Shown: positions 1 through 64,000 of the stretch, piece after piece
How positions within the stretch are numbered: position 1 is the stretch's first letter
Layout of the letters: every line of letters begins with the position of its first letter
From: Amycolatopsis sp. NBC_01488
Lineage (GTDB): Bacteria; Actinomycetota; Actinomycetes; Mycobacteriales; Pseudonocardiaceae
Length of the DNA: 64,000 nt
Assembly (NCBI RefSeq): GCF_036227105.1
Contig: NZ_CP109434.1
Coordinates: forward strand, 129,001 to 193,000
Reading direction: 5' to 3'
The notes under the pieces: generated by a model
Databases searched by the model: none
Told to the model about the DNA's origin: nothing
Seen by the model: the letters and a program-made list of their open reading frames with translations, nothing else
Translations under genes and position numbers: made by a program

Positions 1-1289
1 GCGAGGCGCGCGGCGTTCGGGCCGTAGTAGGCGCCACGCCAGTCCTCGAGGTCCGGGTCGGTGAAGTTGACGTACGACGCGTCCGGCGCGAACTCGCCCG
101 TCTCGGCGTGCAGTGCGTGCAGCCAGTCCAGGTTCGCCCGGACGACGTCCGGCGTGTCCCGCTCGGTCCACGACGTGTCGAGGCTCAGCAGGAACTTCGT
201 GTCCCGGTGCGGGAACGCGGTGTCCGCCACCGGGACCCGGCCGATCGCCCCGCCCCACGCGAACAGCGCGGCCCCGGCGCCGTCGGGGTTGCCGCTGCCG
301 GGCCACTTCTCGACGGCCCGGACGAGCGCCTCCAGCCCGGCGTCCGCCAGCGCGTGCGGCGCGCACCGCGTGCGGACCGCGAACGCGCCGCCTTCGCTGC
401 TGTGGTGCAGGAAGGAGGCCGCGGCCCAGAAATCGCGGTCTTCGATGTCGACGCGGTCGGGAGCGGCGACGGCGAAGGCGGGCGCCAGCAGCTCCCACAG
501 GTCCGACGCCGGGCCGAGGTGGTGGCCCACGACCGAGACGACGCCGTCTTCGCCCGCCGAGCGCGCGACGCCGATCCGTGCGGAGAACTCCTCCGGCGCG
601 GCCAGCATGATCTCCTGCATCGCGGCCAGGACCTCGACCGCGTGCGGCCACGCCCAGAGCACGACGCACGTCGAGCCGGCCGGGGCCGGGCGCGCCTGGA
701 ACGTGAAGCTCGTGTTCACGCCGAAGTTCCCGCCCCCGCCGCCGCGGCAGGCCCAGAACAGGTCCGGATGCTCCGACGCCGACGCGGTGACGACCTCGCC
801 GGAAGCGAGCACGATGTCGGTCGAGACCAGCGCGTCGCACGTGAGGCCGTGCGCGCGAGAGATCGTCGTGACGCCGCCGCCGAGGGTCAGGCCGCCGATG
901 CCGACGGTGTCGGAGTTGCCGAGCGGGAACGTCAGGTCCCACGGCCGCAACCCGGCGTAGAGCGCCTTCATCGGCGTCCCGCCGCCGACGGTGACCCGTC
1001 CGGTGCCGTCCTCGACGCGGATCCCGGACAGCCGCCCGAGGTCGAGCAGCAGGCCGGGGCCCGCCGAGTGGCCCGCGTAGCTGTGCCCGCCGCCGCGGAC
1101 CGCGACGGGCACCGACTCCGCCCGGGCCCATTCGACGGCGCGGGCGACGTCGGCCGCGCTCGTCACGGTCAGCACCGCCGCGGGGCGGGTGGCGGCGAAC
1201 CGCCGGTTCACCGGCGTCACGGCCGCGAAGCCGGAGTCGCCGGGGAACCGCAGTTCGCCCCATCCCCGCAAGGCTTCCCAGGCCGTCAC
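1..1289 (-). CDS. BBE-like FAD-linked oxidoreductase (C-terminus cut by window edge)
   Basis: This gene has no stop inside the window, so its C-terminus lies beyond the left edge. It begins with GTG at 1289, sharing four bases (GTGA) with the stop of the preceding gene. The protein shows the PCMH-type FAD-binding fold: RGGGHS near residues 65-70, whose His69 is the usual 8-alpha flavin attachment site, and later a glycine-rich GIGGLTLGGG stretch. The second covalent anchor of BBE enzymes, a Cys in the G-x-C-x-x-V-G loop, is Ser126 here (GNSDTVG), so single covalent attachment is expected. A BBE-type C-terminal motif (YVNF followed by an Asp-Leu-Glu-Asp-Trp segment) is present just before the edge. 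The family oxidises alcohols, amines or sugars. In this operon it probably acts late on the N-N-containing intermediate. Family call is firm, role inferred. Confidence 0.85.
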   Translation of the reverse strand, partial: MTAWEALRGWGELRFPGDSGFAAVTPVNRRFAATRPAAVLTVTSAADVARAVEWARAESVPVAVRGGGHSYAGHSAGPGLLLDLGRLSGIRVEDGTGRVTVGGGTPMKALYAGLRPWDLTFPLGNSDTVGIGGLTLGGGVTTISRAHGLTCDALVSTDIVLASGEVVTASASEHPDLFWACRGGGGGNFGVNTSFTFQARPAPAGSTCVVLWAWPHAVEVLAAMQEIMLAAPEEFSARIGVARSAGEDGVVSVVGHHLGPASDLWELLAPAFAVAAPDRVDIEDRDFWAAASFLHHSSEGGAFAVRTRCAPHALADAGLEALVRAVEKWPGSGNPDGAGAALFAWGGAIGRVPVADTAFPHRDTKFLLSLDTSWTERDTPDVVRANLDWLHALHAETGEFAPDASYVNFTDPDLEDWRGAYYGPNAARL

Positions 1290-1624
1290 GACGCCACCGC
1301 CACCGGAACTTCTTCGAGGTAGGAGACGCCGGTGGCCGCGTGCTCGCCGTAGCGTTCCCAGACCTCGCGCAGCACCAGGGTGCCGCCGTGCCACTGCGGG
1401 GTGTTGGTGCTGTGCCCGGCGATCACCTCGCCGCTCGCCAGGACCATCGTGTAGGCCAGCCGCAGGACGCCGGCGGCGTCGCAGGTGCCGGTCACCGTGC
1501 CGCGCAGGACGTGGCCGCCTTCGAACTCGGCCCACACCAGGTCGCCCTGCTGGCGGTACTCCGCGTACGTGCCGTCGCCGCCGCCCAGCGCGCGGAACCG
1601 GCGGCCGTCGTAGTGGATGCTCAT
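1286..1624 (-). CDS. Small lipocalin-like protein (family often mislabelled N-acetylglutamate synthase)
   Basis: A 112-residue protein begins with MSIHYDGRRF and is rich in alternating hydrophobic beta-strand patterns, with no signal peptide or membrane helix. It resembles a family of about 110-residue cytosolic proteins that databases often name N-acetylglutamate synthase but which carry no GNAT motif and look like a small beta-barrel. Its start overlaps the ATP-grasp stop by four bases (ATGA) and its stop overlaps the BBE gene start, so it is translationally coupled on both sides. That placement suggests a dedicated function in the pathway, such as binding or isomerising an intermediate, but nothing in the sequence shows a catalytic centre. 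Function unknown. Confidence 0.75.
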   Translation of the reverse strand: MSIHYDGRRFRALGGGDGTYAEYRQQGDLVWAEFEGGHVLRGTVTGTCDAAGVLRLAYTMVLASGEVIAGHSTNTPQWHGGTLVLREVWERYGEHAATGVSYLEEVPVAVAS

Positions 1625-2919
1625 TCGTCCACGTCCAGGAGTCCGGCCGGCATGGACAGGGTGGTGCCGGTGGGCGGCGGCTCGATCTCGACGGCGGCCA
1701 CCTCGACCAGCGCGGCCGCGTGCGCCAGCCGCTGCCGGCACGTCTCGGCGTCGTCGGCCTCGCACACGACGAACGAGTGACGCGCGATGTAGCCGCCCGG
1801 CGGCAGCCGCAGCGTGGTGCCCGGCTCGACCATGGGCGAGGCCATGACCAGGCCCGGCGCGTCCCACGGCACCTCGACCGAGTGCACGACGCAGTCGTGG
1901 TCCGGGTAGCCGAAGCGGATGCCGGCGACCCCGGAGCGCGTCGGGGCGACGTCCGAGCGCTGGCCGGTGGCGACGTCGAACAGCACGCTGCCCGGGTCGA
2001 TGCCGGTGGCCGTCTTGCCGAGGAACGGGATGAGGTCGCCGCCGAGCCTGCCGTTGATCTCGATGATCACCGGGCCGTTCGTGGTGAGCCGGACCTCGGT
2101 GTGGGTGATGCCGTTCTCGATGCCGAGCACGCGGTGGGCTTCGGTGAGGACGTGAAGCAGTTCTTCGTCACGCAACAGCGGGTCGTTCGCGTCGACGACG
2201 TGGCCGGTCTCCTCGAAGAACGGCGGCATCCCGGTGCTCTTGCGGGCGACGAACATCGGCAGGTACTCGCCCTTGTGGATGGCGCCGTCGATGCTGATCT
2301 CGGGACCGTCGGCGAAGCCCTCGATGATCGCGCCGCCGCGGTAGGGCTCGTCGCCGACCAGGCTGGCCTCGTGGGCGACGCGGTAGGCGGCGTCGAACTC
2401 CGCCGCGTCCCGGGCGAGCGAGACGCCCATGCTGGCGCCGAGCGCGCGGGGCTTGACGACCACCGGGAAGCCGATCCGGGCGACCGCCGCGCGGGCGTCG
2501 TCGAGGTCGGCGGCGAGGTGGAAGCCGGGCTGCGGCAGGCCGGCGGCGGTGAGCCGGACGCGGCAGCTGTGCTTGTCGCGGCAGCCGTGCACGCCGGGGA
2601 TGCTCAGGCCGGGCACGCCGAACTCGGCGGCCAGCTCGGCCGCGGGCATGACCAGCGGTTCGTCCCAGCAGAGCACGCCGGCCACGGTGTAGCGGGTCGC
2701 GAGGTCGCGGGCGGTCTCGGCGAGCAGCGCGTGGTCGAAGACGTTGACCACGGTGATGTCGTCGAAGTACTCGTGCTGCCAGGTGGGCTTGAGGTTGTTG
2801 ATCAGGACCAGCCGCAGGCCGTGTTCGCGGGCACGGCGGGCGACGGAGCGGACGAGGTATTCGCGGTAGAGCTTGAGACCGCTGCCGATGACGAGCAGCG
2901 CGCCCGGGTTCGAGGTCAT
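1621..2919 (-). CDS. ATP-grasp carboxylate-amine ligase
   Basis: This 432-residue protein has an ATP-grasp domain: VVVKPRALGASMGV at about 153-166 supplies the nucleotide-binding lysine and loop, and HTEVRL (273-278) with EINGRLGGD (287-295) supplies the Mg-binding Glu and Asn. Ligases of this type activate a carboxylate as an acyl phosphate and couple it to an amine, commonly making dipeptides or amides in secondary metabolism. Four-base ATGA overlaps with both neighbours make it an integral operon member. Placed after the hydrazine-forming and oxidative-cleavage enzymes, it is the obvious candidate to attach the hydrazino acid, or its precursor, to another amino acid. The substrate cannot be read from the sequence. 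Confidence 0.87.
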   Translation of the reverse strand: MTSNPGALLVIGSGLKLYREYLVRSVARRAREHGLRLVLINNLKPTWQHEYFDDITVVNVFDHALLAETARDLATRYTVAGVLCWDEPLVMPAAELAAEFGVPGLSIPGVHGCRDKHSCRVRLTAAGLPQPGFHLAADLDDARAAVARIGFPVVVKPRALGASMGVSLARDAAEFDAAYRVAHEASLVGDEPYRGGAIIEGFADGPEISIDGAIHKGEYLPMFVARKSTGMPPFFEETGHVVDANDPLLRDEELLHVLTEAHRVLGIENGITHTEVRLTTNGPVIIEINGRLGGDLIPFLGKTATGIDPGSVLFDVATGQRSDVAPTRSGVAGIRFGYPDHDCVVHSVEVPWDAPGLVMASPMVEPGTTLRLPPGGYIARHSFVVCEADDAETCRQRLAHAAALVEVAAVEIEPPPTGTTLSMPAGLLDVDE

Positions 2920-4142
2920 CGAAGGTCCTTTCGCAGCAAGGGAACGAGGGTTTGGCCGGCCAGTTCGGCGACGACGGCGTCGGCGGCCAGCGGGGCGGTG
3001 CGGAAGCCGTCGGGGCCGCTGGCCGGGCGGGCCCATGCGGCGAGCCCGACGCGGACGAAGCCGGTGTCGCCGCCCTCGGCGGTGGCGTAGTGGCAGTGCT
3101 TGACCCGCACGACGTCGTAAGCGTCCACATCGGACACGACGCCGGCCGCGAGGACGCGGGCCGCCCAGCCCGCGTCGTCGTCGGGGCCGGAGAGGGTGGT
3201 GACTTCGCGCCGGACGGCGTCGGTGCTGACCTTGAGCAGGGTGCCCGCCACCGAGGGCAGCAGCCAGGCCCGCCCGTCGGCGCCGAGCCCGCCCGCAGTG
3301 GGCGTCGCCGCCCAGGCGTGGGCGAGCGCGGCGGGCGGGCGCAGGTAGACCATGGTCTGCCGGTGCAGCTCGACCCGCTGGTCGAGCAGCGCCCCGGTCC
3401 AGGGCCCGGCGGCGACGAGGACGACGTCGCCGGACTCGGCCGTGCCGTCGGCGAGGTGGACTTTCGCCCGGTCCGCGTCGACGGCGACGGCTTCCCGGCC
3501 GGGCCGCAGCTCGGCGTCCGGGTGGTGCCGCAGCCAGCGCGCGGCGGCGTGCAGCACGCGGTCGGCGAGCAGCGTCCCGGCGTGCGGTTCGAGCACGGCG
3601 CCGCTGCTGCGCGGGAATCCGACGAGGGGGTAGGCGGAGGGGTGCACGATCCGGATGGGCACCCCGGCGGAGCTCGCCGTGGCGACCGCCGCCGGGACGA
3701 GCCCGGGCGGCAGGGCCTGCAGCACCCCGACCCGCCGGTAGAGCCCGGCACCCGGCAGATGGTCGCAGAGCAGCGCGTCCAGCTCACGCCACCGGCGGTG
3801 CAGCTCCGCGGCCCGCCGCGTGGCCGCCCGATCCCCGACGACGAGCGCCCGCAACGCGCGGTGCTGGTCGAAGGAGGTGGCCCCCGGATGCGGCACGGGA
3901 CCGCGTTCGAGGAGGACCACGCGGTGCCCGTCGAGAACGCACCGGATGGCGGTGAGCAGCCCGGAGATCCCCGCGCCGACCACGACGACCCGGAGGCTGT
4001 CGCGACGGGTACCAGTGGTCCGGCCACCACGGGACGCGGCCGGCAGCGTTGCGACCCCGCCGAACTCGGCCGCCACCTCGCTCGGCAGGTCCGCGGCCGC
4101 GCGCGTGACCGTCGCACTTCCCTGCCGGGTGCCGGCGGTCAT
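2916..4142 (-). CDS. FAD-dependent amine oxidase of the DAO/monomeric sarcosine oxidase type
   Basis: A 408-residue flavoenzyme with a Rossmann FAD motif GAGISG at 56-61 and the second dinucleotide-fold signature VLVAAGPWTG at 241-250. HCHYAT (349-354) matches the C-x-Y-T region of monomeric sarcosine and N-methyltryptophan oxidases, where the Cys carries covalent FAD, so Cys350 is a likely flavin attachment site. In the s56-p1 pathway the matching enzyme (Spb39) oxidises the lysine-derived C-N bond of the hydrazine adduct and releases hydrazinoacetic acid; the same role is inferred here. The first 50 residues precede the FAD motif and are an unusual extension. The start is nevertheless supported by the ATGA overlap with the MetRS-like gene. 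Confidence 0.85.
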   Translation of the reverse strand: MTAGTRQGSATVTRAAADLPSEVAAEFGGVATLPAASRGGRTTGTRRDSLRVVVVGAGISGLLTAIRCVLDGHRVVLLERGPVPHPGATSFDQHRALRALVVGDRAATRRAAELHRRWRELDALLCDHLPGAGLYRRVGVLQALPPGLVPAAVATASSAGVPIRIVHPSAYPLVGFPRSSGAVLEPHAGTLLADRVLHAAARWLRHHPDAELRPGREAVAVDADRAKVHLADGTAESGDVVLVAAGPWTGALLDQRVELHRQTMVYLRPPAALAHAWAATPTAGGLGADGRAWLLPSVAGTLLKVSTDAVRREVTTLSGPDDDAGWAARVLAAGVVSDVDAYDVVRVKHCHYATAEGGDTGFVRVGLAAWARPASGPDGFRTAPLAADAVVAELAGQTLVPLLRKDLR

Positions 4143-5677
4143 CTCCCGGCCTCCGCTTCCCGCAGCCGCGGCAGGGCGGCCGGGGTGAACGACTCCGCGT
4201 CCACCCCGGCGTCCGCCACCGGGAGCCGCGATGCCAGATCCACGAGGATCGGCGCCGCGCCGCGCAGGAGGCGGTCGACCTCGAAGCAGAAGTCGCCCGC
4301 GTTCGCACCCGTCACCGTGCGGCCGTCCAAACGCGCCAGCTGCTCCGCGATCGTCTCCGCCGCGCGGTTCAGGCTGAACCCCGCCAGCTCGTACGACTCG
4401 GCGAACCGCGCAGCCATCCGCGAAGCCGCGCGACGCGACCGTGCCGACACCGGCAGCGGGCCGAGCCCGACCCACCGGTTCACCTTGTCCGCCACCCGGT
4501 TCCACGGCTCGACGAGCCGCGACGACGTCACCCGCGCCAGGCCGTCCCGGCTGAAGCTGGTGCGCTGGTGCTCGGGACTGGTCGCGGCCAGGTGGAACCG
4601 GATCAGGTCCCGCGGCACCTCGGCGGCCAGTTCCCGGCTCCACACCACGTGCCCGCGGCTGGTGGAGAACTTCCGGTGGTCCAGCTCGTAGAACTCGTTG
4701 GTGAGGTACCGCGTCGGCAGGTCGTAGCGCCCGTCCAGCGCCAGCAGCATGGCCGGGCCGGCGATCGCGAACGGGTAGATGTTGTCGAACCCGAGGAAGT
4801 ACACGATCTCCGAACCCGCGCCGGCCAGCCACAACGCGTCTTCCGAAGGCACTGGGCCGGAACGCTTCTCCGCGGACAGCGCGGAACAGTGCATGCTCCA
4901 CGCCATCGGCTCGGCGTTCGGGTTGACGCGCTGGCCCGCGACCTCGGGGAAGGGCACCTCGATGCCCCACGAAGTCGGGTACGTCACCGGGAAGTCCGGC
5001 AACGGCCGCGCCAGCATCGAAGCCATCGCCTGCGCCATGTGCGGCCGCATCCCCGCCGCGTGACGCGAGAAGTGCTCCTGGAGCCGCACCCGGTACCGCT
5101 CGACGGGCAGCACGAGCACGTCCGCTTCGCGCAGCACGACCGGGTCCGACGAGTCCAAAGTGGACCGGACGTCCAGCAGGTCCCCGGCGGCGACCAGCTG
5201 CCCGCAGCTCTCGCAGAGCCCCGCGCAGCATTCGGCGAGGCACTCCGGGCAGCTGCCGGCCGCGAACCCGTCCACGAGGAACTGCTCCGAACGCGAGGAG
5301 TACGGGAACTTCATCGTGCGCAGTTCCAGCTTGCCCGCCGAGTACAGCCGGCCGACGAAGTCGACGACCCACTGGGTGAACCGGTCGTCGTCGCCGGTGT
5401 AGCCGTCGACGCCGATGCCCATGGCCTCGAGGCTGGCGGAAATCTGCGCCGCCGAAGTGGCGACCAGCTCCTCCGGGGTGACGCCGCGGCGGTGCGCGGT
5501 CGTCACCACGAACGTCGAGGTGTCCTGGAAACCCGTGCCCAGCAACACTTCCCGGCCCTGGGACCGGGCGTAGCGCGTGTGGACGTCGGCGGCCAGGAAC
5601 GGGCCGGCGATGTGCCCGAGGTGCAGGTCGCCGTTCGCCGTGGGGGCGGGCGAGATGACGACCGTCCGGGCGCTCAT
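4139..5677 (-). CDS. MetRS-like amino-acid-activating half of a hydrazine synthetase
   Basis: This 512-residue class I aminoacyl-tRNA-synthetase homologue keeps the HIGH-type motif HLGH (19-22), a Cys cluster typical of the MetRS knuckle (Cys143, 146, 150/151, 155, 158), GFDNIYPF (296-303) and a KMSKS-like KFSTS (336-340). An all-helical tail follows. It sits directly between an N-monooxygenase plus cupin and an FAD oxidase, which is not where metG lies. In known hydrazine synthetases (for example Spb40) a cupin and a MetRS-like domain are fused: the synthetase domain adenylates an amino acid, which is esterified on the hydroxylamine oxygen of N6-hydroxylysine, and the cupin drives rearrangement to an N-N bond. 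Here the two halves are separate genes overlapping by ATGA. Glycine is the best-known amino-acid partner, but the substrate here is unproven. Confidence 0.86.
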   Translation of the reverse strand: MSARTVVISPAPTANGDLHLGHIAGPFLAADVHTRYARSQGREVLLGTGFQDTSTFVVTTAHRRGVTPEELVATSAAQISASLEAMGIGVDGYTGDDDRFTQWVVDFVGRLYSAGKLELRTMKFPYSSRSEQFLVDGFAAGSCPECLAECCAGLCESCGQLVAAGDLLDVRSTLDSSDPVVLREADVLVLPVERYRVRLQEHFSRHAAGMRPHMAQAMASMLARPLPDFPVTYPTSWGIEVPFPEVAGQRVNPNAEPMAWSMHCSALSAEKRSGPVPSEDALWLAGAGSEIVYFLGFDNIYPFAIAGPAMLLALDGRYDLPTRYLTNEFYELDHRKFSTSRGHVVWSRELAAEVPRDLIRFHLAATSPEHQRTSFSRDGLARVTSSRLVEPWNRVADKVNRWVGLGPLPVSARSRRAASRMAARFAESYELAGFSLNRAAETIAEQLARLDGRTVTGANAGDFCFEVDRLLRGAAPILVDLASRLPVADAGVDAESFTPAALPRLREAEAGR

Positions 5678-6045
5678 GACACGCCTGCTTCGTGGCGGGC
5701 CGTGAACTGGGCGGCCATCTCCGGATCCCACCAGACGCCGTAGTACTCGAAGTCCGCCTCGCCTTCGTTGGTGACGCAGTGCGTCGAGCCCGGCGGCAGC
5801 CGGACGACGTCCCCGGCGGTGAACGGGTGCCGCACGCCGTCGACGACCAGCGTGGCGGCACCGGCCACGGCGATGAAGATCTCGTACTCGTGGTGCGAGT
5901 GCGCGGTGGACGTGGTGCCGGGGCGCAGGATGCACCACGCGCCTTCGAACGGCGCGTTGAGCTCCGGCCAGGGCAGCAGCCGCTGCGAGTCGAGCCCGTA
6001 CGCGCGTTCCAGGTGGTCGCGGTCGAGGCGGCGGATGTCGATCAC
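5674..6045 (-). CDS. Stand-alone cupin half of a hydrazine synthetase
   Basis: A single-domain cupin of 123 residues. Metal ligands are visible as HSHHEYE (about 49-55) in cupin motif 1 and a His in PPGSTH of motif 2. In fused hydrazine synthetases the cupin domain binds metal and converts the O-aminoacyl hydroxylamine ester into the N-N bond. The gene overlaps the N-monooxygenase upstream and the MetRS-like gene downstream by four bases each (ATGA), so all three are expected to be made in step. That stoichiometric coupling fits a two-protein complex replacing the fused enzyme. A generic cupin isomerase or a storage/regulatory role is possible but less likely in this context. Confidence 0.84.
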   Translation of the reverse strand: MIDIRRLDRDHLERAYGLDSQRLLPWPELNAPFEGAWCILRPGTTSTAHSHHEYEIFIAVAGAATLVVDGVRHPFTAGDVVRLPPGSTHCVTNEGEADFEYYGVWWDPEMAAQFTARHEAGVS

Positions 6046-7376
6046 ACCCCCACCCCCACGGACTCGTCGGAGCGGCGAAGGTCCTCATCCGCGCCGCGCC
6101 GTTCGACGATGTCGCCGGCGATCTCGGCCGAGCGCTGGGCCAGCACGCTGATCAGCGAGTCCGAGATGCCGTGCGTCGCCTCGTTGACGCCCTGCAGGTA
6201 CAGCGCGCCGTGGGCGCCGTCGCCGAGGTCGGCCCGGTAGCGCCGGTTGACGGAGACGGCATCCAGGCCGATCGCGTCGGCCAGGCCGCGGACCATCGAA
6301 GGCATCCGCGGGTCGAAGCCGGTGCCGAGGAACACCGCGTCGCAGCGGACCTGCTCGACCGTGTCGTGCTTGAGGTCGCGGACGTCGAGCACGATCTCCT
6401 CGCCGCCGCCGGGCAGCGCCTCCGTCCGGGAGCCGACGACGTCGGCGGAGCCGCGGATGGTCGAGACGGGCTGGCCGAGCATCTTCTGCTTGTAGAGCAT
6501 CGTGTAGAGCTCTTCGAGGAAGGGCGCGGCGAGGCCGCCGTAGTTGGTCAGGTGCATCTCTTCCAGCACCTTCGCCCGCGCCTCTTCGGACATCGTGAAG
6601 AATTCGTCCACGAAGGACGGGAAGAACAGCTCGTTGACGAACTTGCTGGTCTGGTAGTCCTTGAGGGCGATCGAGCGCAGCAGCAGCGTCGGGGACGAGC
6701 CCGGCGCCTCCTGGTGCAGGGCCATGAACATCTCGGCCGCGCTCTGCGCGCCGCCGACGACGACCGGCCGCAGCGGCTTGCCCGGACGGGCCAGTCCGGT
6801 GGTCTCGGCGATGCGGGTGCTGAACTCGGTGCTGTGCACGACCCGCTCGGCCGGCAGCCCGCGGAAGACCTCCGGCACGTGGGCGTCGCGGCCGCCGCCG
6901 ATGACCAGGTCGCGGCAGAGGATCGTGTCGCCGTCGGACAGCGGGACGGTGAAGCCGAGCACCCGGCCCGACTCCGCGTGGATCGGCAGGACCCGCTCGG
7001 CGCGGGCGTTGTAGCGGACCTTCACCTGCTCCAGCGAGTCGGCCACCCACTGCAGATAGGCCGAGATCTGCCAGCGGAACGGGTTGAACGTGCCGAGGTT
7101 GACGAACTCGTCGAGCTCGCCGCGCTCGTGCATGAAGTTGAGGAAGGAGAAGCGGCTGCGCGGGTTGCGCAGGGTCACCAGGTCCTTCACGTAGGACACC
7201 TGGCTGCGCGCCCACGGCAACATCAGGTTGCGCTGCCACTTCACGTCTTCGTACTGCTCGAGGATCAGCGCGCCGCGGGCCACGCCGGACCGGCCGCACT
7301 CCTCGAGGGCGACGGCCAGCGCGAGGTTCGCCGGGCCGGCCCCGATCATCAGGACATCCACTTCGTGGACGGTCAT
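6042..7376 (-). CDS. L-lysine (or ornithine) N-monooxygenase, SidA/PvdA/IucD family
   Basis: A 444-residue flavin- and NADPH-dependent N-hydroxylase. GAGPAN at 12-17 binds FAD, GGAQSA at 208-213 binds NADPH, and the C-terminal half holds the LGTGF and NEATHGISDSL signatures typical of lysine/ornithine N-hydroxylases. The product would be N6-hydroxylysine (or N5-hydroxyornithine), the hydroxylamine partner for N-N bond formation. No siderophore synthetase lies nearby, and the next two genes are cupin and MetRS-like, so a hydrazine pathway is favoured over siderophore assembly. ATG at 7376 follows a 59-nt gap after the binding-protein gene that contains a strong hairpin. Confidence 0.9.
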   Translation of the reverse strand: MTVHEVDVLMIGAGPANLALAVALEECGRSGVARGALILEQYEDVKWQRNLMLPWARSQVSYVKDLVTLRNPRSRFSFLNFMHERGELDEFVNLGTFNPFRWQISAYLQWVADSLEQVKVRYNARAERVLPIHAESGRVLGFTVPLSDGDTILCRDLVIGGGRDAHVPEVFRGLPAERVVHSTEFSTRIAETTGLARPGKPLRPVVVGGAQSAAEMFMALHQEAPGSSPTLLLRSIALKDYQTSKFVNELFFPSFVDEFFTMSEEARAKVLEEMHLTNYGGLAAPFLEELYTMLYKQKMLGQPVSTIRGSADVVGSRTEALPGGGEEIVLDVRDLKHDTVEQVRCDAVFLGTGFDPRMPSMVRGLADAIGLDAVSVNRRYRADLGDGAHGALYLQGVNEATHGISDSLISVLAQRSAEIAGDIVERRGADEDLRRSDESVGVGV

Positions 7377-7400
7377 GTCTGCTCTTCTTTCCGGATCGAC

Positions 7401-7431
7401 CTGCGGCGCGCCGGGTCACGGCGCGCCGCAG
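7401..7431 (-). terminator. GC-rich hairpin between binding-protein and N-monooxygenase genes
   Basis: A perfect 12-bp inverted repeat (7401-7412 and 7420-7431, 7-nt loop) fills most of the 59-nt gap inside the operon, starting a few bases after the binding-protein stop. No U-tract follows. It probably acts as a partial terminator or 3' stabiliser that gives more mRNA for the upstream lipoprotein than for the biosynthetic genes. Confidence 0.6.
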
Positions 7432-7435
7432 GGAG

Positions 7436-9103
7436 CTACTTGCCGACGGTGACGCTGAACAGGTCGAGCTCGCGGAACTGGGTGGGCTGGACGTTGTGCA
7501 GCCGGGACGCCCAGGCGGCCGTGCCGGACTGCCACCAGATCGGGATGGTCGGCATGTCCTGCAGGACGAGCTTTTCGGCCTGCTGGTAGAGCGCCTGGCC
7601 CTGCTGCTGCGAAGGCGCGGCGTCGGCCTGCTGGAGCAGCGCGTCGACCTTCGGGTTCGAGTACTGGCCGACGTTCGAAGCCGCGCCGGTGCGGAACAGC
7701 GGGTTGAGGAAGTTCTCGATCGACGGGTAGTCCGCGACCCACGCCGAGCGGTAGATGCCCGTGACCGTCCGGTTGTTCAGCTGCTTGCGGAAGTCGCCGA
7801 GGGTGGTCTGCGGGGTGAACTTGCAGGTGCGGCCCAGCGAGGCCTGGATCTGCTTGCAGATGACCTCCATCCACTCCTGGTTGCCGGAGTCGATGTTCGA
7901 AGTGAGCTCGATGTCACCCTGGAAACCCGAGGCGTCGAACAGCTGCTTCGCCTTCTGCGGCTGGTAGGTGCACAGCTCGCCGCACTGGTTGTCGAGGTGG
8001 CCCTGGACGTTCGGGGCGACCAGGCCGTCGGCCGGGGTGCGGCCGCCGTTGAAGACCTGCTGGATCATGGCCTTCCGGTCGATGGCCATGGAGATCGCCT
8101 GGCGGAACTGCGGGCTGGCGTAGCGCTTGTCGAACAGCGGGAACGCGATCGCCTGGTAGCCGAGGTAGGTGTAGGTCTTGCGCCGGTCCTCGGGCAGGTC
8201 CTTCTTGATCTTGCCGCCCTGCGTCGACGTCCACGGCGTGAACGACAGGAAGTCGAGCTTGTTCTTCAGGACGTCGGCGTAGGCCTGGTCGAGGTCGGTG
8301 TAGAAGCGGAAGTCGACGCCGCCGATGTTCGGCTTCTGCGCGCCGGCGAAGCCGTCGAACCGCTTGACGACGAGGTCCTTGCCCGGCGTGTAGGACTCGA
8401 ACTTGAACGGCCCGTCGCCGACGGGGTGCGCCTCGAACGCCTTGCGGTCGGCGAAGAAGCTCGCCGGCAGCGGGAAGAACGCCGCGTAGCCGAGCTGGAC
8501 GCCGAACTCCGAGAACGGCGCGTCGAGACTGACGGTGAACGTCTTGTCGTCGACGACCTTCAGGCCGGACAGCTCCTTGGCCGCCGGCAGGGTCGCCGGC
8601 TGCTTGCCGTCCGCGGTCGCGTTGTTGACCTGTGAGAAGCCGACGACGTGCGAGAAGTAGCTGGCGCCGGCCATCAGGTTCGGGGAATACGCGGTGTAGT
8701 TCCACGCGTCGACGAAGCTCTTCGCCGTGACGGGCGTGCCGTCGTGGAACGTCCAGCCGGGCTTGAGCTTGATCGTCCACACCTTGGAGTCGGTCGTGGT
8801 GACCGAGTCCGCGACGGCGTTGTGCGGGGCGGCCGTCTTGGCGTCGTACTCGATGAGGCCGCGGAAGAGCGTGCCCAGCACGCTGATCCCGCCGACCTCC
8901 GTGGTGTTGCCCGGCACCAATGGGTTGGCGGGCTCGGTCTCGCTGTAGCTGATGACCGCGTCACGGTCGATGGTCGCCGCGCCGGCGGGCGCGGCGGCGC
9001 CGTCGGGCGGCGGAACGGCGGTGGTGCCGCTCGGGGTGCTGCACGCGCTGAGCGTCACGGCCAGCACGGCGGCCGCGCACACGGCGGCCTTGAGCTTTCT
9101 CAT
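7436..9103 (-). CDS. ABC-type oligopeptide/solute-binding lipoprotein (family 5)
   Basis: This 555-residue protein has a lipoprotein signal peptide with lipobox LSAC, lipidated Cys21, then a Ser/Pro/Ala-rich linker. The body is a DppA/OppA-type solute-binding protein, with segments such as NPLVPGNTTE and LKPGWTFHDGTPV typical of family 5. ATG at 9103 has a good GGAAG ribosome site. No permease or ATPase genes accompany it in the window, so it must work with partners elsewhere or beyond the left edge. Within the operon it may capture a peptide precursor, signal or the product. A single binding-protein gene placed between two biosynthetic enzymes is unusual. Confidence 0.88.
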   Translation of the reverse strand: MRKLKAAVCAAAVLAVTLSACSTPSGTTAVPPPDGAAAPAGAATIDRDAVISYSETEPANPLVPGNTTEVGGISVLGTLFRGLIEYDAKTAAPHNAVADSVTTTDSKVWTIKLKPGWTFHDGTPVTAKSFVDAWNYTAYSPNLMAGASYFSHVVGFSQVNNATADGKQPATLPAAKELSGLKVVDDKTFTVSLDAPFSEFGVQLGYAAFFPLPASFFADRKAFEAHPVGDGPFKFESYTPGKDLVVKRFDGFAGAQKPNIGGVDFRFYTDLDQAYADVLKNKLDFLSFTPWTSTQGGKIKKDLPEDRRKTYTYLGYQAIAFPLFDKRYASPQFRQAISMAIDRKAMIQQVFNGGRTPADGLVAPNVQGHLDNQCGELCTYQPQKAKQLFDASGFQGDIELTSNIDSGNQEWMEVICKQIQASLGRTCKFTPQTTLGDFRKQLNNRTVTGIYRSAWVADYPSIENFLNPLFRTGAASNVGQYSNPKVDALLQQADAAPSQQQGQALYQQAEKLVLQDMPTIPIWWQSGTAAWASRLHNVQPTQFRELDLFSVTVGK

Positions 9104-9132
9104 TGTTTCTTCCTTCTGTGGGTGGGGTGGAG

Positions 9133-10308
9133 TCAGCGCCGGCTGGAGGTGATGCCGAGGGCCAGCGGGAACGCGGGGCGGCCACCGAGCAGGTGGGCGC
9201 CGGCGGTCTGCAGGATCCGGTCCTGTGCCACGATGTGCTGGCACATCGTGGTGGTGTCGCGCAGCCAGCGGTCCAGCGGCGACGGCCGGTAGATCGCGGT
9301 GGTCTGCACCAGGTCGTAGAGACGGGTGACGATCGACCGGGCGGTGCGGAACGCGTGCCGCCGCGAGAGCGGGAGCGCGGCCCGCTCGCGCGGGGTCAGG
9401 TCGTCGAGGGTGCCGCCCGCGGACAGGACTTCGTGCTGGCGCCGCAACGCGCCGTAGACGCCCTCGCGGGTGGCGGCGAAGTCGCCTTCGCAGTCGGCGA
9501 TCGTGGTCTGCGTGCGGTAGTCGTCCTCGCGGCCGGCGGAGACGGCGGCGTCCGTGGCGTGGTCCAGCGCGGCACGGGCGACGCCGAGCGCGACGCCCGG
9601 CATGTTCCGCATGTGCACCTCGGGCTGGGCCAGCGGGCCCGTGCCGCCGCGGACGTCCGCGAAGACGAGGGTGTGCTCGGCCGGCACGAACACGTCGGTG
9701 ATCGTGTAGTCGCAGCTGCCGCTGCCCGCCAGGCCGGTGGTGTGCCAGGTGTCGAGCACCTCGACGTCGGCCTTCGGCACCATGAGCAGGATCGAGTCGT
9801 GCTCGGGCTCACCGTCGCGGTACAGGAACGCTCCGGAGACGACCCAGTCGGCGTGCGTGACACCGCTGCCGAACTGCCAGCGGCCGGTCAAGCGGTAGCC
9901 GCCGGAGACGATTTCCGCGCGGCCGTTGGGGAAGAGCAGCCCCGCGGTCGCCGTGTCCAGGCTGGGGAACATCTCTTCGGCGACGGCGTGGTCCAGGAAC
10001 GAGGCGTAGAGCCCGGTGTCCGACCCGATCATCGCGCACCACCCGGCCCCGGCGTCGCCGTAGGACAGGGCCTCGATCACCTCGGTCTGCTCGATCGAGG
10101 TCAGCTCGGGACCGCCGTGAGCGCGGGAGAACCCCATCCGGAAGACGCCGGTGCCGCGCAGGAGGTCCACGACGTCCGCGGGCAGCCGCCGGGCCCGCTC
10201 GATCTCTTCGGCGCGGTCCCGCAACACCGGGGCAAGGGCCAGCGCCCGGGCGAGGATCTCCGCGGCGGTCTCGGGCGGCCGGACGGACAGCGGCTCGACT
10301 ACGGTCAT
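9133..10308 (-). CDS. Acyl-CoA-dehydrogenase-like flavoenzyme (group D monooxygenase/oxidase fold)
   Basis: A 391-residue protein of the acyl-CoA dehydrogenase superfamily with N-terminal helical, middle beta and C-terminal helical domains; RMGFSRAHGGPE (N-terminal) and LTGRWQFGSGVTHADWVV (middle domain) are characteristic. Proteins of this group in secondary metabolism include flavin-dependent N-hydroxylases, sulfur monooxygenases and dehydrogenases acting on tethered substrates. In an N-N pathway it could oxidise a hydrazine to a hydrazone, azo or diazo group; that is inference. ATG at 10308 is preferred over the adjacent GTG at 10311 because GGAAG lies 7 nt upstream. It is the first gene of the operon. 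Confidence 0.82.
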   Translation of the reverse strand: MTVVEPLSVRPPETAAEILARALALAPVLRDRAEEIERARRLPADVVDLLRGTGVFRMGFSRAHGGPELTSIEQTEVIEALSYGDAGAGWCAMIGSDTGLYASFLDHAVAEEMFPSLDTATAGLLFPNGRAEIVSGGYRLTGRWQFGSGVTHADWVVSGAFLYRDGEPEHDSILLMVPKADVEVLDTWHTTGLAGSGSCDYTITDVFVPAEHTLVFADVRGGTGPLAQPEVHMRNMPGVALGVARAALDHATDAAVSAGREDDYRTQTTIADCEGDFAATREGVYGALRRQHEVLSAGGTLDDLTPRERAALPLSRRHAFRTARSIVTRLYDLVQTTAIYRPSPLDRWLRDTTTMCQHIVAQDRILQTAGAHLLGGRPAFPLALGITSSRR

Positions 10309-10364
10309 CACATCACTTCCTTCGAGGTCTTCTTCTCGGTCGTGGAAGTGATTGAAGCCAGCGG

Positions 10365-10403
10365 ATTAATTGATGGAAACGGTTGTCCACCAAGGAAAAT
10401 CAA
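10365..10403 (-). promoter_or_regulatory. Candidate operon promoter with operator-like inverted repeat
   Basis: Reading the minus strand, TTGGTG (10393-10388), a 17-nt spacer and ATTAAT (10370-10365) form a plausible -35/-10 pair 57 nt before the first operon gene. An imperfect inverted repeat, TTTTCC-N5-GGACAA (10399-10383), overlaps the -35. The same pattern, preceded by TTGATT, occurs upstream of the membrane-protein gene at 16196-16216. Confidence 0.45.
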
Positions 10404-10425
10404 CGGGGTGCAACCGGAAGTAGAC

Positions 10426-10455
10426 AGGGCCGCGACGAAAATCCGTCGCGGCCCT
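10426..10455 (-). terminator. Hairpin terminator after the PEP-mutase-family gene
   Basis: A perfect 12-bp stem (10426-10437 with 10444-10455, 6-nt loop) lies 15 nt past the stop of the gene that ends at 10470. There is no clear U-tract, as is common in actinobacteria. It insulates the hydrazine operon promoter from upstream transcription. Confidence 0.7.
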
Positions 10456-10469
10456 GCCCGGGGGAAGGA

Positions 10470-11294
10470 TCAGGCAGTCACGGCGCTGTTGACCGCGCCG
10501 AAGTCGAGGCCGCCCGCCAAAGCGGTGTAAGTGCCCTGCTCCAGCAGTTCGGCCGCCGCGCGCTGGGCGACCGCGTAGGCGGCCTGCGCGATCGCCGTGC
10601 CGACGCTGATCCGCCGGACGCCGACCGCTTCCAGCTCGGCCACCGTCGGAGCGCCCGGCCACACCATCACGTTGACCGGCAGCGGACTCTCCTTGACGAG
10701 GACGCGAAGCGTCTCGAGGTCGATCAGGCCGGGTACGAACAGGCTGTCCGCGCCCGCCGCGGCGTAGGCGCCCGCGCGCGTCAGAACGTCGTCCAGGCGG
10801 CCTTCCGGCTCGCCGATGCCGAACAGGTAGACGTCGGTGCGGATGTTGATCCACAGCTCGGGCAGGCCGGCCGCGGTCGCCGCGTCGCGGGCCGCGCGGA
10901 CCCGCCCGACCTGGGCCGGGACGTCGAACAGCGGGCCGCCGGGGGCGGTCGAGTCCTCCAGGTTGATCCCGACCGCGCCGGCCTCGACGATCGCGCGGAC
11001 GGTCGCGGCGACGTCGTCCTCGGCCGGGCCGTAGCCGCCCTCGATGTCGGCGGTCACCGGGACGTCGACGACGCGCACGATCCGCGCGACCGACTCGGCC
11101 ATCTCCTCGCGGGTCAGGCCGTGCCCGTCGGGCCGTCCCGCGGACCAGGCGACCCCGCCGCTGGTGGTGGCGATCGCCGGGGCACCGGCCCGCGCGATGA
11201 GGGCCGCGCTGGCGGCGTCCCAGGCGTTCGGCAGCACCAGCGTGCGGTCGGTGTGCAGGGCGCGCAGCCGTTCGGCGAGCCGCTTGGTGGACAT
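10470..11294 (-). CDS. Isocitrate lyase/PEP mutase family protein
   Basis: This 274-residue TIM-barrel protein contains the family pattern LPNAWDAASAALIARAG and ATTSGGVAWSAGRPDG near the N-terminus, with metal-binding acidic residues in TADIEGGYG and NLEDSTAPGG. The KKCGH catalytic motif of true isocitrate lyases is absent, so a C-C lyase or oxaloacetate-decarboxylase-like reaction on a small oxo-acid is more likely. It shares direction with the Ada-like gene just upstream (21 nt gap), a pairing I know from other actinobacterial genomes. It may therefore be a neighbour rather than a pathway gene. Confidence 0.83.
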   Translation of the reverse strand: MSTKRLAERLRALHTDRTLVLPNAWDAASAALIARAGAPAIATTSGGVAWSAGRPDGHGLTREEMAESVARIVRVVDVPVTADIEGGYGPAEDDVAATVRAIVEAGAVGINLEDSTAPGGPLFDVPAQVGRVRAARDAATAAGLPELWINIRTDVYLFGIGEPEGRLDDVLTRAGAYAAAGADSLFVPGLIDLETLRVLVKESPLPVNVMVWPGAPTVAELEAVGVRRISVGTAIAQAAYAVAQRAAAELLEQGTYTALAGGLDFGAVNSAVTA

Positions 11295-11315
11295 CCGTTC
11301 TCCTTTTGCGTGTGT

Positions 11316-12701
11316 TCAGGCGGCCGGCGTCGGTACGCCGGCGGCGATCAGGTGGGTGGCGGCGAAGGCGCGCCACGGGTGCCAGGCGGCGGCCAGCCGG
11401 CCGGCGTTGGCGGAGACGTCGTGCTCGAGCAGCATCGTCTCGAGCGTGCGCTCGGTGGCCGGGAAGGCGTCGGCGTGCCCCAGCCGCAGCGCGATCTCCT
11501 GGGCGGTGCTCTGCTCGATGCCGGGCAACGCCGTCAGCGCGGCGGTGCAGTCGGCCAGGCTCGCCCCGGGGTCGAGCAGGGTTTCGTCCGCGGCCACGGC
11601 GGCGGCGAACGTGCGCAGCGTCCGCGCGGTCGTGGCGGGCAGCCGGGCTCCCGCCAGGTCCGCTTGGGCCAGGGTCTCGGCCGAGGGGAAGAGGTGGGTC
11701 AAGCCGTGTTCGAGGCCCGGCACGCGCTGGCCCGCCGCTTCGACCAGCGCGGCCAGCTGCCGCCGCACCCGCGCGCGGACGCTGTACTGGCTCAGCACGG
11801 CTTCCACCGCGACCTCGAAGAAGCCCCAGGCGCCCGGCACCCGCAGGCCGGGCCGCTCGCGCAGCAGCGGACCCAGGACCGGGTCGTCGGCCAGCGCCGC
11901 CTCGGCGGGCGCGGTGTCGGCGTCGACCCCGACCATCCGCCCGACGCGGTCGACGACGTGGATCAGCCCCTCCCAGAACGGCATGTGCGCGGTCAGCAGC
12001 AGGTGGTCGTCGCCGCCGCGGCCGACCTCGATGACGCCCGCTTCGCCGTCGAGGCTGATCGTGCGCCGGTAGACGCCGTCGCGCACCGACTCGACGCCCG
12101 GGACCGCGCGCTCGGCGAGGAAGGCGCTGAGCGCCTCCCAGTGCAGTGGCGGGGCGAACGGCAGCCGCATCGTCAGGCCGCCGTCCGCGGCGATCCGGTC
12201 GGCCTTGCGGCGCCGGTTGCGCAGCTCGACCGGGGACGCGCGGAAGACCAGCTTCATGTCCCGGTTGAACTGGCGCAGGCTGCCGAACCCGGCGGCGAAC
12301 GCCACGTCCGCGACGGTCAGGTCGGAGTCGTCGAGCAGGCGGCGCGCGAAGTGGGCGCGCCGCGACCGGGCGAGCTGGTCCGGCGTCACGCCGAGGTGGT
12401 CGTGGAAGAGCCGGCGCAGGTGCCGCGGCGACACCGCCAGCCGCTGGCCGAGCGCCGCTTCGGTGCCGGTGTCCAGCGCCCCGGCGATGATGAGCTGCAC
12501 CGCGCGGCAGACGAGCTCCGGCGCGTCGGCGGCGACCGGGCCGGCGACGCGGTAGGGGCGGCAGCGCAGGCACGCCCGGAACCCCGCGGCCTCGGCCTCG
12601 GCGGCCAGCTCGAACGTCTTCACGTTCTCCGCGAGCGGCTTCGCCCCGCATCCGGGACGACAGTAGATGCCGGTCGTGACCACGGCCGAAAAAGTCGTCA
12701 T
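11316..12701 (-). CDS. Ada/AlkA-type regulator-DNA glycosylase with altered active site
   Basis: The 461-residue protein joins an Ada zinc domain (Cys14, Cys18, Cys44, Cys47; TTGIYCRPGC), an AraC-type helix-turn-helix (VADVAFAAGFGSLRQFNRD) and an AlkA-like domain with the helix-hairpin-helix segment LTALPGIEQSTAQEIALR. AlkA glycosylases carry a catalytic Asp after the hairpin (FPATD-like). Here the aligned residue is Glu417 (FPATERTL), and the usual Trp in GIGPWTA is Ser. Base-excision activity may be lost or changed, while zinc and DNA-binding parts look intact. It starts at ATG 12701 and is divergent from the ABM gene, with an inverted-repeat motif between them. Confidence 0.85.
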   Translation of the reverse strand: MTTFSAVVTTGIYCRPGCGAKPLAENVKTFELAAEAEAAGFRACLRCRPYRVAGPVAADAPELVCRAVQLIIAGALDTGTEAALGQRLAVSPRHLRRLFHDHLGVTPDQLARSRRAHFARRLLDDSDLTVADVAFAAGFGSLRQFNRDMKLVFRASPVELRNRRRKADRIAADGGLTMRLPFAPPLHWEALSAFLAERAVPGVESVRDGVYRRTISLDGEAGVIEVGRGGDDHLLLTAHMPFWEGLIHVVDRVGRMVGVDADTAPAEAALADDPVLGPLLRERPGLRVPGAWGFFEVAVEAVLSQYSVRARVRRQLAALVEAAGQRVPGLEHGLTHLFPSAETLAQADLAGARLPATTARTLRTFAAAVAADETLLDPGASLADCTAALTALPGIEQSTAQEIALRLGHADAFPATERTLETMLLEHDVSANAGRLAAAWHPWRAFAATHLIAAGVPTPAA

Positions 12702-12736
12702 GTCCCAGGTGTAGGCGATCCGGCGGGGCCGCGCTA

Positions 12737-12798
12737 GCCAGATCCGGACATGACCGCCGCAGCTGCGCACCCCGCGAGAAGACGTGTCCGGATCTGGC
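12737..12798. promoter_or_regulatory. 14-bp inverted repeat between ada-like and ABM genes
   Basis: GCCAGATCCGGACA (12737-12750) and its exact reverse complement TGTCCGGATCTGGC (12785-12798) face each other in the divergent promoter region. The rightward copy lies 81 nt before the ABM start. A third identical copy at 16927-16940 also lies 81 nt before a start codon. A binding site for the adjacent AraC/Ada-type protein is a natural inference. Confidence 0.6.
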
Positions 12799-12865
12799 CG
12801 GACGCGGGTGCCCGCGCTCGGCAGAGTGGGTCCCGATCACGTACCGCACTACCGAGAGGTTTCCC

Positions 12866-13162
12866 ATGCTGGCGAAGGTGTTCCCCATCCCCCTCAAGCC
12901 GGGCAAGCAGGCCGAGGCCGAGCGGCTCGTGCACGACTTCGCGCCGCTCGGCCCCGGACAGGAGGACGGCACCCTGTCCTTCCGCGTGTACCGCGACCCC
13001 GCCAAGCCGGACTTCCTGCTGTTCGTCGAGCACTTCGCCGACCAGGCCGCCTACGACGCGCACACCGGGTCGGCCGCCTACAAGGAACTGATCGCGGGCA
13101 AGTTCGCCGACCTGATCACCGAGTTCGTCGAAATCGACCACGAACTGATCGTCGGGCTCTGA
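12866..13162 (+). CDS. ABM-domain monooxygenase-like protein
   Basis: A 98-residue single-domain protein of the antibiotic biosynthesis monooxygenase (ABM, YgiN-like) family: it opens with an MLAKVFPIPLKPG strand, has the characteristic FRVYRDPAKPDFLLFVEHF core and ends in a helix-strand tail. Members are cofactor-free quinol or anthrone oxygenases, or small dimeric binding proteins. Its upstream region carries one arm of the ada-side inverted repeat, so it is probably controlled by the divergent Ada/AlkA-like regulator. A strong hairpin follows at once, making it monocistronic. A direct role in the hydrazine pathway is not shown. Confidence 0.8.
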   Translation: MLAKVFPIPLKPGKQAEAERLVHDFAPLGPGQEDGTLSFRVYRDPAKPDFLLFVEHFADQAAYDAHTGSAAYKELIAGKFADLITEFVEIDHELIVGL

Positions 13163-13164
13163 TT

Positions 13165-13215
13165 CCCGCGCGGACCGGCCGGATGCAGCAATCGCTGCGT
13201 CCGGCCGGGCGCGGG
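13165..13215 (+). terminator. Long compound hairpin after the ABM gene
   Basis: Two stacked stems, CCCGCGC/GCGCGGG (13165-13171 with 13209-13215) and CCGGCCGGA/TCCGGCCGG (13075 +100: 13175-13183 with 13200-13208), start three bases after the stop codon. This is a convincing factor-independent-type structure without a U-tract. Confidence 0.75.
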
Positions 13216-13397
13216 CAAGGCGAATTCCGCGACAACGGCGTCACGCTCCGATTACCGGAGTAGTCCACGTCACGCAGGAATTGATTTTCCGGTAAAACCA
13301 ACTCTGCCGGTCAACCGGCCAGGCCGCTGCAATGAGGAAGCCGGCACCACGGATCGCGGTGCGGTACCCCCTTCGCAAGCCACCTGGAGGCTCGGCC

Positions 13398-14609
13398 GTG
13401 ACCACCACCGAAGAACCCACCGGCGTACTGGCCGTCCTGCGCCGGACGCCAACGCCGGTCCGCTCCCTGCTCGCCGGCGTGCTCGTCAACCAGCTCGGCG
13501 CGTTCGTCCAGACGTTCATGGTGCTGTACCTGGTCTTCCGCGGGTTCTCCGTGGGACAGGCGGGCATCGCGATCGCCGCGTACAGCGTCGGCTCGGTCCT
13601 CGGCGGGCTGGTCGGCGGCGAGCTGGTCCACCGGATCGGCCCGCGGGCCACGATCACCGCCGCGATGTCCGGTTCGGCCGTGATCCTCGCCCTCGTCCCG
13701 TTCTTCGGCCGTCCCGGGCTCTTCGCCGCGCTGATGGCCGCCTTGCTGCTCGCCGGGCTCGCGACCCAGAGCTACCGGCCCGCGGCCGCCGTTCTGCTCA
13801 GCGAGCTGATGCCCGACGCCGACCGCGTCATGGGCTTCTCGATGATGCGGATCGCCCTCAACCTCGGCGCGGCGCTCAGCCCGCTGATCGCGGCCGGCCT
13901 GATCCTGCTCGACTGGAACCTCCTGCTGTGGTTCGACGCGGCGACCGCGCTGCTCTACGCCGTGCTGGCGGTCCGGCTGCTGCCCGACCTCCGGGTCGGG
14001 CGCGAGACGCCGGCCGAGCGTGGAACCCGGGCCGCGTACGGGATCCTGCTGCGCGACGGCCGGTTCTGGTTCTTCCTGGCCTCGGTGCTCATCGGCTCGG
14101 TCATCTACGTCCAGTACACGGTTTCGCTGCCGCTGAAGATCACCGCCGAAGGGCACTCCGCCGGGCTCTACAGCGTCGTGCTCGTGACCGCGTCGGCCGT
14201 GCTGATCCTGTGCGAGCTGAAGATCACCTCGTACGTCACGCGCTGGCCGGGCCACGTCGCCGCGACGGCCGGGACCGTGCTGATGGGCCTGGGCGTCGCC
14301 GGTTTCGGGATCAGCGGCGGGTCCGCGGTCGCGCTCGTCGCGTGCACGGTGGTGTTCGTCTTCGGGATCATGATCAACGGGCCGACGATGTTCGCCTACC
14401 CCTCGACGTTCCCGGCCGCCGTCAAGGCGCGCTACATCAGCGCCCACCAGGCGACTTTCGGCCTCGGCATGGCGCTCGGGCCGCTGTTCGGCGTCGCCGC
14501 GTGGGTCGCGCTCGGCAACGGCGTCTGGTGGCTGTGCGGCGCGCTCGGCCTGGTGGCCGCGCTGTGCGCCCTGCTCGGCATGACGGCGGGCCGCCCCGCC
14601 ACCCCCTGA
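13398..14609 (+). CDS. MFS exporter
   Basis: A 403-residue major facilitator protein with about 12 membrane helices and the cytoplasmic-loop motif GGELVHRIGPRATI between helices 2 and 3, as in drug:proton antiporters. The GTG at 13398 is chosen because GGAGG lies 7 nt upstream; the longer reading from 13332 has no ribosome site and adds a non-conserved basic tail. It is a reasonable candidate for export of the product or self-resistance. Its upstream region shares the 10-mer TTGATTTTCC (13281-13290) with the operon promoter region. Confidence 0.88.
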   Translation: MTTTEEPTGVLAVLRRTPTPVRSLLAGVLVNQLGAFVQTFMVLYLVFRGFSVGQAGIAIAAYSVGSVLGGLVGGELVHRIGPRATITAAMSGSAVILALVPFFGRPGLFAALMAALLLAGLATQSYRPAAAVLLSELMPDADRVMGFSMMRIALNLGAALSPLIAAGLILLDWNLLLWFDAATALLYAVLAVRLLPDLRVGRETPAERGTRAAYGILLRDGRFWFFLASVLIGSVIYVQYTVSLPLKITAEGHSAGLYSVVLVTASAVLILCELKITSYVTRWPGHVAATAGTVLMGLGVAGFGISGGSAVALVACTVVFVFGIMINGPTMFAYPSTFPAAVKARYISAHQATFGLGMALGPLFGVAAWVALGNGVWWLCGALGLVAALCALLGMTAGRPATP

Positions 14610-14621
14610 AACCACCCACCC

Positions 14622-14654
14622 CGACGGCCGTCCGCTGCGCGCGGGCGGCCGTCG
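14622..14654 (+). terminator. Hairpin terminator after the MFS gene
   Basis: A 14-bp stem (14622-14635 with 14641-14654, one G-U pair, 5-nt loop) begins 12 nt after the stop and is followed by a short AT-richer stretch. Confidence 0.75.
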
Positions 14655-14701
14655 AGCGTTGCCATAATTCACCGGAATGACGTAAAAAAGCACCGCAAAT
14701 G

Positions 14702-14746
14702 ATCCACGAAGCGTCAGAGAAATCCACGAACGGTCTAACAAGACCG
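14702..14746 (+). promoter_or_regulatory. Repeat elements upstream of the NB-ARC regulator
   Basis: ATCCACGAA occurs twice exactly 20 bp apart (14702-14710 and 14722-14730), followed by the inverted repeat CGGTCT-N4-AGACCG (14731-14746). Two sites on one face of the helix plus a palindrome suggest operator or autoregulatory sites for the regulator gene starting at 14813. Confidence 0.45.
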
Positions 14747-14812
14747 CCAGACAGCGGAAGAGACACCGGCCGCGAAGAGCGACGCTGAGTGAGTGAGGGG
14801 AAGGGGATTCAC

Positions 14813-16138
14813 ATGGGCCGACCAGAAAAACCCGTCAACACGTCCGGTGGCATCGCCACCCAGTTCGCTCGGGAATTGCGCGAACTGCGCGCACGAGCCG
14901 GAAATCCGACTTATCGGGAAATGGCCCGGTCGGCGATGTTCTCGTCGTCGGTGCTCTCCAGCGCGGCGAGCGGCAACCGGATGCCGTCGCTGCAGGTGAC
15001 GCTCGCGTTCGTGGCCGCGTGCGGCGGCGACGACGAGGCGTGGCGCCGCCACTGGCACGCCGCGACGAGCGGCTATACGCAGCCTCCGTTCGGGGCGCGC
15101 AAGAGAAGACCCACCCTGTTCCACCGGCGCGGCACGCCGCCGCGCCCAGCGCAGCTGCCGCAGCGACCCCGGCGCTTCACCGGCCGGACGGCCGAGCTGG
15201 ACCGGCTGCGGTCCCCGCGCGACACGCCCGTGGTGATCAGCGGACCGGCCGGCGTCGGCAAGACCGATCTGGCTTTGCACTACGCGCATTCGATCGCGGC
15301 GGAACAGGCCGACGGGCAGCTGTACGCGGACCTCGGCGGCCTGCGCCACGGCGGCGGCGCTCCACCGGCACCGGCGACGGCCGACGTCCTCGACGGCTTC
15401 CTGCGCGCGCTCGGCGTCGAGGACGACCAGCTGTCGGGCACCTTCGACCACCGGGCCGGGCTGTACCGCACGCTGCTCGCCGAACGCCGGCTCGTGGTCG
15501 TGCTGGACAACGTCCAGGACGAGCAGCAGGTGCGCCCGCTGCTGGCCGAAACGACCACCAGCACGACGGTGCTGGTCAGCCGCAAGCGGTTGCTGGGCCT
15601 GCGCGACGTGCACCGGCTGCAGCTGGCGCCGTTGCCGCGCGGCGACTCGATCGCGCTGATCACCGCGGCGCTCCCGCACGTCGCCGGCTCGGCCGGTCCC
15701 GACTGCGACCGCCTCGCCGAGCTGTGCGGCGACCTGCCGCTCGCGCTCGACCTGGCCCTGCGCAAGATCGCGTCGCGGCCGCGGCTGACGCTGCGGCGGG
15801 TCGTCGAGGAATGGCGCCTCAACGGCACGTCCGTGGACTGGCTGAGCGTCGGGGACCTGTCCCTGCGCGACTCCCTGGAGTCCGCCTACCGCACGCTGAG
15901 CCCGCCCGCGCGGGAGCTGCTGGCCCGGCTGGCGCGGACGCCCTCCGGCGGGTTCGACGCGGCTTCCGCGACGCTGGACGAGCTCGTCGAGGAGATCGCG
16001 GACGCCGGCCTGCTCGCCCACGCCGACCCGTACTTGGACGGCCACGGCGTGCCGCCGCCCGTGCGCGATTTCGTGCTCAGCACCGTCGAGCCCACCGGTG
16101 ACGACGTTTCCGTCCTCGCGGGGCCCGTGTCCGCGTAG
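14813..16138 (+). CDS. XRE-type HTH plus NB-ARC ATPase regulator
   Basis: The 441-residue protein begins with an XRE-like helix-turn-helix (residues about 14-75; the text around YREMARSAMFSSSVLSSA is typical of actinobacterial regulators) and continues into an NTPase domain with P-loop GPAGVGKTD at 144-152, a hydrophobic Walker B (VVVLDN) and a PLALDLAL sensor region. It lacks the long TPR or SARP modules of larger AfsR-type proteins. ATG at 14813 is preferred over an upstream GTG at 14789 because a GGGGAAGGGG ribosome site precedes it. As the only apparent pathway-type regulator between exporter and membrane gene it is the best candidate for control of the operon. Confidence 0.84.
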   Translation: MGRPEKPVNTSGGIATQFARELRELRARAGNPTYREMARSAMFSSSVLSSAASGNRMPSLQVTLAFVAACGGDDEAWRRHWHAATSGYTQPPFGARKRRPTLFHRRGTPPRPAQLPQRPRRFTGRTAELDRLRSPRDTPVVISGPAGVGKTDLALHYAHSIAAEQADGQLYADLGGLRHGGGAPPAPATADVLDGFLRALGVEDDQLSGTFDHRAGLYRTLLAERRLVVVLDNVQDEQQVRPLLAETTTSTTVLVSRKRLLGLRDVHRLQLAPLPRGDSIALITAALPHVAGSAGPDCDRLAELCGDLPLALDLALRKIASRPRLTLRRVVEEWRLNGTSVDWLSVGDLSLRDSLESAYRTLSPPARELLARLARTPSGGFDAASATLDELVEEIADAGLLAHADPYLDGHGVPPPVRDFVLSTVEPTGDDVSVLAGPVSA

Positions 16139-16195
16139 CCCGGGACGGTCCGGCAACGGCGCCGCCGTCCCTGTCTTCTCCCCGCGGCCACGGGA

Positions 16196-16216
16196 TTGAT
16201 TGTCCTTTGCGGACAA
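16196..16216 (+). promoter_or_regulatory. Operator-like motif upstream of the membrane-protein gene
   Basis: TTGATT runs into the perfect inverted repeat TTGTCC-N5-GGACAA (16200-16216). About 19 of 24 positions match the minus-strand sequence at the hydrazine-operon promoter (10403-10380). Shared control of both transcripts is inferred. Confidence 0.5.
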
Positions 16217-16344
16217 CGCTCCCAGCCAAGTCCGCGATGGCCTGTAATCAGCACAGCACGGGTTTTCCGCTGACGCAGGCAGGTCGGACGCACCGGTCGT
16301 TCCGGCGGAACCCGTTCCCACGGATTTCCCCGGAAGGACAGGTC

Positions 16345-16917
16345 ATGCTCGACAACGGCATCCCGGTACGGATCCCGCCCGCCCCGCGTCCGCCGGGGCT
16401 CGGTGTTCACCGACGCTACGCGGCCTACTACGCCATGTCTGCTTCGATCATGCTGCTCGCCGGCGCGATCTGGCTGTCGACCCGAGTCAGGCCGAACCCG
16501 GCGTGGCACGACATCGCACTGTTCGCGCACCTCGCGTCGCTCGTGGTCGGCCTCGGCGCGGTCCTGGTCGCGGACTACTTCTTCGCCCTGTGGGCGTTCG
16601 GCCGCCTGTCGTTCGCCGAAGCCGTGCACAGCGCGTCCCGGCTCCACCTGCTGGTCTGGACCGGCTTGACGGGCCTGGTCGCGAGCGGCGCGCTGCTCGC
16701 ACCCGACCTCGGTTCCGCGGCCACGGTCGTCAAGCTCTGCCTCGTCGGCGTGCTGGCCGTCAACGGCGTCCACGCGACGGTGCTGGGCAAGCGGATGGCG
16801 CTGGTCGACGACCCGGTCCCGGTCCGCCTGCTCGTGCGCGGCGGGCTCACCACGGCGGTGTCGCAGCTGTGCTGGTGGGGCGCGGTCGTCATCGGCTTCC
16901 TGAACGCCACCCGATGA
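16345..16917 (+). CDS. Integral membrane protein, four predicted helices
   Basis: A 190-residue protein with a basic, Pro-rich N-terminal tail and four hydrophobic segments (roughly 29-47, 60-82, 95-117 and 121-139, with another hydrophobic stretch near the C-terminus). I see no catalytic motif; it broadly resembles small DUF2269-like membrane proteins. The ATG at 16345 has GGAAGGAC 7 nt upstream; longer in-frame readings lack this. The shared operator-like motif upstream suggests co-regulation with the hydrazine operon, so a transport-accessory or immunity role is possible but unproven. Confidence 0.75.
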   Translation: MLDNGIPVRIPPAPRPPGLGVHRRYAAYYAMSASIMLLAGAIWLSTRVRPNPAWHDIALFAHLASLVVGLGAVLVADYFFALWAFGRLSFAEAVHSASRLHLLVWTGLTGLVASGALLAPDLGSAATVVKLCLVGVLAVNGVHATVLGKRMALVDDPVPVRLLVRGGLTTAVSQLCWWGAVVIGFLNATR

Positions 16918-16926
16918 CCGGGAAGC

Positions 16927-16940
16927 TGTCCGGATCTGGC
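16927..16940 (+). promoter_or_regulatory. Third copy of the TGTCCGGATCTGGC motif
   Basis: Identical over 14 bases to the arm at 12785-12798, and again exactly 81 nt before the start codon of the next gene. The next bases (C-A/G-G-A-C) are also nearly the same. Same-distance placement implies a functional activator site. Confidence 0.6.
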
Positions 16941-17007
16941 CAGACCCGCGGCCGGGTGCCCGGGCACCCTGGGTTTCCCCGGAGTTCCGCCAACAAGAGG
17001 AGAAGAG

Positions 17008-17154
17008 ATGATCACCAAGCTGGTGCGCGCGGTGGGCGCGGCCCTGCGGCCGGTCCCGTCGGCGTCGACGGTCGCGCAGCGGATCGACGCGGCCCGGTCG
17101 CAGCCGGGCTACCTCATGACGATCGAGCTGTTCCGCTTGCGCGGACTGGGTTAG
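17008..17154 (+). CDS. 48-residue small protein
   Basis: ATG at 17008 follows AGAGGAGAAGAG, an excellent ribosome site, and opens a 48-codon frame ending in TAG at 17152-17154. The peptide starts MITKLVRAVGAAL, is basic and amphipathic at the N-terminus, and ends in FRLRGLG. It has its own promoter-side motif 81 nt upstream and a hairpin 36 nt downstream, so it looks like an independent transcription unit rather than chance. I do not recognise a family and see no lanthipeptide-type Ser/Thr/Cys core. It could be a small regulatory protein. Confidence 0.6.
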   Translation: MITKLVRAVGAALRPVPSASTVAQRIDAARSQPGYLMTIELFRLRGLG

Positions 17155-17189
17155 CCCGGCTCGCTCGTTTCGCCGGTCGCGCGCCGCCC

Positions 17190-17212
17190 GGGCTGGGTCC
17201 CGTCCCCAGCCC
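17190..17212 (+). terminator. Hairpin after the 48-residue gene
   Basis: GGGCTGGG (17190-17197) pairs with CCCAGCCC (17205-17212) across a 7-nt loop, in the 87-nt gap before the amidinotransferase-family gene. Confidence 0.55.
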
Positions 17213-17241
17213 GAACCGCCCGCCCGACGAATCGAGTGATC

Positions 17242-18039
17242 ATGACCCACCAACGGCTCCTGATGTGTTCCGCGCGCTATTTCCGCATCGACTACGAAAT
17301 CAACCCGTACATGCACGTCGGCGTCCAGCCCGACCTCGAAGCCGCCATCACCGAACACGAGAACATCGTGGAGGCGCACCTGGCGGCCGGCCGCAAGATC
17401 GAGTTCGTCGACGCGGACCCGTCCTGCCCCGACATGACGTACACGGCCAACGCGGCAGTGGTCCAGGGAAACCGCGCGGTACTGGCGACGCTCCCCCCGG
17501 AGCGCGCGGCGGAGACCCCGCACCACCGGGCGTGGCTGGAGTCCCACGGGTTCGAGGTGACTTCGACGCGCTACGCGTTCAGCGGCCAGGGTGACGCGCT
17601 GGCGTGCGGCCCCCTGCTGCTGGCGGCGCACGGCCAGCGCACGGACGCCCGGGCGTTCCGGACGCTGGCGCGTCACCTGGACTACGAGATCGTCCCCCTC
17701 CGCACGACGAGTTCCCAGTGGTACGACCTGGACCTGGCGGTGGCGGTGATCGCCCCGGCCGTCCTGGCGTACAACCCGGCGGCGCTGGACGCACCGAGCC
17801 TGCGCACGCTACGCGGACTGGGCGTCGAGCTGATCGAGGTGGCTCCGGCGGAGGCGGCGGCGTTCGCGCTGAACCTGATCAGCGACGGCCGCACGGTGAC
17901 GATGACCGCGGGAGCCCCGCGACTGGCGGCGGACCTGAGATCGCTGGGCCTGACGGTGACCGAGCTGGACACCACGGAACTCCGCAAGGGCGGCGGCGGA
18001 ATCCGCTGCACGGCGTTGACCCTGGACAACCCCGCCTGA
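17242..18039 (+). CDS. Amidinotransferase/dimethylargininase-superfamily protein, catalytic His missing
   Basis: This 265-residue protein has the beta/alpha-propeller pattern of dimethylarginine dimethylaminohydrolase and arginine deiminase relatives: CPDMTYTAN (substrate loop), GQGDALACG (the FEGxGD-type element) and a C-terminal GGGGIRCTAL with the nucleophilic Cys. Family members normally have a catalytic His in a YHLDT-type motif; here it reads WYDLDLAV, so the His is replaced by Asp. Either chemistry differs (another guanidino or N-N substrate) or hydrolase activity is lost. ATG 17242 is used; an in-frame GTG lies at 17236. Upstream and downstream hairpins make it monocistronic. Confidence 0.83.
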   Translation: MTHQRLLMCSARYFRIDYEINPYMHVGVQPDLEAAITEHENIVEAHLAAGRKIEFVDADPSCPDMTYTANAAVVQGNRAVLATLPPERAAETPHHRAWLESHGFEVTSTRYAFSGQGDALACGPLLLAAHGQRTDARAFRTLARHLDYEIVPLRTTSSQWYDLDLAVAVIAPAVLAYNPAALDAPSLRTLRGLGVELIEVAPAEAAAFALNLISDGRTVTMTAGAPRLAADLRSLGLTVTELDTTELRKGGGGIRCTALTLDNPA

Positions 18040-18046
18040 CAACGGT

Positions 18047-18092
18047 GCCTGGCGAGGCCTCCCCTCGCCAGGCTCGGTCTTCGAAGACCGAG
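18047..18092 (+). terminator. Double hairpin after the amidinotransferase-family gene
   Basis: An 11-bp stem (18047-18057 with 18063-18073, 5-nt loop) is followed at once by a perfect 20-bp palindrome (18073-18092). The pair makes a strong transcription end at the border of the accessory block. Confidence 0.75.
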
Positions 18093-18096
18093 AACG

Positions 18097-18243
18097 GCCG
18101 CGCGTGCTGTCCTGGTCGTCGACACCAAGGAGTTCGGCAGCCATTCCGACCGTGGTCAAGCGATTCTCGCCGATGCCGTTCCCGACGTCCTGGCTTTGGC
18201 ATTCGAGCGCGCCAGCGGTCGACGTCGGCATGGATCCATCTTG
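18097..18243 (+). pseudogene. Truncated gene remnant, nucleotide-cyclase-like N-terminal fragment
   Basis: In plus-strand frame the text reads RAVLVVDTKEFGS, then a D-x-x-Q-x-x-L pattern and VPDVLALAFERA before losing sense and reaching a stop about 50 codons in. The pattern resembles the beginnings of actinobacterial proteins with a cyclase-like fold that start with a VVD-x-x-x-F strand. No start codon with a ribosome site and no downstream continuation remain. It looks like the stump of a gene cut by rearrangement. Low confidence in family. Confidence 0.35.
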
Positions 18244-18301
18244 ACGCAGACTTCACCAGCGCCGCCAGCCCCGTGAATCCGCTCGTTGCAGATACGACTC
18301 G

Positions 18302-18690
18302 AAACGTCAGTGGCTGAGCCAGGGAGCGAGCAGCTTCTCCAGATCAGCGTCCGACAACGCACGCGGCCCGCCATGGAACTCGTGCCACCGCGACGCATCA
18401 CACGCCGCCGAGTACTCCACCTCGAACGCCCGCATCAACACATACATGAACGTCACCGAACTGAACCGCTCACCCAGCAACGTCCGCGCCTCACGAGCGA
18501 CCTGCGTCGCACCACGGAAGTCCGCCAGCCGCACGTGCATCTTCTCATCCGCCAGCTTGCGAATCGCCGGCGCCAGACCCACCGTCGACACCGTCACCGA
18601 CCGCTGCCCAATCCCCAACCCACCCGGCGCTGGATCGGTGATCCGCCGGACCGCCGCCACCACACGCTTTTAGTTGGCCAGAGGCTCACC
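18302..18690 (-). pseudogene. Decayed chimera of small-ORF and internal rlmN sequence
   Basis: Minus-strand sequence at 18302-18530 is nearly identical to the small ORF at 30862-31090, and 18530-18690 is nearly identical to internal rlmN at about 31555-31726. They are joined at a shared CGCCAG, with about 470 bp of the original missing. The fused frame encodes residues of RlmN running into the tail of the 88-residue protein, without the radical-SAM cluster, so it cannot be functional RlmN. It is a deletion derivative of a second copy of the rlmN 3' region. Confidence 0.8.
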
Positions 18691-18855
18691 TATACCCACC
18701 CTTTTACAACGCCTCCACCAGCGAGGACGTACGCACACCCCTTCGGCGACCGGCTTTCGCGACCTGCGGCGATCTTTCCTCTCCGCATCAGCCAGAGCAT
18801 CTTGCCTACGTCACACGAAGATGGAACGCCTACAGACGCGGCACCGATCGGTCCG

Positions 18856-19422
18856 TCAGGACCTCTCCGTAAACCGGCCGAAGAGTCCCCGTCGTCGCCT
18901 GGGCAGTAGGTCCATATCTTCCGGCGGGAGACGGACCAGGACAGCGGCGAGCTCGTTCTCGCTACCTGCGCCCAGCCAGAATCCGCCGGAACTGAAGGTC
19001 CACCGCTCCACGTCCTCTGGCTCAGCCTGTCCCGCATAGAAGCCGTCTTCGAGCTCATAGCGATACGTGAACTTGTCCGAGTATTCATAGGCGTGTCCCG
19101 GTTCGGGCTGAAAGTCGACCGCCAGCCGAGTACTGTGCGGCTCTGTTGGAACCGTCAGAGCCGCGGAGCGGCTGAGATAGCGCCGAAGCGATAGCTTCGC
19201 GGCGAATGCGAAGATCTTCAGCGAATCGACGGCCACCTCGAATTCCATCTCGTCGACCATGATCGTGGCTGTGGCGATGCCGTCGACCACAGCTTCGGAA
19301 CCGGCGGTGAAGAGCTCGACCCAATCCCGCTGACCTGGCAGCAGATCCGCGCGAATCGAGGCGTGCGCGGGCTGCGGGCTGCCCACGACGACCAGCGGGA
19401 GGGGCGAGTAGTGTGTTTCCAT
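18856..19422 (-). CDS. Candidate immunity protein for the RHS toxin
   Basis: A 188-residue soluble, acidic protein without signal peptide or known motif. Its ATG overlaps the stop of the RHS gene (TAATG), the arrangement expected for a toxin-immunity pair. Central residues are strand-rich and the C-terminus is basic (RRRRG). I recognise no immunity family such as SUKH or SMI1. Assignment rests on position and coupling. Downstream, about 165 nt to the rlmN-like remnant hold no gene. Confidence 0.6.
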   Translation of the reverse strand: METHYSPLPLVVVGSPQPAHASIRADLLPGQRDWVELFTAGSEAVVDGIATATIMVDEMEFEVAVDSLKIFAFAAKLSLRRYLSRSAALTVPTEPHSTRLAVDFQPEPGHAYEYSDKFTYRYELEDGFYAGQAEPEDVERWTFSSGGFWLGAGSENELAAVLVRLPPEDMDLLPRRRRGLFGRFTERS

Positions 19423-22400
19423 TATTTCCGGCTCGAGTAGTGGAAGTGGTAGATAGTCCGGCTACGGGGATGGATCACGAGGTGATAGTAGCCGCTGCTC
19501 TTGTTCCAGGAGCCCTTCACACGCCAGGCGACTGCACCTCGCGCGCCTTGCGGATCCCGTATTGGCTTGTTCTTCATGATTTCACGCATGAGGAGCCGGC
19601 TGCTCTGGTATCCACGCACGGTTCCCTTGAATGCCGTCCGACTGTACTTGAGGCTGCTCAGCGCTCTGCGGGCTTGGCTTGCACGCCGGGCCAGGACGAC
19701 CGAGTGAGCGACAGCGGTCACCTTGCGCGCGGCTTTCACGATCATCCCGCCTACGCCGCCGGTGATCGCCCCGAACGCGTACTGGGCCGCGGCGACCCAG
19801 TTGCCCTGGATGGCGTTGCCCACCGCGGCGACACCGCTGGCAACGGCGCCGATCGGGCCCGGGATCCATGACGCGACTTCAGCCACCTTGGTGACGACAT
19901 TGACAGCGGCGCTGAACCAGCCCCACATGGATCCGTCGAGATCCTTGGCGTTGATCGGGTCTCCGACGACATAGTCGTAGTCGTTGGCCGAACCGCCTTC
20001 GACCGGGTCGACCGACAGGAACCGGCCGAGCAGCGGGCTGTACGGCCGGGCACCCATCTGCACCAGGGAGAGCCCACCGGTGTGTTCATAGGCCCTCTGG
20101 TACTGACCGAGCCAGCCGTAGTCCATCGAACCGGGCAGGTTGTCCGGGACGTTCTGACTGTCGACCGCGCCGCCGGTGGTGAGCGGCTGCCCGTAGGGGT
20201 CGAACGTACGCAATTCACCGGCTTGGTGGCCGGCGGCGTCGGTGGACAGGACGAGGTCGCCCCGAACCGACGGGTGGTCGTAGGCCGGAGTGAACGCTCC
20301 GTCGGAACCGACCTTGGTCGTGTAGAGAACGCCGCCGGGCAGCGTCAAGGTCAACGACGTGAGCCGTCCATCAGTGTTCAGTGTGAGGTCAGCCGAGTCA
20401 CCGTCGCCGGTGAAGCCGTAGCGGACGACAGCGTTGTTGTCGCAATCTCGCGGGTCGCGGCGCACGATGCGGTTGGCCGCGTCGCGGGTATATGCGATGT
20501 CGGCGTTCAGCGCCGGAGTGGGCCCGACGGTCCGGGCGCCGATGTTGCGGTCGGAGCCATCCCAGGTCAGGGTCGTGGTGGTGCCATCCGCCGCGGTCCA
20601 TCCAGTCGTGTTGCCGTCCGTGTCATAGCCGACGGCGGTGAGGGCGGTGGCGCCTTGGGTCGACAGGAGCCGGTCGGCGGCGTCGTAGCAGTAGCGAGTT
20701 TCCGCCGTGCCGGATGCCGTCTGGTCGACCAGGCGCATCCGGTTGGTGTTCACCCCTGCGTTGGCCTGGGTACCGGCGGGGCAGGTGGCTGACGCGGCCG
20801 AGGTGTAGTCGTACGTGTAGTGGTGCCCGGCGACATAGGCCTCGGTCAACCGCCCGATGCTGTCGTACAGGTAGTTGGGTGCGTTCGGGCGGGCGTCGAT
20901 CCCTCCCAGAGATTCGTCGACGATCGTGCCGGCTGATGTGCGACCGACCTGCGAGACGATGTCCTTGCCGTCGCTGGTCTTCCAGCCGAGACCCAGGAGT
21001 CGTGCGCCGTTGTCCTTCGTCACCGATGCCAGCGACGCACCGTTGCCGTACGTTGCCGTTGCGAGCTCGCCGGCGCCGTCGTAGGTGACCGACGCCAGGA
21101 CCTGGTCGTCCAGCTTTTCGGCCTGCACCCGCCCGGCGTCGTCATAGGTGTACGACACGACGCGCGGCGCGTCGGCTGGGTCGGGTGGGGTGACCGTCGA
21201 GGTGGCGACGCGGCCCACCTGGTCGTATGTCGTGCTGGTGCGGACGCCGTTCACGTCGGTGTAGGAGACGACACGGCCGAGCAGATCGCTCACCGTGGTG
21301 ATGGTGCCCTTGTCGTCGCTGATCGATGCCGTAAGGGGATCGCCGCCGACCGCGTAGTCGTGGGTGACCGTCCGAGCCGGAGCGTCCTTGCTGGCCGGCA
21401 CCTTCTCCTGGACCGGCCGGTCCCGGGCATCGTAGGTGGTGCAGGTCCATTCACCGCCGGTCGACTCCGCGACGGTCCGGCCGGACGCGTCGTACACCTG
21501 CTCGTCGACCCTCGCCGGTCCGGACGCCGGAGTGGCGCCGGTCGTCAGCTTGGCCATGCCCGCTTGGTTGATCGCAGATGTCCCCGGAGCGCAGGGATTG
21601 ACGCGGGTTTCGGTGTCGCCGTAATAGGAGTAGGTCGTCTTCGCGCCGCTGGGCATGGTCTTGGCGGTCTTGCGCAGATACCCGGTTCCGGGTGCCTCGT
21701 AGGACACGCTTCCGGTGACGGTGAGCCCATTCGGGTTGGCCTGGCCGGATGTCGCCAGGCCGTATGCCGGGTCAATCCCGTCGTCCCCGAACTTCGTCGT
21801 CCCGACCTTGTCCGCGACACCGTCGGATTCTGCGGCGGTGGTCGAGGTCTTGAGTCCGTAGTGCGGACGCAACTGGGCGCCCGGGACGGGCTGCTGGGTT
21901 CCGGACGGTGTGGTCCAGTGCAGTTCCAGCTGAGCGGTCTGGTCGAATTCGTAGTAGTCGATGCGGATCCGCTTCGCTTGCCCGGCCGCATCGGAGTGCA
22001 CCACACCCTGGCGCCAGGCCGGCGTGGTGTTGCGCCAGTCGTCGATGACCAGCTGGTCGTCGATCCATACCCGCACACCGTCGTCGGCGAGCAGCCGCAG
22101 CGTGTAGTCGCCGGCCGACGGGAAGACGATGTCTCCCCCAGCCCGTAAGGAGAAATGGTCCGCCGGGATGCCGGCCGTCGGCGCGTCGGTATTCCAGTTC
22201 TTCACCAACGAGCCGTCGGCGGTGCCCAATCCCGTCGTGTAGGCCTTCGGGGCACCAGCGAGCTGGTCGTTGTCGTACCAGGCGACAGCGAGGCCATTGA
22301 TGCCTTCGTCGTAACCGTTGTGCGCGTGAGCCATGCCACCGGCGCAAGTACCGCTGGGCTGCTGACCGCTGAAGCAGGACGTGGGTGCCGGTCCGTAGGT

Positions 22401-25400
22401 ATCGACGGGCCGGTCGGCGTAGTCGTAGATCGTGGTCGTCTTGCGACCGGCGGGGTCGGTGCTCGACAGCGGCAGGTCCTTCGGTCCCCACTCCTGCAGC
22501 GAGGTCTTGCCCGCGCCGTCCGTCGTGGAGGTGGTGCGGTCGGCGTCGTCGTAGGTGACCTTGCTGGAATACCCCACGGCCGGGGACAGTCCGGCGATGT
22601 CGACGAACGTGGTCCGGTTGGCCGGGTCGTACCGGTATGTGCTCCCCTGCCGCGGCCGGCCGATCGCGGGGACCGCGGAGCTGACGTTGGTCGCCTTCGG
22701 CTTGGCGCCGGTGTCGTAGGTGATGGTGGTGGTGACATCACCTTCGTTGCCCTTGCGGTTGACCGGGTCGGCGGCGATCCAGTCGTTCGCGAGACTGCTG
22801 CGTTGTCCGGCCAGGAGACCGGCGGCGTTGTAGCCGTAGTCGGTGATCTCCGAGCCTGGGTCTTCGATGCGGCCGAGGTTGCCACCGACGTACCAGAGAC
22901 GGGTTTCCGTACCGTCCCAGTAGCTGATCCGGCACAGCATCTGCGCCGGCGGCAACGCTTGTGCCCCGGCAGGCGGGGTCGCGCCGCCGTAACAGTCGTC
23001 GCCGGTGCGGTTGTAGTGCAAGATGTGCGCCCGGCCGGAAACCGGGTCCTTGATCTGGGCGAGGCGGGACGGGTTCCCGTCGTAGACGTACTGCAGCGCG
23101 GCTGGTTTACGTGAGTCCGTCGTCGAGGACTGGGTCTCGAGCTTGCCATCGGCACGGAAGACGAACACGTCGCCGCCGGCGGCCAGGGTGACCTTGCCTG
23201 CGGTGTCGAGGCCGAGGACACCGTCTTCGTCGGCAGGCGGCGCATAGCCACCGGTGCTCTTCTTGGTCCAGGTGTGCTTGGCGCCGGAGGCGTCGGTGAG
23301 CACGACGTTCTGGTCGGTGACCTTGGCTTCGGTGTAGCTCGCGCCGTCGCCGTCAAGGTCGGCCGAGAGGGTCCAGCCTTGCGGCAACACCGGCAGGTCA
23401 CTGGTGTAGAGCCAGTCCGCCGGCACGATCTGGGGAGCGACCGTGGTGTTGTCGGTGGTGCGGACGAACAGACGCATCTTCGCCGCGCCGGTCGCTTCGG
23501 CACTTTCGACCTTGATCGGCACCCGCTGCCCGGCGGTCAGCGAGACGCCGGTCGCCTGGGTCCAGTTGAGGTCGCTGGCGGTGTTGACCTCGTAGACCTT
23601 GGCGTTGTTGATCCACACGGTGCCGCCGTCGTCGTGCACCCCGGCGAACTGGTAGGTGCCGGTGACCGGGGCCTGGAAGAAGCCTTCCCAGCGGGCGACG
23701 AACCAGTCCGCGGGTAGCGCCGGCGCGAACGGGGAGTCGGTGCCCCAGTCGACGTTGACCTGCGGCTCGGTGCGCACCAGCACCGGCTGCTGAGCATCGT
23801 TGATGATGCCGTTGTGCGAAAGGTCGACGAAGTAGGACGCCTTCAGGCCCTTGTTCTGGACTTGCTGCGAGTTGTAGGTGAAGGAGAGACCTGCGTTGCC
23901 GCCGACTGTCGTGAACGACGGCGTCTGCTCGGCGGTGGAGACGTTGCCGTTGGCGAGGTTGACGCTGACCGGTCCGGCGTCGTCCACCGGGGAGGGGCCG
24001 TGGTCACCGATGCGCTGGTCGATCTTGAAGTGACCGATCCACGTCGGGGTGATCGTGGTGGTGCCGCTGTAGGTCATCGCCTGCCAGGTGTAGGCGACAC
24101 CGTCCTGCAGGATCCCCGCCGGAACCGTCCAGGTCGGTGTGGTCAGGCAGCCGGACTCGACCACGACGCCGGACTTCGCGTCCGCGCCGGTCGCGATGCG
24201 GAAGCAGTACTTGACCTGCTCGCCATCCGGGTCGGTGACCGGGTTGACCGACAACGTCGGAGTGAGCGACGTCGACACGGTGCCATCCGCCGGACCGACC
24301 AGTGTCGCGGCCGGGGCCGGGGAACCGGTGTCCACAGTCAAGGTCGCGTTGAGGTTCTTGTACGTCCAGGTACCGGGGTTCTCCGCGCCGATCATCATGA
24401 AGAAGACCGAGCCGTCGCGGGCGTTGACGCGGTCGCGGATGAATCCGGTCATGCCTTCGCCGACGAACGACCCGACGTCACCGACCAGGGCGCTGGTCAT
24501 GTAGCCGCCGACGCCGTTGTAGTTGAACGCCGACGCGTGGTACAGGTTCGCGTTCCACGTCTTCAGCGACCCGACCACGCTGGTGTTGCGGGTCAGGTCC
24601 ATCCGCGCGCCGACCACGGTCTTGCCGAACAACGGCGAGTAGTCCATGTGGAAGACGCTGCGGTTGTACGTGTCACCGTTGGCCTGGCTGTTGCCGATCC
24701 GCAGACCGCACGCGTCACAGACGGTGCCGTCGGAGCGGTAGGAGTGCGACTCGGTGACGCCGTAGCTGAACGTCGGGTCGACCGACACCGGGTACACGCG
24801 CTTGGGGTCGCGCAGCCAGTTCGGGTCGACCGCGACGGTCAGCCACCAGTCCGCGCCGGCCTTGTCCAGGGTGTAGGTGCCCCCCGTCATGGCCGGGGCC
24901 GTCTCGCCGTGGCCCGCGGAGTCCCAGGTCTCGATCGGCGGCAGCACGATCTTCGCCACGCCGGCCTTGTCGGCCAGGGTGACCGAGCCGTTCTTCTCCA
25001 GCTTCGGCGTCAGGTCACCGGTGGTGAGCTTGAACTTCCACGACGAGCGCCCGTCGGCCGGCGGCCGCTTGAGCTTGATGGTCTCCTTCACCGCACCCGG
25101 GGTGACCTCGTAATCCAGGTCCGTGCCCGCGGCGACCTCCGGGTAGGTGACCGAATCGCCCTTCACCGCCGCGGACGCCGGGGCGGCCTGGTCGAGCGCC
25201 AGACCGGCCGTGTGGCCGCCGGACTCGACCTGCAGTACGGCGGCGTCGTTGGCCTTGGTGGCCAGGGACGGGCTCAGCGGGTGATGGTCGGCGTCGGCGC
25301 GCTCGGTGGCCGGGTCGGTGGCCAGAGTGGTCTGGACCGGCTGCCACTGGCCCTTCTCGTCCTGCACGTTCAGCGGCTGGTTCGACTGGCGCACCGAGTG

Positions 25401-25718
25401 CGTGCCGTCGGCGTTGACGTACTCGGTGGTGAACATCGACCGCGACACCGGCGTCGAGCGCTGCGGGTCGAAGTGCGTCCCGGCACCCCCGTCCAACCGG
25501 GTCTGCGCCGCGAAATCCGCCTTCGACGGCGCTTGCGGCGCCACGGGCGCGGGCGGCGCCGAAGACAGCAATCCGACGTCGCGCGGATCGATCGGCCTCG
25601 GCGCTTCCGGCGGGGCCGCGATGGCTTCGGCACCACCGACGACCAGGGTCATCGTCAGGGCGAGCACGAGTGCTCTGACCCAGCGGACCAGCTGGACAGG
25701 ACGCGACAACCGCAGCAC
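19422..25718 (-). CDS. Secreted RHS/PA14 polymorphic toxin
   Basis: This 2,098-residue protein starts with GTG at 25718 after GGGAGGA. Residues 1-35 form a signal peptide. A beta-rich domain like DNRLRE (about 310-470) is followed by a PA14 module (about 626-760), YD/RHS repeats from about 950, a second PA14 (about 1138-1290) inserted in the repeat field, more repeats, and the RHS core boundary with SVDPVEGG and NAKDLDG near 1900-1926. The last 170 residues form the variable toxin: a glycine/alanine-rich hydrophobic segment, then a small strand-rich tip with G-Y-Y-H-L-V-I-H-P and Y-H-F-H-Y-S near the end. That tip resembles small RNase-type toxin folds (BECR-like), but only weakly. A stop-start overlap links it to the downstream immunity candidate. 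Confidence 0.88.
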   Translation of the reverse strand: MLRLSRPVQLVRWVRALVLALTMTLVVGGAEAIAAPPEAPRPIDPRDVGLLSSAPPAPVAPQAPSKADFAAQTRLDGGAGTHFDPQRSTPVSRSMFTTEYVNADGTHSVRQSNQPLNVQDEKGQWQPVQTTLATDPATERADADHHPLSPSLATKANDAAVLQVESGGHTAGLALDQAAPASAAVKGDSVTYPEVAAGTDLDYEVTPGAVKETIKLKRPPADGRSSWKFKLTTGDLTPKLEKNGSVTLADKAGVAKIVLPPIETWDSAGHGETAPAMTGGTYTLDKAGADWWLTVAVDPNWLRDPKRVYPVSVDPTFSYGVTESHSYRSDGTVCDACGLRIGNSQANGDTYNRSVFHMDYSPLFGKTVVGARMDLTRNTSVVGSLKTWNANLYHASAFNYNGVGGYMTSALVGDVGSFVGEGMTGFIRDRVNARDGSVFFMMIGAENPGTWTYKNLNATLTVDTGSPAPAATLVGPADGTVSTSLTPTLSVNPVTDPDGEQVKYCFRIATGADAKSGVVVESGCLTTPTWTVPAGILQDGVAYTWQAMTYSGTTTITPTWIGHFKIDQRIGDHGPSPVDDAGPVSVNLANGNVSTAEQTPSFTTVGGNAGLSFTYNSQQVQNKGLKASYFVDLSHNGIINDAQQPVLVRTEPQVNVDWGTDSPFAPALPADWFVARWEGFFQAPVTGTYQFAGVHDDGGTVWINNAKVYEVNTASDLNWTQATGVSLTAGQRVPIKVESAEATGAAKMRLFVRTTDNTTVAPQIVPADWLYTSDLPVLPQGWTLSADLDGDGASYTEAKVTDQNVVLTDASGAKHTWTKKSTGGYAPPADEDGVLGLDTAGKVTLAAGGDVFVFRADGKLETQSSTTDSRKPAALQYVYDGNPSRLAQIKDPVSGRAHILHYNRTGDDCYGGATPPAGAQALPPAQMLCRISYWDGTETRLWYVGGNLGRIEDPGSEITDYGYNAAGLLAGQRSSLANDWIAADPVNRKGNEGDVTTTITYDTGAKPKATNVSSAVPAIGRPRQGSTYRYDPANRTTFVDIAGLSPAVGYSSKVTYDDADRTTSTTDGAGKTSLQEWGPKDLPLSSTDPAGRKTTTIYDYADRPVDTYGPAPTSCFSGQQPSGTCAGGMAHAHNGYDEGINGLAVAWYDNDQLAGAPKAYTTGLGTADGSLVKNWNTDAPTAGIPADHFSLRAGGDIVFPSAGDYTLRLLADDGVRVWIDDQLVIDDWRNTTPAWRQGVVHSDAAGQAKRIRIDYYEFDQTAQLELHWTTPSGTQQPVPGAQLRPHYGLKTSTTAAESDGVADKVGTTKFGDDGIDPAYGLATSGQANPNGLTVTGSVSYEAPGTGYLRKTAKTMPSGAKTTYSYYGDTETRVNPCAPGTSAINQAGMAKLTTGATPASGPARVDEQVYDASGRTVAESTGGEWTCTTYDARDRPVQEKVPASKDAPARTVTHDYAVGGDPLTASISDDKGTITTVSDLLGRVVSYTDVNGVRTSTTYDQVGRVATSTVTPPDPADAPRVVSYTYDDAGRVQAEKLDDQVLASVTYDGAGELATATYGNGASLASVTKDNGARLLGLGWKTSDGKDIVSQVGRTSAGTIVDESLGGIDARPNAPNYLYDSIGRLTEAYVAGHHYTYDYTSAASATCPAGTQANAGVNTNRMRLVDQTASGTAETRYCYDAADRLLSTQGATALTAVGYDTDGNTTGWTAADGTTTTLTWDGSDRNIGARTVGPTPALNADIAYTRDAANRIVRRDPRDCDNNAVVRYGFTGDGDSADLTLNTDGRLTSLTLTLPGGVLYTTKVGSDGAFTPAYDHPSVRGDLVLSTDAAGHQAGELRTFDPYGQPLTTGGAVDSQNVPDNLPGSMDYGWLGQYQRAYEHTGGLSLVQMGARPYSPLLGRFLSVDPVEGGSANDYDYVVGDPINAKDLDGSMWGWFSAAVNVVTKVAEVASWIPGPIGAVASGVAAVGNAIQGNWVAAAQYAFGAITGGVGGMIVKAARKVTAVAHSVVLARRASQARRALSSLKYSRTAFKGTVRGYQSSRLLMREIMKNKPIRDPQGARGAVAWRVKGSWNKSSGYYHLVIHPRSRTIYHFHYSSRK

Positions 25719-26056
25719 GGCCAGTTCCTCCCCCGGCAGCCCGGCATCCCGCCGCGGCCGCCCCCCAATGGCCCGCGGAGCCCGTCATGCCGCCGCGGGG
25801 TCTGGCGGGGCGCACCGGGCACGTTGTGCCTGGTTCACCCCAGGGTCGGGAATTCTCGTCCCTCGCCCGCACCCTGCATCGCCGCGACCTCACATCGTCG
25901 TTACACCGTCGAGCGAGATCAAGCACACAGTTGCCAGCTGGTCACCGATCCAGTAAAAGCCCTGGTCACCGCCGTCCGCGGGCGAAGGCTCACCGGTTAC
26001 GATCGCTGCCGGTCCCGCCGTCGCCGGACCTGATACACCATTTCGGCAGGAGACTC
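25719..26056. other. Divergent intergenic region between RHS and membrane-protein genes
   Basis: These 338 bases hold the divergent promoters. I see a TACGAT -10-like element at about 25998-26003 for the plus strand but no convincing -35. No ORF with a ribosome site, no long repeat. Confidence 0.5.
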
Positions 26057-27709
26057 ATGCCCCAGCCCGCGCTTGACGCCCCGGACGTCGCCGCACCGAT
26101 CCCGCGCACGACCGCGAAGATCCGACGGACTTTCGCGCCCCGGCCCGGTGTCGCGGCGCTGTGGGTCTTCGCCACCGTTCCCTTCGCGCTGGCCCTGCTG
26201 GCCGCGGTGCGCGCACCGAAGATGCACGTGCTGCTCGACTACTGGCACGTCTTCGCGAAGATCACCGACGACAACGGCGATCTCCTGCTCGGCCAGGTCT
26301 TCACCTACCACCTCGACCAGCCGTTCGTCGTGCCGTCACTGCTGTTCTACGCCGACGCCGCGTGGTTCGGCGGTGACAACCGCGTCCTGACCGTCCTGAC
26401 GGTCGCCCTGCTCGCCGTCGCGGTCTTCGCACTGCACACGATGGTGCCGCGACAGCTGAATCCCGTGACACGCGTGGCGCTGACCGCCGCCATGTCCTGG
26501 CTGCTGTTCACTTCTCACGCGACGGAACTGTGGTCGCAGAGCACGAACGGCATCAGCTGGGTCCCCGCGGTGACGTTCTGCACGATCGCGATCGCCTGCG
26601 CGCACCACGGTCGCCCGATCGGCGCGTACGCGGCCGCCGTGCTGGGCTGCCTCAGTTTCGGTGCCGCGTTGCCGATCTGGTTCGTGATTGCCTTCATCGC
26701 CTGGCTCCGCAAGGAATCACGGCTTCGCGTCGTACTCCCGTCGGCGGTCGGTCTGGTCGTCCTCATCGGCTGGTGGCTCACCAAACCCGCCGGAACCCAG
26801 TCCGGGGCGACGGCCGCCTTCGACCCGGACGGACGGCTTTCGGTCGTCGCCGCCGCGGTCGGCGGACTGTGGTCGGTGGACGTCGCCGTCCTCGCGGTCG
26901 TCGCCGGAGGCCTGACCATCACGATTCTCGCTCTGCTGCTGCGCCGGACGATCGCCGACCGGCCGGCGGCGGACGCGGGCTGGGCGGGTTTGGCTTGCTA
27001 CGCCGTCGCTTTGGCCATGATGCTCGCGCTCGGCCGGACCACGACGAGCGTTCCCGGCGGCAACGTCGGACTGGTCAGCCGATACGTCCTGGTCGCGGCG
27101 CTGGCCACGATCGCGCTGCTGGTGCTGACCACATCGCACCGTCCACAGTGGCCACATCGGTACGTCGTCGCGGGGATCGTCGCACTGTCCCTCGTCACGC
27201 ACGCCATCGGCGGCGGCAAGGCCGACGAAGTCCGCGGCAGCTACGCACCCCTCAGCCTCTCCGCCATCGCTCTCCGCGTCGACGCACCCGCGGCGCTGGC
27301 GGCACTGCACATCCAGCGCGCCGCCGCCCCCGCGGCCCGCGCGTTGCACGCCTACCCGTTCACCGATGCGTTCACCCTCGGCTGCCACGGCCCCGAACTC
27401 GGCAGCCACGTCGACCTGACGACCGCACAACCGACGTCAGCCAACGCAGCCGGAGCACTCGACAAACCCGCCACCGGCCCCGGCGCCATCACCACCGGCT
27501 GGGCCGTCGTCAACGGAACCCAGCCGGACTGCATCCTCATCACCGACCAGACCGGCACGGTCATCGGCGGCGGCATCACCGGCCTGCCGCTCACCGCCGG
27601 ACAAACAGCCTCACCAGGAGCGACAGCCTGGCAGGCAACGGCAGGGCCCACGAACGGACCGCTCACGGTGCTCACCGTCCAGGCCGGGCACCTCTACCGG
27701 ATCAGCTGA
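26057..27709 (+). CDS. Polytopic membrane protein, glycosyltransferase-like topology
   Basis: A 550-residue protein with a short soluble N-terminus, about ten hydrophobic helices between roughly 35 and 400 and a 150-residue extracytoplasmic C-terminal domain rich in Thr/Gly. The topology, with a long first loop (DYWHVFAKITDDNGDLL), resembles actinobacterial integral-membrane mannosyl/arabinosyl-type transferases, but no diagnostic Asp-Asp or Asp-Glu pair is certain. ATG 26057 is preferred because GGCAGGAG sits 6 nt upstream. The last bases of the gene form one copy of the 24-bp direct repeat that bounds the next two genes. Confidence 0.7.
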   Translation: MPQPALDAPDVAAPIPRTTAKIRRTFAPRPGVAALWVFATVPFALALLAAVRAPKMHVLLDYWHVFAKITDDNGDLLLGQVFTYHLDQPFVVPSLLFYADAAWFGGDNRVLTVLTVALLAVAVFALHTMVPRQLNPVTRVALTAAMSWLLFTSHATELWSQSTNGISWVPAVTFCTIAIACAHHGRPIGAYAAAVLGCLSFGAALPIWFVIAFIAWLRKESRLRVVLPSAVGLVVLIGWWLTKPAGTQSGATAAFDPDGRLSVVAAAVGGLWSVDVAVLAVVAGGLTITILALLLRRTIADRPAADAGWAGLACYAVALAMMLALGRTTTSVPGGNVGLVSRYVLVAALATIALLVLTTSHRPQWPHRYVVAGIVALSLVTHAIGGGKADEVRGSYAPLSLSAIALRVDAPAALAALHIQRAAAPAARALHAYPFTDAFTLGCHGPELGSHVDLTTAQPTSANAAGALDKPATGPGAITTGWAVVNGTQPDCILITDQTGTVIGGGITGLPLTAGQTASPGATAWQATAGPTNGPLTVLTVQAGHLYRIS

Positions 27710-27723
27710 ACCGCAAATCAGCG
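27700..27723 (+). repeat. 24-bp direct repeat, left copy
   Basis: Exactly matches 30844-30867. It spans the stop codon of the membrane-protein gene (TGA at 27707-27709). Confidence 0.85.
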
Positions 27724-27790
27724 TGTCCCGGCCGGGGCCGCCGGACCGACCGGTGACCGGCTCGGAGCCTTCGTCGAGCCGAGCCTTTGC

Positions 27791-27818
27791 TTGCTCCGTC
27801 GCGCGGCATCTCTACTAT
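27791..27818 (+). promoter_or_regulatory. Promoter of the leaderless NB-ARC/TPR regulator
   Basis: TTGCTC (27791-27796), a 16-nt spacer and TACTAT (27813-27818) form a near-consensus vegetative promoter. Its transcription start should fall at about 27825, the first base of a GTG that opens the conserved part of the reading frame. Confidence 0.6.
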
Positions 27819-27824
27819 GGCGCG

Positions 27825-30023
27825 GTGCAATCGGGGCAGACGCTGTCCGAGATGGTGGCAGGACTGCGGAGCAGTCGCGGCCTGTCGCAGGAGCAGCTGG
27901 CGGAGCAGAGCGGGATCAGCGTTCGCGCCATCGGAGAGATCGAGCGCGGCGCTACGCGGCGCCCGCACCGCGAGACGCTGCGTGCCCTCGCCGGCGCGCT
28001 CGGCCTGACGCCGGACGAGCAGGAGGCGTTCGCGCGGAGCGCCCGCACCGCGCCGCCGCCGGACACGCGTCGACGGCGGACCGTACGCCCGGCGCTGCCG
28101 GCGCCGGTCACCTCGATCGTCGGCCGAGCCGACGACCTCGCCGCCGTGCTTCGGCTGGTTCAGGATCCCGCGGTGCGGCTGGTCACGATCACCGGCACCG
28201 GCGGGGTCGGCAAGACGCGCCTGGCGCTGGAGGCCGGCTGGCAGGCGGCGAGCCGGTTCGAGGCCGTGCACGGCCTCGACTTGAGTGCCCTGAGGGAGCC
28301 GGATGACGTGCCGCAGGCCCTGGCGGAGTCCCTGCGCGGCCCGGACCCGGCCACGGTGATCGGCGACGGGCGATGGCTGCTGGTGCTCGACAGCTTCGAA
28401 CACGTCGCCGCCTCGGCCACCGCCATCGCCGCGCTGCTCGCCGGGTGCCCGCGGCTGACCGTGCTGGTGACCAGCCGGTCGCCGCTGCGGCTCCGGGGCG
28501 AGCACTTGTGGCCACTGACCCCACTGTCCACTCCGGACAGTGACGACCCGGCGGCCATGGCCGGCCATGCGGCCGTCGAACTCCTGGTCGAGCGTACCGC
28601 CGCGGTCCGGCCGGGATTCGCGCTCACCGGGGACAACGCCGCCACGGTCGCCGCGCTGTGCCGTCGGCTGGACGGTCTGCCGCTGGCCCTGGAGCTGGCC
28701 GCGGCACGACTGCGCACCCAGGCGCCGTCGCAGGTGCTCGCCCAGGTCCGTGACCTGCACGGCGACACGGTGGATCTGGCCGACCGGCACCTGAGCCTGC
28801 GCCGCACGGTCGAGTGGAGCACGCGCGGGCTCACCGGTCCCGACCGGCGGCTGTTCGGCCTGCTGGGTGCGTTCGCCGGTGGTGCCGACCCGGTCGACGT
28901 CGAGGCCGTGTTCGGCGCCCAGCCGCATTCGCTGGCGACGCTGGCCGCGCACAGCCTGGTCACCGTCACGGACCGGGCCGGGCACCCCCGGATCGGCATG
29001 CTGGACACCATCCGGGAAGTCGTGGAGGACCAGCTCACCAGCACCGGCGATCGGGACGAGCACGCAGCACACTTCTTCCGCCTGGTCTGCGCCGGCGATC
29101 CGCGGCTGGGCAACGAGCAGGACAACGTCCGTGCCGCCATCCAGCACGCCGTCGACGCCGCACCCGCCCTGCTGCACGTGGCGACCGTGCGCGCGCTGAC
29201 CGGCCATTACGTCGCCCGGGGCCGGTTCGCCGAGGGACGCCGGATGCTGGCCGGGGCGGCCGCCACCGCGCCCACCGAGCAGGCCCGGGCGTGGGCCTGG
29301 CACGGCGCCGCGGTCGCCGCCAACCAGAGCGGCGACCCGGAGGCGGCGCTGGCGCTGGCGGCCTCCGCCGCCGCGGCCTTCGGCGCCGATCCGGACGGCC
29401 GGGCGGCGACACTGACCCTGATCGGCAACGCCCACAAGTTCGCGGGCCGGTACACCGACGCCGCGGCCGCGTACACGGACGTCCTGGATCAGGCCCGGAC
29501 GACCGGCGACGTGCGCCGCGAGGCGATCGCGCTGAACAACCTGGGCGCGCTCGCGCACGACCGCGGCGCTCACGCACAAGCGATCGAGTACCACGATGCC
29601 GCGTTGCGCCGCAAGCACGAACTCGGCGATCGGCGCGGCGTCGCGGTGGCGCAACTCAACCTCGGCGCCGTGCGGAACGACACCGGCGACCACGCCGGCG
29701 CGGCCGTCCTGCTGACCGAAGCCGCAGCGACCTTCGCCGCCCTCGGCGAACCCGGCTCCGAGGCTTTCACGCTGGCGCTGCTGGCCCGGTCCCACGCCGG
29801 ACTGGCCCGCTGGGACGACGCCACGGCAACCGGCAAGCGAGCGCTGGACCTGGCTCGCCGAGCCGAGCACGCTCAGGCAACCGGGCTCGCGCTGCTCGCG
29901 CTCGGCGAGACCGCCGCCGCCAACGGCGACCCGGCCGGCGTTGCCTTGTTGCGCGAGGCCCTGACGTTCCCGATCGGCCTTCCGGACCAGGCCCGCATCC
30001 ACGACCACCTCGGCGGCCGCTGA
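27825..30023 (+). CDS. XRE-HTH, NB-ARC, TPR transcriptional regulator
   Basis: A 732-residue regulator with an XRE helix-turn-helix (about 8-62, SQEQLAEQSGISVRAIGEIERG), an NB-ARC/AAA domain with P-loop GTGGVGKT at 124-131, LLVLDSFEHV as Walker B and a PLALELAAARL region, a winged-helix part, and TPR-like helical repeats from about 420 to the end (NNLGALAHDRG). Upstream in-frame codons overlap the promoter, so the GTG at 27825 is taken as a leaderless start. It lies with the lectin gene inside a segment bounded by 24-bp direct repeats. Its target is unknown; the nearby lectin is the simplest guess. Confidence 0.83.
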   Translation: MQSGQTLSEMVAGLRSSRGLSQEQLAEQSGISVRAIGEIERGATRRPHRETLRALAGALGLTPDEQEAFARSARTAPPPDTRRRRTVRPALPAPVTSIVGRADDLAAVLRLVQDPAVRLVTITGTGGVGKTRLALEAGWQAASRFEAVHGLDLSALREPDDVPQALAESLRGPDPATVIGDGRWLLVLDSFEHVAASATAIAALLAGCPRLTVLVTSRSPLRLRGEHLWPLTPLSTPDSDDPAAMAGHAAVELLVERTAAVRPGFALTGDNAATVAALCRRLDGLPLALELAAARLRTQAPSQVLAQVRDLHGDTVDLADRHLSLRRTVEWSTRGLTGPDRRLFGLLGAFAGGADPVDVEAVFGAQPHSLATLAAHSLVTVTDRAGHPRIGMLDTIREVVEDQLTSTGDRDEHAAHFFRLVCAGDPRLGNEQDNVRAAIQHAVDAAPALLHVATVRALTGHYVARGRFAEGRRMLAGAAATAPTEQARAWAWHGAAVAANQSGDPEAALALAASAAAAFGADPDGRAATLTLIGNAHKFAGRYTDAAAAYTDVLDQARTTGDVRREAIALNNLGALAHDRGAHAQAIEYHDAALRRKHELGDRRGVAVAQLNLGAVRNDTGDHAGAAVLLTEAAATFAALGEPGSEAFTLALLARSHAGLARWDDATATGKRALDLARRAEHAQATGLALLALGETAAANGDPAGVALLREALTFPIGLPDQARIHDHLGGR

Positions 30024-30125
30024 GTTTCCGCCGGCTTTTCCGCCGGTTCCTCCTGGAGTCCCGATGTGGTGATCCCTAGTGTTTCCCGCGTCACCGACCC
30101 GCATCCGTGCCTTCCGAGGAGACCC

Positions 30126-30695
30126 ATGCTGCATTTGCCCCGCGCGATCCGCACCGCGGTGCTGGTTCCGCTCGCCATCGCCGTCGTGGCGCTGACGGGC
30201 TCCACCCCCGCCTACGCCGACCGGACCATCATGCCGCCGGTGAGCGGCGACGTGGTGGCTTGGCAGACCGTCAGCAGCAGTCCTCCCATCGGCCTCAGGT
30301 GCATGCAGGTCGACAAGGGACACTTCGACGACTTCGCCCTGGTGGACCAGTTCACCTGCGAGTACGGGAACAACCAGAGATGGCGGCTGGGACAGGCCAC
30401 CGACGACCCCGACGTTTTCTGGCTGCAGAACGTGGCCACCGCGAAGTGCCTCGACGACTACGCGTACGGAACGGGTCAGGGGAACCCCATCATCCAGTAC
30501 GACTGCCTCGTCGGCACGAACCAGCAGTGGCGGATGCTCTGGGACTACTACAACGGGAACGCGCAGTTCCAGAACGTCAACAGCGGCCTGTGCCTGTCGG
30601 TGGACGGCATCACCAACAGCAACTACCGCCGTTTCGTGCAGAACCCCTGCTACGGATTCGTCAACGAACGGTTCGAGCCGATCCTGCCGAACTAG
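30126..30695 (+). CDS. Secreted ricin-type beta-trefoil lectin
   Basis: A 189-residue protein with a Sec signal peptide cut after about AYA (residue 31) and a single ricin-type beta-trefoil: three Q-x-W-type repeats are visible (NNQRWRL, NQQWRML, ERFEPIL) together with paired Cys residues and CLDDY/CLSVDG motifs. Such modules bind galactose- or xylose-type glycans. There is no attached catalytic domain. ATG 30126 follows GAGGAG. It shares direction with the NB-ARC regulator 102 nt upstream. Confidence 0.85.
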   Translation: MLHLPRAIRTAVLVPLAIAVVALTGSTPAYADRTIMPPVSGDVVAWQTVSSSPPIGLRCMQVDKGHFDDFALVDQFTCEYGNNQRWRLGQATDDPDVFWLQNVATAKCLDDYAYGTGQGNPIIQYDCLVGTNQQWRMLWDYYNGNAQFQNVNSGLCLSVDGITNSNYRRFVQNPCYGFVNERFEPILPN

Positions 30696-30843
30696 CCGAG
30701 CGGGCCCTGCTCCACCGGCGGCGACCGGCGCATTCCCGGTCGCGGTCGTGGACGGAGATCCAGGACGAATTCCACGCCCGTGACGAAGGCATCGCATGCG
30801 GGCAGGTCGGCGAACCGGTCGCGACCCAATCCGGATCGGCGCA

Positions 30844-30867
30844 GATCAGCTGAACCGCAAATCAGCG
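30844..30867 (+). repeat. 24-bp direct repeat, right copy
   Basis: Exact copy of 27700-27723. It overlaps the last codons of the minus-strand small ORF next to rlmN, so the two repeats bound a 3.1-kb segment containing the regulator and lectin genes. Confidence 0.85.
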
Positions 30868-31128
30868 GTCGAGCCAGGGAGCCAGCAGCTTCTCCAGATC
30901 AGCGTCCGACAACGCACGCGGCCCGCCATGGAACTCGTGCCACCGCGACGCATCACACGCCGCCGAGTACTCCACCTCGAACGCCCGCATCAACACATAC
31001 ATGAACGTCACCGAACTGAACCGCTCACCCAGCAACGTCCGCGCCTCACGAGCGACCTGCGTCGCACCACGGAAATCCGCCAGCTTCAACGATTCCGCAG
31101 CCGGATCCAACAGGCTGGGCGCATACAT
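30862..31128 (-). CDS. Small protein of unknown function next to rlmN
   Basis: An 88-residue, charged, predicted helical protein (start ATG 31128, GTG 31131 also possible) beginning MYAPSLLDPAAESLKL. No family recognised. It lies 30 nt after rlmN in the same direction. The last 75 residues are duplicated in the remnant at 18302-18530, which shows the sequence was once part of a longer mobile or duplicated unit. The opening 15 residues differ from the other copy, so this version may itself be truncated at its N-terminus. Confidence 0.5.
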   Translation of the reverse strand: MYAPSLLDPAAESLKLADFRGATQVAREARTLLGERFSSVTFMYVLMRAFEVEYSAACDASRWHEFHGGPRALSDADLEKLLAPWLDR

Positions 31129-31158
31129 CACGACAGAATCTCCATCACCGAACCGAAC

Positions 31159-32265
31159 TCAGCCTTCAGCGGCAAGCTGACCACACGCCGCCGCGATCTC
31201 CTGGCCCCGGGTGTCCCGCACCGTACACGCGACACCACCCGCGTTCACCAGCCGCACGAACTCCCGCTCCACCGGCTTCGGCGACGCATCCCACTTCGAC
31301 CCCGGCGTCGGGTTCAACGGGATCACGTTCACGTGCACCAGCTGACCCAGGTGCTTGCGCAGCCGCTTCGCCAAAAGCTCAGCCCGCCACGGCTGATCGT
31401 TGATATCGCGGATCAAAGCGTACTCAATGGACACTCGCCGCCCGGAAGTGTCGGCGTAGTACCGGGCCGCGGACAAAACCTCGTCCACCGACCAACGCTC
31501 GTTCACCGGTACCAGCGTGTCACGCAGCTCGTCATCCGGCGTGTGCAACGACACCGCCAGCCGCACCTGCATCTTCTCGTCCGCCAGCTTGCGAATCGCC
31601 GGCGCCAGACCCACGGTCGACACCGTCACCGACCGCTGACCGATTCCCAGCCCACCCGGCGCCGGATCGGTGATCCGCCGGACCGCCGCCACCACACGCT
31701 TGTAGTTGGCCAGGGGCTCGCCCATGCCCATGAAGACGATGTTGGACAGCCGCCCGGGGCCGCCCGGCATCGTGCCGTCGCGCATGACCGCCGCCGCCGA
31801 GCGGACCTGGTCGACGATCTCCGCCGTCGACAGGTTGCGGTCGAGCCCGCCCTGGCCGGTCGCGCAGAACGGGCACGCCATGCCGCAGCCCGCCTGGCTC
31901 GAGATGCACAGCGTCGCTCGGTCCGGGTAGCGCATCAGGACGCTCTCCAGGAGCGTGCCGTCGTGGGCCCGCCACAGCGTCTTGCGCGTCGCGCCGTTGT
32001 CGGCCGCCAGCGCGCGGACCTCGGTCAGCAGGGTCGGCATCAGATCAGCGACCAGCCGCGACCGAGAGGCCGCCGGGATGTCGGTCATCTCCGCCGGGTC
32101 GACCGTCAGGCGCGAGAAGTAGTGGTTCGACAGCTGCTTCGCCCGGAACGGCTTCTCCCCCAGCTCGGCCACGGCGGCGGCGCGCTCGGCCACCGAAAGG
32201 TCGGCGAGGTGACGCGGCGGCAGGCCGCGCTTGGGGGCGTCGAAGACTAGCGGGAGGGCAGTCAT
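31159..32265 (-). CDS. rlmN: 23S rRNA/tRNA adenine-C2 methyltransferase RlmN
   Basis: A 368-residue radical-SAM enzyme that methylates C2 of A2503 in 23S rRNA and A37 of some tRNAs. The cluster motif [11 protein letters not shown] is present, as are GMGEPLANY, the [11 protein letters not shown] segment and [11 protein letters not shown]. The catalytic Cys near the C-terminus lies in [12 protein letters not shown]. Length and motifs are complete, so this is the functional copy. A partial, decayed duplicate of its 3' region lies at 18.5 kb. The gene marks the change from accessory to conserved chromosome. Confidence 0.96.
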
Positions 32266-32453
32266 AACCGAACCAGTGTCCCACGCGGCCCCAGCCGTCG
32301 CCCGAGCCGCCCTCGCCGGGTGTACGCCAGGTCACCTGCCCGCCGGGCCCGGTCGACGACACCGCCTCCACCCGCCCTGGCTAGATTGACGTCCGCTCGG
32401 CGAAACCGGCTGGGGCGGTCGTGAGTCCAAGGGCGGACGAAAGAGGTGAACCC

Positions 32454-33047
32454 GTGCGGAGCCGTTTCCTCCTGGCCGTCGCGGTGGTGCTGGGCACCGC
32501 GGCGTGCAGCACCGCCACCGGCGGTCAGGCGCAGCCCGTGGCGACCGTGACCAGGGTCGCCGGGCCGCAGGTCGTCGTCGGGACGATGCACGTGGCCCTG
32601 CCCGTCGGCGCGAAGTACACCGACAAGAGCCAGGACGGCCTGCTCGACGGCTGCGTCGCCGAAGGCACCGCTGTGTGCCAGGCGCGGCTGCTCGACCTCC
32701 GCGAAGCGACTTCGGACCCCAACGCGCCCATCAACCTGCCCAGCGCGAAGCGTCCCTTCGGCTGGTACACCGGCACGGACGTCCCGACGTGCATCACCGC
32801 CGCCTCGCCGCCCGGGGCCGCCGCCGTCGCGACCGGCAGCGACCTCCTCGAGTCCGGGTTCAAGCCGATCGGCCCGAAGAAGGCCGAGTACGGCAAGTGG
32901 CAGGTCACCTGCGAGGACGCGACCCAGAACAACCAGGTCCGGATGTGGTGGCTGCCGACGAGCAAGATCCTCGTCGTCGAGTACGGGTCCGCCGCCGACT
33001 GGGACGCCGAGATGGACGCGATGCTCGCCGCGGCGACGTTCAGCTGA
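32454..33047 (+). CDS. Putative secreted lipoprotein
   Basis: A 197-residue protein from GTG 32454 (GAGGTGA upstream) with a short signal peptide and lipobox GTAAC, then a Thr/Gly/Gln linker. The mature part has four Cys residues (DGCVAEG, CQARL, TCITA, TCEDA) likely forming two disulfides, and no catalytic motif. The family is seen in Pseudonocardiaceae, in my recollection, without known function. It overlaps the convergent AceE-like gene by 8 bp at the stops. Confidence 0.75.
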   Translation: MRSRFLLAVAVVLGTAACSTATGGQAQPVATVTRVAGPQVVVGTMHVALPVGAKYTDKSQDGLLDGCVAEGTAVCQARLLDLREATSDPNAPINLPSAKRPFGWYTGTDVPTCITAASPPGAAAVATGSDLLESGFKPIGPKKAEYGKWQVTCEDATQNNQVRMWWLPTSKILVVEYGSAADWDAEMDAMLAAATFS

Positions 33048-35343
33048 CGACGTCGAGCGCCGCCCGGATGATCGCGTCCGTGTCGATGCCGTGATACCGG
33101 TAGACGTCCTCCAGCGACCCGGACTGCCCGAAGCCCGTGACCCCCAGCGCCACCGACGGCACCCGGTTGATCCCGGCCAGGAACGCCAGCGTGTGCGGAT
33201 GGCCGTCGAGCACCGTGACCAGCGGCTTGGCCCGCGACGCCGGGAATGCCTGGTCGAGGATCCACGACTCGCCGCTCCCCCGCCCGGACCGCGACTGGAG
33301 AGCCTCGAACAGCAGGCCGGGGCTGGTCACGCAGACGACGTCGGCCTCGACACCCACCTGCGCCAGCCGCTCGGCCGCCGCCAGGGTGTCCGGCACCAGC
33401 GCGCCCATCGCGGCCAGCGTGACCGCCGGGGAAGCCGCCCGCCGCAGCAGGTACGCCCCCGCCACCGCCTGACGGCGACGGCGTTCGCGCGCGGCCGGGT
33501 CCGCGGGCACGCCGGCCAGCGTCTGGTCGACCGGACGCGTCGAGAGCCGGAAGTACGACGACGTGCCACCCGGCTTGCCGAGCCGGCCGAGCGCGGCCAG
33601 CAGCGTCCACTCGGTGTCGATCGCGAACGCCGGTTCGTAGCTGACGCAGCCGGGCTGCTCGATGCCGATCGACGGCGTGGTGATCGACTGGTGCGCGCCG
33701 CCTTCCGGGGCGAGCGTGACGCCGGACGGCGTGCCGATCAGGATCGACTGCCCGCCCGCGTAGATGCCGAACGACCACGGCTCGAGCGCGCGCTCGACGA
33801 ACGGGTCGTACATGACGCCGATCGGCAGCAGCGGCTCGCCCCAGCGGCTCCAGGTCGCGCCGAGTTCGCCCAGCAACCCGACCAGGTTCGTCTCGGCGAT
33901 GCCCAGCTCGACGTGCTGGCCGGTCGGCTTCTCGCGCCAGTGCATGATCGTCTCGGGGTCGTCCTCGAACCAGTCCCGGCGCTCGGTCGCCGACCAGACG
34001 CCGACCTTGTTCACCCAGCCACCGAGGTTGGTCGTCGAGCTGACGTCCGGGCTGACCGTCACGACGCGCTTCGCCGCTTCGGGCGCTTCGCGCGTCAGGT
34101 CGAGCAGGACGCGTCCCAACGCGGCCTGCGTCGTCGCGGTCCCGGACGGCGTCCGCCCGATGTCGACCGGCAACTCCAGCGAAGGAGCCGAAGGAACGTC
34201 CGGACGGCGAAGGCGTGAAGCAACTTCAGCGCACAACGCGGCTTCGGGTGAGCCCGATGCGAAGCCCTCCCACGGCGAAGCGAGGTCAGTCCCCAGCGAA
34301 GAAGCCAGTTCTTCCATCTGCTCGACGGTCAGCAGCGACGAGTGGTTCTGCGGATGTCCCTGCGTGGGGAGACCGCGGCCCTTGACCGTGTAGCAGAAGA
34401 TCACCGTCGGCCGACTGTCCGAAATGGACGCGAAGACTTCGTCGAGCGAGCCGAGGTCGTGGCCGCCGAGGTTCCGGATCGCGGCCAGCAGCGTCTCGTC
34501 GTCCAGCGACGCCACCAGATCGGCCAGCGCGGCGTTGCCGGCCGGCAGCCGGTCGCGCACCTGGGCGGCGTCGCAGCGCAGCAGCCGCTGGTACTCCGGG
34601 TTCGGCATCCCGTCGATCCGCGCGCGCAGCTCGGCACCACCGGGCCGGGTGAACAGCTCTTCCAGCAGCCGTCCGTACTTCAGCGTCAGCACCTGCCAGC
34701 CGGCCGCGTCGAACATGCCCTGCAGCCGCCCGGCCGCGATGTTCGGCACGACGCGGTCGAGCGACTGCCGGTTGAGGTCGACGATCCAGACGATCTCGCC
34801 CAGCTCGGCGACGCCCGGGTCGAGGATGGCCTCCCAGATCGCGCCCTCGTCCAGCTCGGCGTCGCCGACCAGCGAGTACTGACGGCCGGTGCCGGCCGAC
34901 GAACCCCGGGTCGTCAGGTAGCGGCGGGCCAGCGCGCCCCAGATCGGCGCGGTCGCGCCGATGCCGACCGAGCCGGTCGAGTAGTCGACGGGGTCGGGGT
35001 CCTTGGCGCGGCTCGGGTAGCTCTGCAGGCCGCCGAACTCGCGCAGCGTCGGCAGGTACGCCTCGTCCAGCTCGCCGAGCAGGTAGTTGATCGCGTGGAG
35101 CACGGGCGACGCGTGCGGCTTGACCGAGACGCGGTCCTCGGGGCGCAGGTGCCGGAACCACAGCGAGGTCATGATCGACACCAGCGACGCGCACGACGCC
35201 TGGTGCCCGCCGACCTTCAGCCCGGACGGGTTCGGCCGCACGCGGTTGGCCTGGTGCACGATCGCGGTGGCGAGCCACAGCACCCGCTGCTCGATCGAGG
35301 CGAGCGTGCCCGTCGCCCGAGCCGTCGGGGTGGCCTGAGTCAT
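33040..35343 (-). CDS. AceE-like thiamine-diphosphate enzyme (pyruvate dehydrogenase E1/transketolase family)
   Basis: The 767-residue protein has the TPP-binding pattern GDAELDEG followed by a NRQSLD element, the GHPQNH loop and a transketolase-type pyrimidine domain (ELGIAETNLVG, TPSIGIEQPGC). The arrangement matches homodimeric pyruvate dehydrogenase E1, but it is shorter than AceE (near 900 residues). It may therefore act on pyruvate or another 2-oxo acid without the usual complex; no E2 or E3 gene is near. ATG 35343 has AAAGGTG upstream. Four GTGC-N7-GCAC-type repeats precede it and an Lrp gene is next to it, pointing to Lrp control by an amino acid. Confidence 0.85.
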   Translation of the reverse strand: MTQATPTARATGTLASIEQRVLWLATAIVHQANRVRPNPSGLKVGGHQASCASLVSIMTSLWFRHLRPEDRVSVKPHASPVLHAINYLLGELDEAYLPTLREFGGLQSYPSRAKDPDPVDYSTGSVGIGATAPIWGALARRYLTTRGSSAGTGRQYSLVGDAELDEGAIWEAILDPGVAELGEIVWIVDLNRQSLDRVVPNIAAGRLQGMFDAAGWQVLTLKYGRLLEELFTRPGGAELRARIDGMPNPEYQRLLRCDAAQVRDRLPAGNAALADLVASLDDETLLAAIRNLGGHDLGSLDEVFASISDSRPTVIFCYTVKGRGLPTQGHPQNHSSLLTVEQMEELASSLGTDLASPWEGFASGSPEAALCAEVASRLRRPDVPSAPSLELPVDIGRTPSGTATTQAALGRVLLDLTREAPEAAKRVVTVSPDVSSTTNLGGWVNKVGVWSATERRDWFEDDPETIMHWREKPTGQHVELGIAETNLVGLLGELGATWSRWGEPLLPIGVMYDPFVERALEPWSFGIYAGGQSILIGTPSGVTLAPEGGAHQSITTPSIGIEQPGCVSYEPAFAIDTEWTLLAALGRLGKPGGTSSYFRLSTRPVDQTLAGVPADPAARERRRRQAVAGAYLLRRAASPAVTLAAMGALVPDTLAAAERLAQVGVEADVVCVTSPGLLFEALQSRSGRGSGESWILDQAFPASRAKPLVTVLDGHPHTLAFLAGINRVPSVALGVTGFGQSGSLEDVYRYHGIDTDAIIRAALDVVS

Positions 35344-35357
35344 CGTCGACACCTTTC

Positions 35358-35477
35358 GTGCAGGAAGCGCACACCAGGACACCACTGGTGGACGCAACGC
35401 ACAACCGACACCCTCACGAGTGCGCAGAATGCACACCGGAATCGGACGGCTCAGGTCTCCGGGTGCGCAGAATGCAC
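35358..35477 (-). promoter_or_regulatory. Array of GTGC-N7-GCAC sites, likely Lrp operator
   Basis: Perfect sites lie at 35358-35372, 35420-35434 and 35463-35477, with a one-mismatch site at 35388-35402. The first three intervals are about 30 bp, three helical turns. The array sits in the promoter region of the AceE-like gene and reaches into the 3' end of the adjacent lrp-type gene. Confidence 0.65.
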
Positions 35478-35948
35478 GCGCTCCAGGAGGGGCGCGAGGC
35501 GGTACGGGACGAGCTCGCGCATGACGAGCGAGATGTTCGTCCGCTCGACGCCCGGCGAGGCCAGGATGCGCCCGGCGATGCGGTAGAGGTCGTCGGCGTC
35601 GACGGCCACCACCTGCACCATCAGGTCGCTCGCCCCGGTCAGCCCGCACACCTCGGTGACCTCGGGGACGGTCGCCAGCGCGTCGGCGATCTCCGCCAGC
35701 CGCCGCTGGTCGACCTGCGCGTTGACGAACGCGCGCAGCGGATAGCCCAGCCGAGCGGGGTCGATGCGGCGTTCGAAGGACCCGAGGACGCCGCGCTGCT
35801 CCAGCCGCGCGAGCCGGGCCTGCACGGTGTTGCGGGACAGGCCCAGCCGCTCGGCCAGCGCGACCGCCGTGGACCGGGGGTCCTCCCCGAGCGCCTGGAG
35901 CAGGCGCGCGTCGATCTCGTCGATGGTTTCCGGCACGCCGCCGATCAT
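35451..35948 (-). CDS. Lrp/AsnC-family transcriptional regulator
   Basis: A 165-residue protein with an N-terminal helix-turn-helix (about 10-60; ALAERLGLSRNTVQARLARLEQRG) and a C-terminal RAM/ACT-like domain with the ligand-binding GASDLMVQV motif. ATG 35948 is used; GTG 35936 is an alternative and neither has a strong ribosome site. It lies directly upstream of the AceE-like gene in the same direction, with repeated palindromes between, so it very likely regulates that gene in response to an amino acid. It is divergent from padR. Confidence 0.9.
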   Translation of the reverse strand: MIGGVPETIDEIDARLLQALGEDPRSTAVALAERLGLSRNTVQARLARLEQRGVLGSFERRIDPARLGYPLRAFVNAQVDQRRLAEIADALATVPEVTEVCGLTGASDLMVQVVAVDADDLYRIAGRILASPGVERTNISLVMRELVPYRLAPLLERVHSAHPET

Positions 35949-35983
35949 CCCAGGTCGGAGCCGGGTTGCCATCCGACTGTTTC

Positions 35984-35993
35984 CGATATATCG
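35984..35993. promoter_or_regulatory. Palindrome CGATATATCG upstream of padR
   Basis: A perfect 10-bp AT-rich palindrome 38 nt before the PadR start, in a region otherwise GC-rich. PadR regulators usually bind such AT-centred dyads, so autoregulation is inferred. Confidence 0.5.
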
Positions 35994-36030
35994 TGAAGCA
36001 GTCGCAATCGTTCGAGAAAGGAACACCGAC

Positions 36031-36693
36031 ATGCGTAGGCAACGACACCCCTTCACTCAAGAACACCCCTTCGCCCAGGAACGTGGGCGTGCACCCTTCG
36101 GTGGCTTCGGCGACTTCGGCCCGGGCTTCGGGCCGGGTTTCGGTCCGCGCGGTGGCCGCGGCCGGGGTCACGGACCGGGCCGGCGGGGTCACGGCGGACG
36201 GCGCAGCCGCCGCGGTGACGTCCGCGCCGCGATCCTCGCGCTGCTCGCCGAGCAGCCCCGGCACGGCTACGAGATCATCCGCGAGATCGGCGAGCGCTCC
36301 GGCGGCTTCTGGCGGCCGAGCCCCGGCTCGGTCTACCCGACGCTGCAGCTGCTGGCCGACGAAGGCCTGGTCGTCAGCAAGGACGAGCACGGCAAGAAGC
36401 TCTTCGAGCTGACCGACACCGGCCGCACCGCCGCGGAGGAGCAGGACAGCACCCCGCCGTGGGAGCAGATCGCGCAGGACGTCGACCCGTCCGAGGTCGG
36501 GCTCGCCAAGGCGGGCAAGAACCTGGCCGCCGCCGTCGTGCAGATCATGCGCGCGGGCACCGAGAGCCAGCAGGCCCGCGCGGCCGAGGTGCTCAACGAC
36601 GCCCGGCGCTCGCTCTACGGCATCCTCGGCGAAGACGACGAGGAATCCGCTTCCCCCCAGGGCGAAGCTGCTTCCGAAGCCGACGCCGAGTGA
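36031..36693 (+). CDS. PadR-family transcriptional regulator
   Basis: The 220-residue protein has an unusual 60-residue N-terminal tail rich in Gly, Phe, Pro and Arg (GPGFGPGFGPRGGRGRG) before the PadR winged helix (about 62-135; LLAEQPRHGYEIIREIGERSGGFWRPSPGSVYPTLQ). A helical dimerisation region and an acidic tail follow. Such Gly/Arg-rich heads occur in a PadR subset that often responds to drugs or membrane stress. The start has GAAAGGA upstream. Its 3' end overlaps the convergent methyltransferase gene by 79 bp. Confidence 0.88.
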   Translation: MRRQRHPFTQEHPFAQERGRAPFGGFGDFGPGFGPGFGPRGGRGRGHGPGRRGHGGRRSRRGDVRAAILALLAEQPRHGYEIIREIGERSGGFWRPSPGSVYPTLQLLADEGLVVSKDEHGKKLFELTDTGRTAAEEQDSTPPWEQIAQDVDPSEVGLAKAGKNLAAAVVQIMRAGTESQQARAAEVLNDARRSLYGILGEDDEESASPQGEAASEADAE

Positions 36694-37442
36694 CCTGGCA
36701 GGACGAGGCCGGTGGGCTTGACCCGCGCATGGACGCGGTAGCCCACCGGCAGCGTCAGGTCGTGCGCGCGATTCCCATTACGCTGCAACGACTCCGCGAT
36801 CGCCTGTTCGGCGACCCGCTTGCTGAACTCGATCTTCAGCACGGCTTCGAGGTCGGCGGCGGTCGCGAAACCCCACTCGGTGGCGACCCGGCGTAGGCCG
36901 AACCCGGCGCGGACGAAGAACCGCTCCACCGCCACCGGGTCGTAGTGCGGCAGGTCCGCGCGCATCCAAGAGCCGTAGGGCTCGCTGGTCACGTCGAGGT
37001 CGACGATCAGGAGCACCCCACCCGGTCGCAGGACCCGGTCGGCCTCGGCCAGTCCCGGCTCGCAGCCGGGTCCGAAGAAGTAGGCCGTGCGCGCGTGGAC
37101 GACGTCGACGCTCGCGCTGCGGACCGGCAGCCGCTGGGCCCGGCCCAGCCGGACGTCCACGTTCGACAGACCCTTCACGCGCTCCAGCGCGCTTCGCACG
37201 AGCGGCTCGTGCGGCTCCACTCCGAGCACCGAGCGCGCGTCACGGGCGAAGCGCGGTAGGTGGAACCCGTCCCCGCAGCCGACGTCCAGCACGTCCCGGC
37301 CGGCCCAGTCGCCTTCTTCACGCAGCACGCGCCAGATCTCGCCGCCGACGTCCTGCGCCCGGTTCTCCAGCTCGTAATCGGCCTGGTAGTACCAGATGTT
37401 CGGGCTCGGCACGACCTCCGCGCGCCGGGACGACCACCGCAC
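36615..37442 (-). CDS. Class I SAM-dependent methyltransferase
   Basis: A 275-residue protein with the SAM motif I DVLDVGCGDGFHL, acidic motif II LGVEPHE and post-motif VLRPGGVLLIVDLD. GTG at 37442 follows AAGGAG. No substrate is evident; the family resembles small-molecule methyltransferases close to UbiE. The C-terminal 26 codons are antisense to the end of padR and are of low complexity (Ser/Ala/Glu), so the gene may have gained this tail by loss of an earlier stop. Confidence 0.85.
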   Translation of the reverse strand: MRWSSRRAEVVPSPNIWYYQADYELENRAQDVGGEIWRVLREEGDWAGRDVLDVGCGDGFHLPRFARDARSVLGVEPHEPLVRSALERVKGLSNVDVRLGRAQRLPVRSASVDVVHARTAYFFGPGCEPGLAEADRVLRPGGVLLIVDLDVTSEPYGSWMRADLPHYDPVAVERFFVRAGFGLRRVATEWGFATAADLEAVLKIEFSKRVAEQAIAESLQRNGNRAHDLTLPVGYRVHARVKPTGLVLPGHSASASEAASPWGEADSSSSSPRMP

Positions 37443-37553
37443 CGCTGCTCCTTCCGGGGCCTACTTCGCCGACAGTGATCTTCCCGCGGCGAATTCTTGG
37501 CGGAAACCACACGGATCACGCATAGAATTCGGTGGGTCTCGGGAGGAGCACCC

Positions 37554-38399
37554 ATGGCGATCGGCCCGTCCAGTACCCCGTCCCCGGTCCCGGCCGGAAT
37601 TCCGTGCTGGATCGAGCTGGCCTGCCGCGAGCAGACCGTGGCGGAGAGATTCTACGGTGCCCTCTTCGGCTGGACGTACGCCACTCAGCGCGACCCGGCG
37701 ACGTCCGACGGCCGGTACGCCATCGCGACGCTCAACACGGTCCCGGTGGGTGGTCTCTACCGCGCCGCCGAGGGCGCGCCGCTGGGCTGGGTGCCGCACC
37801 TGTCCGTGCCGCACACCGCGAGCGCGGCCGAATGGGTGGAACACCTCGGCGGACGGCTGACGCTCGGGCCGATGCCGATCCCGCAGCGCGGCACGATCCT
37901 GCACGCCTACGACGCGTGCGGCGCGCCGGTGGTGTTCTGGGAGGTGCCGCCGGACTGGGAGTTCGTCACCGGGATCCCCAACACCTTCAGCGGCGCGGAC
38001 CTCAACACCCACGACGGCGTCGCGGCGGATCACTTCTACACCAAGCTCTTCACCTACGGGAGCCACCAGATCGGCGACGGCGAGTCGCTGGACTACGTCG
38101 AATGGCTCATCGAGCACGAGCCGGTGCTGTACCGGTACGTGATGGGCTCGGAGTACAGCCTCGACACCCCGCCGCACTGGCTCGTCTACTTCGACATCGA
38201 CCCGGCCCGCGGCGTCGACGCGGTCGCCGGCGAAGCGCTGATGCACGGCGGCACCGTCGTGATCCAGCCCTACGACACGCCGTTCGGCCGGATGTCGATC
38301 CTGGCCGACCCGGAAGGCGCCGTCTTCGCGGTGATCGACCACTCGCGCGTCTCTGAGGACTGGGGCCGCGCCGAGGTCGACGACCCCTACGACGACTGA
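37554..38399 (+). CDS. Two-domain VOC-superfamily protein
   Basis: The 281-residue protein contains two tandem glyoxalase/bleomycin-resistance (VOC) modules, about 15-125 and 135-270. The first starts with WIELACREQ and an ERFYGALFGW helix, the second with a DHFYTKLFTY helix. Metal-ligand His/Glu residues are present but incomplete relative to true glyoxalases. Such actinobacterial proteins are often annotated as hydroxylases without proof. ATG 37554 has GGGAGGAG upstream. Its 3' end overlaps the convergent MFS gene by 13 bp. Confidence 0.85.
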   Translation: MAIGPSSTPSPVPAGIPCWIELACREQTVAERFYGALFGWTYATQRDPATSDGRYAIATLNTVPVGGLYRAAEGAPLGWVPHLSVPHTASAAEWVEHLGGRLTLGPMPIPQRGTILHAYDACGAPVVFWEVPPDWEFVTGIPNTFSGADLNTHDGVAADHFYTKLFTYGSHQIGDGESLDYVEWLIEHEPVLYRYVMGSEYSLDTPPHWLVYFDIDPARGVDAVAGEALMHGGTVVIQPYDTPFGRMSILADPEGAVFAVIDHSRVSEDWGRAEVDDPYDD

Positions 38400-39706
38400 C
38401 GCGCGACCAGCGCCAGCCCCGCGACCAGCGCGTATCCGCCCGCCACCAGCCACATCCCGGTGGCGGGCAGCAGCGCGCCGACGAGCGCGACCCCGATCGC
38501 GCCGCCGGTCTGGCGGGACGCGTTGAGCACGCCCGCGGCGAGCCCGGCCTTGTCCGGCAAGGAGTTCATCGCCAGCGACGTCATCGCGGGCATGGCCAGC
38601 GAGCAGCAGCCGAACACCACCGAGACCACGACGAACGGCACGAGCGCGCGGTCCGCGGGCAGCAGCGCGAAGCCCGCTGAGCCGATGAGCCCGGCCAGCG
38701 CGCCCGCGACCATCGGGACGCGCGGGCCGAACCGCCCGGTCAGGCGGCCGCTGAAGAACGCGTTGAGCCCGACCGCGACCGTCAGCGGCACCAGCGCGAA
38801 ACCGGCGGCGAGCGCGCCGAGCGTCCAGGCGCGTTGCAGGTACAGCGCGAGGCAGAAGAGCGTGCCGTAGAGGCAGAAGTTGAACAGGCCGCCGATCCCG
38901 GTCGCCACCGCGAAGTTCCGGATCTTGAGGATCCCCAGCGGCAGCACGGGATCCGGGACGCGCTTCTCGACCCCCACGAACACCGCGCCGGCGACCACTC
39001 CGCCCGCGAGCAGCGCGATCGTCGTGGGCGCGAACCACCCCGCGTGCCCGGATTCGATGAACCCGGCGACGAGCCCCGCGAGCGACGCCGTGCCCGTCAG
39101 CTGCCCGGCCAGATCCAGCCGGGTGGCGGCGTGGCGCGGCGGTTCGGCGACCGCGCGGCGCGTCAGGACGATCGCGACGACGCCGACCGGGACGTTGACC
39201 GCGAAAACGAGCCGCCAGTCGGCGAGGCCGACCGCGAGGCCGCCGAGCATCGGCCCGGCGGCGAGCCCGGCGCCGCTCATGCCACCCCACACCCCGAGGG
39301 CGCGCGCTCGCTCCCGCGCGTCCGGGAACTGGTGGACGATCAGCGCGAGCGAAGACGGCAGTAGTGCCGCGGCCCCCGCGCCTTGCACCGCCCGGGCGGC
39401 GATCAGCCAGGTCGTGTCGCCGGCGAGCGCGCAGGCGATGCTCGCGACGACGAAGACGGCGACGCCCACCTCGAAGACGCGTCGCGAGCCCCACCGGTCA
39501 CCGGCCGCGCCCCAGGTGAGCAGGAACGCGGCGAGCGTGACGGTGTAGGCGTCGACGACCCACTGCAGTGCCGCCGTCGACGGCTCGCCGAAGTCGGCGC
39601 CGATCGCGGGCAGCGCGAGGTTCACGATCGTCGCGTCGAGCGTGATCATCAGGAAGCCCAGGCAGACGGCAGCGAGCGCGAGCCGGGCACGGGTTTCGGT
39701 GAGCAT
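38387..39706 (-). CDS. MFS drug-type exporter (DHA2-like)
   Basis: A 439-residue transporter. MITLDATIVNLALPAIG in helix 1 is the DHA2 family signature, followed by GDRWGSRR (loop 2-3 motif) and GGAIGVALVGALLP near the C-terminus. I count 12 or more helices; the protein is shorter than the 14-helix EmrB class. ATG 39706 is preferred to TTG 39718. No TetR partner is adjacent. Probable multidrug efflux. Confidence 0.9.
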   Translation of the reverse strand: MLTETRARLALAAVCLGFLMITLDATIVNLALPAIGADFGEPSTAALQWVVDAYTVTLAAFLLTWGAAGDRWGSRRVFEVGVAVFVVASIACALAGDTTWLIAARAVQGAGAAALLPSSLALIVHQFPDARERARALGVWGGMSGAGLAAGPMLGGLAVGLADWRLVFAVNVPVGVVAIVLTRRAVAEPPRHAATRLDLAGQLTGTASLAGLVAGFIESGHAGWFAPTTIALLAGGVVAGAVFVGVEKRVPDPVLPLGILKIRNFAVATGIGGLFNFCLYGTLFCLALYLQRAWTLGALAAGFALVPLTVAVGLNAFFSGRLTGRFGPRVPMVAGALAGLIGSAGFALLPADRALVPFVVVSVVFGCCSLAMPAMTSLAMNSLPDKAGLAAGVLNASRQTGGAIGVALVGALLPATGMWLVAGGYALVAGLALVARQSS

Positions 39707-39801
39707 GTCCCGAGTCAAACCCGGGGAAGCTTCGGTGGTCCACGAACCATCGCCTACGTCTGTTAGGCGGAACCTCGCACCGCAGGTCTACCGATCCGCA
39801 C

Positions 39802-40920
39802 TCAGCCCAGCGGCACGAACGCCGAGAGCAGCAGCCAGGACACCACCGCTGAGGGCAGCAGCGAGTCGAGGCGGTCCATGATCCCGCCGTGGCCGGGCAG
39901 CAGCGTGCCCATGTCCTTGACGCCGAGGTCGCGCTTGATCAGCGACTCGACGAGGTCGCCGAGAGTCGCGGTCAGCACGATCGCGACGCCGAAGAGCACG
40001 CCCTGCCAGACGTGGCCGTCCAGCAGCAGGCTGAGGGTGAGCGCCCCGGCCACGACCCCACCGACCAGCGAACCCCCGAAGCCTTCCCAGGTCTTCTTCG
40101 GGCTGATGCTCGGCGCCATCGGGTGCTTGCCGCCGAGCACGCCGGCGATGTAGCCGCCGGTGTCCGACGCGACGACGCCGATCAGGAACGTCAGGACCCG
40201 CCCGACGCCGTCCGGCGGCGGCACGAGCATGGCCGCGAACGCGCCGAAGAGCGGCAGGTAGGCGGCGGCGAACACCGAAGCGCTGATGTCGCGCAGATAG
40301 CCCTTCGCGCCGCCGGGCAGGCGCCACAGCAGGCAGGCGAGGACGGTGAGGACGAACGCCGTGAGCGCGCCCTCCCGGCCGAACGGCCAAGCGAGCCAGA
40401 GCATCGCCTGCCCGCCGACGAGCACCGGGATCATCGCGACCCGGATGTCGGCGACCCGGCGCAGCACCCCGGCGAACTCGAAGGTGCCGACCGCGATCGC
40501 GAGCGCGATGATCCCGATGAACAGGAAGCGCACGGTGAGCAGGGAAACGATGATCGCGGCGCCGAGCAGCAGTCCGACGCCGATGGCCGCGGGCAGGTTC
40601 CGGCCGGCCTTGGAGGCCTTCCCGGCCTCGGTCGCCGGAGTCCCCGGCGTGTCCGCCGCGGCCGTTCCGGCCGCCGACAACCGGTCCGCTTCGCCGGTTC
40701 CCAAGGCCCCGGATCCCGCCGGTGTCCCCGGCGCCCGCCCGGTTCCCGAGGTCGCGCTCGCGCCCGGCGTCTCCGGCGTTTCCGCCGCTGCGCCGGTTCC
40801 CGGGAACTCCGGCGTGGCCGGCACACCGGCGTCGGCGGGCTCCGGCGTCCCGGGAGCGGCCGCCGGGTGCTCTCCGGTGGCGTCCACCCGGTCCTCGCGT
40901 TCCTCGCTCACCTGTGCCAT
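39802..40920 (-). CDS. cdsA: Phosphatidate cytidylyltransferase
   Basis: A 372-residue enzyme making CDP-diacylglycerol from CTP and phosphatidic acid in the membrane. The signature appears as SPKKTWEGF and the C-terminal KRDLGVKDMGTLLPGHGG, with eight or so helices. The first 100 residues are a low-complexity Pro/Ala/Gly/Thr/Glu tail (repeated GTP, PGT, TPE) before the first helix, much longer than the E. coli enzyme but seen in actinobacteria. The ATG overlaps the frr stop by one base (TGATG). Confidence 0.96.
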   Translation of the reverse strand: MAQVSEEREDRVDATGEHPAAAPGTPEPADAGVPATPEFPGTGAAAETPETPGASATSGTGRAPGTPAGSGALGTGEADRLSAAGTAAADTPGTPATEAGKASKAGRNLPAAIGVGLLLGAAIIVSLLTVRFLFIGIIALAIAVGTFEFAGVLRRVADIRVAMIPVLVGGQAMLWLAWPFGREGALTAFVLTVLACLLWRLPGGAKGYLRDISASVFAAAYLPLFGAFAAMLVPPPDGVGRVLTFLIGVVASDTGGYIAGVLGGKHPMAPSISPKKTWEGFGGSLVGGVVAGALTLSLLLDGHVWQGVLFGVAIVLTATLGDLVESLIKRDLGVKDMGTLLPGHGGIMDRLDSLLPSAVVSWLLLSAFVPLG

Positions 40921-41477
40921 CAGACCTCGAGCAGCTCGGCTTCCTTGTGCTTGACCAGCTCGTCGACCTTGTGCGAATAGGTGTCGGTGAGGTTCTGCAG
41001 TTCCTTCTCCGCGCGCACGACCTCGTCCTCGCCCGCTTCGCCGTCCTTGCCGATGCGGTCGAGCTCTTCCTTGGCCTTGCGGCGGATGCTGCGGATGGTG
41101 ACCCGCGCGTCCTCGCCCTTGCCCTTCGCGACCTTGACCATCTCCTTGCGCCGCTCTTCGGTGAGCTGCGGGATGACGATCCGGATCACGTTGCCGTCGT
41201 TGCTCGGGTTGACCCCGAGGTCGGACTCGCGGATGGCCTTCTCGATGGCGTTCAGCTGCGACTGGTCGTAGGGCTTGATCAACGCCATCCGGGCTTCCGG
41301 CACGTTCACGCTGGCCAGCTGGTTCAGCGGGGTCGGCGCGCCGTAGTAGTCGACCACGATGCGCGAGAACATCGACGAAGTCGCCCGGCCGGTGCGCACC
41401 GACGTCAGGTCGTCCTTGGCGACGGACACCGCTTTTTCCATCTTCTCCTCGGCGTCGAGGAGGGTCTCGTCGATCAC
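40920..41477 (-). CDS. frr: Ribosome recycling factor
   Basis: A 185-residue two-domain protein that splits post-termination ribosomes with EF-G. Conserved segments [26 protein letters not shown] and [17 protein letters not shown] are complete. GTG at 41477 follows GGGAG. It is coupled to cdsA by a one-base overlap and lies 49 nt after pyrH. Confidence 0.97.
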
Positions 41478-41526
41478 GGCTACTCCCGGTGTTGTGATGG
41501 TGTGGCGCTTGCTGATCCCAGCAGGT

Positions 41527-42270
41527 CTAGGCCGGCACCCCGTCGGCGGGGGTGCTGACCAACGTGCCGATTCTTTCACCACTCACCGCGCGGGCGATGT
41601 TCCCCTCGGTGAGCAGGTTGAACACGATGATCGGCATGTTGTTGTCCATGCAGAGGCTGAACGCCGTCGCGTCGGCGACCTTGAGGTCCCGCTCCAGCAC
41701 CTCGCGGTGGGTGATCTCGCGGAACATCTCGGCGGTGGGATCGGCCTTCGGGTCCGCGGTGTAGACGCCGTCGACGGCCTTCGCCATCAGCACGGCCTCG
41801 CAGCCCAGCTCGAGCGCCCGCTGCGCCGCCGCGGTGTCGGTGGAGAAGTACGGCATGCCGACCCCGGCGCCGAAGATCACGACGCGGCCCTTCTCCAGGT
41901 GCCGCTCGGCGCGGCGCGGGATGTAGGGCTCGGCGACCTGGCCCATCGTGATGGCGGTCTGCACGCGGGTGGGGAGGCCCTCCTTCTCCAGGAAGTCCTG
42001 CAGCGCCAGGCAGTTCATCACGGTGCCCAGCATCGCCATGTAGTCGGCGCGGTCGCGGTCCATGCCACGCTGCGAAAGCTCGGCGCCGCGGAAGTAGTTG
42101 CCGCCGCCGATCACGACCGCGACCTGGACGCCGGTGCGGGCGACGTCGGCGATCTGCTGCGCGACCGAGTGGACGACATCCGGATCGACGCCGATCGAAC
42201 CACCGCCGAACATCTCGCCGCCCAGCTTCAGCAGCACCCGCCGGTAGCCACCTTCGACCCGGTCACCCAT
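41527..42270 (-). CDS. pyrH: UMP kinase
   Basis: A 247-residue amino-acid-kinase-fold enzyme that phosphorylates UMP to UDP, the committed pyrimidine step before [15 protein letters not shown] opens the ATP site; [16 protein letters not shown] and [17 protein letters not shown] are diagnostic. Complete length. Lies between tsf and frr, the usual order. Confidence 0.97.
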
Positions 42271-42320
42271 CTATGTCGCCTCCTAGGCCCCTCGACCTGT
42301 GTTCCCTATCTGGACCTGAC

Positions 42321-42355
42321 AGTGCCCCGTCCCCGATGGACGGAGACGGGGCACT
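42321..42355 (-). terminator. Hairpin between tsf and pyrH
   Basis: An 11-bp stem (42321-42331 with 42345-42355) with a further 3-bp inner stem lies 29 nt after the tsf stop. It likely ends or attenuates the rpsB-tsf transcript. Confidence 0.75.
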
Positions 42356-42383
42356 GGGGTGAAACCTACGCCCGGACCTGGCC

Positions 42384-43199
42384 TCAGGCCTGGCCGACCT
42401 CGAAGCGCGCGAACTTGGTCAGCGTCACGCCTGCCTCGTCGAGCAGGGCCTTGACGGTCTTCTTGTTGTCCTTGACCGACGGCTGCTCGAGCAGGACGTT
42501 GTCCTTGTAGTAGGCGTTGACCTTGCCCTCGACGATCTTGGTGAGGGCCTGCTCCGGCTTGCCTTCTTCGCGGGCGGTCTGCTCGGCGATGCGGCGCTCG
42601 TTCTCGACGATCTCGGCCGGCACCTCGTCGCGGGTCAGGTACTTCGCGCGCAGCGCGGCGACCTGCATGGCGGCGCCGCGGGCGGCGTCGACGTCGTCAC
42701 CGGTGAACTCGACGAGCACACCGACGGCCGGCGGCAGGTCGGAGCCACGGCGGTGCAGGTAGGTCGCGGTCTGGCCCTCGAAGGCCACGACGCGGCGCAG
42801 CTCGAGCTTCTCGCCGATGCGGGCCGAGAGCTCCTGGATAACCTCGTTGACGGTCTTGCCTTCGAGCTCGGCGCCCTTCAGGGCCTCGACGTCGCTGGTC
42901 TTGAGGGTCTTGGCGACCTCGACGACCTTCGCGGCGAGCGCCTGGAAGTCGGCGTTCTTCGCGACGAAGTCGGTCTCGGAGTCCAGCTCGATCAGGACGC
43001 CGCCGTCGCCGGTGACCAGGCCCTCGGCGGTGGCGCGCTCGGCGCGCTTGCCGACGTCCTTGGCGCCCTTGATGCGGAGGAATTCGACGGCCTTCTCGAA
43101 GTCGCCGTCGTTCTCCTCCAGCGCCTTCTTGCAGTCCATCATGCCGGCGCCGGTCATCTCGCGCAGGCGCTTCACGTCAGCGGCGGTGTAGTTCGCCAT
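42384..43199 (-). CDS. tsf: Elongation factor Ts
   Basis: A 271-residue nucleotide-exchange factor for EF-Tu. The N-terminal UBA-like region [19 protein letters not shown] and the core motif [12 protein letters not shown] are intact. Follows rpsB in the same direction, separated by a very strong hairpin. Confidence 0.97.
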
Positions 43200-43246
43200 T
43201 CTGGTAAATCCGTCCTTTTCAGGTACGTGAAATCTGTGGGTTGCGA

Positions 43247-43285
43247 CGCCCGTGCGGCCGGCCCCGTGGGCCGGCCGCACGGGCG
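43247..43285 (-). terminator. 18-bp hairpin between rpsB and tsf
   Basis: A perfect 18-bp GC-rich stem (43247-43264 with 43268-43285, 3-nt loop) begins 9 nt after the rpsB stop. Because rpsB and tsf are normally cotranscribed it probably attenuates tsf or protects the rpsB 3' end. Confidence 0.75.
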
Positions 43286-43293
43286 GTGGGACA

Positions 43294-44169
43294 TCAGGAG
43301 GAGGCGGTCGCCTGCTCGGTGGCGGCCTCGGCCGGGGCCGCCTCGACGGCAGCGGCGGCTTCGGTCGCGTCGGCGGTGGCGGTCTCGGAGCCGGCGAGCA
43401 GCTCCTTCTCCCACTCGGCCAGCGGCTCGTCCGCAGCGACACCCGGCTCCGGCTTGGCGTCGGCCGAGGCACCGTTGCGGCTGGAACGCTGCATGAGACC
43501 GGCGGCCGCGGCCTCGGCGACGACCTTGGTCAGCAGCGCGGCGGAGCGGATCGCGTCGTCGTTGCCCGGGATCGGGTAGTCGACCTCGTCCGGGTCGCAG
43601 TTGGTGTCCAGGATCGCGACGACCGGGATGTTCAGCTTGCGAGCCTCGCCGACGGCGATGTGCTCCTTCTTGGTGTCGACGATCCACACCGCGCTCGGCA
43701 CCTTCGCCATGTCGCGGATACCGCCGAGGGTCTTCTCGAGCTTGTCCTTCTCGCGGGTCAGCGTCAGGATCTCGCGCTTGGTGAGGCCCTCGAAGCCGCC
43801 GGTCTGCTCGCGCGACTCGAGCTCCTTGAGGCGGAGGAGGCGCTTGTGCACGGTCTGGAAGTTGGTCAGCATGCCGCCGAGCCAGCGCTGGTTGACGTAG
43901 GGCATGCCCACGCGCGCGGCCTCGTTGGCGATGGCTTCCTGAGCCTGCTTCTTGGTGCCGACGAACATGATCGTGCCACCGTGCGCGACGGTTTCCTTGA
44001 TGAACTCGAAGGCGCGGTCGATGTAGGTCAGCGTCTGCTGCAGGTCGATGATGTAGATGCCGTTGCGCTCGGTGAAGATGTAGCGCTTCATCTTCGGGTT
44101 CCACCGACGCGTCTGGTGCCCGAAGTGCACGCCGCTGTCGAGCAGCTGCTTCATGGTGACGACGGCCAT
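43294..44169 (-). CDS. rpsB: 30S ribosomal protein S2
   Basis: A 291-residue S2 protein. [23 protein letters not shown] and the [16 protein letters not shown] segment are classic. About 60 residues at the C-terminus form an Ala/Glu-rich tail beyond the E. coli length, normal for actinobacteria. ATG 44169 is chosen by alignment with family starts. Confidence 0.97.
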
Positions 44170-44535
44170 TGCCGGAATCACACCTCTTCTGTGTCGTGCG
44201 CGCCCGCGGGACTGCCGGTGACGCGCTACTCGGTTTGTCGCTCCCGGCCGGGTGGCCGGTCGCCCTGGTGCCCGTGGCGGCGTCCGGACCCCGAGATGGT
44301 GAGGAACCCCAGGGACCGCCGGACCCCGTGCGACTCGCCGGCTGCTGCCGGGGAACGCGCACGTGCACGCGAAGTCAGCCCGCTCATGCGGACCGCGGAA
44401 AAGATTCTACCCCCTGCCACCAGCCCCTCCCCCACTGGAGGCCGCGGACGAACGGAGTTGTCCACATCGGGTCCGGTTATCCACAGATTCGCCACCGGGC
44501 CCCCACAGCGCGGCGGGCTGCCGCAGGCTGGGGTC
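44170..44535. other. Divergent region between rpsB and the M23 gene
   Basis: These 366 bases hold no gene. A TAGAAT -10-like element for rpsB is seen on the minus strand at 44409-44404, which would give an rpsB leader of about 230 nt, long enough for S2 autoregulation. Two DnaA-box sequences lie at 44458-44485. Confidence 0.4.
44458..44485 (+). promoter_or_regulatory. Pair of perfect DnaA boxes
   Basis: TTGTCCACA (44458-44466) and TTATCCACA (44477-44485) are perfect DnaA boxes on the same strand, 19 bp apart start to start, upstream of rpsB and the M23 gene. No dnaA, dnaN or AT-rich unwinding element is near, so a regulatory or titration role is more likely than an origin. Confidence 0.6.
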
Positions 44536-45336
44536 ATGGAGTTGATCAGCGATGTCCGACAGTGGGCGACAGGTCGTGTTCCGGGTGTGATCGCCCTGGT
44601 CACGGCAGGTTTGGTGATCGTAGGCGGTGGGGTGACCTGGATCCAGGCGACGGTCCCCGACGGGTCGGCGAGCGTGCATGAGGCGGCGCCTGTGCTTCTC
44701 CTGTCGCGGCCGTTCCTTCTGGCGAAGCCTCAGCCACCGTCACCCACGACGGATCCTGGCCCGCTGCCGGCAGCGGCCGTCCTGGGTGCCACGCCCGCGT
44801 CGGCGTCGACCGCTTTCTGGGGCGCCGCGCTCACGGCGCCCCCGGCATGGGCGGCCGCCACCGCGTCCACCGGAGGCTGGCTTCCGTGGGGTGGTCCGCG
44901 CACCGTGCCGCAAGGGCGGCTGTCCTGGCCACTGTCACCCGTTCCGGTGGTCACGAAGTACTTCGACGCCCCGGAAACGCCCTACGGCGCCGGGCACCGC
45001 GGCGTCGACCTGGCCGCCGTGCCCGGGCAGGAGGTGCTCGCTGCCGATGCCGGCGTCGTCGTCTTCGCCGGGCTGCTGGCCGGGCGGCCGGTCATCTCCG
45101 TCGACCACGACGGCGGCCTGCGCACCACCTACGAGCCCGTCGAGCCGAAGGTGGCCGCCGGGGACCAGGTCTACCGGGGGCAGGTGCTCGGCACCGTCCT
45201 CGCCGGGCATCCCGGCTGCACGGTCGCCGCCTGCCTGCACTGGGGTGTGCGGCAGGGCGACGAGTACGTCGATCCCCTCGCCCTGACCGGCGAGGTGGGC
45301 GAGTTCCGGCTCAAGCCGTGGGGAGGTGGCCCCTGA
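44536..45336 (+). CDS. Membrane-anchored M23 (LytM-like) protein
   Basis: A 266-residue protein with an N-terminal transmembrane helix or uncleaved signal (about 15-37), a Pro/Ala/Thr-rich linker and a C-terminal LytM domain (about 135-255). The zinc motif GHRGVDLA is present, but the later HxH element reads ACLHWGV, with Cys in place of the first His, as in a common actinobacterial subgroup. It may be a weak endopeptidase or a non-catalytic cell-wall activator. Ends immediately next to the convergent sigma-factor stop. Confidence 0.85.
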   Translation: MELISDVRQWATGRVPGVIALVTAGLVIVGGGVTWIQATVPDGSASVHEAAPVLLLSRPFLLAKPQPPSPTTDPGPLPAAAVLGATPASASTAFWGAALTAPPAWAAATASTGGWLPWGGPRTVPQGRLSWPLSPVPVVTKYFDAPETPYGAGHRGVDLAAVPGQEVLAADAGVVVFAGLLAGRPVISVDHDGGLRTTYEPVEPKVAAGDQVYRGQVLGTVLAGHPGCTVAACLHWGVRQGDEYVDPLALTGEVGEFRLKPWGGGP

Positions 45337-46320
45337 TCAGGCGCCGGTCTGCTCGACCAGCTTGGCGCGCAGCCGCATGACCGCCCGCGTGTGCAGCTGG
45401 CTGACCCGCGACTCGGTGACGCCGAGGACCTTGCCGATCTCGGCGAGGGTCAGGCTCTCGAAGTAGTAGAGGCTGACCACGATCTTGTCGCGCTCGGTCA
45501 GCTGCGCGATGGCCTGCGCGAGCTGGCGGCGGTTGTCCTGGTCCACGAGCACCGCGACCGGGTCGACGGCGTCGTCGTCGGGCAGCGTGTCCACCAGCGA
45601 GCCGCTGTCCTTGCCCGCGGCCACCAGGTCCTCCAGCGCGACGACGCTGGTCAGCTGCAGCTGGCCGTAGAAATCGCGCAGGTCGTCGAGGCCGATGCCG
45701 AGCTCGGCGGCGAGCTCCGCGTCGGTCGGAGTCCGGTTCAGCCGGGCGCCGAGGCGCTCCATCGCACGCTCGGCCTCCTTGGCCTTGCTGCGGACGGCAC
45801 GCGGCACCCAGTCCTGCGAACGGAGGTCGTCGAGGATCGCGCCGCGGATGCGCTGCATCGCGTACGTCTCGAAGCGCAGGCCGCGCTCGGGGTCGAACTT
45901 CTCGATCGCGTCGACGAGCCCGAAGATGCCGGACTGCACGAGGTCACCGACGTCGACGTGGGTCGGCAGCCCGGTGCCGACCCGGCCCGCGACGTACTTG
46001 ACCAGCGGGGCGTAGTGCAGCACGAGCCGATCGCGCGACGCCTGGTCGGGGCTGTCGGCGAACTGCCGCCACAGCGCCGCGATCCCGGCGTCGACGTCGT
46101 GGCCGGCCCGCGCTTCCGCGGGCACGGCGGCGTCACCGCGAGTGGTCACTCCGGTGGCGTCGGTCACGTGCGGTCCTGCGGTCATTGCACAGTCGTTCGC
46201 GGCATGCGGCTCAGTGTCGTCTCCGTGCTCGTGCGGATGCGCGTGCGCCGCCGGGCCTGCTGGTCGAGACCCCGGCGAGACTCCCCGGGGCGCCTCAGGC
46301 CCTGGGGTGCGCTCGGTCAT
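45337..46320 (-). CDS. whiG: RNA polymerase sigma factor of the WhiG/FliA type
   Basis: A 327-residue sigma factor with an 80-residue nonconserved N-terminus followed by regions 2-4: [25 protein letters not shown]-like region 2, a [11 protein letters not shown] region 3 and [24 protein letters not shown] region 4. In sporulating actinobacteria this class starts the aerial-hypha programme; in motile ones it drives flagellar genes. No flagellar genes are visible, so a WhiG role is favoured. ATG 46320 overlaps xerC by 26 bases; Met at 46185 is an alternative without a ribosome site. Confidence 0.88.
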
Positions 46321-47278
46321 GGATCGCTTTCAACCGGTCGACGGTCACATGAGTGTAGAGCTGCGTCGTGGCAAGCGTAGCGTGACCAAGCAGTTCCTGA
46401 ACGCTCCTGAGATCGGCACCGCCCTCCAGCAGATGCGTCGCCGCCGAATGCCGCAGGCCGTGGGGCCCCATGTCGGCCGTTCCGGGCACCGCCGTGACGG
46501 CGTCGTGAACCACGCGCCGCACGGCACGCGGGTCGACGCGTTTTCCCCGGACACCGAGGAAAAGCGCGGGCTCGACGCCGCCACCGGCGGTTTCCGCGAC
46601 GATCTTCGGCCGCCCCTCGGTGATCCAGTCGTCGAGCGCTTCCGCGGCCGGTACGCCGAACGGCACCACGCGTTCCTTGTCGCCCTTGCCGAGCACCGTC
46701 ACGACACGACGGGAGAAATCGGCCCCACCGACGTCCAACCCGCACAACTCGGACACCCGGATGCCAGTAGCGTAGAGCAGTTCGACGATCGCGCGATCAC
46801 GCAGTGCGACGGGATCGCGCTGAGCCGCGCCGGCCGCCGACGCACGCATGACGTCTCCCGCCTGCGCGGCGCGCAGCACCCCGGGCAGGGTCCGGTGGGC
46901 CCGCGGGGCGGCGAGCCGCCCACCCGGGTCGGTGGCGAGGACGTCGATGCGGTGCGCCCAGGCGGTGAACGTCCGCGCCGAAGCGGCCCGCCGCGCCAGC
47001 GTCGTCCGGCTGGCTCCGCCTGACTGCTGGGAGGCGAGCCACGCCCGCAACCGAGCGAGGTCCAGCTCCGCGAGCGTGCCACCGCCGTCCACGACGAACC
47101 CCAGTAGCGACACCGCATCGCCGACGTACGCCCGGACGGTGTGCGCGGACAGGCCGCGTTCCAGCCCGAGGTGCCGTTCGTAGCCGGTGACGACGGCCTG
47201 GACCGGCGCGGGCAACGCGGCCCGGAGCGCACGCAAGTCCGGGCGGCGGCCTCGGCCGGAGCGTGATGGCGGCGGCAT
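46295..47278 (-). CDS. xerC: Tyrosine recombinase XerC
   Basis: A 327-residue tyrosine recombinase that resolves chromosome dimers at dif with XerD. The N-terminal SAM-like domain ([15 protein letters not shown]) and catalytic Arg (ATGIRVSEL), Lys (GKGDKER), His-x-x-Arg ([10 protein letters not shown]), His (GHATLATTQ) and Tyr (LYTHV) are all present. ATG 47278 matches the usual family start. The gap of 103 nt to dprA holds nothing notable. Confidence 0.93.
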
Positions 47279-47381
47279 GGATGTCACGCTGCGCGAACAA
47301 CCGCCTCCGGTCAAGGATCGCCACGCGAGCCCACCGGACCGGCCGAACATTTTCGACGATTTCGCCCGGAATTCGTGGCGT

Positions 47382-48521
47382 TCACGCGCTTTCCCTCCGT
47401 CGCCGCCAGCCCGCGTCGCCGCGGACGGCGAATCCGTCGATCTCCAGCGCCGGCATCAGGGCCCGCACTTTCCGCAGCGGAAGCCCAGATTCGGCCGCGA
47501 TTTCGGCGTCTGAACGGTCGCTTCGTGCGACCAAAGCCTCGTAAGCCCGCAACGCCTCGGGACCCAGCCGGTCAGTGGGACGTTTTTGCCGGGCGGCCTG
47601 GTCCTCGGCGATACCGAAGCGGCCCACGGTCTCGAGGACTTCGTCGACCGTCGAGACGAGCGTCGCCCGCGAGTCGCGGATCAGCTCATGGCATCCCACG
47701 GACATCCCGGACGAGACGGGTCCCGGCACCGCCATCACCACCTTGCCCAGGGCGCCGGCGGTACTGGCGGTGTTGCGCGCGCCGCTACGTCGCCCGGCTT
47801 CGACGACCAGCGTGCCCTCGGTGAGCGCCGCGATGAGCCGATTCCGGACGAGGAACCGGTGCCGCGCCGGCGGGGTGCCGGGCGGGTATTCGCTGACGAC
47901 CGCACCACCGTTGCGGACGATCCGGTTCAGCAGCCCGACGTGGCCCGCCGGATAGCCCGCATCGACGGCACAGCCGAGCACGGCGACGGTGATCCCTCCG
48001 GCGGCGAGCGCCCCGCGATGGGCGGCGCCGTCGATGCCGTAGGCGGCACCCGAGAACACCGGGACGCCCCGGGTGGCCAGGCCGTAGGACAGCTCGGCGG
48101 CGTGGTGCTCGCCGTATTCGGTGGCCGCACGAGCCCCGACCACGGCGACAGCGCGATCGGCGGCGGTGCCGAGCGCGACGTCGCCGGAGACCCAGAGCGC
48201 CAGCGGAAGCACGGCTTCGGTGACGCCACGCCGAGCCGCGAGATCGAGGGCGAGCAGCGGCCACGCGGGCCACTCGTCGTCCTCGGGCACGACCAGCCGC
48301 GCACCGGCCGCGGCGGCCCGCGCGAAGTCCCGATCGACGAGGTCGTATTCGCGGCGCGCCTCGGTCGCCTTGAGCACCTCGGCCGGACAGTCACCCCGGC
48401 GAACCCGCGCCGCGGCTTCTACCGGCCCAACCTCGCCCACGAAGGCGATCAGGGCCGGTGCCGGAGGCTCGGCTACGCGCAAGAGGTAGGCGCGGGCTTC
48501 GCGCAGCTCGTCGGGGCTCAT
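47382..48521 (-). CDS. dprA: DNA-processing protein DprA/Smf
   Basis: A 379-residue Rossmann-fold DNA-processing protein that loads RecA on incoming single-stranded DNA in transformable bacteria. The segments [32 protein letters not shown] and [14 protein letters not shown] are diagnostic, with a winged-helix C-terminus. It overlaps comM by four bases (ATGA). Actinobacteria keep dprA-comM-yraN without a full competence system, so the present role is uncertain. Confidence 0.94.
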
Positions 48522-50029
48522 GCCGCCACCCGCTCTCGAAAGGCCAGTGCCGAGCTGACTTGATCTGTTCCGGGGCGTTTCTCGCCGTCCAGATCGGCCA
48601 ATGTCCAGGCGATCCGCAAGCACCTATCGGCTCCTCGACCGCTCAAGGCGCCGCGTTCCATCGCGCGATCAAGCAGAGTGGTCGCTTCTTTGTCCAACGC
48701 GAACTGGCGCCGCAGCGCCGGTCCGGGCACCTCCGAGTTGGACAGCCAGCCGTGCTCACGCCATCGGCGGGCCGCACGTCCACGAGCCTCGAGCACTCGT
48801 CCGCGGACGGCTTCCGACGATTCCGCCACCCCGGTGTCGTGCGCGCTGATCGCGCTCAGCGGTCGTAACCGCACCCGCAGGTCGACACGGTCGAGCAACG
48901 GTCCGGAGAGCCGGCCGAGGTAGCGACGCCGGGCCGTCGGCGAGCACACACAGTCGGCGTCCTTCGGTGGTGCGCATGCACACGGATTCGTGGCCAGCAC
49001 GAGCTGGAACCGCGCCGGGTAGGTGATTGAGCCCTTGACCCGGGCGATGCGCACCTCGCCCTCTTCGAGGACGGTCCGCAGCGATTCGAGGCACTGTGCA
49101 CCGAACTCGCAAACTTCGTCGAGGAACAACACACCGCGGTGAGCCCGGCTGATCGCGCCGGGCGACGCGATTCCGCTGCCGCCGCCGATCAGTGCGGCGA
49201 TGGAGATCGAGTAGTGCGGGGCTACGAACGGTGGCACTACGACCAACGGCGAGGACTTCGACAACGAGCCGTCGACCGAGTGCACCGCCGTGACCTCCAA
49301 CGACTCCTCCTGCGACAACTGGGGCAGCAAGCTGGGCAGCCGTCTCGCCAACATCGTCTTGCCGACTCCGGGTGGCCCGGTGAGCAGCAGGTGGTGCCCA
49401 CCCGCCGCGGCAACCTCGAGAGCCCACCGCGCTTCCGGCTGGCCGACGACGTCGGCCAGATCCGGGACCTGCGGCGGAGTCGTCGGACCGGATGGTTCGG
49501 GACGCTCCAGGTCGGCTTCGCCTTTCAGCCAAGCCACGAGATCGCGAAGATGACATGCGCCCATGACCTCGATGCCATCGACAAGTGCCGCCTCGGCCAA
49601 AGAGCCCACCGGCACGACGGCTCGCTCATAGCCACCCGCGCGCGCGGCAAGCAGGCCTGGAAGGATTCCGCGGACCGCGCGGATCCGACCGTCCAGGGCG
49701 AGTTCGCCCAACAGCACACTGCCCAGCAGCCGGGTCGCAGGGACCGCACCTGTTGCCGCGAGAACAGCCGCCGCGATGCCGAGGTCGTACGCCGAGCCAA
49801 CCTTCGGGAGGTTTGCGGGAGACAGGCCCAAGGTCACCTTCCCGTCGGGCCAAGGCTGCCCGGAGTTGCGAACTGCGGAACGGACCCGATCTTTCGCTTC
49901 GCGAAGTCCCGCGTCGGGGAGGCCGACGAGCGTGATACGGCTCAATCCGCCTCCCAGGTCGGCTTCGATCTCGATGACCCGGCCGTCGATGCCCAGGAGC
50001 GCCGCCGACCAGGCTTTGGCGATGGGCAT
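48518..50029 (-). CDS. comM: ComM/YifB-family Mg-chelatase-like AAA+ ATPase
   Basis: A 503-residue AAA+ protein with an N-terminal Lon-protease-like fold (GIDGRVIEIEADLGGGLSRI), Walker A GPPGVGKTMLA, Walker B GVLFLDEVCEF and a cysteine-rich insertion (NPCACAPPKDADCVCS) typical of ComM. ComM is a branch-migration helicase that helps integrate DNA during transformation. It is coupled to yraN (TGATG) upstream and dprA downstream. Confidence 0.94.
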   Translation of the reverse strand: MPIAKAWSAALLGIDGRVIEIEADLGGGLSRITLVGLPDAGLREAKDRVRSAVRNSGQPWPDGKVTLGLSPANLPKVGSAYDLGIAAAVLAATGAVPATRLLGSVLLGELALDGRIRAVRGILPGLLAARAGGYERAVVPVGSLAEAALVDGIEVMGACHLRDLVAWLKGEADLERPEPSGPTTPPQVPDLADVVGQPEARWALEVAAAGGHHLLLTGPPGVGKTMLARRLPSLLPQLSQEESLEVTAVHSVDGSLSKSSPLVVVPPFVAPHYSISIAALIGGGSGIASPGAISRAHRGVLFLDEVCEFGAQCLESLRTVLEEGEVRIARVKGSITYPARFQLVLATNPCACAPPKDADCVCSPTARRRYLGRLSGPLLDRVDLRVRLRPLSAISAHDTGVAESSEAVRGRVLEARGRAARRWREHGWLSNSEVPGPALRRQFALDKEATTLLDRAMERGALSGRGADRCLRIAWTLADLDGEKRPGTDQVSSALAFRERVAA

Positions 50030-50406
50030 CAGAACGCCGCCTCGATGTGCTGGACGCGGGGGCGCGTGCCCGGCTCCGCGAGGATCGTCACGACGTCGTA
50101 GCGGACTGGGCACCAGCCGATGCGGAACTCGCGCAGCCAGCGTTGGGCGGCTCGGCGGACTCGGCCGGCTTTCTCTTCGGTGACGGTCTCCGACGGCAGG
50201 CCGTATTCGGTGCCCGTGCGGGTCTTGACCTCGCAGAAGACGACGCGGGTGCGGTCGGTGAGGATGAGGTCGATCTCGCCTTCGCGGCAACGCCAGTTGC
50301 GGCCGAGCAGGACGAGGCCGCGGTCCTGCAGGTGCCGGGAAGCGAGGTCTTCGCCCCACGCGCCCAGGTCGCGGCGGTGTCTTGCGAGCTGGTCGGTGCC
50401 CGTCAT
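50029..50406 (-). CDS. yraN: YraN/UPF0102 nuclease-fold protein
   Basis: A 125-residue protein with the restriction-endonuclease-like pattern RNWRCREGEIDLI and VVFCEVKTRTG, giving the Asp-Glu-x-Lys metal site. The biochemical role is not established. ATG 50406 is chosen at the conserved start; upstream in-frame residues are non-conserved. It heads the yraN-comM-dprA cluster. Confidence 0.92.
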   Translation of the reverse strand: MTGTDQLARHRRDLGAWGEDLASRHLQDRGLVLLGRNWRCREGEIDLILTDRTRVVFCEVKTRTGTEYGLPSETVTEEKAGRVRRAAQRWLREFRIGWCPVRYDVVTILAEPGTRPRVQHIEAAF

Positions 50407-50522
50407 CGTGGTCGCCCCCTCGTCGGTGCACTGGTCACCGGGACGATCCCGGCGATCACGGTGCGTGTGCGTTCGACGATGCCAGGGGGCGGGGCGGCGA
50501 AACCAGAGCAGGATCGCCGGAC

Positions 50523-50549
50523 TGTGGACAACCGGGGGCATGTGGACAA
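50523..50549 (-). promoter_or_regulatory. Second pair of DnaA boxes
   Basis: TGTGGACAA (reverse of TTGTCCACA) occurs at 50523-50531 and 50541-50549, each inside the repeated 13-mer TGTGGACAACCGG 18 bp apart, in the 267-bp gap upstream of yraN. Nothing else gene-like is seen in the gap. Confidence 0.6.
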
Positions 50550-50625
50550 CCGGTCCACGGAACATGGGGAAAGCGCCGAACTGTCGGCCCGGTGTGCTAG
50601 CGCGCGAAGAGATCACGCAAACGAA

Positions 50626-50658
50626 CCGCGCCGGCCCGTCGAGGACGGGCCGGCGCGG
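50626..50658 (-). terminator. 15-bp hairpin after the DUF2469 gene
   Basis: Perfect stem 50626-50640 with 50644-50658 and a 3-nt loop, 15 nt after the stop codon. Ends the rnhB-DUF2469 transcript. Confidence 0.85.
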
Positions 50659-50673
50659 AGCGGAAGAACCAGC

Positions 50674-50997
50674 TCAGCCCGAGAACGGGCCGTCTTCGGG
50701 CAGCCGGAGGTCCGGCTTGTCGAGCTCCTCGACGTTGACGTCCTTGAACGTGATGACCCGGACGTGCTTGACGAAGCGGGCGGGGCGGTACATGTCCCAG
50801 ACCCACGCGTCGGACATGCGGACCTCGAAGTACACCTCGCCGCCGCCGTCGCGGACCTGGACGTCGACCGCGTTCGCCAGGTAGAACCGCCGCTCGGTCT
50901 CCACCACGTACGAAAACTGGCCGACTATGTCGCGGTACTCGCGGTACAGCGAGAGCTCCATCTCGGTCTCGTACTTCTCGAGATCCTCTGCGCTCAT
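50674..50997 (-). CDS. DUF2469 protein
   Basis: A 107-residue actinobacteria-specific protein (MSAEDLEKYETEMELSLYREY) strongly conserved next to rnhB in this phylum. No catalytic motif. Its ATG overlaps the rnhB stop (ATGA), so it is coupled to RNase HII. Function unknown. Confidence 0.93.
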   Translation of the reverse strand: MSAEDLEKYETEMELSLYREYRDIVGQFSYVVETERRFYLANAVDVQVRDGGGEVYFEVRMSDAWVWDMYRPARFVKHVRVITFKDVNVEELDKPDLRLPEDGPFSG

Positions 50998-51890
50998 GAA
51001 ATCCGCGCCCCTCCTCGGGATCGTGCTGCTGCTCCGCCGGCGGAGCGTTCATTGTGACCCACACCCGCGGCCGGGGCATGCAGCGGCAGGCTGAGTTGTG
51101 GCTCGAGCGCCTCGTCGAGGACCGCGGCGAGCCCCGCCGCGGACCCGCCCTCCATGGCCTTTTCCAGCGCCGCGTAGGTCAGCAGGACCGGCCGCGCCGG
51201 CCGCACGCCGTGCTTGATGGCCACCGTCGCGACGTTCGTGTACGACCACCGGTGGACGTCGCTGGGGCCGTGCTCGCGCAACGCCGCCAGGTGGTCGGTC
51301 GTGCTGTAACCCTTGTGCACGTCGAAACCGTAGTGCGGGAGGTCGTCGTGGTAGCCCGCCATGATGCGGTCGCGCGTCACCTTCGCCAGCACCGACGCGG
51401 CCGCGATGCACGCCACCGAGCGGTCGCCCTTGATCACCGCCGCGTTCGGGGCCGTGAGACCGGGGACGCGGAATCCGTCCGTGAGGATGTACCCCGGCGA
51501 CACGCGCAGCGCCGCCGCGGCGCGCCGCATGCCCTCCAGGTTCATCACCCGGATGCCGTAGAGGTCGACCTCGGCGGTGGGAACGACGATCACGGAGTAG
51601 TCGACGGCCCGGGCGAGGACCAGGTCGTAGACCCGGTCGCGCGCCTTGGCCGTCATCAGCTTGGAGTCCGTCAGCTCGGTCAGCCTCGCCGCGTCACCCT
51701 GCTTGAGCACGCAGGCCGCGACCACCAGCGGTCCCGCGCACGCCCCGGCGCCGGCTTCGTCCACTCCGGCGACCGGGCCGAGGCCACGGCGGACGAGCGC
51801 GCCCTGCAGGCCCCAGAAGAGGTCGCCGCGCACCACGGCCCGCGGCGGCCGGATGGGCTCCGCCGCGGTGAGGGGAACGGGAAGAGTCAA
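50994..51890 (-). CDS. rnhB: Ribonuclease HII
   Basis: A 298-residue enzyme that removes RNA from RNA-DNA hybrids and single ribonucleotides. VAGVDEAGAGACAGPLVVAA supplies the first catalytic Asp-Glu, with ILTDGF and the KVTRDRIM-to-HKGYSTTDH region completing the family. The canonical GRG in the first motif reads GAG here. An approximately 60-residue C-terminal tail extends past the core. Confidence 0.93.
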   Translation of the reverse strand: MTLPVPLTAAEPIRPPRAVVRGDLFWGLQGALVRRGLGPVAGVDEAGAGACAGPLVVAACVLKQGDAARLTELTDSKLMTAKARDRVYDLVLARAVDYSVIVVPTAEVDLYGIRVMNLEGMRRAAAALRVSPGYILTDGFRVPGLTAPNAAVIKGDRSVACIAAASVLAKVTRDRIMAGYHDDLPHYGFDVHKGYSTTDHLAALREHGPSDVHRWSYTNVATVAIKHGVRPARPVLLTYAALEKAMEGGSAAGLAAVLDEALEPQLSLPLHAPAAGVGHNERSAGGAAARSRGGARIS

Positions 51891-51927
51891 GGCTGGATCA
51901 CCCGTCTGCCGACACGGATCGGGGTGG

Positions 51928-52866
51928 CTAGCGTTTCCGCCCGGCCGCCCGGCGCAGTCCGGACTTGAGCTTGCGCCCGACGAAGAGCGCGGGCCACGCC
52001 GCCGCGATGCCGGCCCCGAGCGGGAGGCCGCTCTGCCAGGCCGGCGCGCCGAGCGCCGCCGGCTGGGCCGACGTCTGCGGGTTGTGGTCGGTGATCCCGC
52101 CCCACCGGCTCGGCGGCAGGACGATGATCCGCGCCTTGCCGATGATGTTGTCCACGGGGACCGCGCCGTTCACGCCGCCGCCGCCCTGGAACCGGGAGTC
52201 GTCGGAGTTGTTCCGGTTGTCGCCCATGACCCAGACCGTCCCCGCGGGGACCTTGACCGGCTCGAAGGTCCGTTCCGTCTGGTTGGCCGCGTTTTCCCAG
52301 TAGACGTACGGCTCGTCGAGCCCCTTGCCGTCCACGACGACCCGGCCCTGCGTGTCGCAGCACTGGACGGTCTGGCCGCCGACCGCGATCACGCGCTTGA
52401 CGAAGTCCCGCTCGTCCGGCGGGGCGAACCCGACCAGCGAGCCCAGACCGCGCAGGCCCTGGACGACGATGTTGCTCGACTCCTGCGGCGCGACCTCGTT
52501 GTTGACCCACGCCGGCGGGCCCTTGAACACGACGACGTCGCCCGGCGAGGGCTCGGTGAAGTCGTAGGTGACCCGGTCGACCAGGATCCGGTCGCCGGTG
52601 CACCCGGGGCACCCGTGCAGGGTGGCCTCCATGGACCCCGAGGGGATCATGAAGACCTTCGCGAGGAATGTCTGGATCAGAATCGTGAGCACCAGGGCGA
52701 TCACGAGCAGGATCGGCAGTTCCTTCCAGAACGACCGTTTCTTGGCGGGCTTGGCTCGCCGCCGTCGGGACCCCCCGCGCTCCTCGGAGCGGGACCGCCG
52801 GGGCAGGTCCTCTTCGGAGCGATCGGGGTCATCCTCAGGAGCGTTCTGGGACACGGGTTCGGCCAC
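51928..52866 (-). CDS. lepB: Signal peptidase I
   Basis: A 312-residue type I signal peptidase. A charged cytosolic tail precedes one transmembrane helix (about 48-68); IPSGSME carries the catalytic Ser, DFVKRVIAVGG the catalytic Lys, and GDNRNNSDDSR box E. A second hydrophobic segment near the C-terminus suggests two anchors. Typical position between rplS and rnhB. Confidence 0.95.
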   Translation of the reverse strand: MAEPVSQNAPEDDPDRSEEDLPRRSRSEERGGSRRRRAKPAKKRSFWKELPILLVIALVLTILIQTFLAKVFMIPSGSMEATLHGCPGCTGDRILVDRVTYDFTEPSPGDVVVFKGPPAWVNNEVAPQESSNIVVQGLRGLGSLVGFAPPDERDFVKRVIAVGGQTVQCCDTQGRVVVDGKGLDEPYVYWENAANQTERTFEPVKVPAGTVWVMGDNRNNSDDSRFQGGGGVNGAVPVDNIIGKARIIVLPPSRWGGITDHNPQTSAQPAALGAPAWQSGLPLGAGIAAAWPALFVGRKLKSGLRRAAGRKR

Positions 52867-52897
52867 GTCGTCAGGCTACCGGTAACCGGGTTGTGAC

Positions 52898-53266
52898 TCA
52901 GTTAGCCGAGGCCGTCTCGCGGTTCTCGCGGCGCTCCTTGATCTTGGCCTTCTTGCCGCGCAGGTCGCGCAGGTAGTACAGCTTCGCGCGCCGCACGTCA
53001 CCGCGCTTGTGGACCTCGACCTCGGCCAGGTTCGGCGAGTGCACCGGGAAGGTGCGCTCCACGCCGACGCCGAAGGAGACCTTGCGGACGGTGAAGGTCT
53101 CGCGGATGCCGCCGCCCTGGCGGCGGATCACGACGCCCTGGAAGACCTGGTTGCGCTCGCGGTTGCCCTCGATGACGCGGACGTGCACCTTGAGGGTGTC
53201 GCCCGGGCGGAAGTCCGGGATGTCGGAACGCAGCGACTGCTTGTCCAGCGCGTCCAGGGTGTTCAT
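52898..53266 (-). CDS. rplS: 50S ribosomal protein L19
   Basis: A 122-residue L19, with [19 protein letters not shown] and [15 protein letters not shown] as signatures. ATG 53266 is the conserved start; upstream frame is non-conserved. The 165-nt gap to trmD probably holds the promoter but I see no clear hexamers. Confidence 0.97.
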
Positions 53267-53431
53267 CGGTGGTCCGTCCTCGTCTTCGTATGGCTTGCGT
53301 ACAGATCCCGGGCGCGCAACGGTGCCGCTGCGGGCGACCCGGGGGGCTGATGGCGGGCTCGTGGACGAGGAGGTCCACTCACGCCAACCTGTCAAGTATG
53401 GCAGACCGGGGTTCCGGCGGAAGCACCGGCC

Positions 53432-54178
53432 CTACGCCTGCTCGGGGTCCAAGCCCTCCAGGACCCCGCGATCGTGCTTGTCGAGACTACCTTCCGGCAG
53501 CGCCGCCAGGAGATCGGGGCGGCGGCGGGCGGTCCGCTCCAAGGCCTGGTCACGCCGCCAGCGGTCGATCAGCGCGTGGTTTCCGGACCGCAGGACGTCC
53601 GGCACCGCGAGGTCGCGCCACACCTCCGGGCGGGTGTAGCTGGGCCCTTCGAGCAGGCCGTCGGAGAACGAGTCCTCGGCCGCGGACCGCGCGTTGCCGA
53701 GCACGCCGGGCAGCAGCCGGACGACGGCCTCGACGATGACCAGCACCGCCGCTTCGCCGCCGACCAGCACGTAGTCCCCGATCGACACCTCGTCGACCGG
53801 CATCCGGCGCGCGGCGTCGTCGACGACCCGCTGGTCGATGCCCTCGTACCGGCCGCAGGCGAACACCAGGTGCTTCTCCGCCGCGTAGGCGTGGGCCAGC
53901 TCCTGGGTGAACGGCCTGCCCGCCGGCGTCGGCACGACTAGCCGTGTCTCCGGGCGGCAGACGTCGTCCAGGGCCGGGCCCCAGATCTGCGGCTTCATCA
54001 CCATGCCGGGGCCGCCGCCGTACGGGGCGTCGTCGACCGCGCGGTGCACGTCGTGGGTCCACTCGCGCAGGTCGTGCACGCCGACCTCGATCAGGCCGCG
54101 GTCGATCGCCCGGCCCAGCAGCGCGGCGCGCAGCGGGTCGAGGTACTCGGGGAAGATCGTGACGACGTCGATCCGCAT
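53432..54178 (-). CDS. trmD: tRNA (guanine-N1-)-methyltransferase TrmD
   Basis: A 248-residue SPOUT methyltransferase that makes m1G37 in tRNA to prevent frameshifting. [26 protein letters not shown] and [15 protein letters not shown] (knot) are complete. Next to rimM, from which it is separated by a palindromic element. Confidence 0.97.
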
Positions 54179-54181
54179 TTC

Positions 54182-54270
54182 AGAACCTTATTCTGGTTAG
54201 GTCGGCGCAACGAACCGAAGCGCGCCTGCCTGCGTGACTCTCGCGCCGACCGATGGCTGAATAAGGTTCT
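54182..54270. repeat. Palindromic element filling the rimM-trmD gap
   Basis: AGAACCTTATTC (54182-54193) pairs exactly with GAATAAGGTTCT (54259-54270), and inside it GGTCGGCGC (54200-54208) pairs with GCGCCGACC (54243-54251). The element starts 4 nt after the trmD ATG region and ends on the rimM stop codon. It is AT-rich at its tips, unlike the surroundings, and looks like a small palindromic insertion or attenuator. Confidence 0.65.
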
Positions 54271-54782
54271 CAGGCGTCCAGGAGCCCTTCCGGCGGGTCG
54301 AGCACGACCCGGCCGCCCGCGACGTCCACCGTGGGGACGATCGCGCGGACGAACGGGACCAGCACCTCTCGGCCCTCGACGTCCAGCTCCAGGAGCTCGC
54401 CGGCGGGCGAGTGGACGACCTCGACGACCTTGCCGACGACCGTCCCGTCCAGCAGCTCGGCGCGCAGGCCCGCCAGCTCGTGGTCGTAGAACTCGTCCGG
54501 GTCGGCGGTCGGCGGCAGCGTGTCGGTGTCGGCGAGCAGGAGGGCGCCCCGCAGCGTCTCGGCGACGTCGCGGGTCAGGACCTCCTCGAAACGCACCAGC
54601 AGCCGCCCGCTGTGTTCGCGGGCGGCTGCGATGGTGAGTTCCCTCTTGCTGCCGTCACGCAGCTTCGTCGTCACGGCCGCGCCGATCCGGAACCGCTCGT
54701 CCGGCGAGTCCGTGCGCACGTCCACCGCGAGTTCCCCGCGGATTCCGTGTGCCTTGGCGATGCGACCGACTACGACGTCCAT
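54270..54782 (-). CDS. rimM: 16S rRNA processing protein RimM
   Basis: A 170-residue two-domain assembly factor for the 30S head, binding S19. VVGRIAKAHGIRGELAVDV and VVHSPAGELLELDVEGREVLVPFVRAIVP-type segments are complete. Its stop codon is embedded in the right arm of a palindromic element. Follows the KH gene by 20 nt. Confidence 0.96.
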   Translation of the reverse strand: MDVVVGRIAKAHGIRGELAVDVRTDSPDERFRIGAAVTTKLRDGSKRELTIAAAREHSGRLLVRFEEVLTRDVAETLRGALLLADTDTLPPTADPDEFYDHELAGLRAELLDGTVVGKVVEVVHSPAGELLELDVEGREVLVPFVRAIVPTVDVAGGRVVLDPPEGLLDA

Positions 54783-54802
54783 GACCGTTTCCGAAACAGG
54801 TT

Positions 54803-55042
54803 TCAGCGGTCGGTGTCGACGACGTCCACGCGGACGCCGCGGCCACCGATGCCACCCATGACGGTGCGCAGGGCGGTCGCCGTGCGACCACCCCGGCCGA
54901 TCACCTTGCCGAGGTCGTCGGGGTGCACGTGCACCTCGAGCGTCCGGCCACGGCGGGTGGTCAGCAGCTCGACCCGGACCTCGTCCGGGTTGTCGACGAT
55001 CCCGCGCACCAGGTGCTCGAGGGAGTCAGCCAGAAAGCTCAC
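54803..55042 (-). CDS. KH-domain RNA-binding protein (KhpA/YlqC type)
   Basis: A 79-residue KH protein: [21 protein letters not shown] carries the GxxG loop (GRGG). It binds structured RNA and lies between rpsP and rimM as in most Gram-positive bacteria. Its start overlaps the rpsP stop by four bases (ATGA). Confidence 0.95.
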
Positions 55043-55482
55043 TCGGCCTTCTCACCCTCGGCGGCTTCGGCCTTCTCGGCCTCGGCCTTCTTGGGGGCGG
55101 ACTTCTTCTTCGGCGTGGTGGCCTCGGTGGAGGGCTCCTCGCCGGCGGCGGCCAGCGCCGCGTTGAACAGGTCCTGCTTGGACGGCTTCGGCTCGGCCAC
55201 CTTCAGGGTGCCCTCGGCGCCCGGCAGGCCCTTGAACTTCTGCCAGTCACCGGTGATCTCCAGCAGGCGCTGGACCGGCTCGGTCGGCTGCGCGCCGACT
55301 CCCAGCCAGTACTGGGCGCGCTCGGAGACGACCTCGATCAGGCTCGGCTCTTCCTTCGGGTGGTACTTGCCGATCGTCTCGATGGCCTTGCCGTCCCGGC
55401 GGGTGCGCGCGTCGGCGACGATGATGCGGTAGTACGGCGCACGGATCTTGCCGAGGCGCTGCAGCTTGATCTTGACGGCCAC
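55039..55482 (-). CDS. rpsP: 30S ribosomal protein S16
   Basis: A 147-residue S16: [28 protein letters not shown] is diagnostic. The last 60 residues are an Ala/Glu/Lys-rich extension found in actinobacteria. First gene of the rpsP-KH-rimM-trmD group. The 159-nt gap to the CPBP gene contains its promoter region but no clear hexamers. Confidence 0.97.
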
Positions 55483-55641
55483 GGGTGTGGGTTCTCCTCG
55501 AATCTCTCTGGTGCTGGGCTGGGCGCACGCGGGCCGAGTGGGGACACGGTCGCGGGCACCCGAAGGTCAGGAGCTTTCGCACGGTGAGAGGGTCCGGCGG
55601 AAGCAGGCAGTGACCCATTCTGCCAGACGGGCCCCGCGCAC

Positions 55642-56445
55642 TCAGAAAGAGGCCACCCCGAGCGCGCCGAGCAGGATCGTCAGCGCCGGGAGGAAGTTGT
55701 TCACCTGGTGCGCGACGATGCTGGCGGGCAGCCGCCCGGTGACCAGCCGGGCCAGGCCGATCGGCACCGCGATGACCAGCAGCAACGTCGTGCGCAGCGG
55801 CTCGAGGTGGCTGGCCGCGAACACCGCCGTCGACAGCAGGAACGCCGCGACCCGGCCCCAGCGTTCGCTCCGCCACTGCAGTTGCTCGGCGGCGCCCCAG
55901 AGCAGACCGCGGTAGATGATCTCCTCGCAGATCGGGCCGAGCAGCCACAGGTAGACGAACATCACGATCGCCGCCGAGATCGACATCTTCCGGTCCTCGA
56001 CCAGCGCGCTGATCGCGGATGTCGCGTTGGCGTTGCCGACCAGCCGCGTCCAGAGGTAGGCGCCGATGGTCGTGAAGACGAGCCCGACGCAGCCGAAGCG
56101 GAACCCGGTGCGAACGTCGGCCCATCGCCACTCCAGCCGCAGGTCGGCGACGGGGCCGTTGCCGCGCAGGTAGGTGATCAGCACCGCAACGGCGGCCGCG
56201 ATCATCGTCGGCAGCATCGTGCCGAGCAGCACCACCCGGATCGGCAGCGGGCCGGGCCCGGTGTCGCCGACCAGCACGGACACGAACGCCGCCGACGCCA
56301 GCAGCACGGCCTCGACGAGCAGGAAGGCCCCGAAGCCCCAGCGGTGCCGCCGCGCGGGCGGCAGGAACGCGGTCGCGGCGGGCTCCTCGGGCTCGGGGAA
56401 CGGCGTGGCGTCGGGAGCCGGGTCCCGGGGCTGGGAAGTGGTCAC
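55642..56445 (-). CDS. CPBP-family intramembrane metalloprotease (first copy)
   Basis: A 267-residue protein with an acidic cytosolic tail and about eight helices. Family motifs are CEEIIYRGLLWG (Glu-Glu-x-x-x-Arg) and FAASHLE with later HQVNNF, which form the glutamate-histidine active site. These proteases are related to Rce1 and often process or protect peptides. A second member follows at 56549. Confidence 0.9.
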   Translation of the reverse strand: MTTSQPRDPAPDATPFPEPEEPAATAFLPPARRHRWGFGAFLLVEAVLLASAAFVSVLVGDTGPGPLPIRVVLLGTMLPTMIAAAVAVLITYLRGNGPVADLRLEWRWADVRTGFRFGCVGLVFTTIGAYLWTRLVGNANATSAISALVEDRKMSISAAIVMFVYLWLLGPICEEIIYRGLLWGAAEQLQWRSERWGRVAAFLLSTAVFAASHLEPLRTTLLLVIAVPIGLARLVTGRLPASIVAHQVNNFLPALTILLGALGVASF

Positions 56446-56548
56446 GCGTTGCCCTCCGCGATCGGTCGGCTCCTGGCCTCGAGCCTAGCCGCCGGAGGGT
56501 GATCGCACAGTATCCGTCCGACTACTGTCCATCGATCTTCGCAGGCGC

Positions 56549-57274
56549 TCAGTGCGCGACGAACAGCAGGACCGCCGGCGGCAGGTTGTTGGCCGCGTGC
56601 GCGATCACCCCGGCGCTCACCCGGCCGGAGAGGTGCCGGGCCAGCCCGATCGCGATGCCCTGGCCGAAGAGGGCGATCGTGCGGGTCGGCTCGCCGTGCA
56701 GCTGGGCGAACACCAGCGAGGTGAGCACGAGCACCACCCACGGCGGGACCCGGTGGAACGACAGCGCGTTCCACAGCGTGCCGCGGACCAGCAGCTCCTC
56801 CGTGATCGGCGCGCCGGCGATGACGATCACCGCGGCGAGCACGAGCCAGACGGTGTCGCCGTCGAAGGTGTCGGCGAGGTCGCTCAGCGGGCTGTCGGAG
56901 ACGTCGTCGGCGCCGTAGACGGCGATCAGCACCAGGTTGAGCCCGTAGCCGACGACCAGCGCGAGCGCCCCGCAGGCGAGGCCGATCCGGACGTCGCGCC
57001 AGGTCGGCTTGAGCCCGAAGTCCGCGCGCAGGCCCTCGCCCCAGAGCCACGAGCCGGCGGCCGGGCCGAGGCCGAGCAGCAGGTTGGGCACGAACGCCAG
57101 GAGCAGCAGCGGGCCGATGTCGTGCAGCTCGAGGGGGTCGAACTCGCCGACGTTGCGGTTGACCGCCGCGGCGATGATCAGGTTGATGAGGTAGTAGCCG
57201 GCGATCCCCGCGAAGAACGCGACGAAACACCAGTGCGCCTTCAGCACGCGCCGTGCGCCGTCGTCGTCCGTCAC
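56549..57274 (-). CDS. CPBP-family intramembrane metalloprotease (second copy)
   Basis: A 241-residue paralogue of the preceding gene: TEELLVRGTLWNAL supplies the Glu-Glu-Arg motif, VFAQLHGE the first His and AHAANNLPP the second. GTG 57274 is taken because upstream residues are not conserved. Tandem duplication of CPBP genes is inferred from similar motif order, though overall identity looks modest. Confidence 0.88.
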   Translation of the reverse strand: MTDDDGARRVLKAHWCFVAFFAGIAGYYLINLIIAAAVNRNVGEFDPLELHDIGPLLLLAFVPNLLLGLGPAAGSWLWGEGLRADFGLKPTWRDVRIGLACGALALVVGYGLNLVLIAVYGADDVSDSPLSDLADTFDGDTVWLVLAAVIVIAGAPITEELLVRGTLWNALSFHRVPPWVVLVLTSLVFAQLHGEPTRTIALFGQGIAIGLARHLSGRVSAGVIAHAANNLPPAVLLFVAH

Positions 57275-57320
57275 GCGCCCCACGCTAAAGTGCCGTCCCC
57301 GCAAGGAAATCGGCGGGGGT

Positions 57321-58397
57321 CTAGGCGTAGACGACGCCGCCCAGCACGACGTGCGAAGGATGCCGGAGGACACCCAGGTCCTCGCGCGGGTCGCTCGCGT
57401 AGACGAGCAGGTCGGCGGGTGCGCCGTCGGCGATGCCCGGGTGGCCGAGCCAGTCGCGGGCGGCCCAGGACGCGCTCGCCAGCGCCGCCTCGCGGGTCAT
57501 GCCCGCGCGGTGCAGCGCTTCGATCTCGTCGACGAGCCGGCCGTGCTCGACCAGGCCGCCCGCGTCGCTGCCCGCGAAGACGCGTACGCCCGCTTCGACG
57601 GCCGTTGCGACCATCTCGCCGACGCCGGCGTGCAGGGCCCGCATGTGCGCCGCGTACGCCGGGTACTTGCCCGCCTTGTCGGCGATGCCCGGAAAGTTCT
57701 CGATGTTGATCAGGGTCGGCACCAGCGCGACGTCGGTGCGCGCCAGCTCCGCGAGCTGGTCCGCGCGCAAGCCCGTGCCGTGTTCGAGGCAGTCGATGCC
57801 CGACGCGATCAGCCCGGGTAGCGCCGCCTCGCCGAACACGTGCGCGGTGACGCGGGCGCCGTGGTCGTGCGCGACCTTGACGGCTTCGGCCAGGACGTCG
57901 TCCGGCCAGAGCGGCGCGAGGTCGCCGACGCCGCGGTCGATCCAGTCGCCGACCAGCTTGACCCAGCCGTCGCCGTCCCGCGCCTGCCCGGCCACCGCGG
58001 CCGGCAGCTGGGACGGGTCGTCCAGCTCGATGCCGAGGCCGGGGACGTAGCGCTTGGCCAGTGCGAGGTGCCGGCCGGCGCGGATGATCGTCGGCAGGTC
58101 GGCGCGCTCCTGCAGCGGCCGGACGTCGATCGGCAGGCCGCAGTCGCGGATCAGCAACGTACCCGCGGCGCGGTCGGCGATGGCCTGCTCGGTGGCTTCC
58201 TCCAGGGTCACCGGCCCGCCGATGCCGATGCCGGGGTGGCAGTGCGCGTCGACCAGCCCCGGCACCAGGAAGACGTCCCGGCCCAGCATCTCGGCGTCCG
58301 ACACCGGCTCGAACGAGATCCGGCCGTCGGTGATCCAGAGGTCCCGGGACTCCCCGCCGGGCAGGACCACTCCGGCGGCGTGCAGCGCGCGGCTCAA
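57321..58397 (-). CDS. Amidohydrolase
   Basis: A 358-residue member of the metal-dependent amidohydrolase superfamily. Zinc or iron ligands are visible as VDAHCHPG (HxH), a Lys in WVKLVGDW, TAHVFGEAA and the Asp in FAGSDAGG. The short N- and C-terminal beta-sandwich is present. The start is a TTG at 58397 that shares four bases with the ffh stop (TTGA). The substrate is unknown; the gene is coupled to ffh but probably unrelated to secretion. Confidence 0.85.
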   Translation of the reverse strand: MSRALHAAGVVLPGGESRDLWITDGRISFEPVSDAEMLGRDVFLVPGLVDAHCHPGIGIGGPVTLEEATEQAIADRAAGTLLIRDCGLPIDVRPLQERADLPTIIRAGRHLALAKRYVPGLGIELDDPSQLPAAVAGQARDGDGWVKLVGDWIDRGVGDLAPLWPDDVLAEAVKVAHDHGARVTAHVFGEAALPGLIASGIDCLEHGTGLRADQLAELARTDVALVPTLINIENFPGIADKAGKYPAYAAHMRALHAGVGEMVATAVEAGVRVFAGSDAGGLVEHGRLVDEIEALHRAGMTREAALASASWAARDWLGHPGIADGAPADLLVYASDPREDLGVLRHPSHVVLGGVVYA

Positions 58398-59932
58398 TTG
58401 TCCTTGGGGTTCTTCGGCAGCTTGAACTTCGTCGGGTCGAAGCCCGGGACGTCGTTCATGCCGCCCAGCTGCGACAGGTCGGGCAGCCCGCCCGGCATCT
58501 TGCCGCCCGGGGGCAGCATCGGCATGCCGCCGGGGAAGCCACCGCGGACCTTGGGCTGCGTCGGGCCGCGGCCTTTCTTGCCCTTCTTGCCCTTGCGCGA
58601 CTTGGAGCCGCCGCCCCCGCCGCCGAAGCCGAACCGGCCGGCCATCTGGGCCATCATCTTGCGGGCCTCGAAGAACCGGTTGACCAGGTCGTTGACCTCG
58701 CGGACGGTGACGCCGGAGCCGTTGGCGATGCGCAGCCGGCGCGACCCGTTGATCATCTTCGGGTCGTCGCGCTCGGCCGGGGTCATGCCGCGGATGATCG
58801 CCTGCAGCTTGTCCAGGTGCTTGTCGTCGACCTGGGCCAGCTGGTCCTTCATCTGGCCGGCCCCCGGGAGCATGCCGAGCAGGTTGCCGATCGGGCCCAT
58901 CTTGCGGACGGCGAGCATCTGCTCGAGGAAGTCCTCCAGCGTCAGCTGCCCGCTGGACAGCTTCGCGGCGGCCTTCTCGGCCTGGTCCTGGTCGAAGGCC
59001 TGCTCGGCCTGCTCGATCAGGGTCAGCACGTCACCCATGCCGAGGATGCGCGAAGCCATCCGGTCCGGGTGGAAGGTGTCGAAGTCCTCGAGCTTCTCGC
59101 CGTTGGAGGCGAAGAGGATCGGCTGGCCGGTGATCTCGCGGACGCTCAGCGCGGCACCACCGCGGGCGTCGCCGTCGAGCTTGGTCAGCACGACGCCGCT
59201 GAAGCCGACGCCGTCCTGGAACGCCTGGGCCGTGGTCACGGCGTCCTGGCCGATCATCGCGTCGACGACGAACAGCGTCTCGTCCGGCTGGACGGCGTCG
59301 CGGATGTCCGCGGCCTGCTTCATCAGCTCTTCGTCGACACCCAGGCGGCCCGCGGTGTCGACCACGACGACGTCGTGCTGCGCGTGCTTCGCCTCGGCGA
59401 TGGCGCGGCGGGCGACGTCGACCGGGTCGCCGACGCCGTTGCCGGGCTCGGGGGCGAAGGTGACGACGCCCGCGCGCTCGCCGACGACCTGCAGCTGCGT
59501 GACGGCGTTCGGGCGCTGGAGGTCGCAGGCGACCAGCATCGGCGCGTGGCCCTGCTTCTTCAGCCACAGCGCGAGCTTGCCGGCGAGCGTGGTCTTGCCG
59601 GCACCTTGCAGGCCGGCCAGCATGATCACGGTCGGCGGGTTCTTGGCCAGGTTCAGCCGGCGCGTCTCGCCGCCGAGGATGCCGACGAGCTCCTCGTTGA
59701 CGATCTTGATGACCTGCTGCGCGGGGTTGAGCGCCTGGGAGACTTCGGCGCCCTTCGCCCGCTCCTTGATCCGCGCGATGAAGGCCTTGACCACGCCGAG
59801 GGCGACGTCGGCCTCCAGCAGCGCGATCCGGATCTCGCGCGCGGTGGCGTCGATGTCGGCGTCGGACAGCTTCCCCTTGCGCGTGAGCGTCTGCAGGGCG
59901 GCGGTGAGCCGATCGGACAGGGTGTCGAACAC
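58394..59932 (-). CDS. ffh: Signal recognition particle protein Ffh
   Basis: A 512-residue SRP GTPase. The G domain has GLQGAGKTTLAGKLA, DTAGRL and TKLDGDARGG; the M domain follows, with a long Gly/Pro/Met-rich C-terminal tail. GTG 59932 (VFDTLSDRLTAAL) is the conserved start; upstream frame is not conserved. Its promoter shares the region with the divergent ABC exporter. Confidence 0.97.
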   Translation of the reverse strand: MFDTLSDRLTAALQTLTRKGKLSDADIDATAREIRIALLEADVALGVVKAFIARIKERAKGAEVSQALNPAQQVIKIVNEELVGILGGETRRLNLAKNPPTVIMLAGLQGAGKTTLAGKLALWLKKQGHAPMLVACDLQRPNAVTQLQVVGERAGVVTFAPEPGNGVGDPVDVARRAIAEAKHAQHDVVVVDTAGRLGVDEELMKQAADIRDAVQPDETLFVVDAMIGQDAVTTAQAFQDGVGFSGVVLTKLDGDARGGAALSVREITGQPILFASNGEKLEDFDTFHPDRMASRILGMGDVLTLIEQAEQAFDQDQAEKAAAKLSSGQLTLEDFLEQMLAVRKMGPIGNLLGMLPGAGQMKDQLAQVDDKHLDKLQAIIRGMTPAERDDPKMINGSRRLRIANGSGVTVREVNDLVNRFFEARKMMAQMAGRFGFGGGGGGSKSRKGKKGKKGRGPTQPKVRGGFPGGMPMLPPGGKMPGGLPDLSQLGGMNDVPGFDPTKFKLPKNPKDN

Positions 59933-60046
59933 GGGTGTGCACGCTCCAGCTGGGTCGAGAGTGGCGCGCCGGACGAGGCCGGCCCCTCCGAGGGTAGTCG
60001 CTCCGTCTGCCCGCCCTCGCGGGTACGCGAAAGTCGCGCGCGCGAT

Positions 60047-60066
60047 TAGTACACAGAGGTGTACTA
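60047..60066 (+). promoter_or_regulatory. MarR-type operator upstream of the ABC exporter
   Basis: TAGTACAC-N4-GTGTACTA is a perfect 8-bp dyad, flanked on both sides by CGCGCGCG runs. It lies 85 nt before the exporter start, and the operon's second gene encodes a MarR regulator. Autoregulation through this site is the likely reading. Confidence 0.65.
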
Positions 60067-60150
60067 CTACGCGCGCGAAATCAAGTAAAAATGGCTTTAC
60101 TCCCGCGAAATTCACTGGCCGACCTCGCCGAGATCGGTAAACATGCGTGT

Positions 60151-61941
60151 ATGACTTCCGCGACCAGACCCCGGCCGTCGCTCGCCGAACCGGCCACCGA
60201 CACCGACGAGCCGGTCCCCTTCCGGCGGATCGCCGGCCTGTTCCGGCCGCACCGCCGGCGCCTCGCCGCGCTGTTCGCCCTGATCGTCGTGCAGGCCGGG
60301 CTCGGCGTCACCTCGCCGTTCCTGCTCCGCGAGATCCTCGACGACGCCCTGCCGAACCGCGACACGCTGCTGATCAGCCTGCTGGCCGGCGGGATGATCG
60401 CCTGCGCGGTCGGCAGCGCCTCGCTCGGCGTCGCCACCACCGGCCTGTCCAACACCATCGGGCAGCGGGTGATGAACGAGCTGCGCGTCTCGGTCTACGG
60501 CCACCTGCAGCGGATGTCACTCGGCTTCTTCACCCGGACGAAGAGCGGCGAAGTGCTCTCGCGGGTGTTCAACGACATCGGCGGCGTCGACAACGTCATC
60601 ACCACGACCGCCGGGTCGATGGTGCAGAACCTGACGACCACGACCGCCATCACGGTGGCGCTCGTCCTGCTCGACTGGCAGCTCGCGGCGCTCTCGCTGA
60701 TCGTCGTGCCGCTGTTCCTGCTGTTCACCCTCCGGCTGGGCAAGAAGCGGCGGAACCTGGCCCGCGGCCGGACCCGGCGGATGGCCCGGCTGACCACGAT
60801 GGTCGAGGAATCCCTGTCGGTCACCGGCGTGCTGCTCGCCAAGACGATGGGCAACGAACGGGCGATGCGCGAGCGGTTCGGCGCCGAGTCGCGGGAGATC
60901 GCGTCGCTGGAACGCGCGGCGGCACTGGCCGGACGCTGGCAGATCGCGTCGCGGGCGATGAGCCTGACGGTGATCCCGGCGCTCGTCTACTGGATCGCCG
61001 GGCTGGCGCTGGCGGGCGGCGCGTCGCCGATCTCGCTCGGCACCGTCGTGGCGTTCACCAGCATGCTGAACCGGCTGGTCGCGCCGGCCAGCGCGATGCA
61101 GACCATCGGGCAGAACGTGGCGACGTCGAAGGCGCTGTTCGGCCGCATCTTCGAGGTGCTGGACCTGCCGGTGGAGATCGGCGACAAGCCGGGCGCGCGG
61201 TCGCTCGAGGTGCGCCGCGGCGACGTCTCGATGCGCGGGGTCTCCTTCCGCTACGACGAAGACGGCCCGCTGACGCTGAAGGACATCGACCTCGACGTCC
61301 CGGCCGGGACCACGACGGCGCTCGTCGGCTCGACCGGCTCGGGCAAGACGACGCTCGCCTACCTCGTGGCGCGGCTGTACGAAGTGACGTCCGGGTCCGT
61401 GGAGATCGACGGCACCGACGTCCGCGACGTCACGCTGGCCTCGCTCGCGGCGGGCGTCGGGATGGTGTCGCAGGAGACCTACCTCTTCCACGACACCGTC
61501 CGGGAGAACCTGCGCTTCGCGAAGCCGGACGCGACCGACGAAGAGATCGAGGCGGCGGCGAAGGCCGCGCACATCCACGACACGCTCGCCGGGCTGCCCG
61601 AGGGGTACGACACGGTCGTGGGCCAGCGCGGCTACCGGTTCTCCGGCGGCGAGAAGCAGCGGATGGCGATCGCGCGGATCCTGCTGCGCAACCCGCCGGT
61701 GCTCGTCCTCGACGAGGCGACCAGCGCGCTCGACACCCGCACCGAGCGCTCGGTGCAGGCCGAGCTCGACCGGCTCGCCGCGGGCCGCACGACCCTGACG
61801 ATCGCGCACCGGCTGTCCACTGTGGAGCACGCCGACCAGATCGTGGTGCTGCACGAGGGCCGGATCGTGGAACGCGGGACGCACGACGAGCTGCTGGCGC
61901 GCGGCGGGCGTTATGCCCGGCTGGTCCGGGGAACCGCCTAA
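60151..61941 (+). CDS. ABC exporter (fused membrane and ATPase domains)
   Basis: A 596-residue half-transporter: six helices (about 40-330) and a C-terminal ATPase with Walker A GSTGSGKTT, signature FSGGEKQR, Walker B VLVLDEATSALD and H-loop TIAHRLS. It would work as a homodimer exporting lipids or drugs. ATG 60151 is preferred to one at 60091, whose extra residues are not conserved. A MarR gene begins 9 nt after its stop, and a MarR-type palindrome lies upstream. Confidence 0.92.
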   Translation: MTSATRPRPSLAEPATDTDEPVPFRRIAGLFRPHRRRLAALFALIVVQAGLGVTSPFLLREILDDALPNRDTLLISLLAGGMIACAVGSASLGVATTGLSNTIGQRVMNELRVSVYGHLQRMSLGFFTRTKSGEVLSRVFNDIGGVDNVITTTAGSMVQNLTTTTAITVALVLLDWQLAALSLIVVPLFLLFTLRLGKKRRNLARGRTRRMARLTTMVEESLSVTGVLLAKTMGNERAMRERFGAESREIASLERAAALAGRWQIASRAMSLTVIPALVYWIAGLALAGGASPISLGTVVAFTSMLNRLVAPASAMQTIGQNVATSKALFGRIFEVLDLPVEIGDKPGARSLEVRRGDVSMRGVSFRYDEDGPLTLKDIDLDVPAGTTTALVGSTGSGKTTLAYLVARLYEVTSGSVEIDGTDVRDVTLASLAAGVGMVSQETYLFHDTVRENLRFAKPDATDEEIEAAAKAAHIHDTLAGLPEGYDTVVGQRGYRFSGGEKQRMAIARILLRNPPVLVLDEATSALDTRTERSVQAELDRLAAGRTTLTIAHRLSTVEHADQIVVLHEGRIVERGTHDELLARGGRYARLVRGTA

Positions 61942-61950
61942 CCTGGGTCC

Positions 61951-62415
61951 ATGCAGCCCGAACCCGACGTCGCACCACCGGTCAGCGCGGACCCCGAGCT
62001 GGCCGACCTGGCCTGGCGGGTGCGCGAAGGCGTCGGACGGCTGAACTGGCGGATGCGCGCAGAGCGGGACCTGGGCGGCCCGGGCCCGGCGGTGCTGGCG
62101 GTGCTGAGCCGCCTCTACCGGGCGGGCACGCACACGCCGACCGAGCTGGCCGAGGCGGAACGGCTGCAGCCGCAGTCGCTGACCCGGATCCTGGCCTGGG
62201 TGACCGAGCGCGAGCTGGTGACGCGCTCGCCGGACCCGGCGGACGGCCGCCGTTCGCTGGTGAGCATCACCCCGGCCGGGCTGGCGGTGCTGCGGGAGTA
62301 CAGCGTCCGCCGGGAACGCTGGCTGGCCGGCGCGATCGAGACGACGCTGTCGCCGACCGAACGGCAGCTGCTGAAGCTGGCGTCGGAGCTGATGCTCCGG
62401 GTCGCGGACGCCTGA
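61951..62415 (+). CDS. MarR-family transcriptional regulator
   Basis: A 154-residue winged-helix protein (TELAEAERLQPQSLTRILAWVTERELVTRSPDPADGRRSLVSIT contains the recognition helix and wing Asp-x-Arg). It follows the ABC exporter by 9 nt and probably represses it until a toxic ligand binds. The next 270 nt hold no gene; a GTAGTACTAC palindrome lies at 62676-62685, just past the Ku stop. Confidence 0.92.
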   Translation: MQPEPDVAPPVSADPELADLAWRVREGVGRLNWRMRAERDLGGPGPAVLAVLSRLYRAGTHTPTELAEAERLQPQSLTRILAWVTERELVTRSPDPADGRRSLVSITPAGLAVLREYSVRRERWLAGAIETTLSPTERQLLKLASELMLRVADA

Positions 62416-62685
62416 AAGCCGCCGCGGAGACCCCTCGATCCCTCCACGGCGGCTTCGGCGTCCGTACCGCCTCCCCGCGGTGCGGTGCGGTGCGGGTTCC
62501 GGGTGCGGGCCGCTCCTCCGTCGGCCCGCCCCGGAACCCTGGTCCCCGGACGGCTCACCTCCCCAGGGGCCGTCCGGTTCTCCCCCCTCACCAGCGGTCC
62601 GGTACCCGCTGGCAGGACGAAGTCTGCCGCGCCCGGCACCCGGCCAGCAGTGGGAGAACCCTCAATTACCCGTGGGTAGTACTAC

Positions 62686-63558
62686 TCAAGGCGTCTTCGT
62701 GCGGTTGCGCGTCGCGGCTCGCTTCGCCGTCGTACGCGCCTTCGCCGCCCTCGACGCGGCAGCCTTCGCCTTCGCGACGGCCGCATTGCGTGCGTCGTCG
62801 GCCTCGGACGCCGTCTCCTGCAGGGCCGCCAGCAGGCGCGTGACACCCTCCGCCTGCTCGGCGGCCGTCGGCTGGACGACCTCGGCACCGTCGATCTTCG
62901 CCTGGACCAACGCCTGGAACGCCTCGCGGTAACGGTCGGGGTACCGGCCGGGGTCGAACTCGCCGGTCAGCTCTTCGACGAGGTTGACCGCGCGCCGCAG
63001 CTCACCGGGCCGGATGTCGACGTCGGCGTGCCGGAACGGGAAGTCGGGCGCGCGCACCTCGTCCGGCCACAGCATCGTCTCCAGCACGATCACCTGGTCG
63101 CGCACGCGCAGCGCACCCAGCGTCTCGCGGCGGCGCAGCGCGACCGTGACCAGCGCGATCCGCCCGGACTGCTGCAACGCCTCGCTGAAGAGCACGTACG
63201 GCTTGGTGCCCGCCGGCTCCGGCTCGAGGTAGTAGCTCTTCGCGAACCAGATCGGGTCGACGTCGGCCAGCGGCGCGAAGCCGCGGATGGCGATCGTGCG
63301 CCCGGGCATCGGGAGGGACGCCAGCTCGTGGTCCGACAGCAGCACCACGTCGCCGCCGGGGACCGCGTACCCGCGGACCATCTGCTCCGGCGGCACCTCG
63401 GCGCCGTCGACTTCGCACACCCGCTTGACCCGGACGCGGCCGCCGTCGGCCTCGTGCACCTGGTGCAGCGGGATCTCGCGATCCTCGGTCGCGCTGTACG
63501 CCTTCACCGGAACGGCGTAACTGCCGAACCCGATCTTGCCCGTCCACACCGCACGCAT
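62686..63558 (-). CDS. ku: Ku protein for non-homologous end joining
   Basis: A 290-residue prokaryotic Ku: MRAVWTGKIGFGSYAVPVKAY opens the beta-barrel and a dimerisation core follows, with a Lys/Ala-rich C-terminal tail (AAVAKAKAAASRAAKART) like those that aid DNA threading. Ku holds broken ends for LigD; no ligD gene is in the window. Confidence 0.95.
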   Translation of the reverse strand: MRAVWTGKIGFGSYAVPVKAYSATEDREIPLHQVHEADGGRVRVKRVCEVDGAEVPPEQMVRGYAVPGGDVVLLSDHELASLPMPGRTIAIRGFAPLADVDPIWFAKSYYLEPEPAGTKPYVLFSEALQQSGRIALVTVALRRRETLGALRVRDQVIVLETMLWPDEVRAPDFPFRHADVDIRPGELRRAVNLVEELTGEFDPGRYPDRYREAFQALVQAKIDGAEVVQPTAAEQAEGVTRLLAALQETASEADDARNAAVAKAKAAASRAAKARTTAKRAATRNRTKTP

Positions 63559-63610
63559 GCGACCACCTCCGCAGCTCCCAGGCTAGGCAGGCAGGCGGAC
63601 GCGCCGACAG

Positions 63611-63970
63611 CTACAAACGGGTGTCAGGCGCGACGGATTCGCTCACACATTCGAACGACGGCGTGACTTCGTCGAGCGCTTCGGCCGAACAGCGGGCCGC
63701 GATGGCCGCCGCGCGGAGCACTTCGGTGACGACCTCGACGTCCAGGGGCGGAGCCGCGGCGAGCGCGTTCGAGCCGCCTTCGACGCGGGCCGCGAGACCG
63801 GCCAGCGCGTGGGAAATGGCCTCCTGGCCCGCGACCAGCTGCGCGACGACGTCGGTCAGCTCGGCGGTGGTGGCGCCCGGGCCGCCGCAGCGCAGGCTCG
63901 CGGCGAGCTCCTCGGCGCAGGAGCGCAGGTGGGTGGCGACGACCGTCGGCGGCAGCGTCAGGTCCTGCAT
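63611..63970 (-). CDS. Small helical protein of unknown function
   Basis: A 119-residue, Ala-rich, mostly helical soluble protein starting MQDLTLPPTVV at ATG 63970, 9 nt after GGAGG (a GTG at 63973 is 6 nt after it and equally possible). No family recognised. Upstream sequence runs off the window; it may belong to an operon to the right. Confidence 0.6.
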   Translation of the reverse strand: MQDLTLPPTVVATHLRSCAEELAASLRCGGPGATTAELTDVVAQLVAGQEAISHALAGLAARVEGGSNALAAAPPLDVEVVTEVLRAAAIAARCSAEALDEVTPSFECVSESVAPDTRL

Positions 63971-64000
63971 CACGCACCCCCTCCGACCGGTCAGGCCCGT

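Follow-up and report, generated by a model that had tools for sequence, protein, structure and literature searches.

A predicted hydrazine synthetase module with separately encoded cupin and MetRS-like proteins in an Amycolatopsis gene cluster

Cupin/MetRS-like hydrazine synthetases

Few enzymes form a bond between two nitrogen atoms, and those that do are useful. One family of them combines a cupin with a paralogue of MetRS. In 2010, the gene neighbourhood description in PMC2922099 reported MetRS paralogues with fused or standalone adjacent cupins, always together with an N-monooxygenase. In 2021, a standalone cupin beside a MetRS paralogue was proven active (PMC8664883), and several cupin/MetRS-like pairs are tabulated in PMC11705231. 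Thus, neither the enzyme family nor its two-gene form is new.

The closest described systems represent both forms. PyrN (pyrazomycin), Spb40 (s56-p1), and Tri28 (triacsin) have both domains arranged as the genes analysed here are, but fused; Spb40 and Tri28 are likened by their description. An N-monooxygenase and a DAO-type oxidase are encoded alongside in the s56-p1 and triacsin pathways (PMC11705231), as they are in the window. RHS1 from Rhodococcus jostii RHA1 and its standalone MetRS-like partner are also separate proteins with an N-hydroxylase, and RHS1 has the same D/H-x-H-x3-E ... H site. According to PMC8664883, this system acts on N6-hydroxylysine and glutamate, and its cluster was chosen for a saccharopine-dehydrogenase-like gene; the window instead encodes a DAO-type oxidase and an ATP-grasp ligase.

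The window, meaning the whole stretch of 64,000 nucleotides that was analysed (G000:C1:129001-193000), lies within the 9.5-Mb single-contig genome of Amycolatopsis sp. NBC_01488. Among the matches listed from the open-licence literature, no paper on this cluster was recognized by its title or the start of its abstract.

Organization of the locus

Three minus-strand ORFs lie inside positions 4139-7376, encoding a flavin-dependent N-monooxygenase (NMO), a cupin, and a MetRS-like protein (Table 1). The initial annotation had read this order, with overlaps, correctly. It had also placed an ATGA overlap at each junction, which is accurate for cupin/MetRS-like; the NMO/cupin junction is GTGA, with GTG as the cupin start codon. 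Both overlaps are of four bases. Because their ORFs do not share a reading frame, the cupin and the MetRS-like protein are separate polypeptides. The three genes are part of a longer, densely packed operon. Four-base ATGA overlaps also connect the MetRS-like gene to that for the FAD oxidase, the FAD oxidase to the ATP-grasp ligase, and the latter to a gene for a 112-aa protein, which in turn has a GTGA overlap with the gene for a berberine-bridge type oxidase. The last of these extends past the window edge; its remainder is in the adjoining stretch L003, down to 16944, and is followed downstream by the flavin reductase gene.

Table 1. Features of the cluster and its surroundings (window positions unless marked otherwise)
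Feature	Position	Strand	Length	Family match
Berberine-bridge type FAD-linked oxidase	1..1289 (GTG start at 1289)	-		PF01565 E 9.2e-30, PF08031 E 1e-16
112-aa protein, predicted avidin-like beta barrel	1286..1624	-	112 aa	none
ATP-grasp ligase, L-amino-acid-ligase type	1621..2919	-	432 aa	PF13535 E 2.4e-18
FAD-dependent oxidase, DAO family	2916..4142	-	408 aa	PF01266 E 9.1e-21
Standalone MetRS-like ligase	4139..5677	-	512 aa	PF09334 E 7.7e-59
Standalone zinc-type cupin	5674..6045	-	123 aa	PF07883 E 7.7e-16
Flavin-dependent N-monooxygenase (NMO)	6042..7376	-	444 aa	PF13434 E 5.5e-78
Oligopeptide-type extracellular solute-binding lipoprotein	7436..9103	-	555 aa	PF00496 E 1.5e-66
Acyl-CoA-dehydrogenase-fold flavin monooxygenase, HsaA/Rv3094c-like	9133..10311	-		PF08028 E 5.5e-14
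PEP-mutase/isocitrate-lyase family protein	10470..11294	-	274 aa	PF13714 E 1.4e-80
Ada-AlkA repair gene	11316-12770			
Major facilitator family exporter, divergent from the operon	13332..14609	+		PF07690 E 3.4e-35
HTH/ATPase regulator	14789..16138	+		HTH_31 E 3e-07, AAA_16 E 3.5e-07
Dimethylargininase/arginine-dihydrolase-like protein	17236..18039	+		NF045659 211 bits, below cut-off of 300
Flavin reductase (outside the window)	L003 16417-16944	-		PF01613 E 7.1e-32

Assignment to the hydrazine synthetase family

Among solved structures, the best sequence match for the MetRS-like protein is 9l8v (158.2 bits, E 2.6e-45), which its title describes as the PyrN C-terminal domain with glutamyl-sulfamoyl-adenosine, a glutamyl-adenylate analogue. 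The 9vq4 entry group, named simply methionine-tRNA ligase, nearly ties with it at 158.1 bits; the true MetRS 1rqg scores 133.7 bits. A comparison by fold also places 9l8v first, narrowly (TM by query of 0.87, vs 0.83 for 1rqg; model pLDDT of 95.5). Pfam assigns the protein to tRNA-synt_1g above cut-off, and it reaches none of the NCBIfam MetRS cut-offs (best 213.8 bits vs 553; metG 170.9 vs 336.35). An ordinary metG is present elsewhere in the same genome.

The class I adenylation motifs, HIGH-like and KMSKS-like, are intact: HLGH at residues 19-22 and KFSTS at 336-340, together with the cysteine motifs CPEC/CESC. Residues H19, G21, H22, K336, and S338 and the four cysteines are invariant in 94/94 aligned MetRS-like rows, and 93 of them have L, V, or I at position 20. 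The protein is 32% identical to the compared part of PyrN and comes 79th when the 94 rows are ordered by resemblance to it, so specificity is not transferable from PyrN.

A cupin of some unrelated family would have contradicted the initial annotation. The cupin instead matches the N-N-forming RHS1 (5uqp, E 7e-10), with about 38% identity over 79 residues; 4rd7 (152 bits) and plu4264 (4mv2 and 4q29, 121 bits) are the closest solved cupins, nearer than RHS1. The zinc cupin pattern, H/D-x-H-x3-E ... H with its invariant Glu, can be recognized. Its predicted metal site, H49, H51, E55, and H89, corresponds to H50/H52/E56/H90 in PyrN and D63/H65/E69/H103 in RHS1 (numbering of both from PMC8664883); the correspondence with RHS1 is by motif, the printed alignment being one residue off there. 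E55 is the counterpart of the Glu found essential. Across 91 complete cupins aligned, H51, E55, and H89 occur in all, and H49 in 87.

The pair thus belongs, as first proposed, to the cupin/MetRS-like hydrazine synthetase family: the MetRS-like protein leads to PyrN, the cupin to RHS1. In two related loci (L122 and L128), a single fused ORF aligns with both halves in order, and a linked N-hydroxylase of the Lys/Orn family (PF13434) adjoins the cupin. Judged from sequence, the three genes very probably constitute an N-N bond-forming module of this family in a naturally split form.

The N-N chemistry itself is known from characterized relatives, and its transfer to this locus is by analogy. In the proposed mechanism, a diamino acid (ornithine or lysine) would first be hydroxylated at its side-chain amine by the NMO. 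The MetRS-like protein would then adenylate a second amino acid with ATP and transfer it to the hydroxyl, giving an unstable O-aminoacyl hydroxylamine ester. Finally, the separate zinc cupin would take the ester and rearrange it to an N-N-linked product with no net redox change.

Split and fused forms

The initial annotation had regarded the two genes as a divided version of a normally fused enzyme. Standalone pairs, noted in 2010 and active in 2021, do not bear this out, nor do 98 related loci, only two of them fused in a sample biased towards the window's own branch. The others comprise 66 loci with adjacent separate genes; 22 with the cupin on the opposite strand; two (L116 and L117) with the cupin about 5.5 kb downstream; and six without a cupin in the fetched stretch. 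Of these six, two Kitasatospora loci have a cupin 0.8-1.2 kb past the stretch edge, apparently on the same contig, and the other four (L061, L062, L070, and L126) come from short contigs or border the end of a contig. The bias follows from the composition of the sample: 78 loci kept from at least 408 confirmed relatives, and 20 stretches from genomes in the same genus or family, with four loci counted twice (L093/L035, L096/L049, L068/L046, and L071/L048). The split is accordingly shown as the rule for that branch only.

Loci in which the NMO gene is followed directly by the MetRS-like gene might be taken to lack a cupin. This interpretation was rejected, as larger stretches reveal the cupin on the opposite strand. 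In the opposite-strand loci inspected, the NMO gene sits between the cupin and MetRS-like genes.

A tree was constructed from distinct MetRS-like rows (91, one ordinary MetRS) by a quick method with a midpoint root; five loci have no complete MetRS-like ORF. The window falls in a half of 75 rows, of which 53 are split (including the window), 17 opposite-strand, five with no cupin in the stretch, and none fused. PyrN is most similar to rows of the other half, well separated from the 40-row branch in which the window is counted. Among 80 same-genus genomes, a cupin gene lies no more than 2.8 kb from each of the 42 MetRS-like genes; cross-counts for these genomes assume that all 80 are present in both genome sets, and related genomes are not independent, so a Fisher value calculated from them is indicative only.

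Conservation by clade was tabulated for 87 of the 98 loci (excluding L052, L061, L062, L070, L082, L088, L092, L093, L094, L106, and L126). In the nearest split clade, of 18 loci, the 4-base overlap recurs at the NMO/cupin junction in 13 loci and at 15 of the 17 scorable cupin/MetRS-like junctions, with start codons picked by our own rule. This recurrence places the overlaps beyond chance. Nei-Gojobori comparisons of nine genes with up to seven close relatives gave dN/dS below 1 in 60/60 pairs, including 0.17-0.25 for the MetRS-like gene (six pairs) and 0.18-0.47 for the cupin (seven pairs); high GC content may compress dS. Values below 1 throughout indicate that the cluster appears to be maintained.

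Do the two proteins need to associate stably as two subunits and channel the ester between them, as a stronger form of the initial annotation would have it? The ester is unstable (PMC8664883), so proximity would help, and the overlap kept at those 15 of 17 near-clade junctions suggests matched synthesis. However, PMC8664883 reports that the separated PyrN domains work in trans, as does RHS1 with a foreign MetRS-like domain, and the cupin gene is on the other strand in 22/98 loci. Both observations speak against a complex being strictly required. An obligatory complex is therefore doubtful, and the two-subunit complex predicted by the initial annotation is not supported.

Amide, hydroxamate, or hydrazine

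The 2010 proposal, which preceded the chemistry, was that the MetRS-like protein makes an amide or dipeptide that the cupin oxidizes or otherwise modifies. A Met-Lys-type peptide was predicted for such a gene set in PMC2922099, and the operon here does contain an ATP-grasp peptide ligase. Yet characterized members of both halves make the ester and the N-N bond, with the amide a shunt product when active cupin is absent (both PMC8664883), and E55, the counterpart of the essential Glu, is kept in every aligned cupin. We consider an amide-forming pathway highly improbable.

The NMO bears on both the substrate and a further alternative. Its closest solved relative is the L-ornithine 5-monooxygenase 3s5w (253 bits). 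Next come other ornithine enzymes at about 196 bits and KtzI at 185, then two lysine enzymes, MbtG at 181 and 5cqf at 152. These matches predict hydroxylation at the side-chain amine, with ornithine, lysine, or a relative as the substrate. On the PyrN side of the tree, the NMO of L124, the sole one tried, best matches 6xbb, the lysine enzyme 5o8p, and the putrescine enzyme 7us3. The initial annotation had named N6-hydroxylysine as the substrate to assay. This is doubtful, with the nearest match an ornithine N5-monooxygenase (253 vs 181 bits for MbtG), although lysine enzymes match too. Taken with the arginine-dihydrolase-like gene, whose product might supply citrulline or ornithine, the NMO matches lean towards ornithine; similarity does not fix specificity. 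Apy11 uses diaminobutyrate, and Por9 is reported with N5-hydroxyornithine (PMC11705231).

Because the NMO is of the siderophore family and the operon carries an extracellular solute-binding protein, the module could be imagined to make a hydroxamate or N-hydroxylated siderophore, the cupin/MetRS pair being a side branch; this is very unlikely, as the solute-binding protein is of oligopeptide type, the operon genes searched include no acyltransferase, and in the three closest groups the NMO is accompanied by a MetRS-like gene in 61/61 loci (selected by that gene) and by a cupin in 59/61, the remaining two having one just beyond the stretch.

Other genes of the cluster

For the N-N bond-forming module, we infer the substrates, the downstream steps, and the product; the downstream steps are drawn from family names. 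The DAO-family FAD oxidase, present in 18/18 near-clade loci, has weak matches to NikD and sarcosine oxidase. By analogy with the oxidases Spb39, Tri27, and Apy10 described in PMC11705231, it is predicted to cleave the hydrazine intermediate oxidatively, and so probably converts the N-N product to a hydrazino acid. The ATP-grasp ligase, whose closest solved relatives are BL00235 and BacD (LAL_C2 E 1.3e-06, just under cut-off), would couple the hydrazino acid to another amino acid. Flavin enzymes would carry out further oxidation after this ligation. The HsaA/Rv3094c-like monooxygenase matches Rv3094c (E 2.4e-50) and the HSA hydroxylase 2rfq (E 5.6e-33), and the flavin reductase in L003 is its likely partner. 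A negamycin-like product was set aside: the hydrazine there comes from a heme enzyme, per a title cited in PMC13274452, and PMC12154649, as listed, points to that route too.

Recurrence of the remaining genes varies. Near-clade loci include the solute-binding lipoprotein in 10/18, the PEP-mutase family gene in 12/18, and the HTH/ATPase regulator, which is probably linked to the cluster, in 11/18. The exporter is found in 7/18 near-clade and 22/24 opposite-clade loci, and dimethylargininase-like homologs in 3/18, 16/24, and 10/19 loci of the three closest groups. Neighbourhoods described in PMC2922099 share with the window a standalone cupin, an NMO, an ATP-grasp protein, periplasmic peptide-binding proteins, a dimethylargininase, and flavin monooxygenases.

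The Ada-AlkA repair gene was considered for cluster self-resistance and rejected, although it occurs in 6/18 near-clade loci. Copies with 87-92% identity are found in same-genus genomes with no MetRS-like match (G023, G057, and G059), and away from the MetRS-like gene in two more (G036 and G065).

The 112-aa protein is not named in the neighbourhood description in PMC2922099. No family match was found for it, and the families listed for 32 members include no Pfam avidin hit at E values up to 0.1; structure modelling predicts, with high confidence, an avidin-like barrel. The search of the 80 same-genus genomes gave 39 full-length copies, every one within 8.5 kb of this MetRS-like gene; three genomes (G021, G033, and G077) have the MetRS-like gene and no 112-aa protein. 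In a class-wide draw, it is nearby in five of the 14 genomes with a MetRS-like match, and most of the other nine carry distant MetRS-like types. As a tentative idea, the protein may be an undescribed, dedicated partner of one large hydrazine-pathway branch. It would bind, protect, or cyclize a reactive hydrazino or N-N peptide intermediate from the ATP-grasp ligase, with whose gene its own shares a 4-base overlap, and the cluster product would be a hydrazino-dipeptide that is yet to be isolated.

Implications

The split itself adds little, because it is already known to work. What the cluster offers is a well-conserved split member from a branch distant from PyrN. That branch is open to mining, and its members may prefer other amino acids. 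Moreover, the companionship of the 112-aa protein provides a concrete, readily testable lead on how reactive hydrazines are handled.

Gene spacing and open frames

The spacing between the MetRS-like open frame and the called start of the downstream DAO-type oxidase was compared across the nearest split clade of the MetRS-like tree (loci L033-L039, L053-L060, L063, L072, and L115). Among the 17 loci scored it varies from an overlap of the two to a gap of 497 bases, and across this clade the oxidase may carry an N-terminal extension of variable length.

Cupins elsewhere in Amycolatopsis, 37-44% identical to that of the window, sit within extended open frames, roughly 700-1160 codons in length (see table). 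Fusion of these cupins with other domains is possible.

Neighboring genes

The Ada-AraC-AlkA fusion beside the cluster also adjoins it in six loci of the nearest split clade, including that of Saccharothrix carnea (L055); the gene is found too in Amycolatopsis genomes that lack the cluster. The dimethylargininase/arginine-dihydrolase-like gene might be a source of ornithine or citrulline. Within the genus, the 112-aa protein is linked to the window's branch of hydrazine clusters.

Neighboring genes in the window, and long-frame Amycolatopsis cupins (genome:contig:position)
Feature	Position	Strand	Remarks
112-aa protein	1286-1624	-	no family match; avidin-like barrel by structure prediction
Ada-AraC-AlkA fusion	11316-12770	-	alkylation repair; adjoins cluster
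Dimethylargininase/arginine-dihydrolase-like gene	17236-18039	+	recurrent in many related clusters
2098-aa protein	19422-25718	-	PA14, GLEYA, and RHS-repeat domains
Ricin-B-type lectin domain protein	30066-30695	+	domain match
Long-frame cupins	G002:C82:49980, G015:C1:1087078, G022:C1:4156348, G070:C1:6548917
Further long-frame cupins	G068:C75:140739, G021:C158:67103, G032:C24:478224

Related loci in Streptomyces

A variant of the cluster occurs in Streptomyces scabiei 87.22 (locus L059); it shares the core genes, and its MetRS-like protein is 64% identical. Streptomyces griseofuscus DSM 40191 contains a distinct split cupin/MetRS-like locus (L104), with the N-monooxygenase gene downstream. 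Pyridazomycin is listed for Streptomyces violaceoniger sp. griseofuscus, its N-hydroxylase being given as unknown (PMC7347517). A possible link between L104 and pyridazomycin deserves attention.
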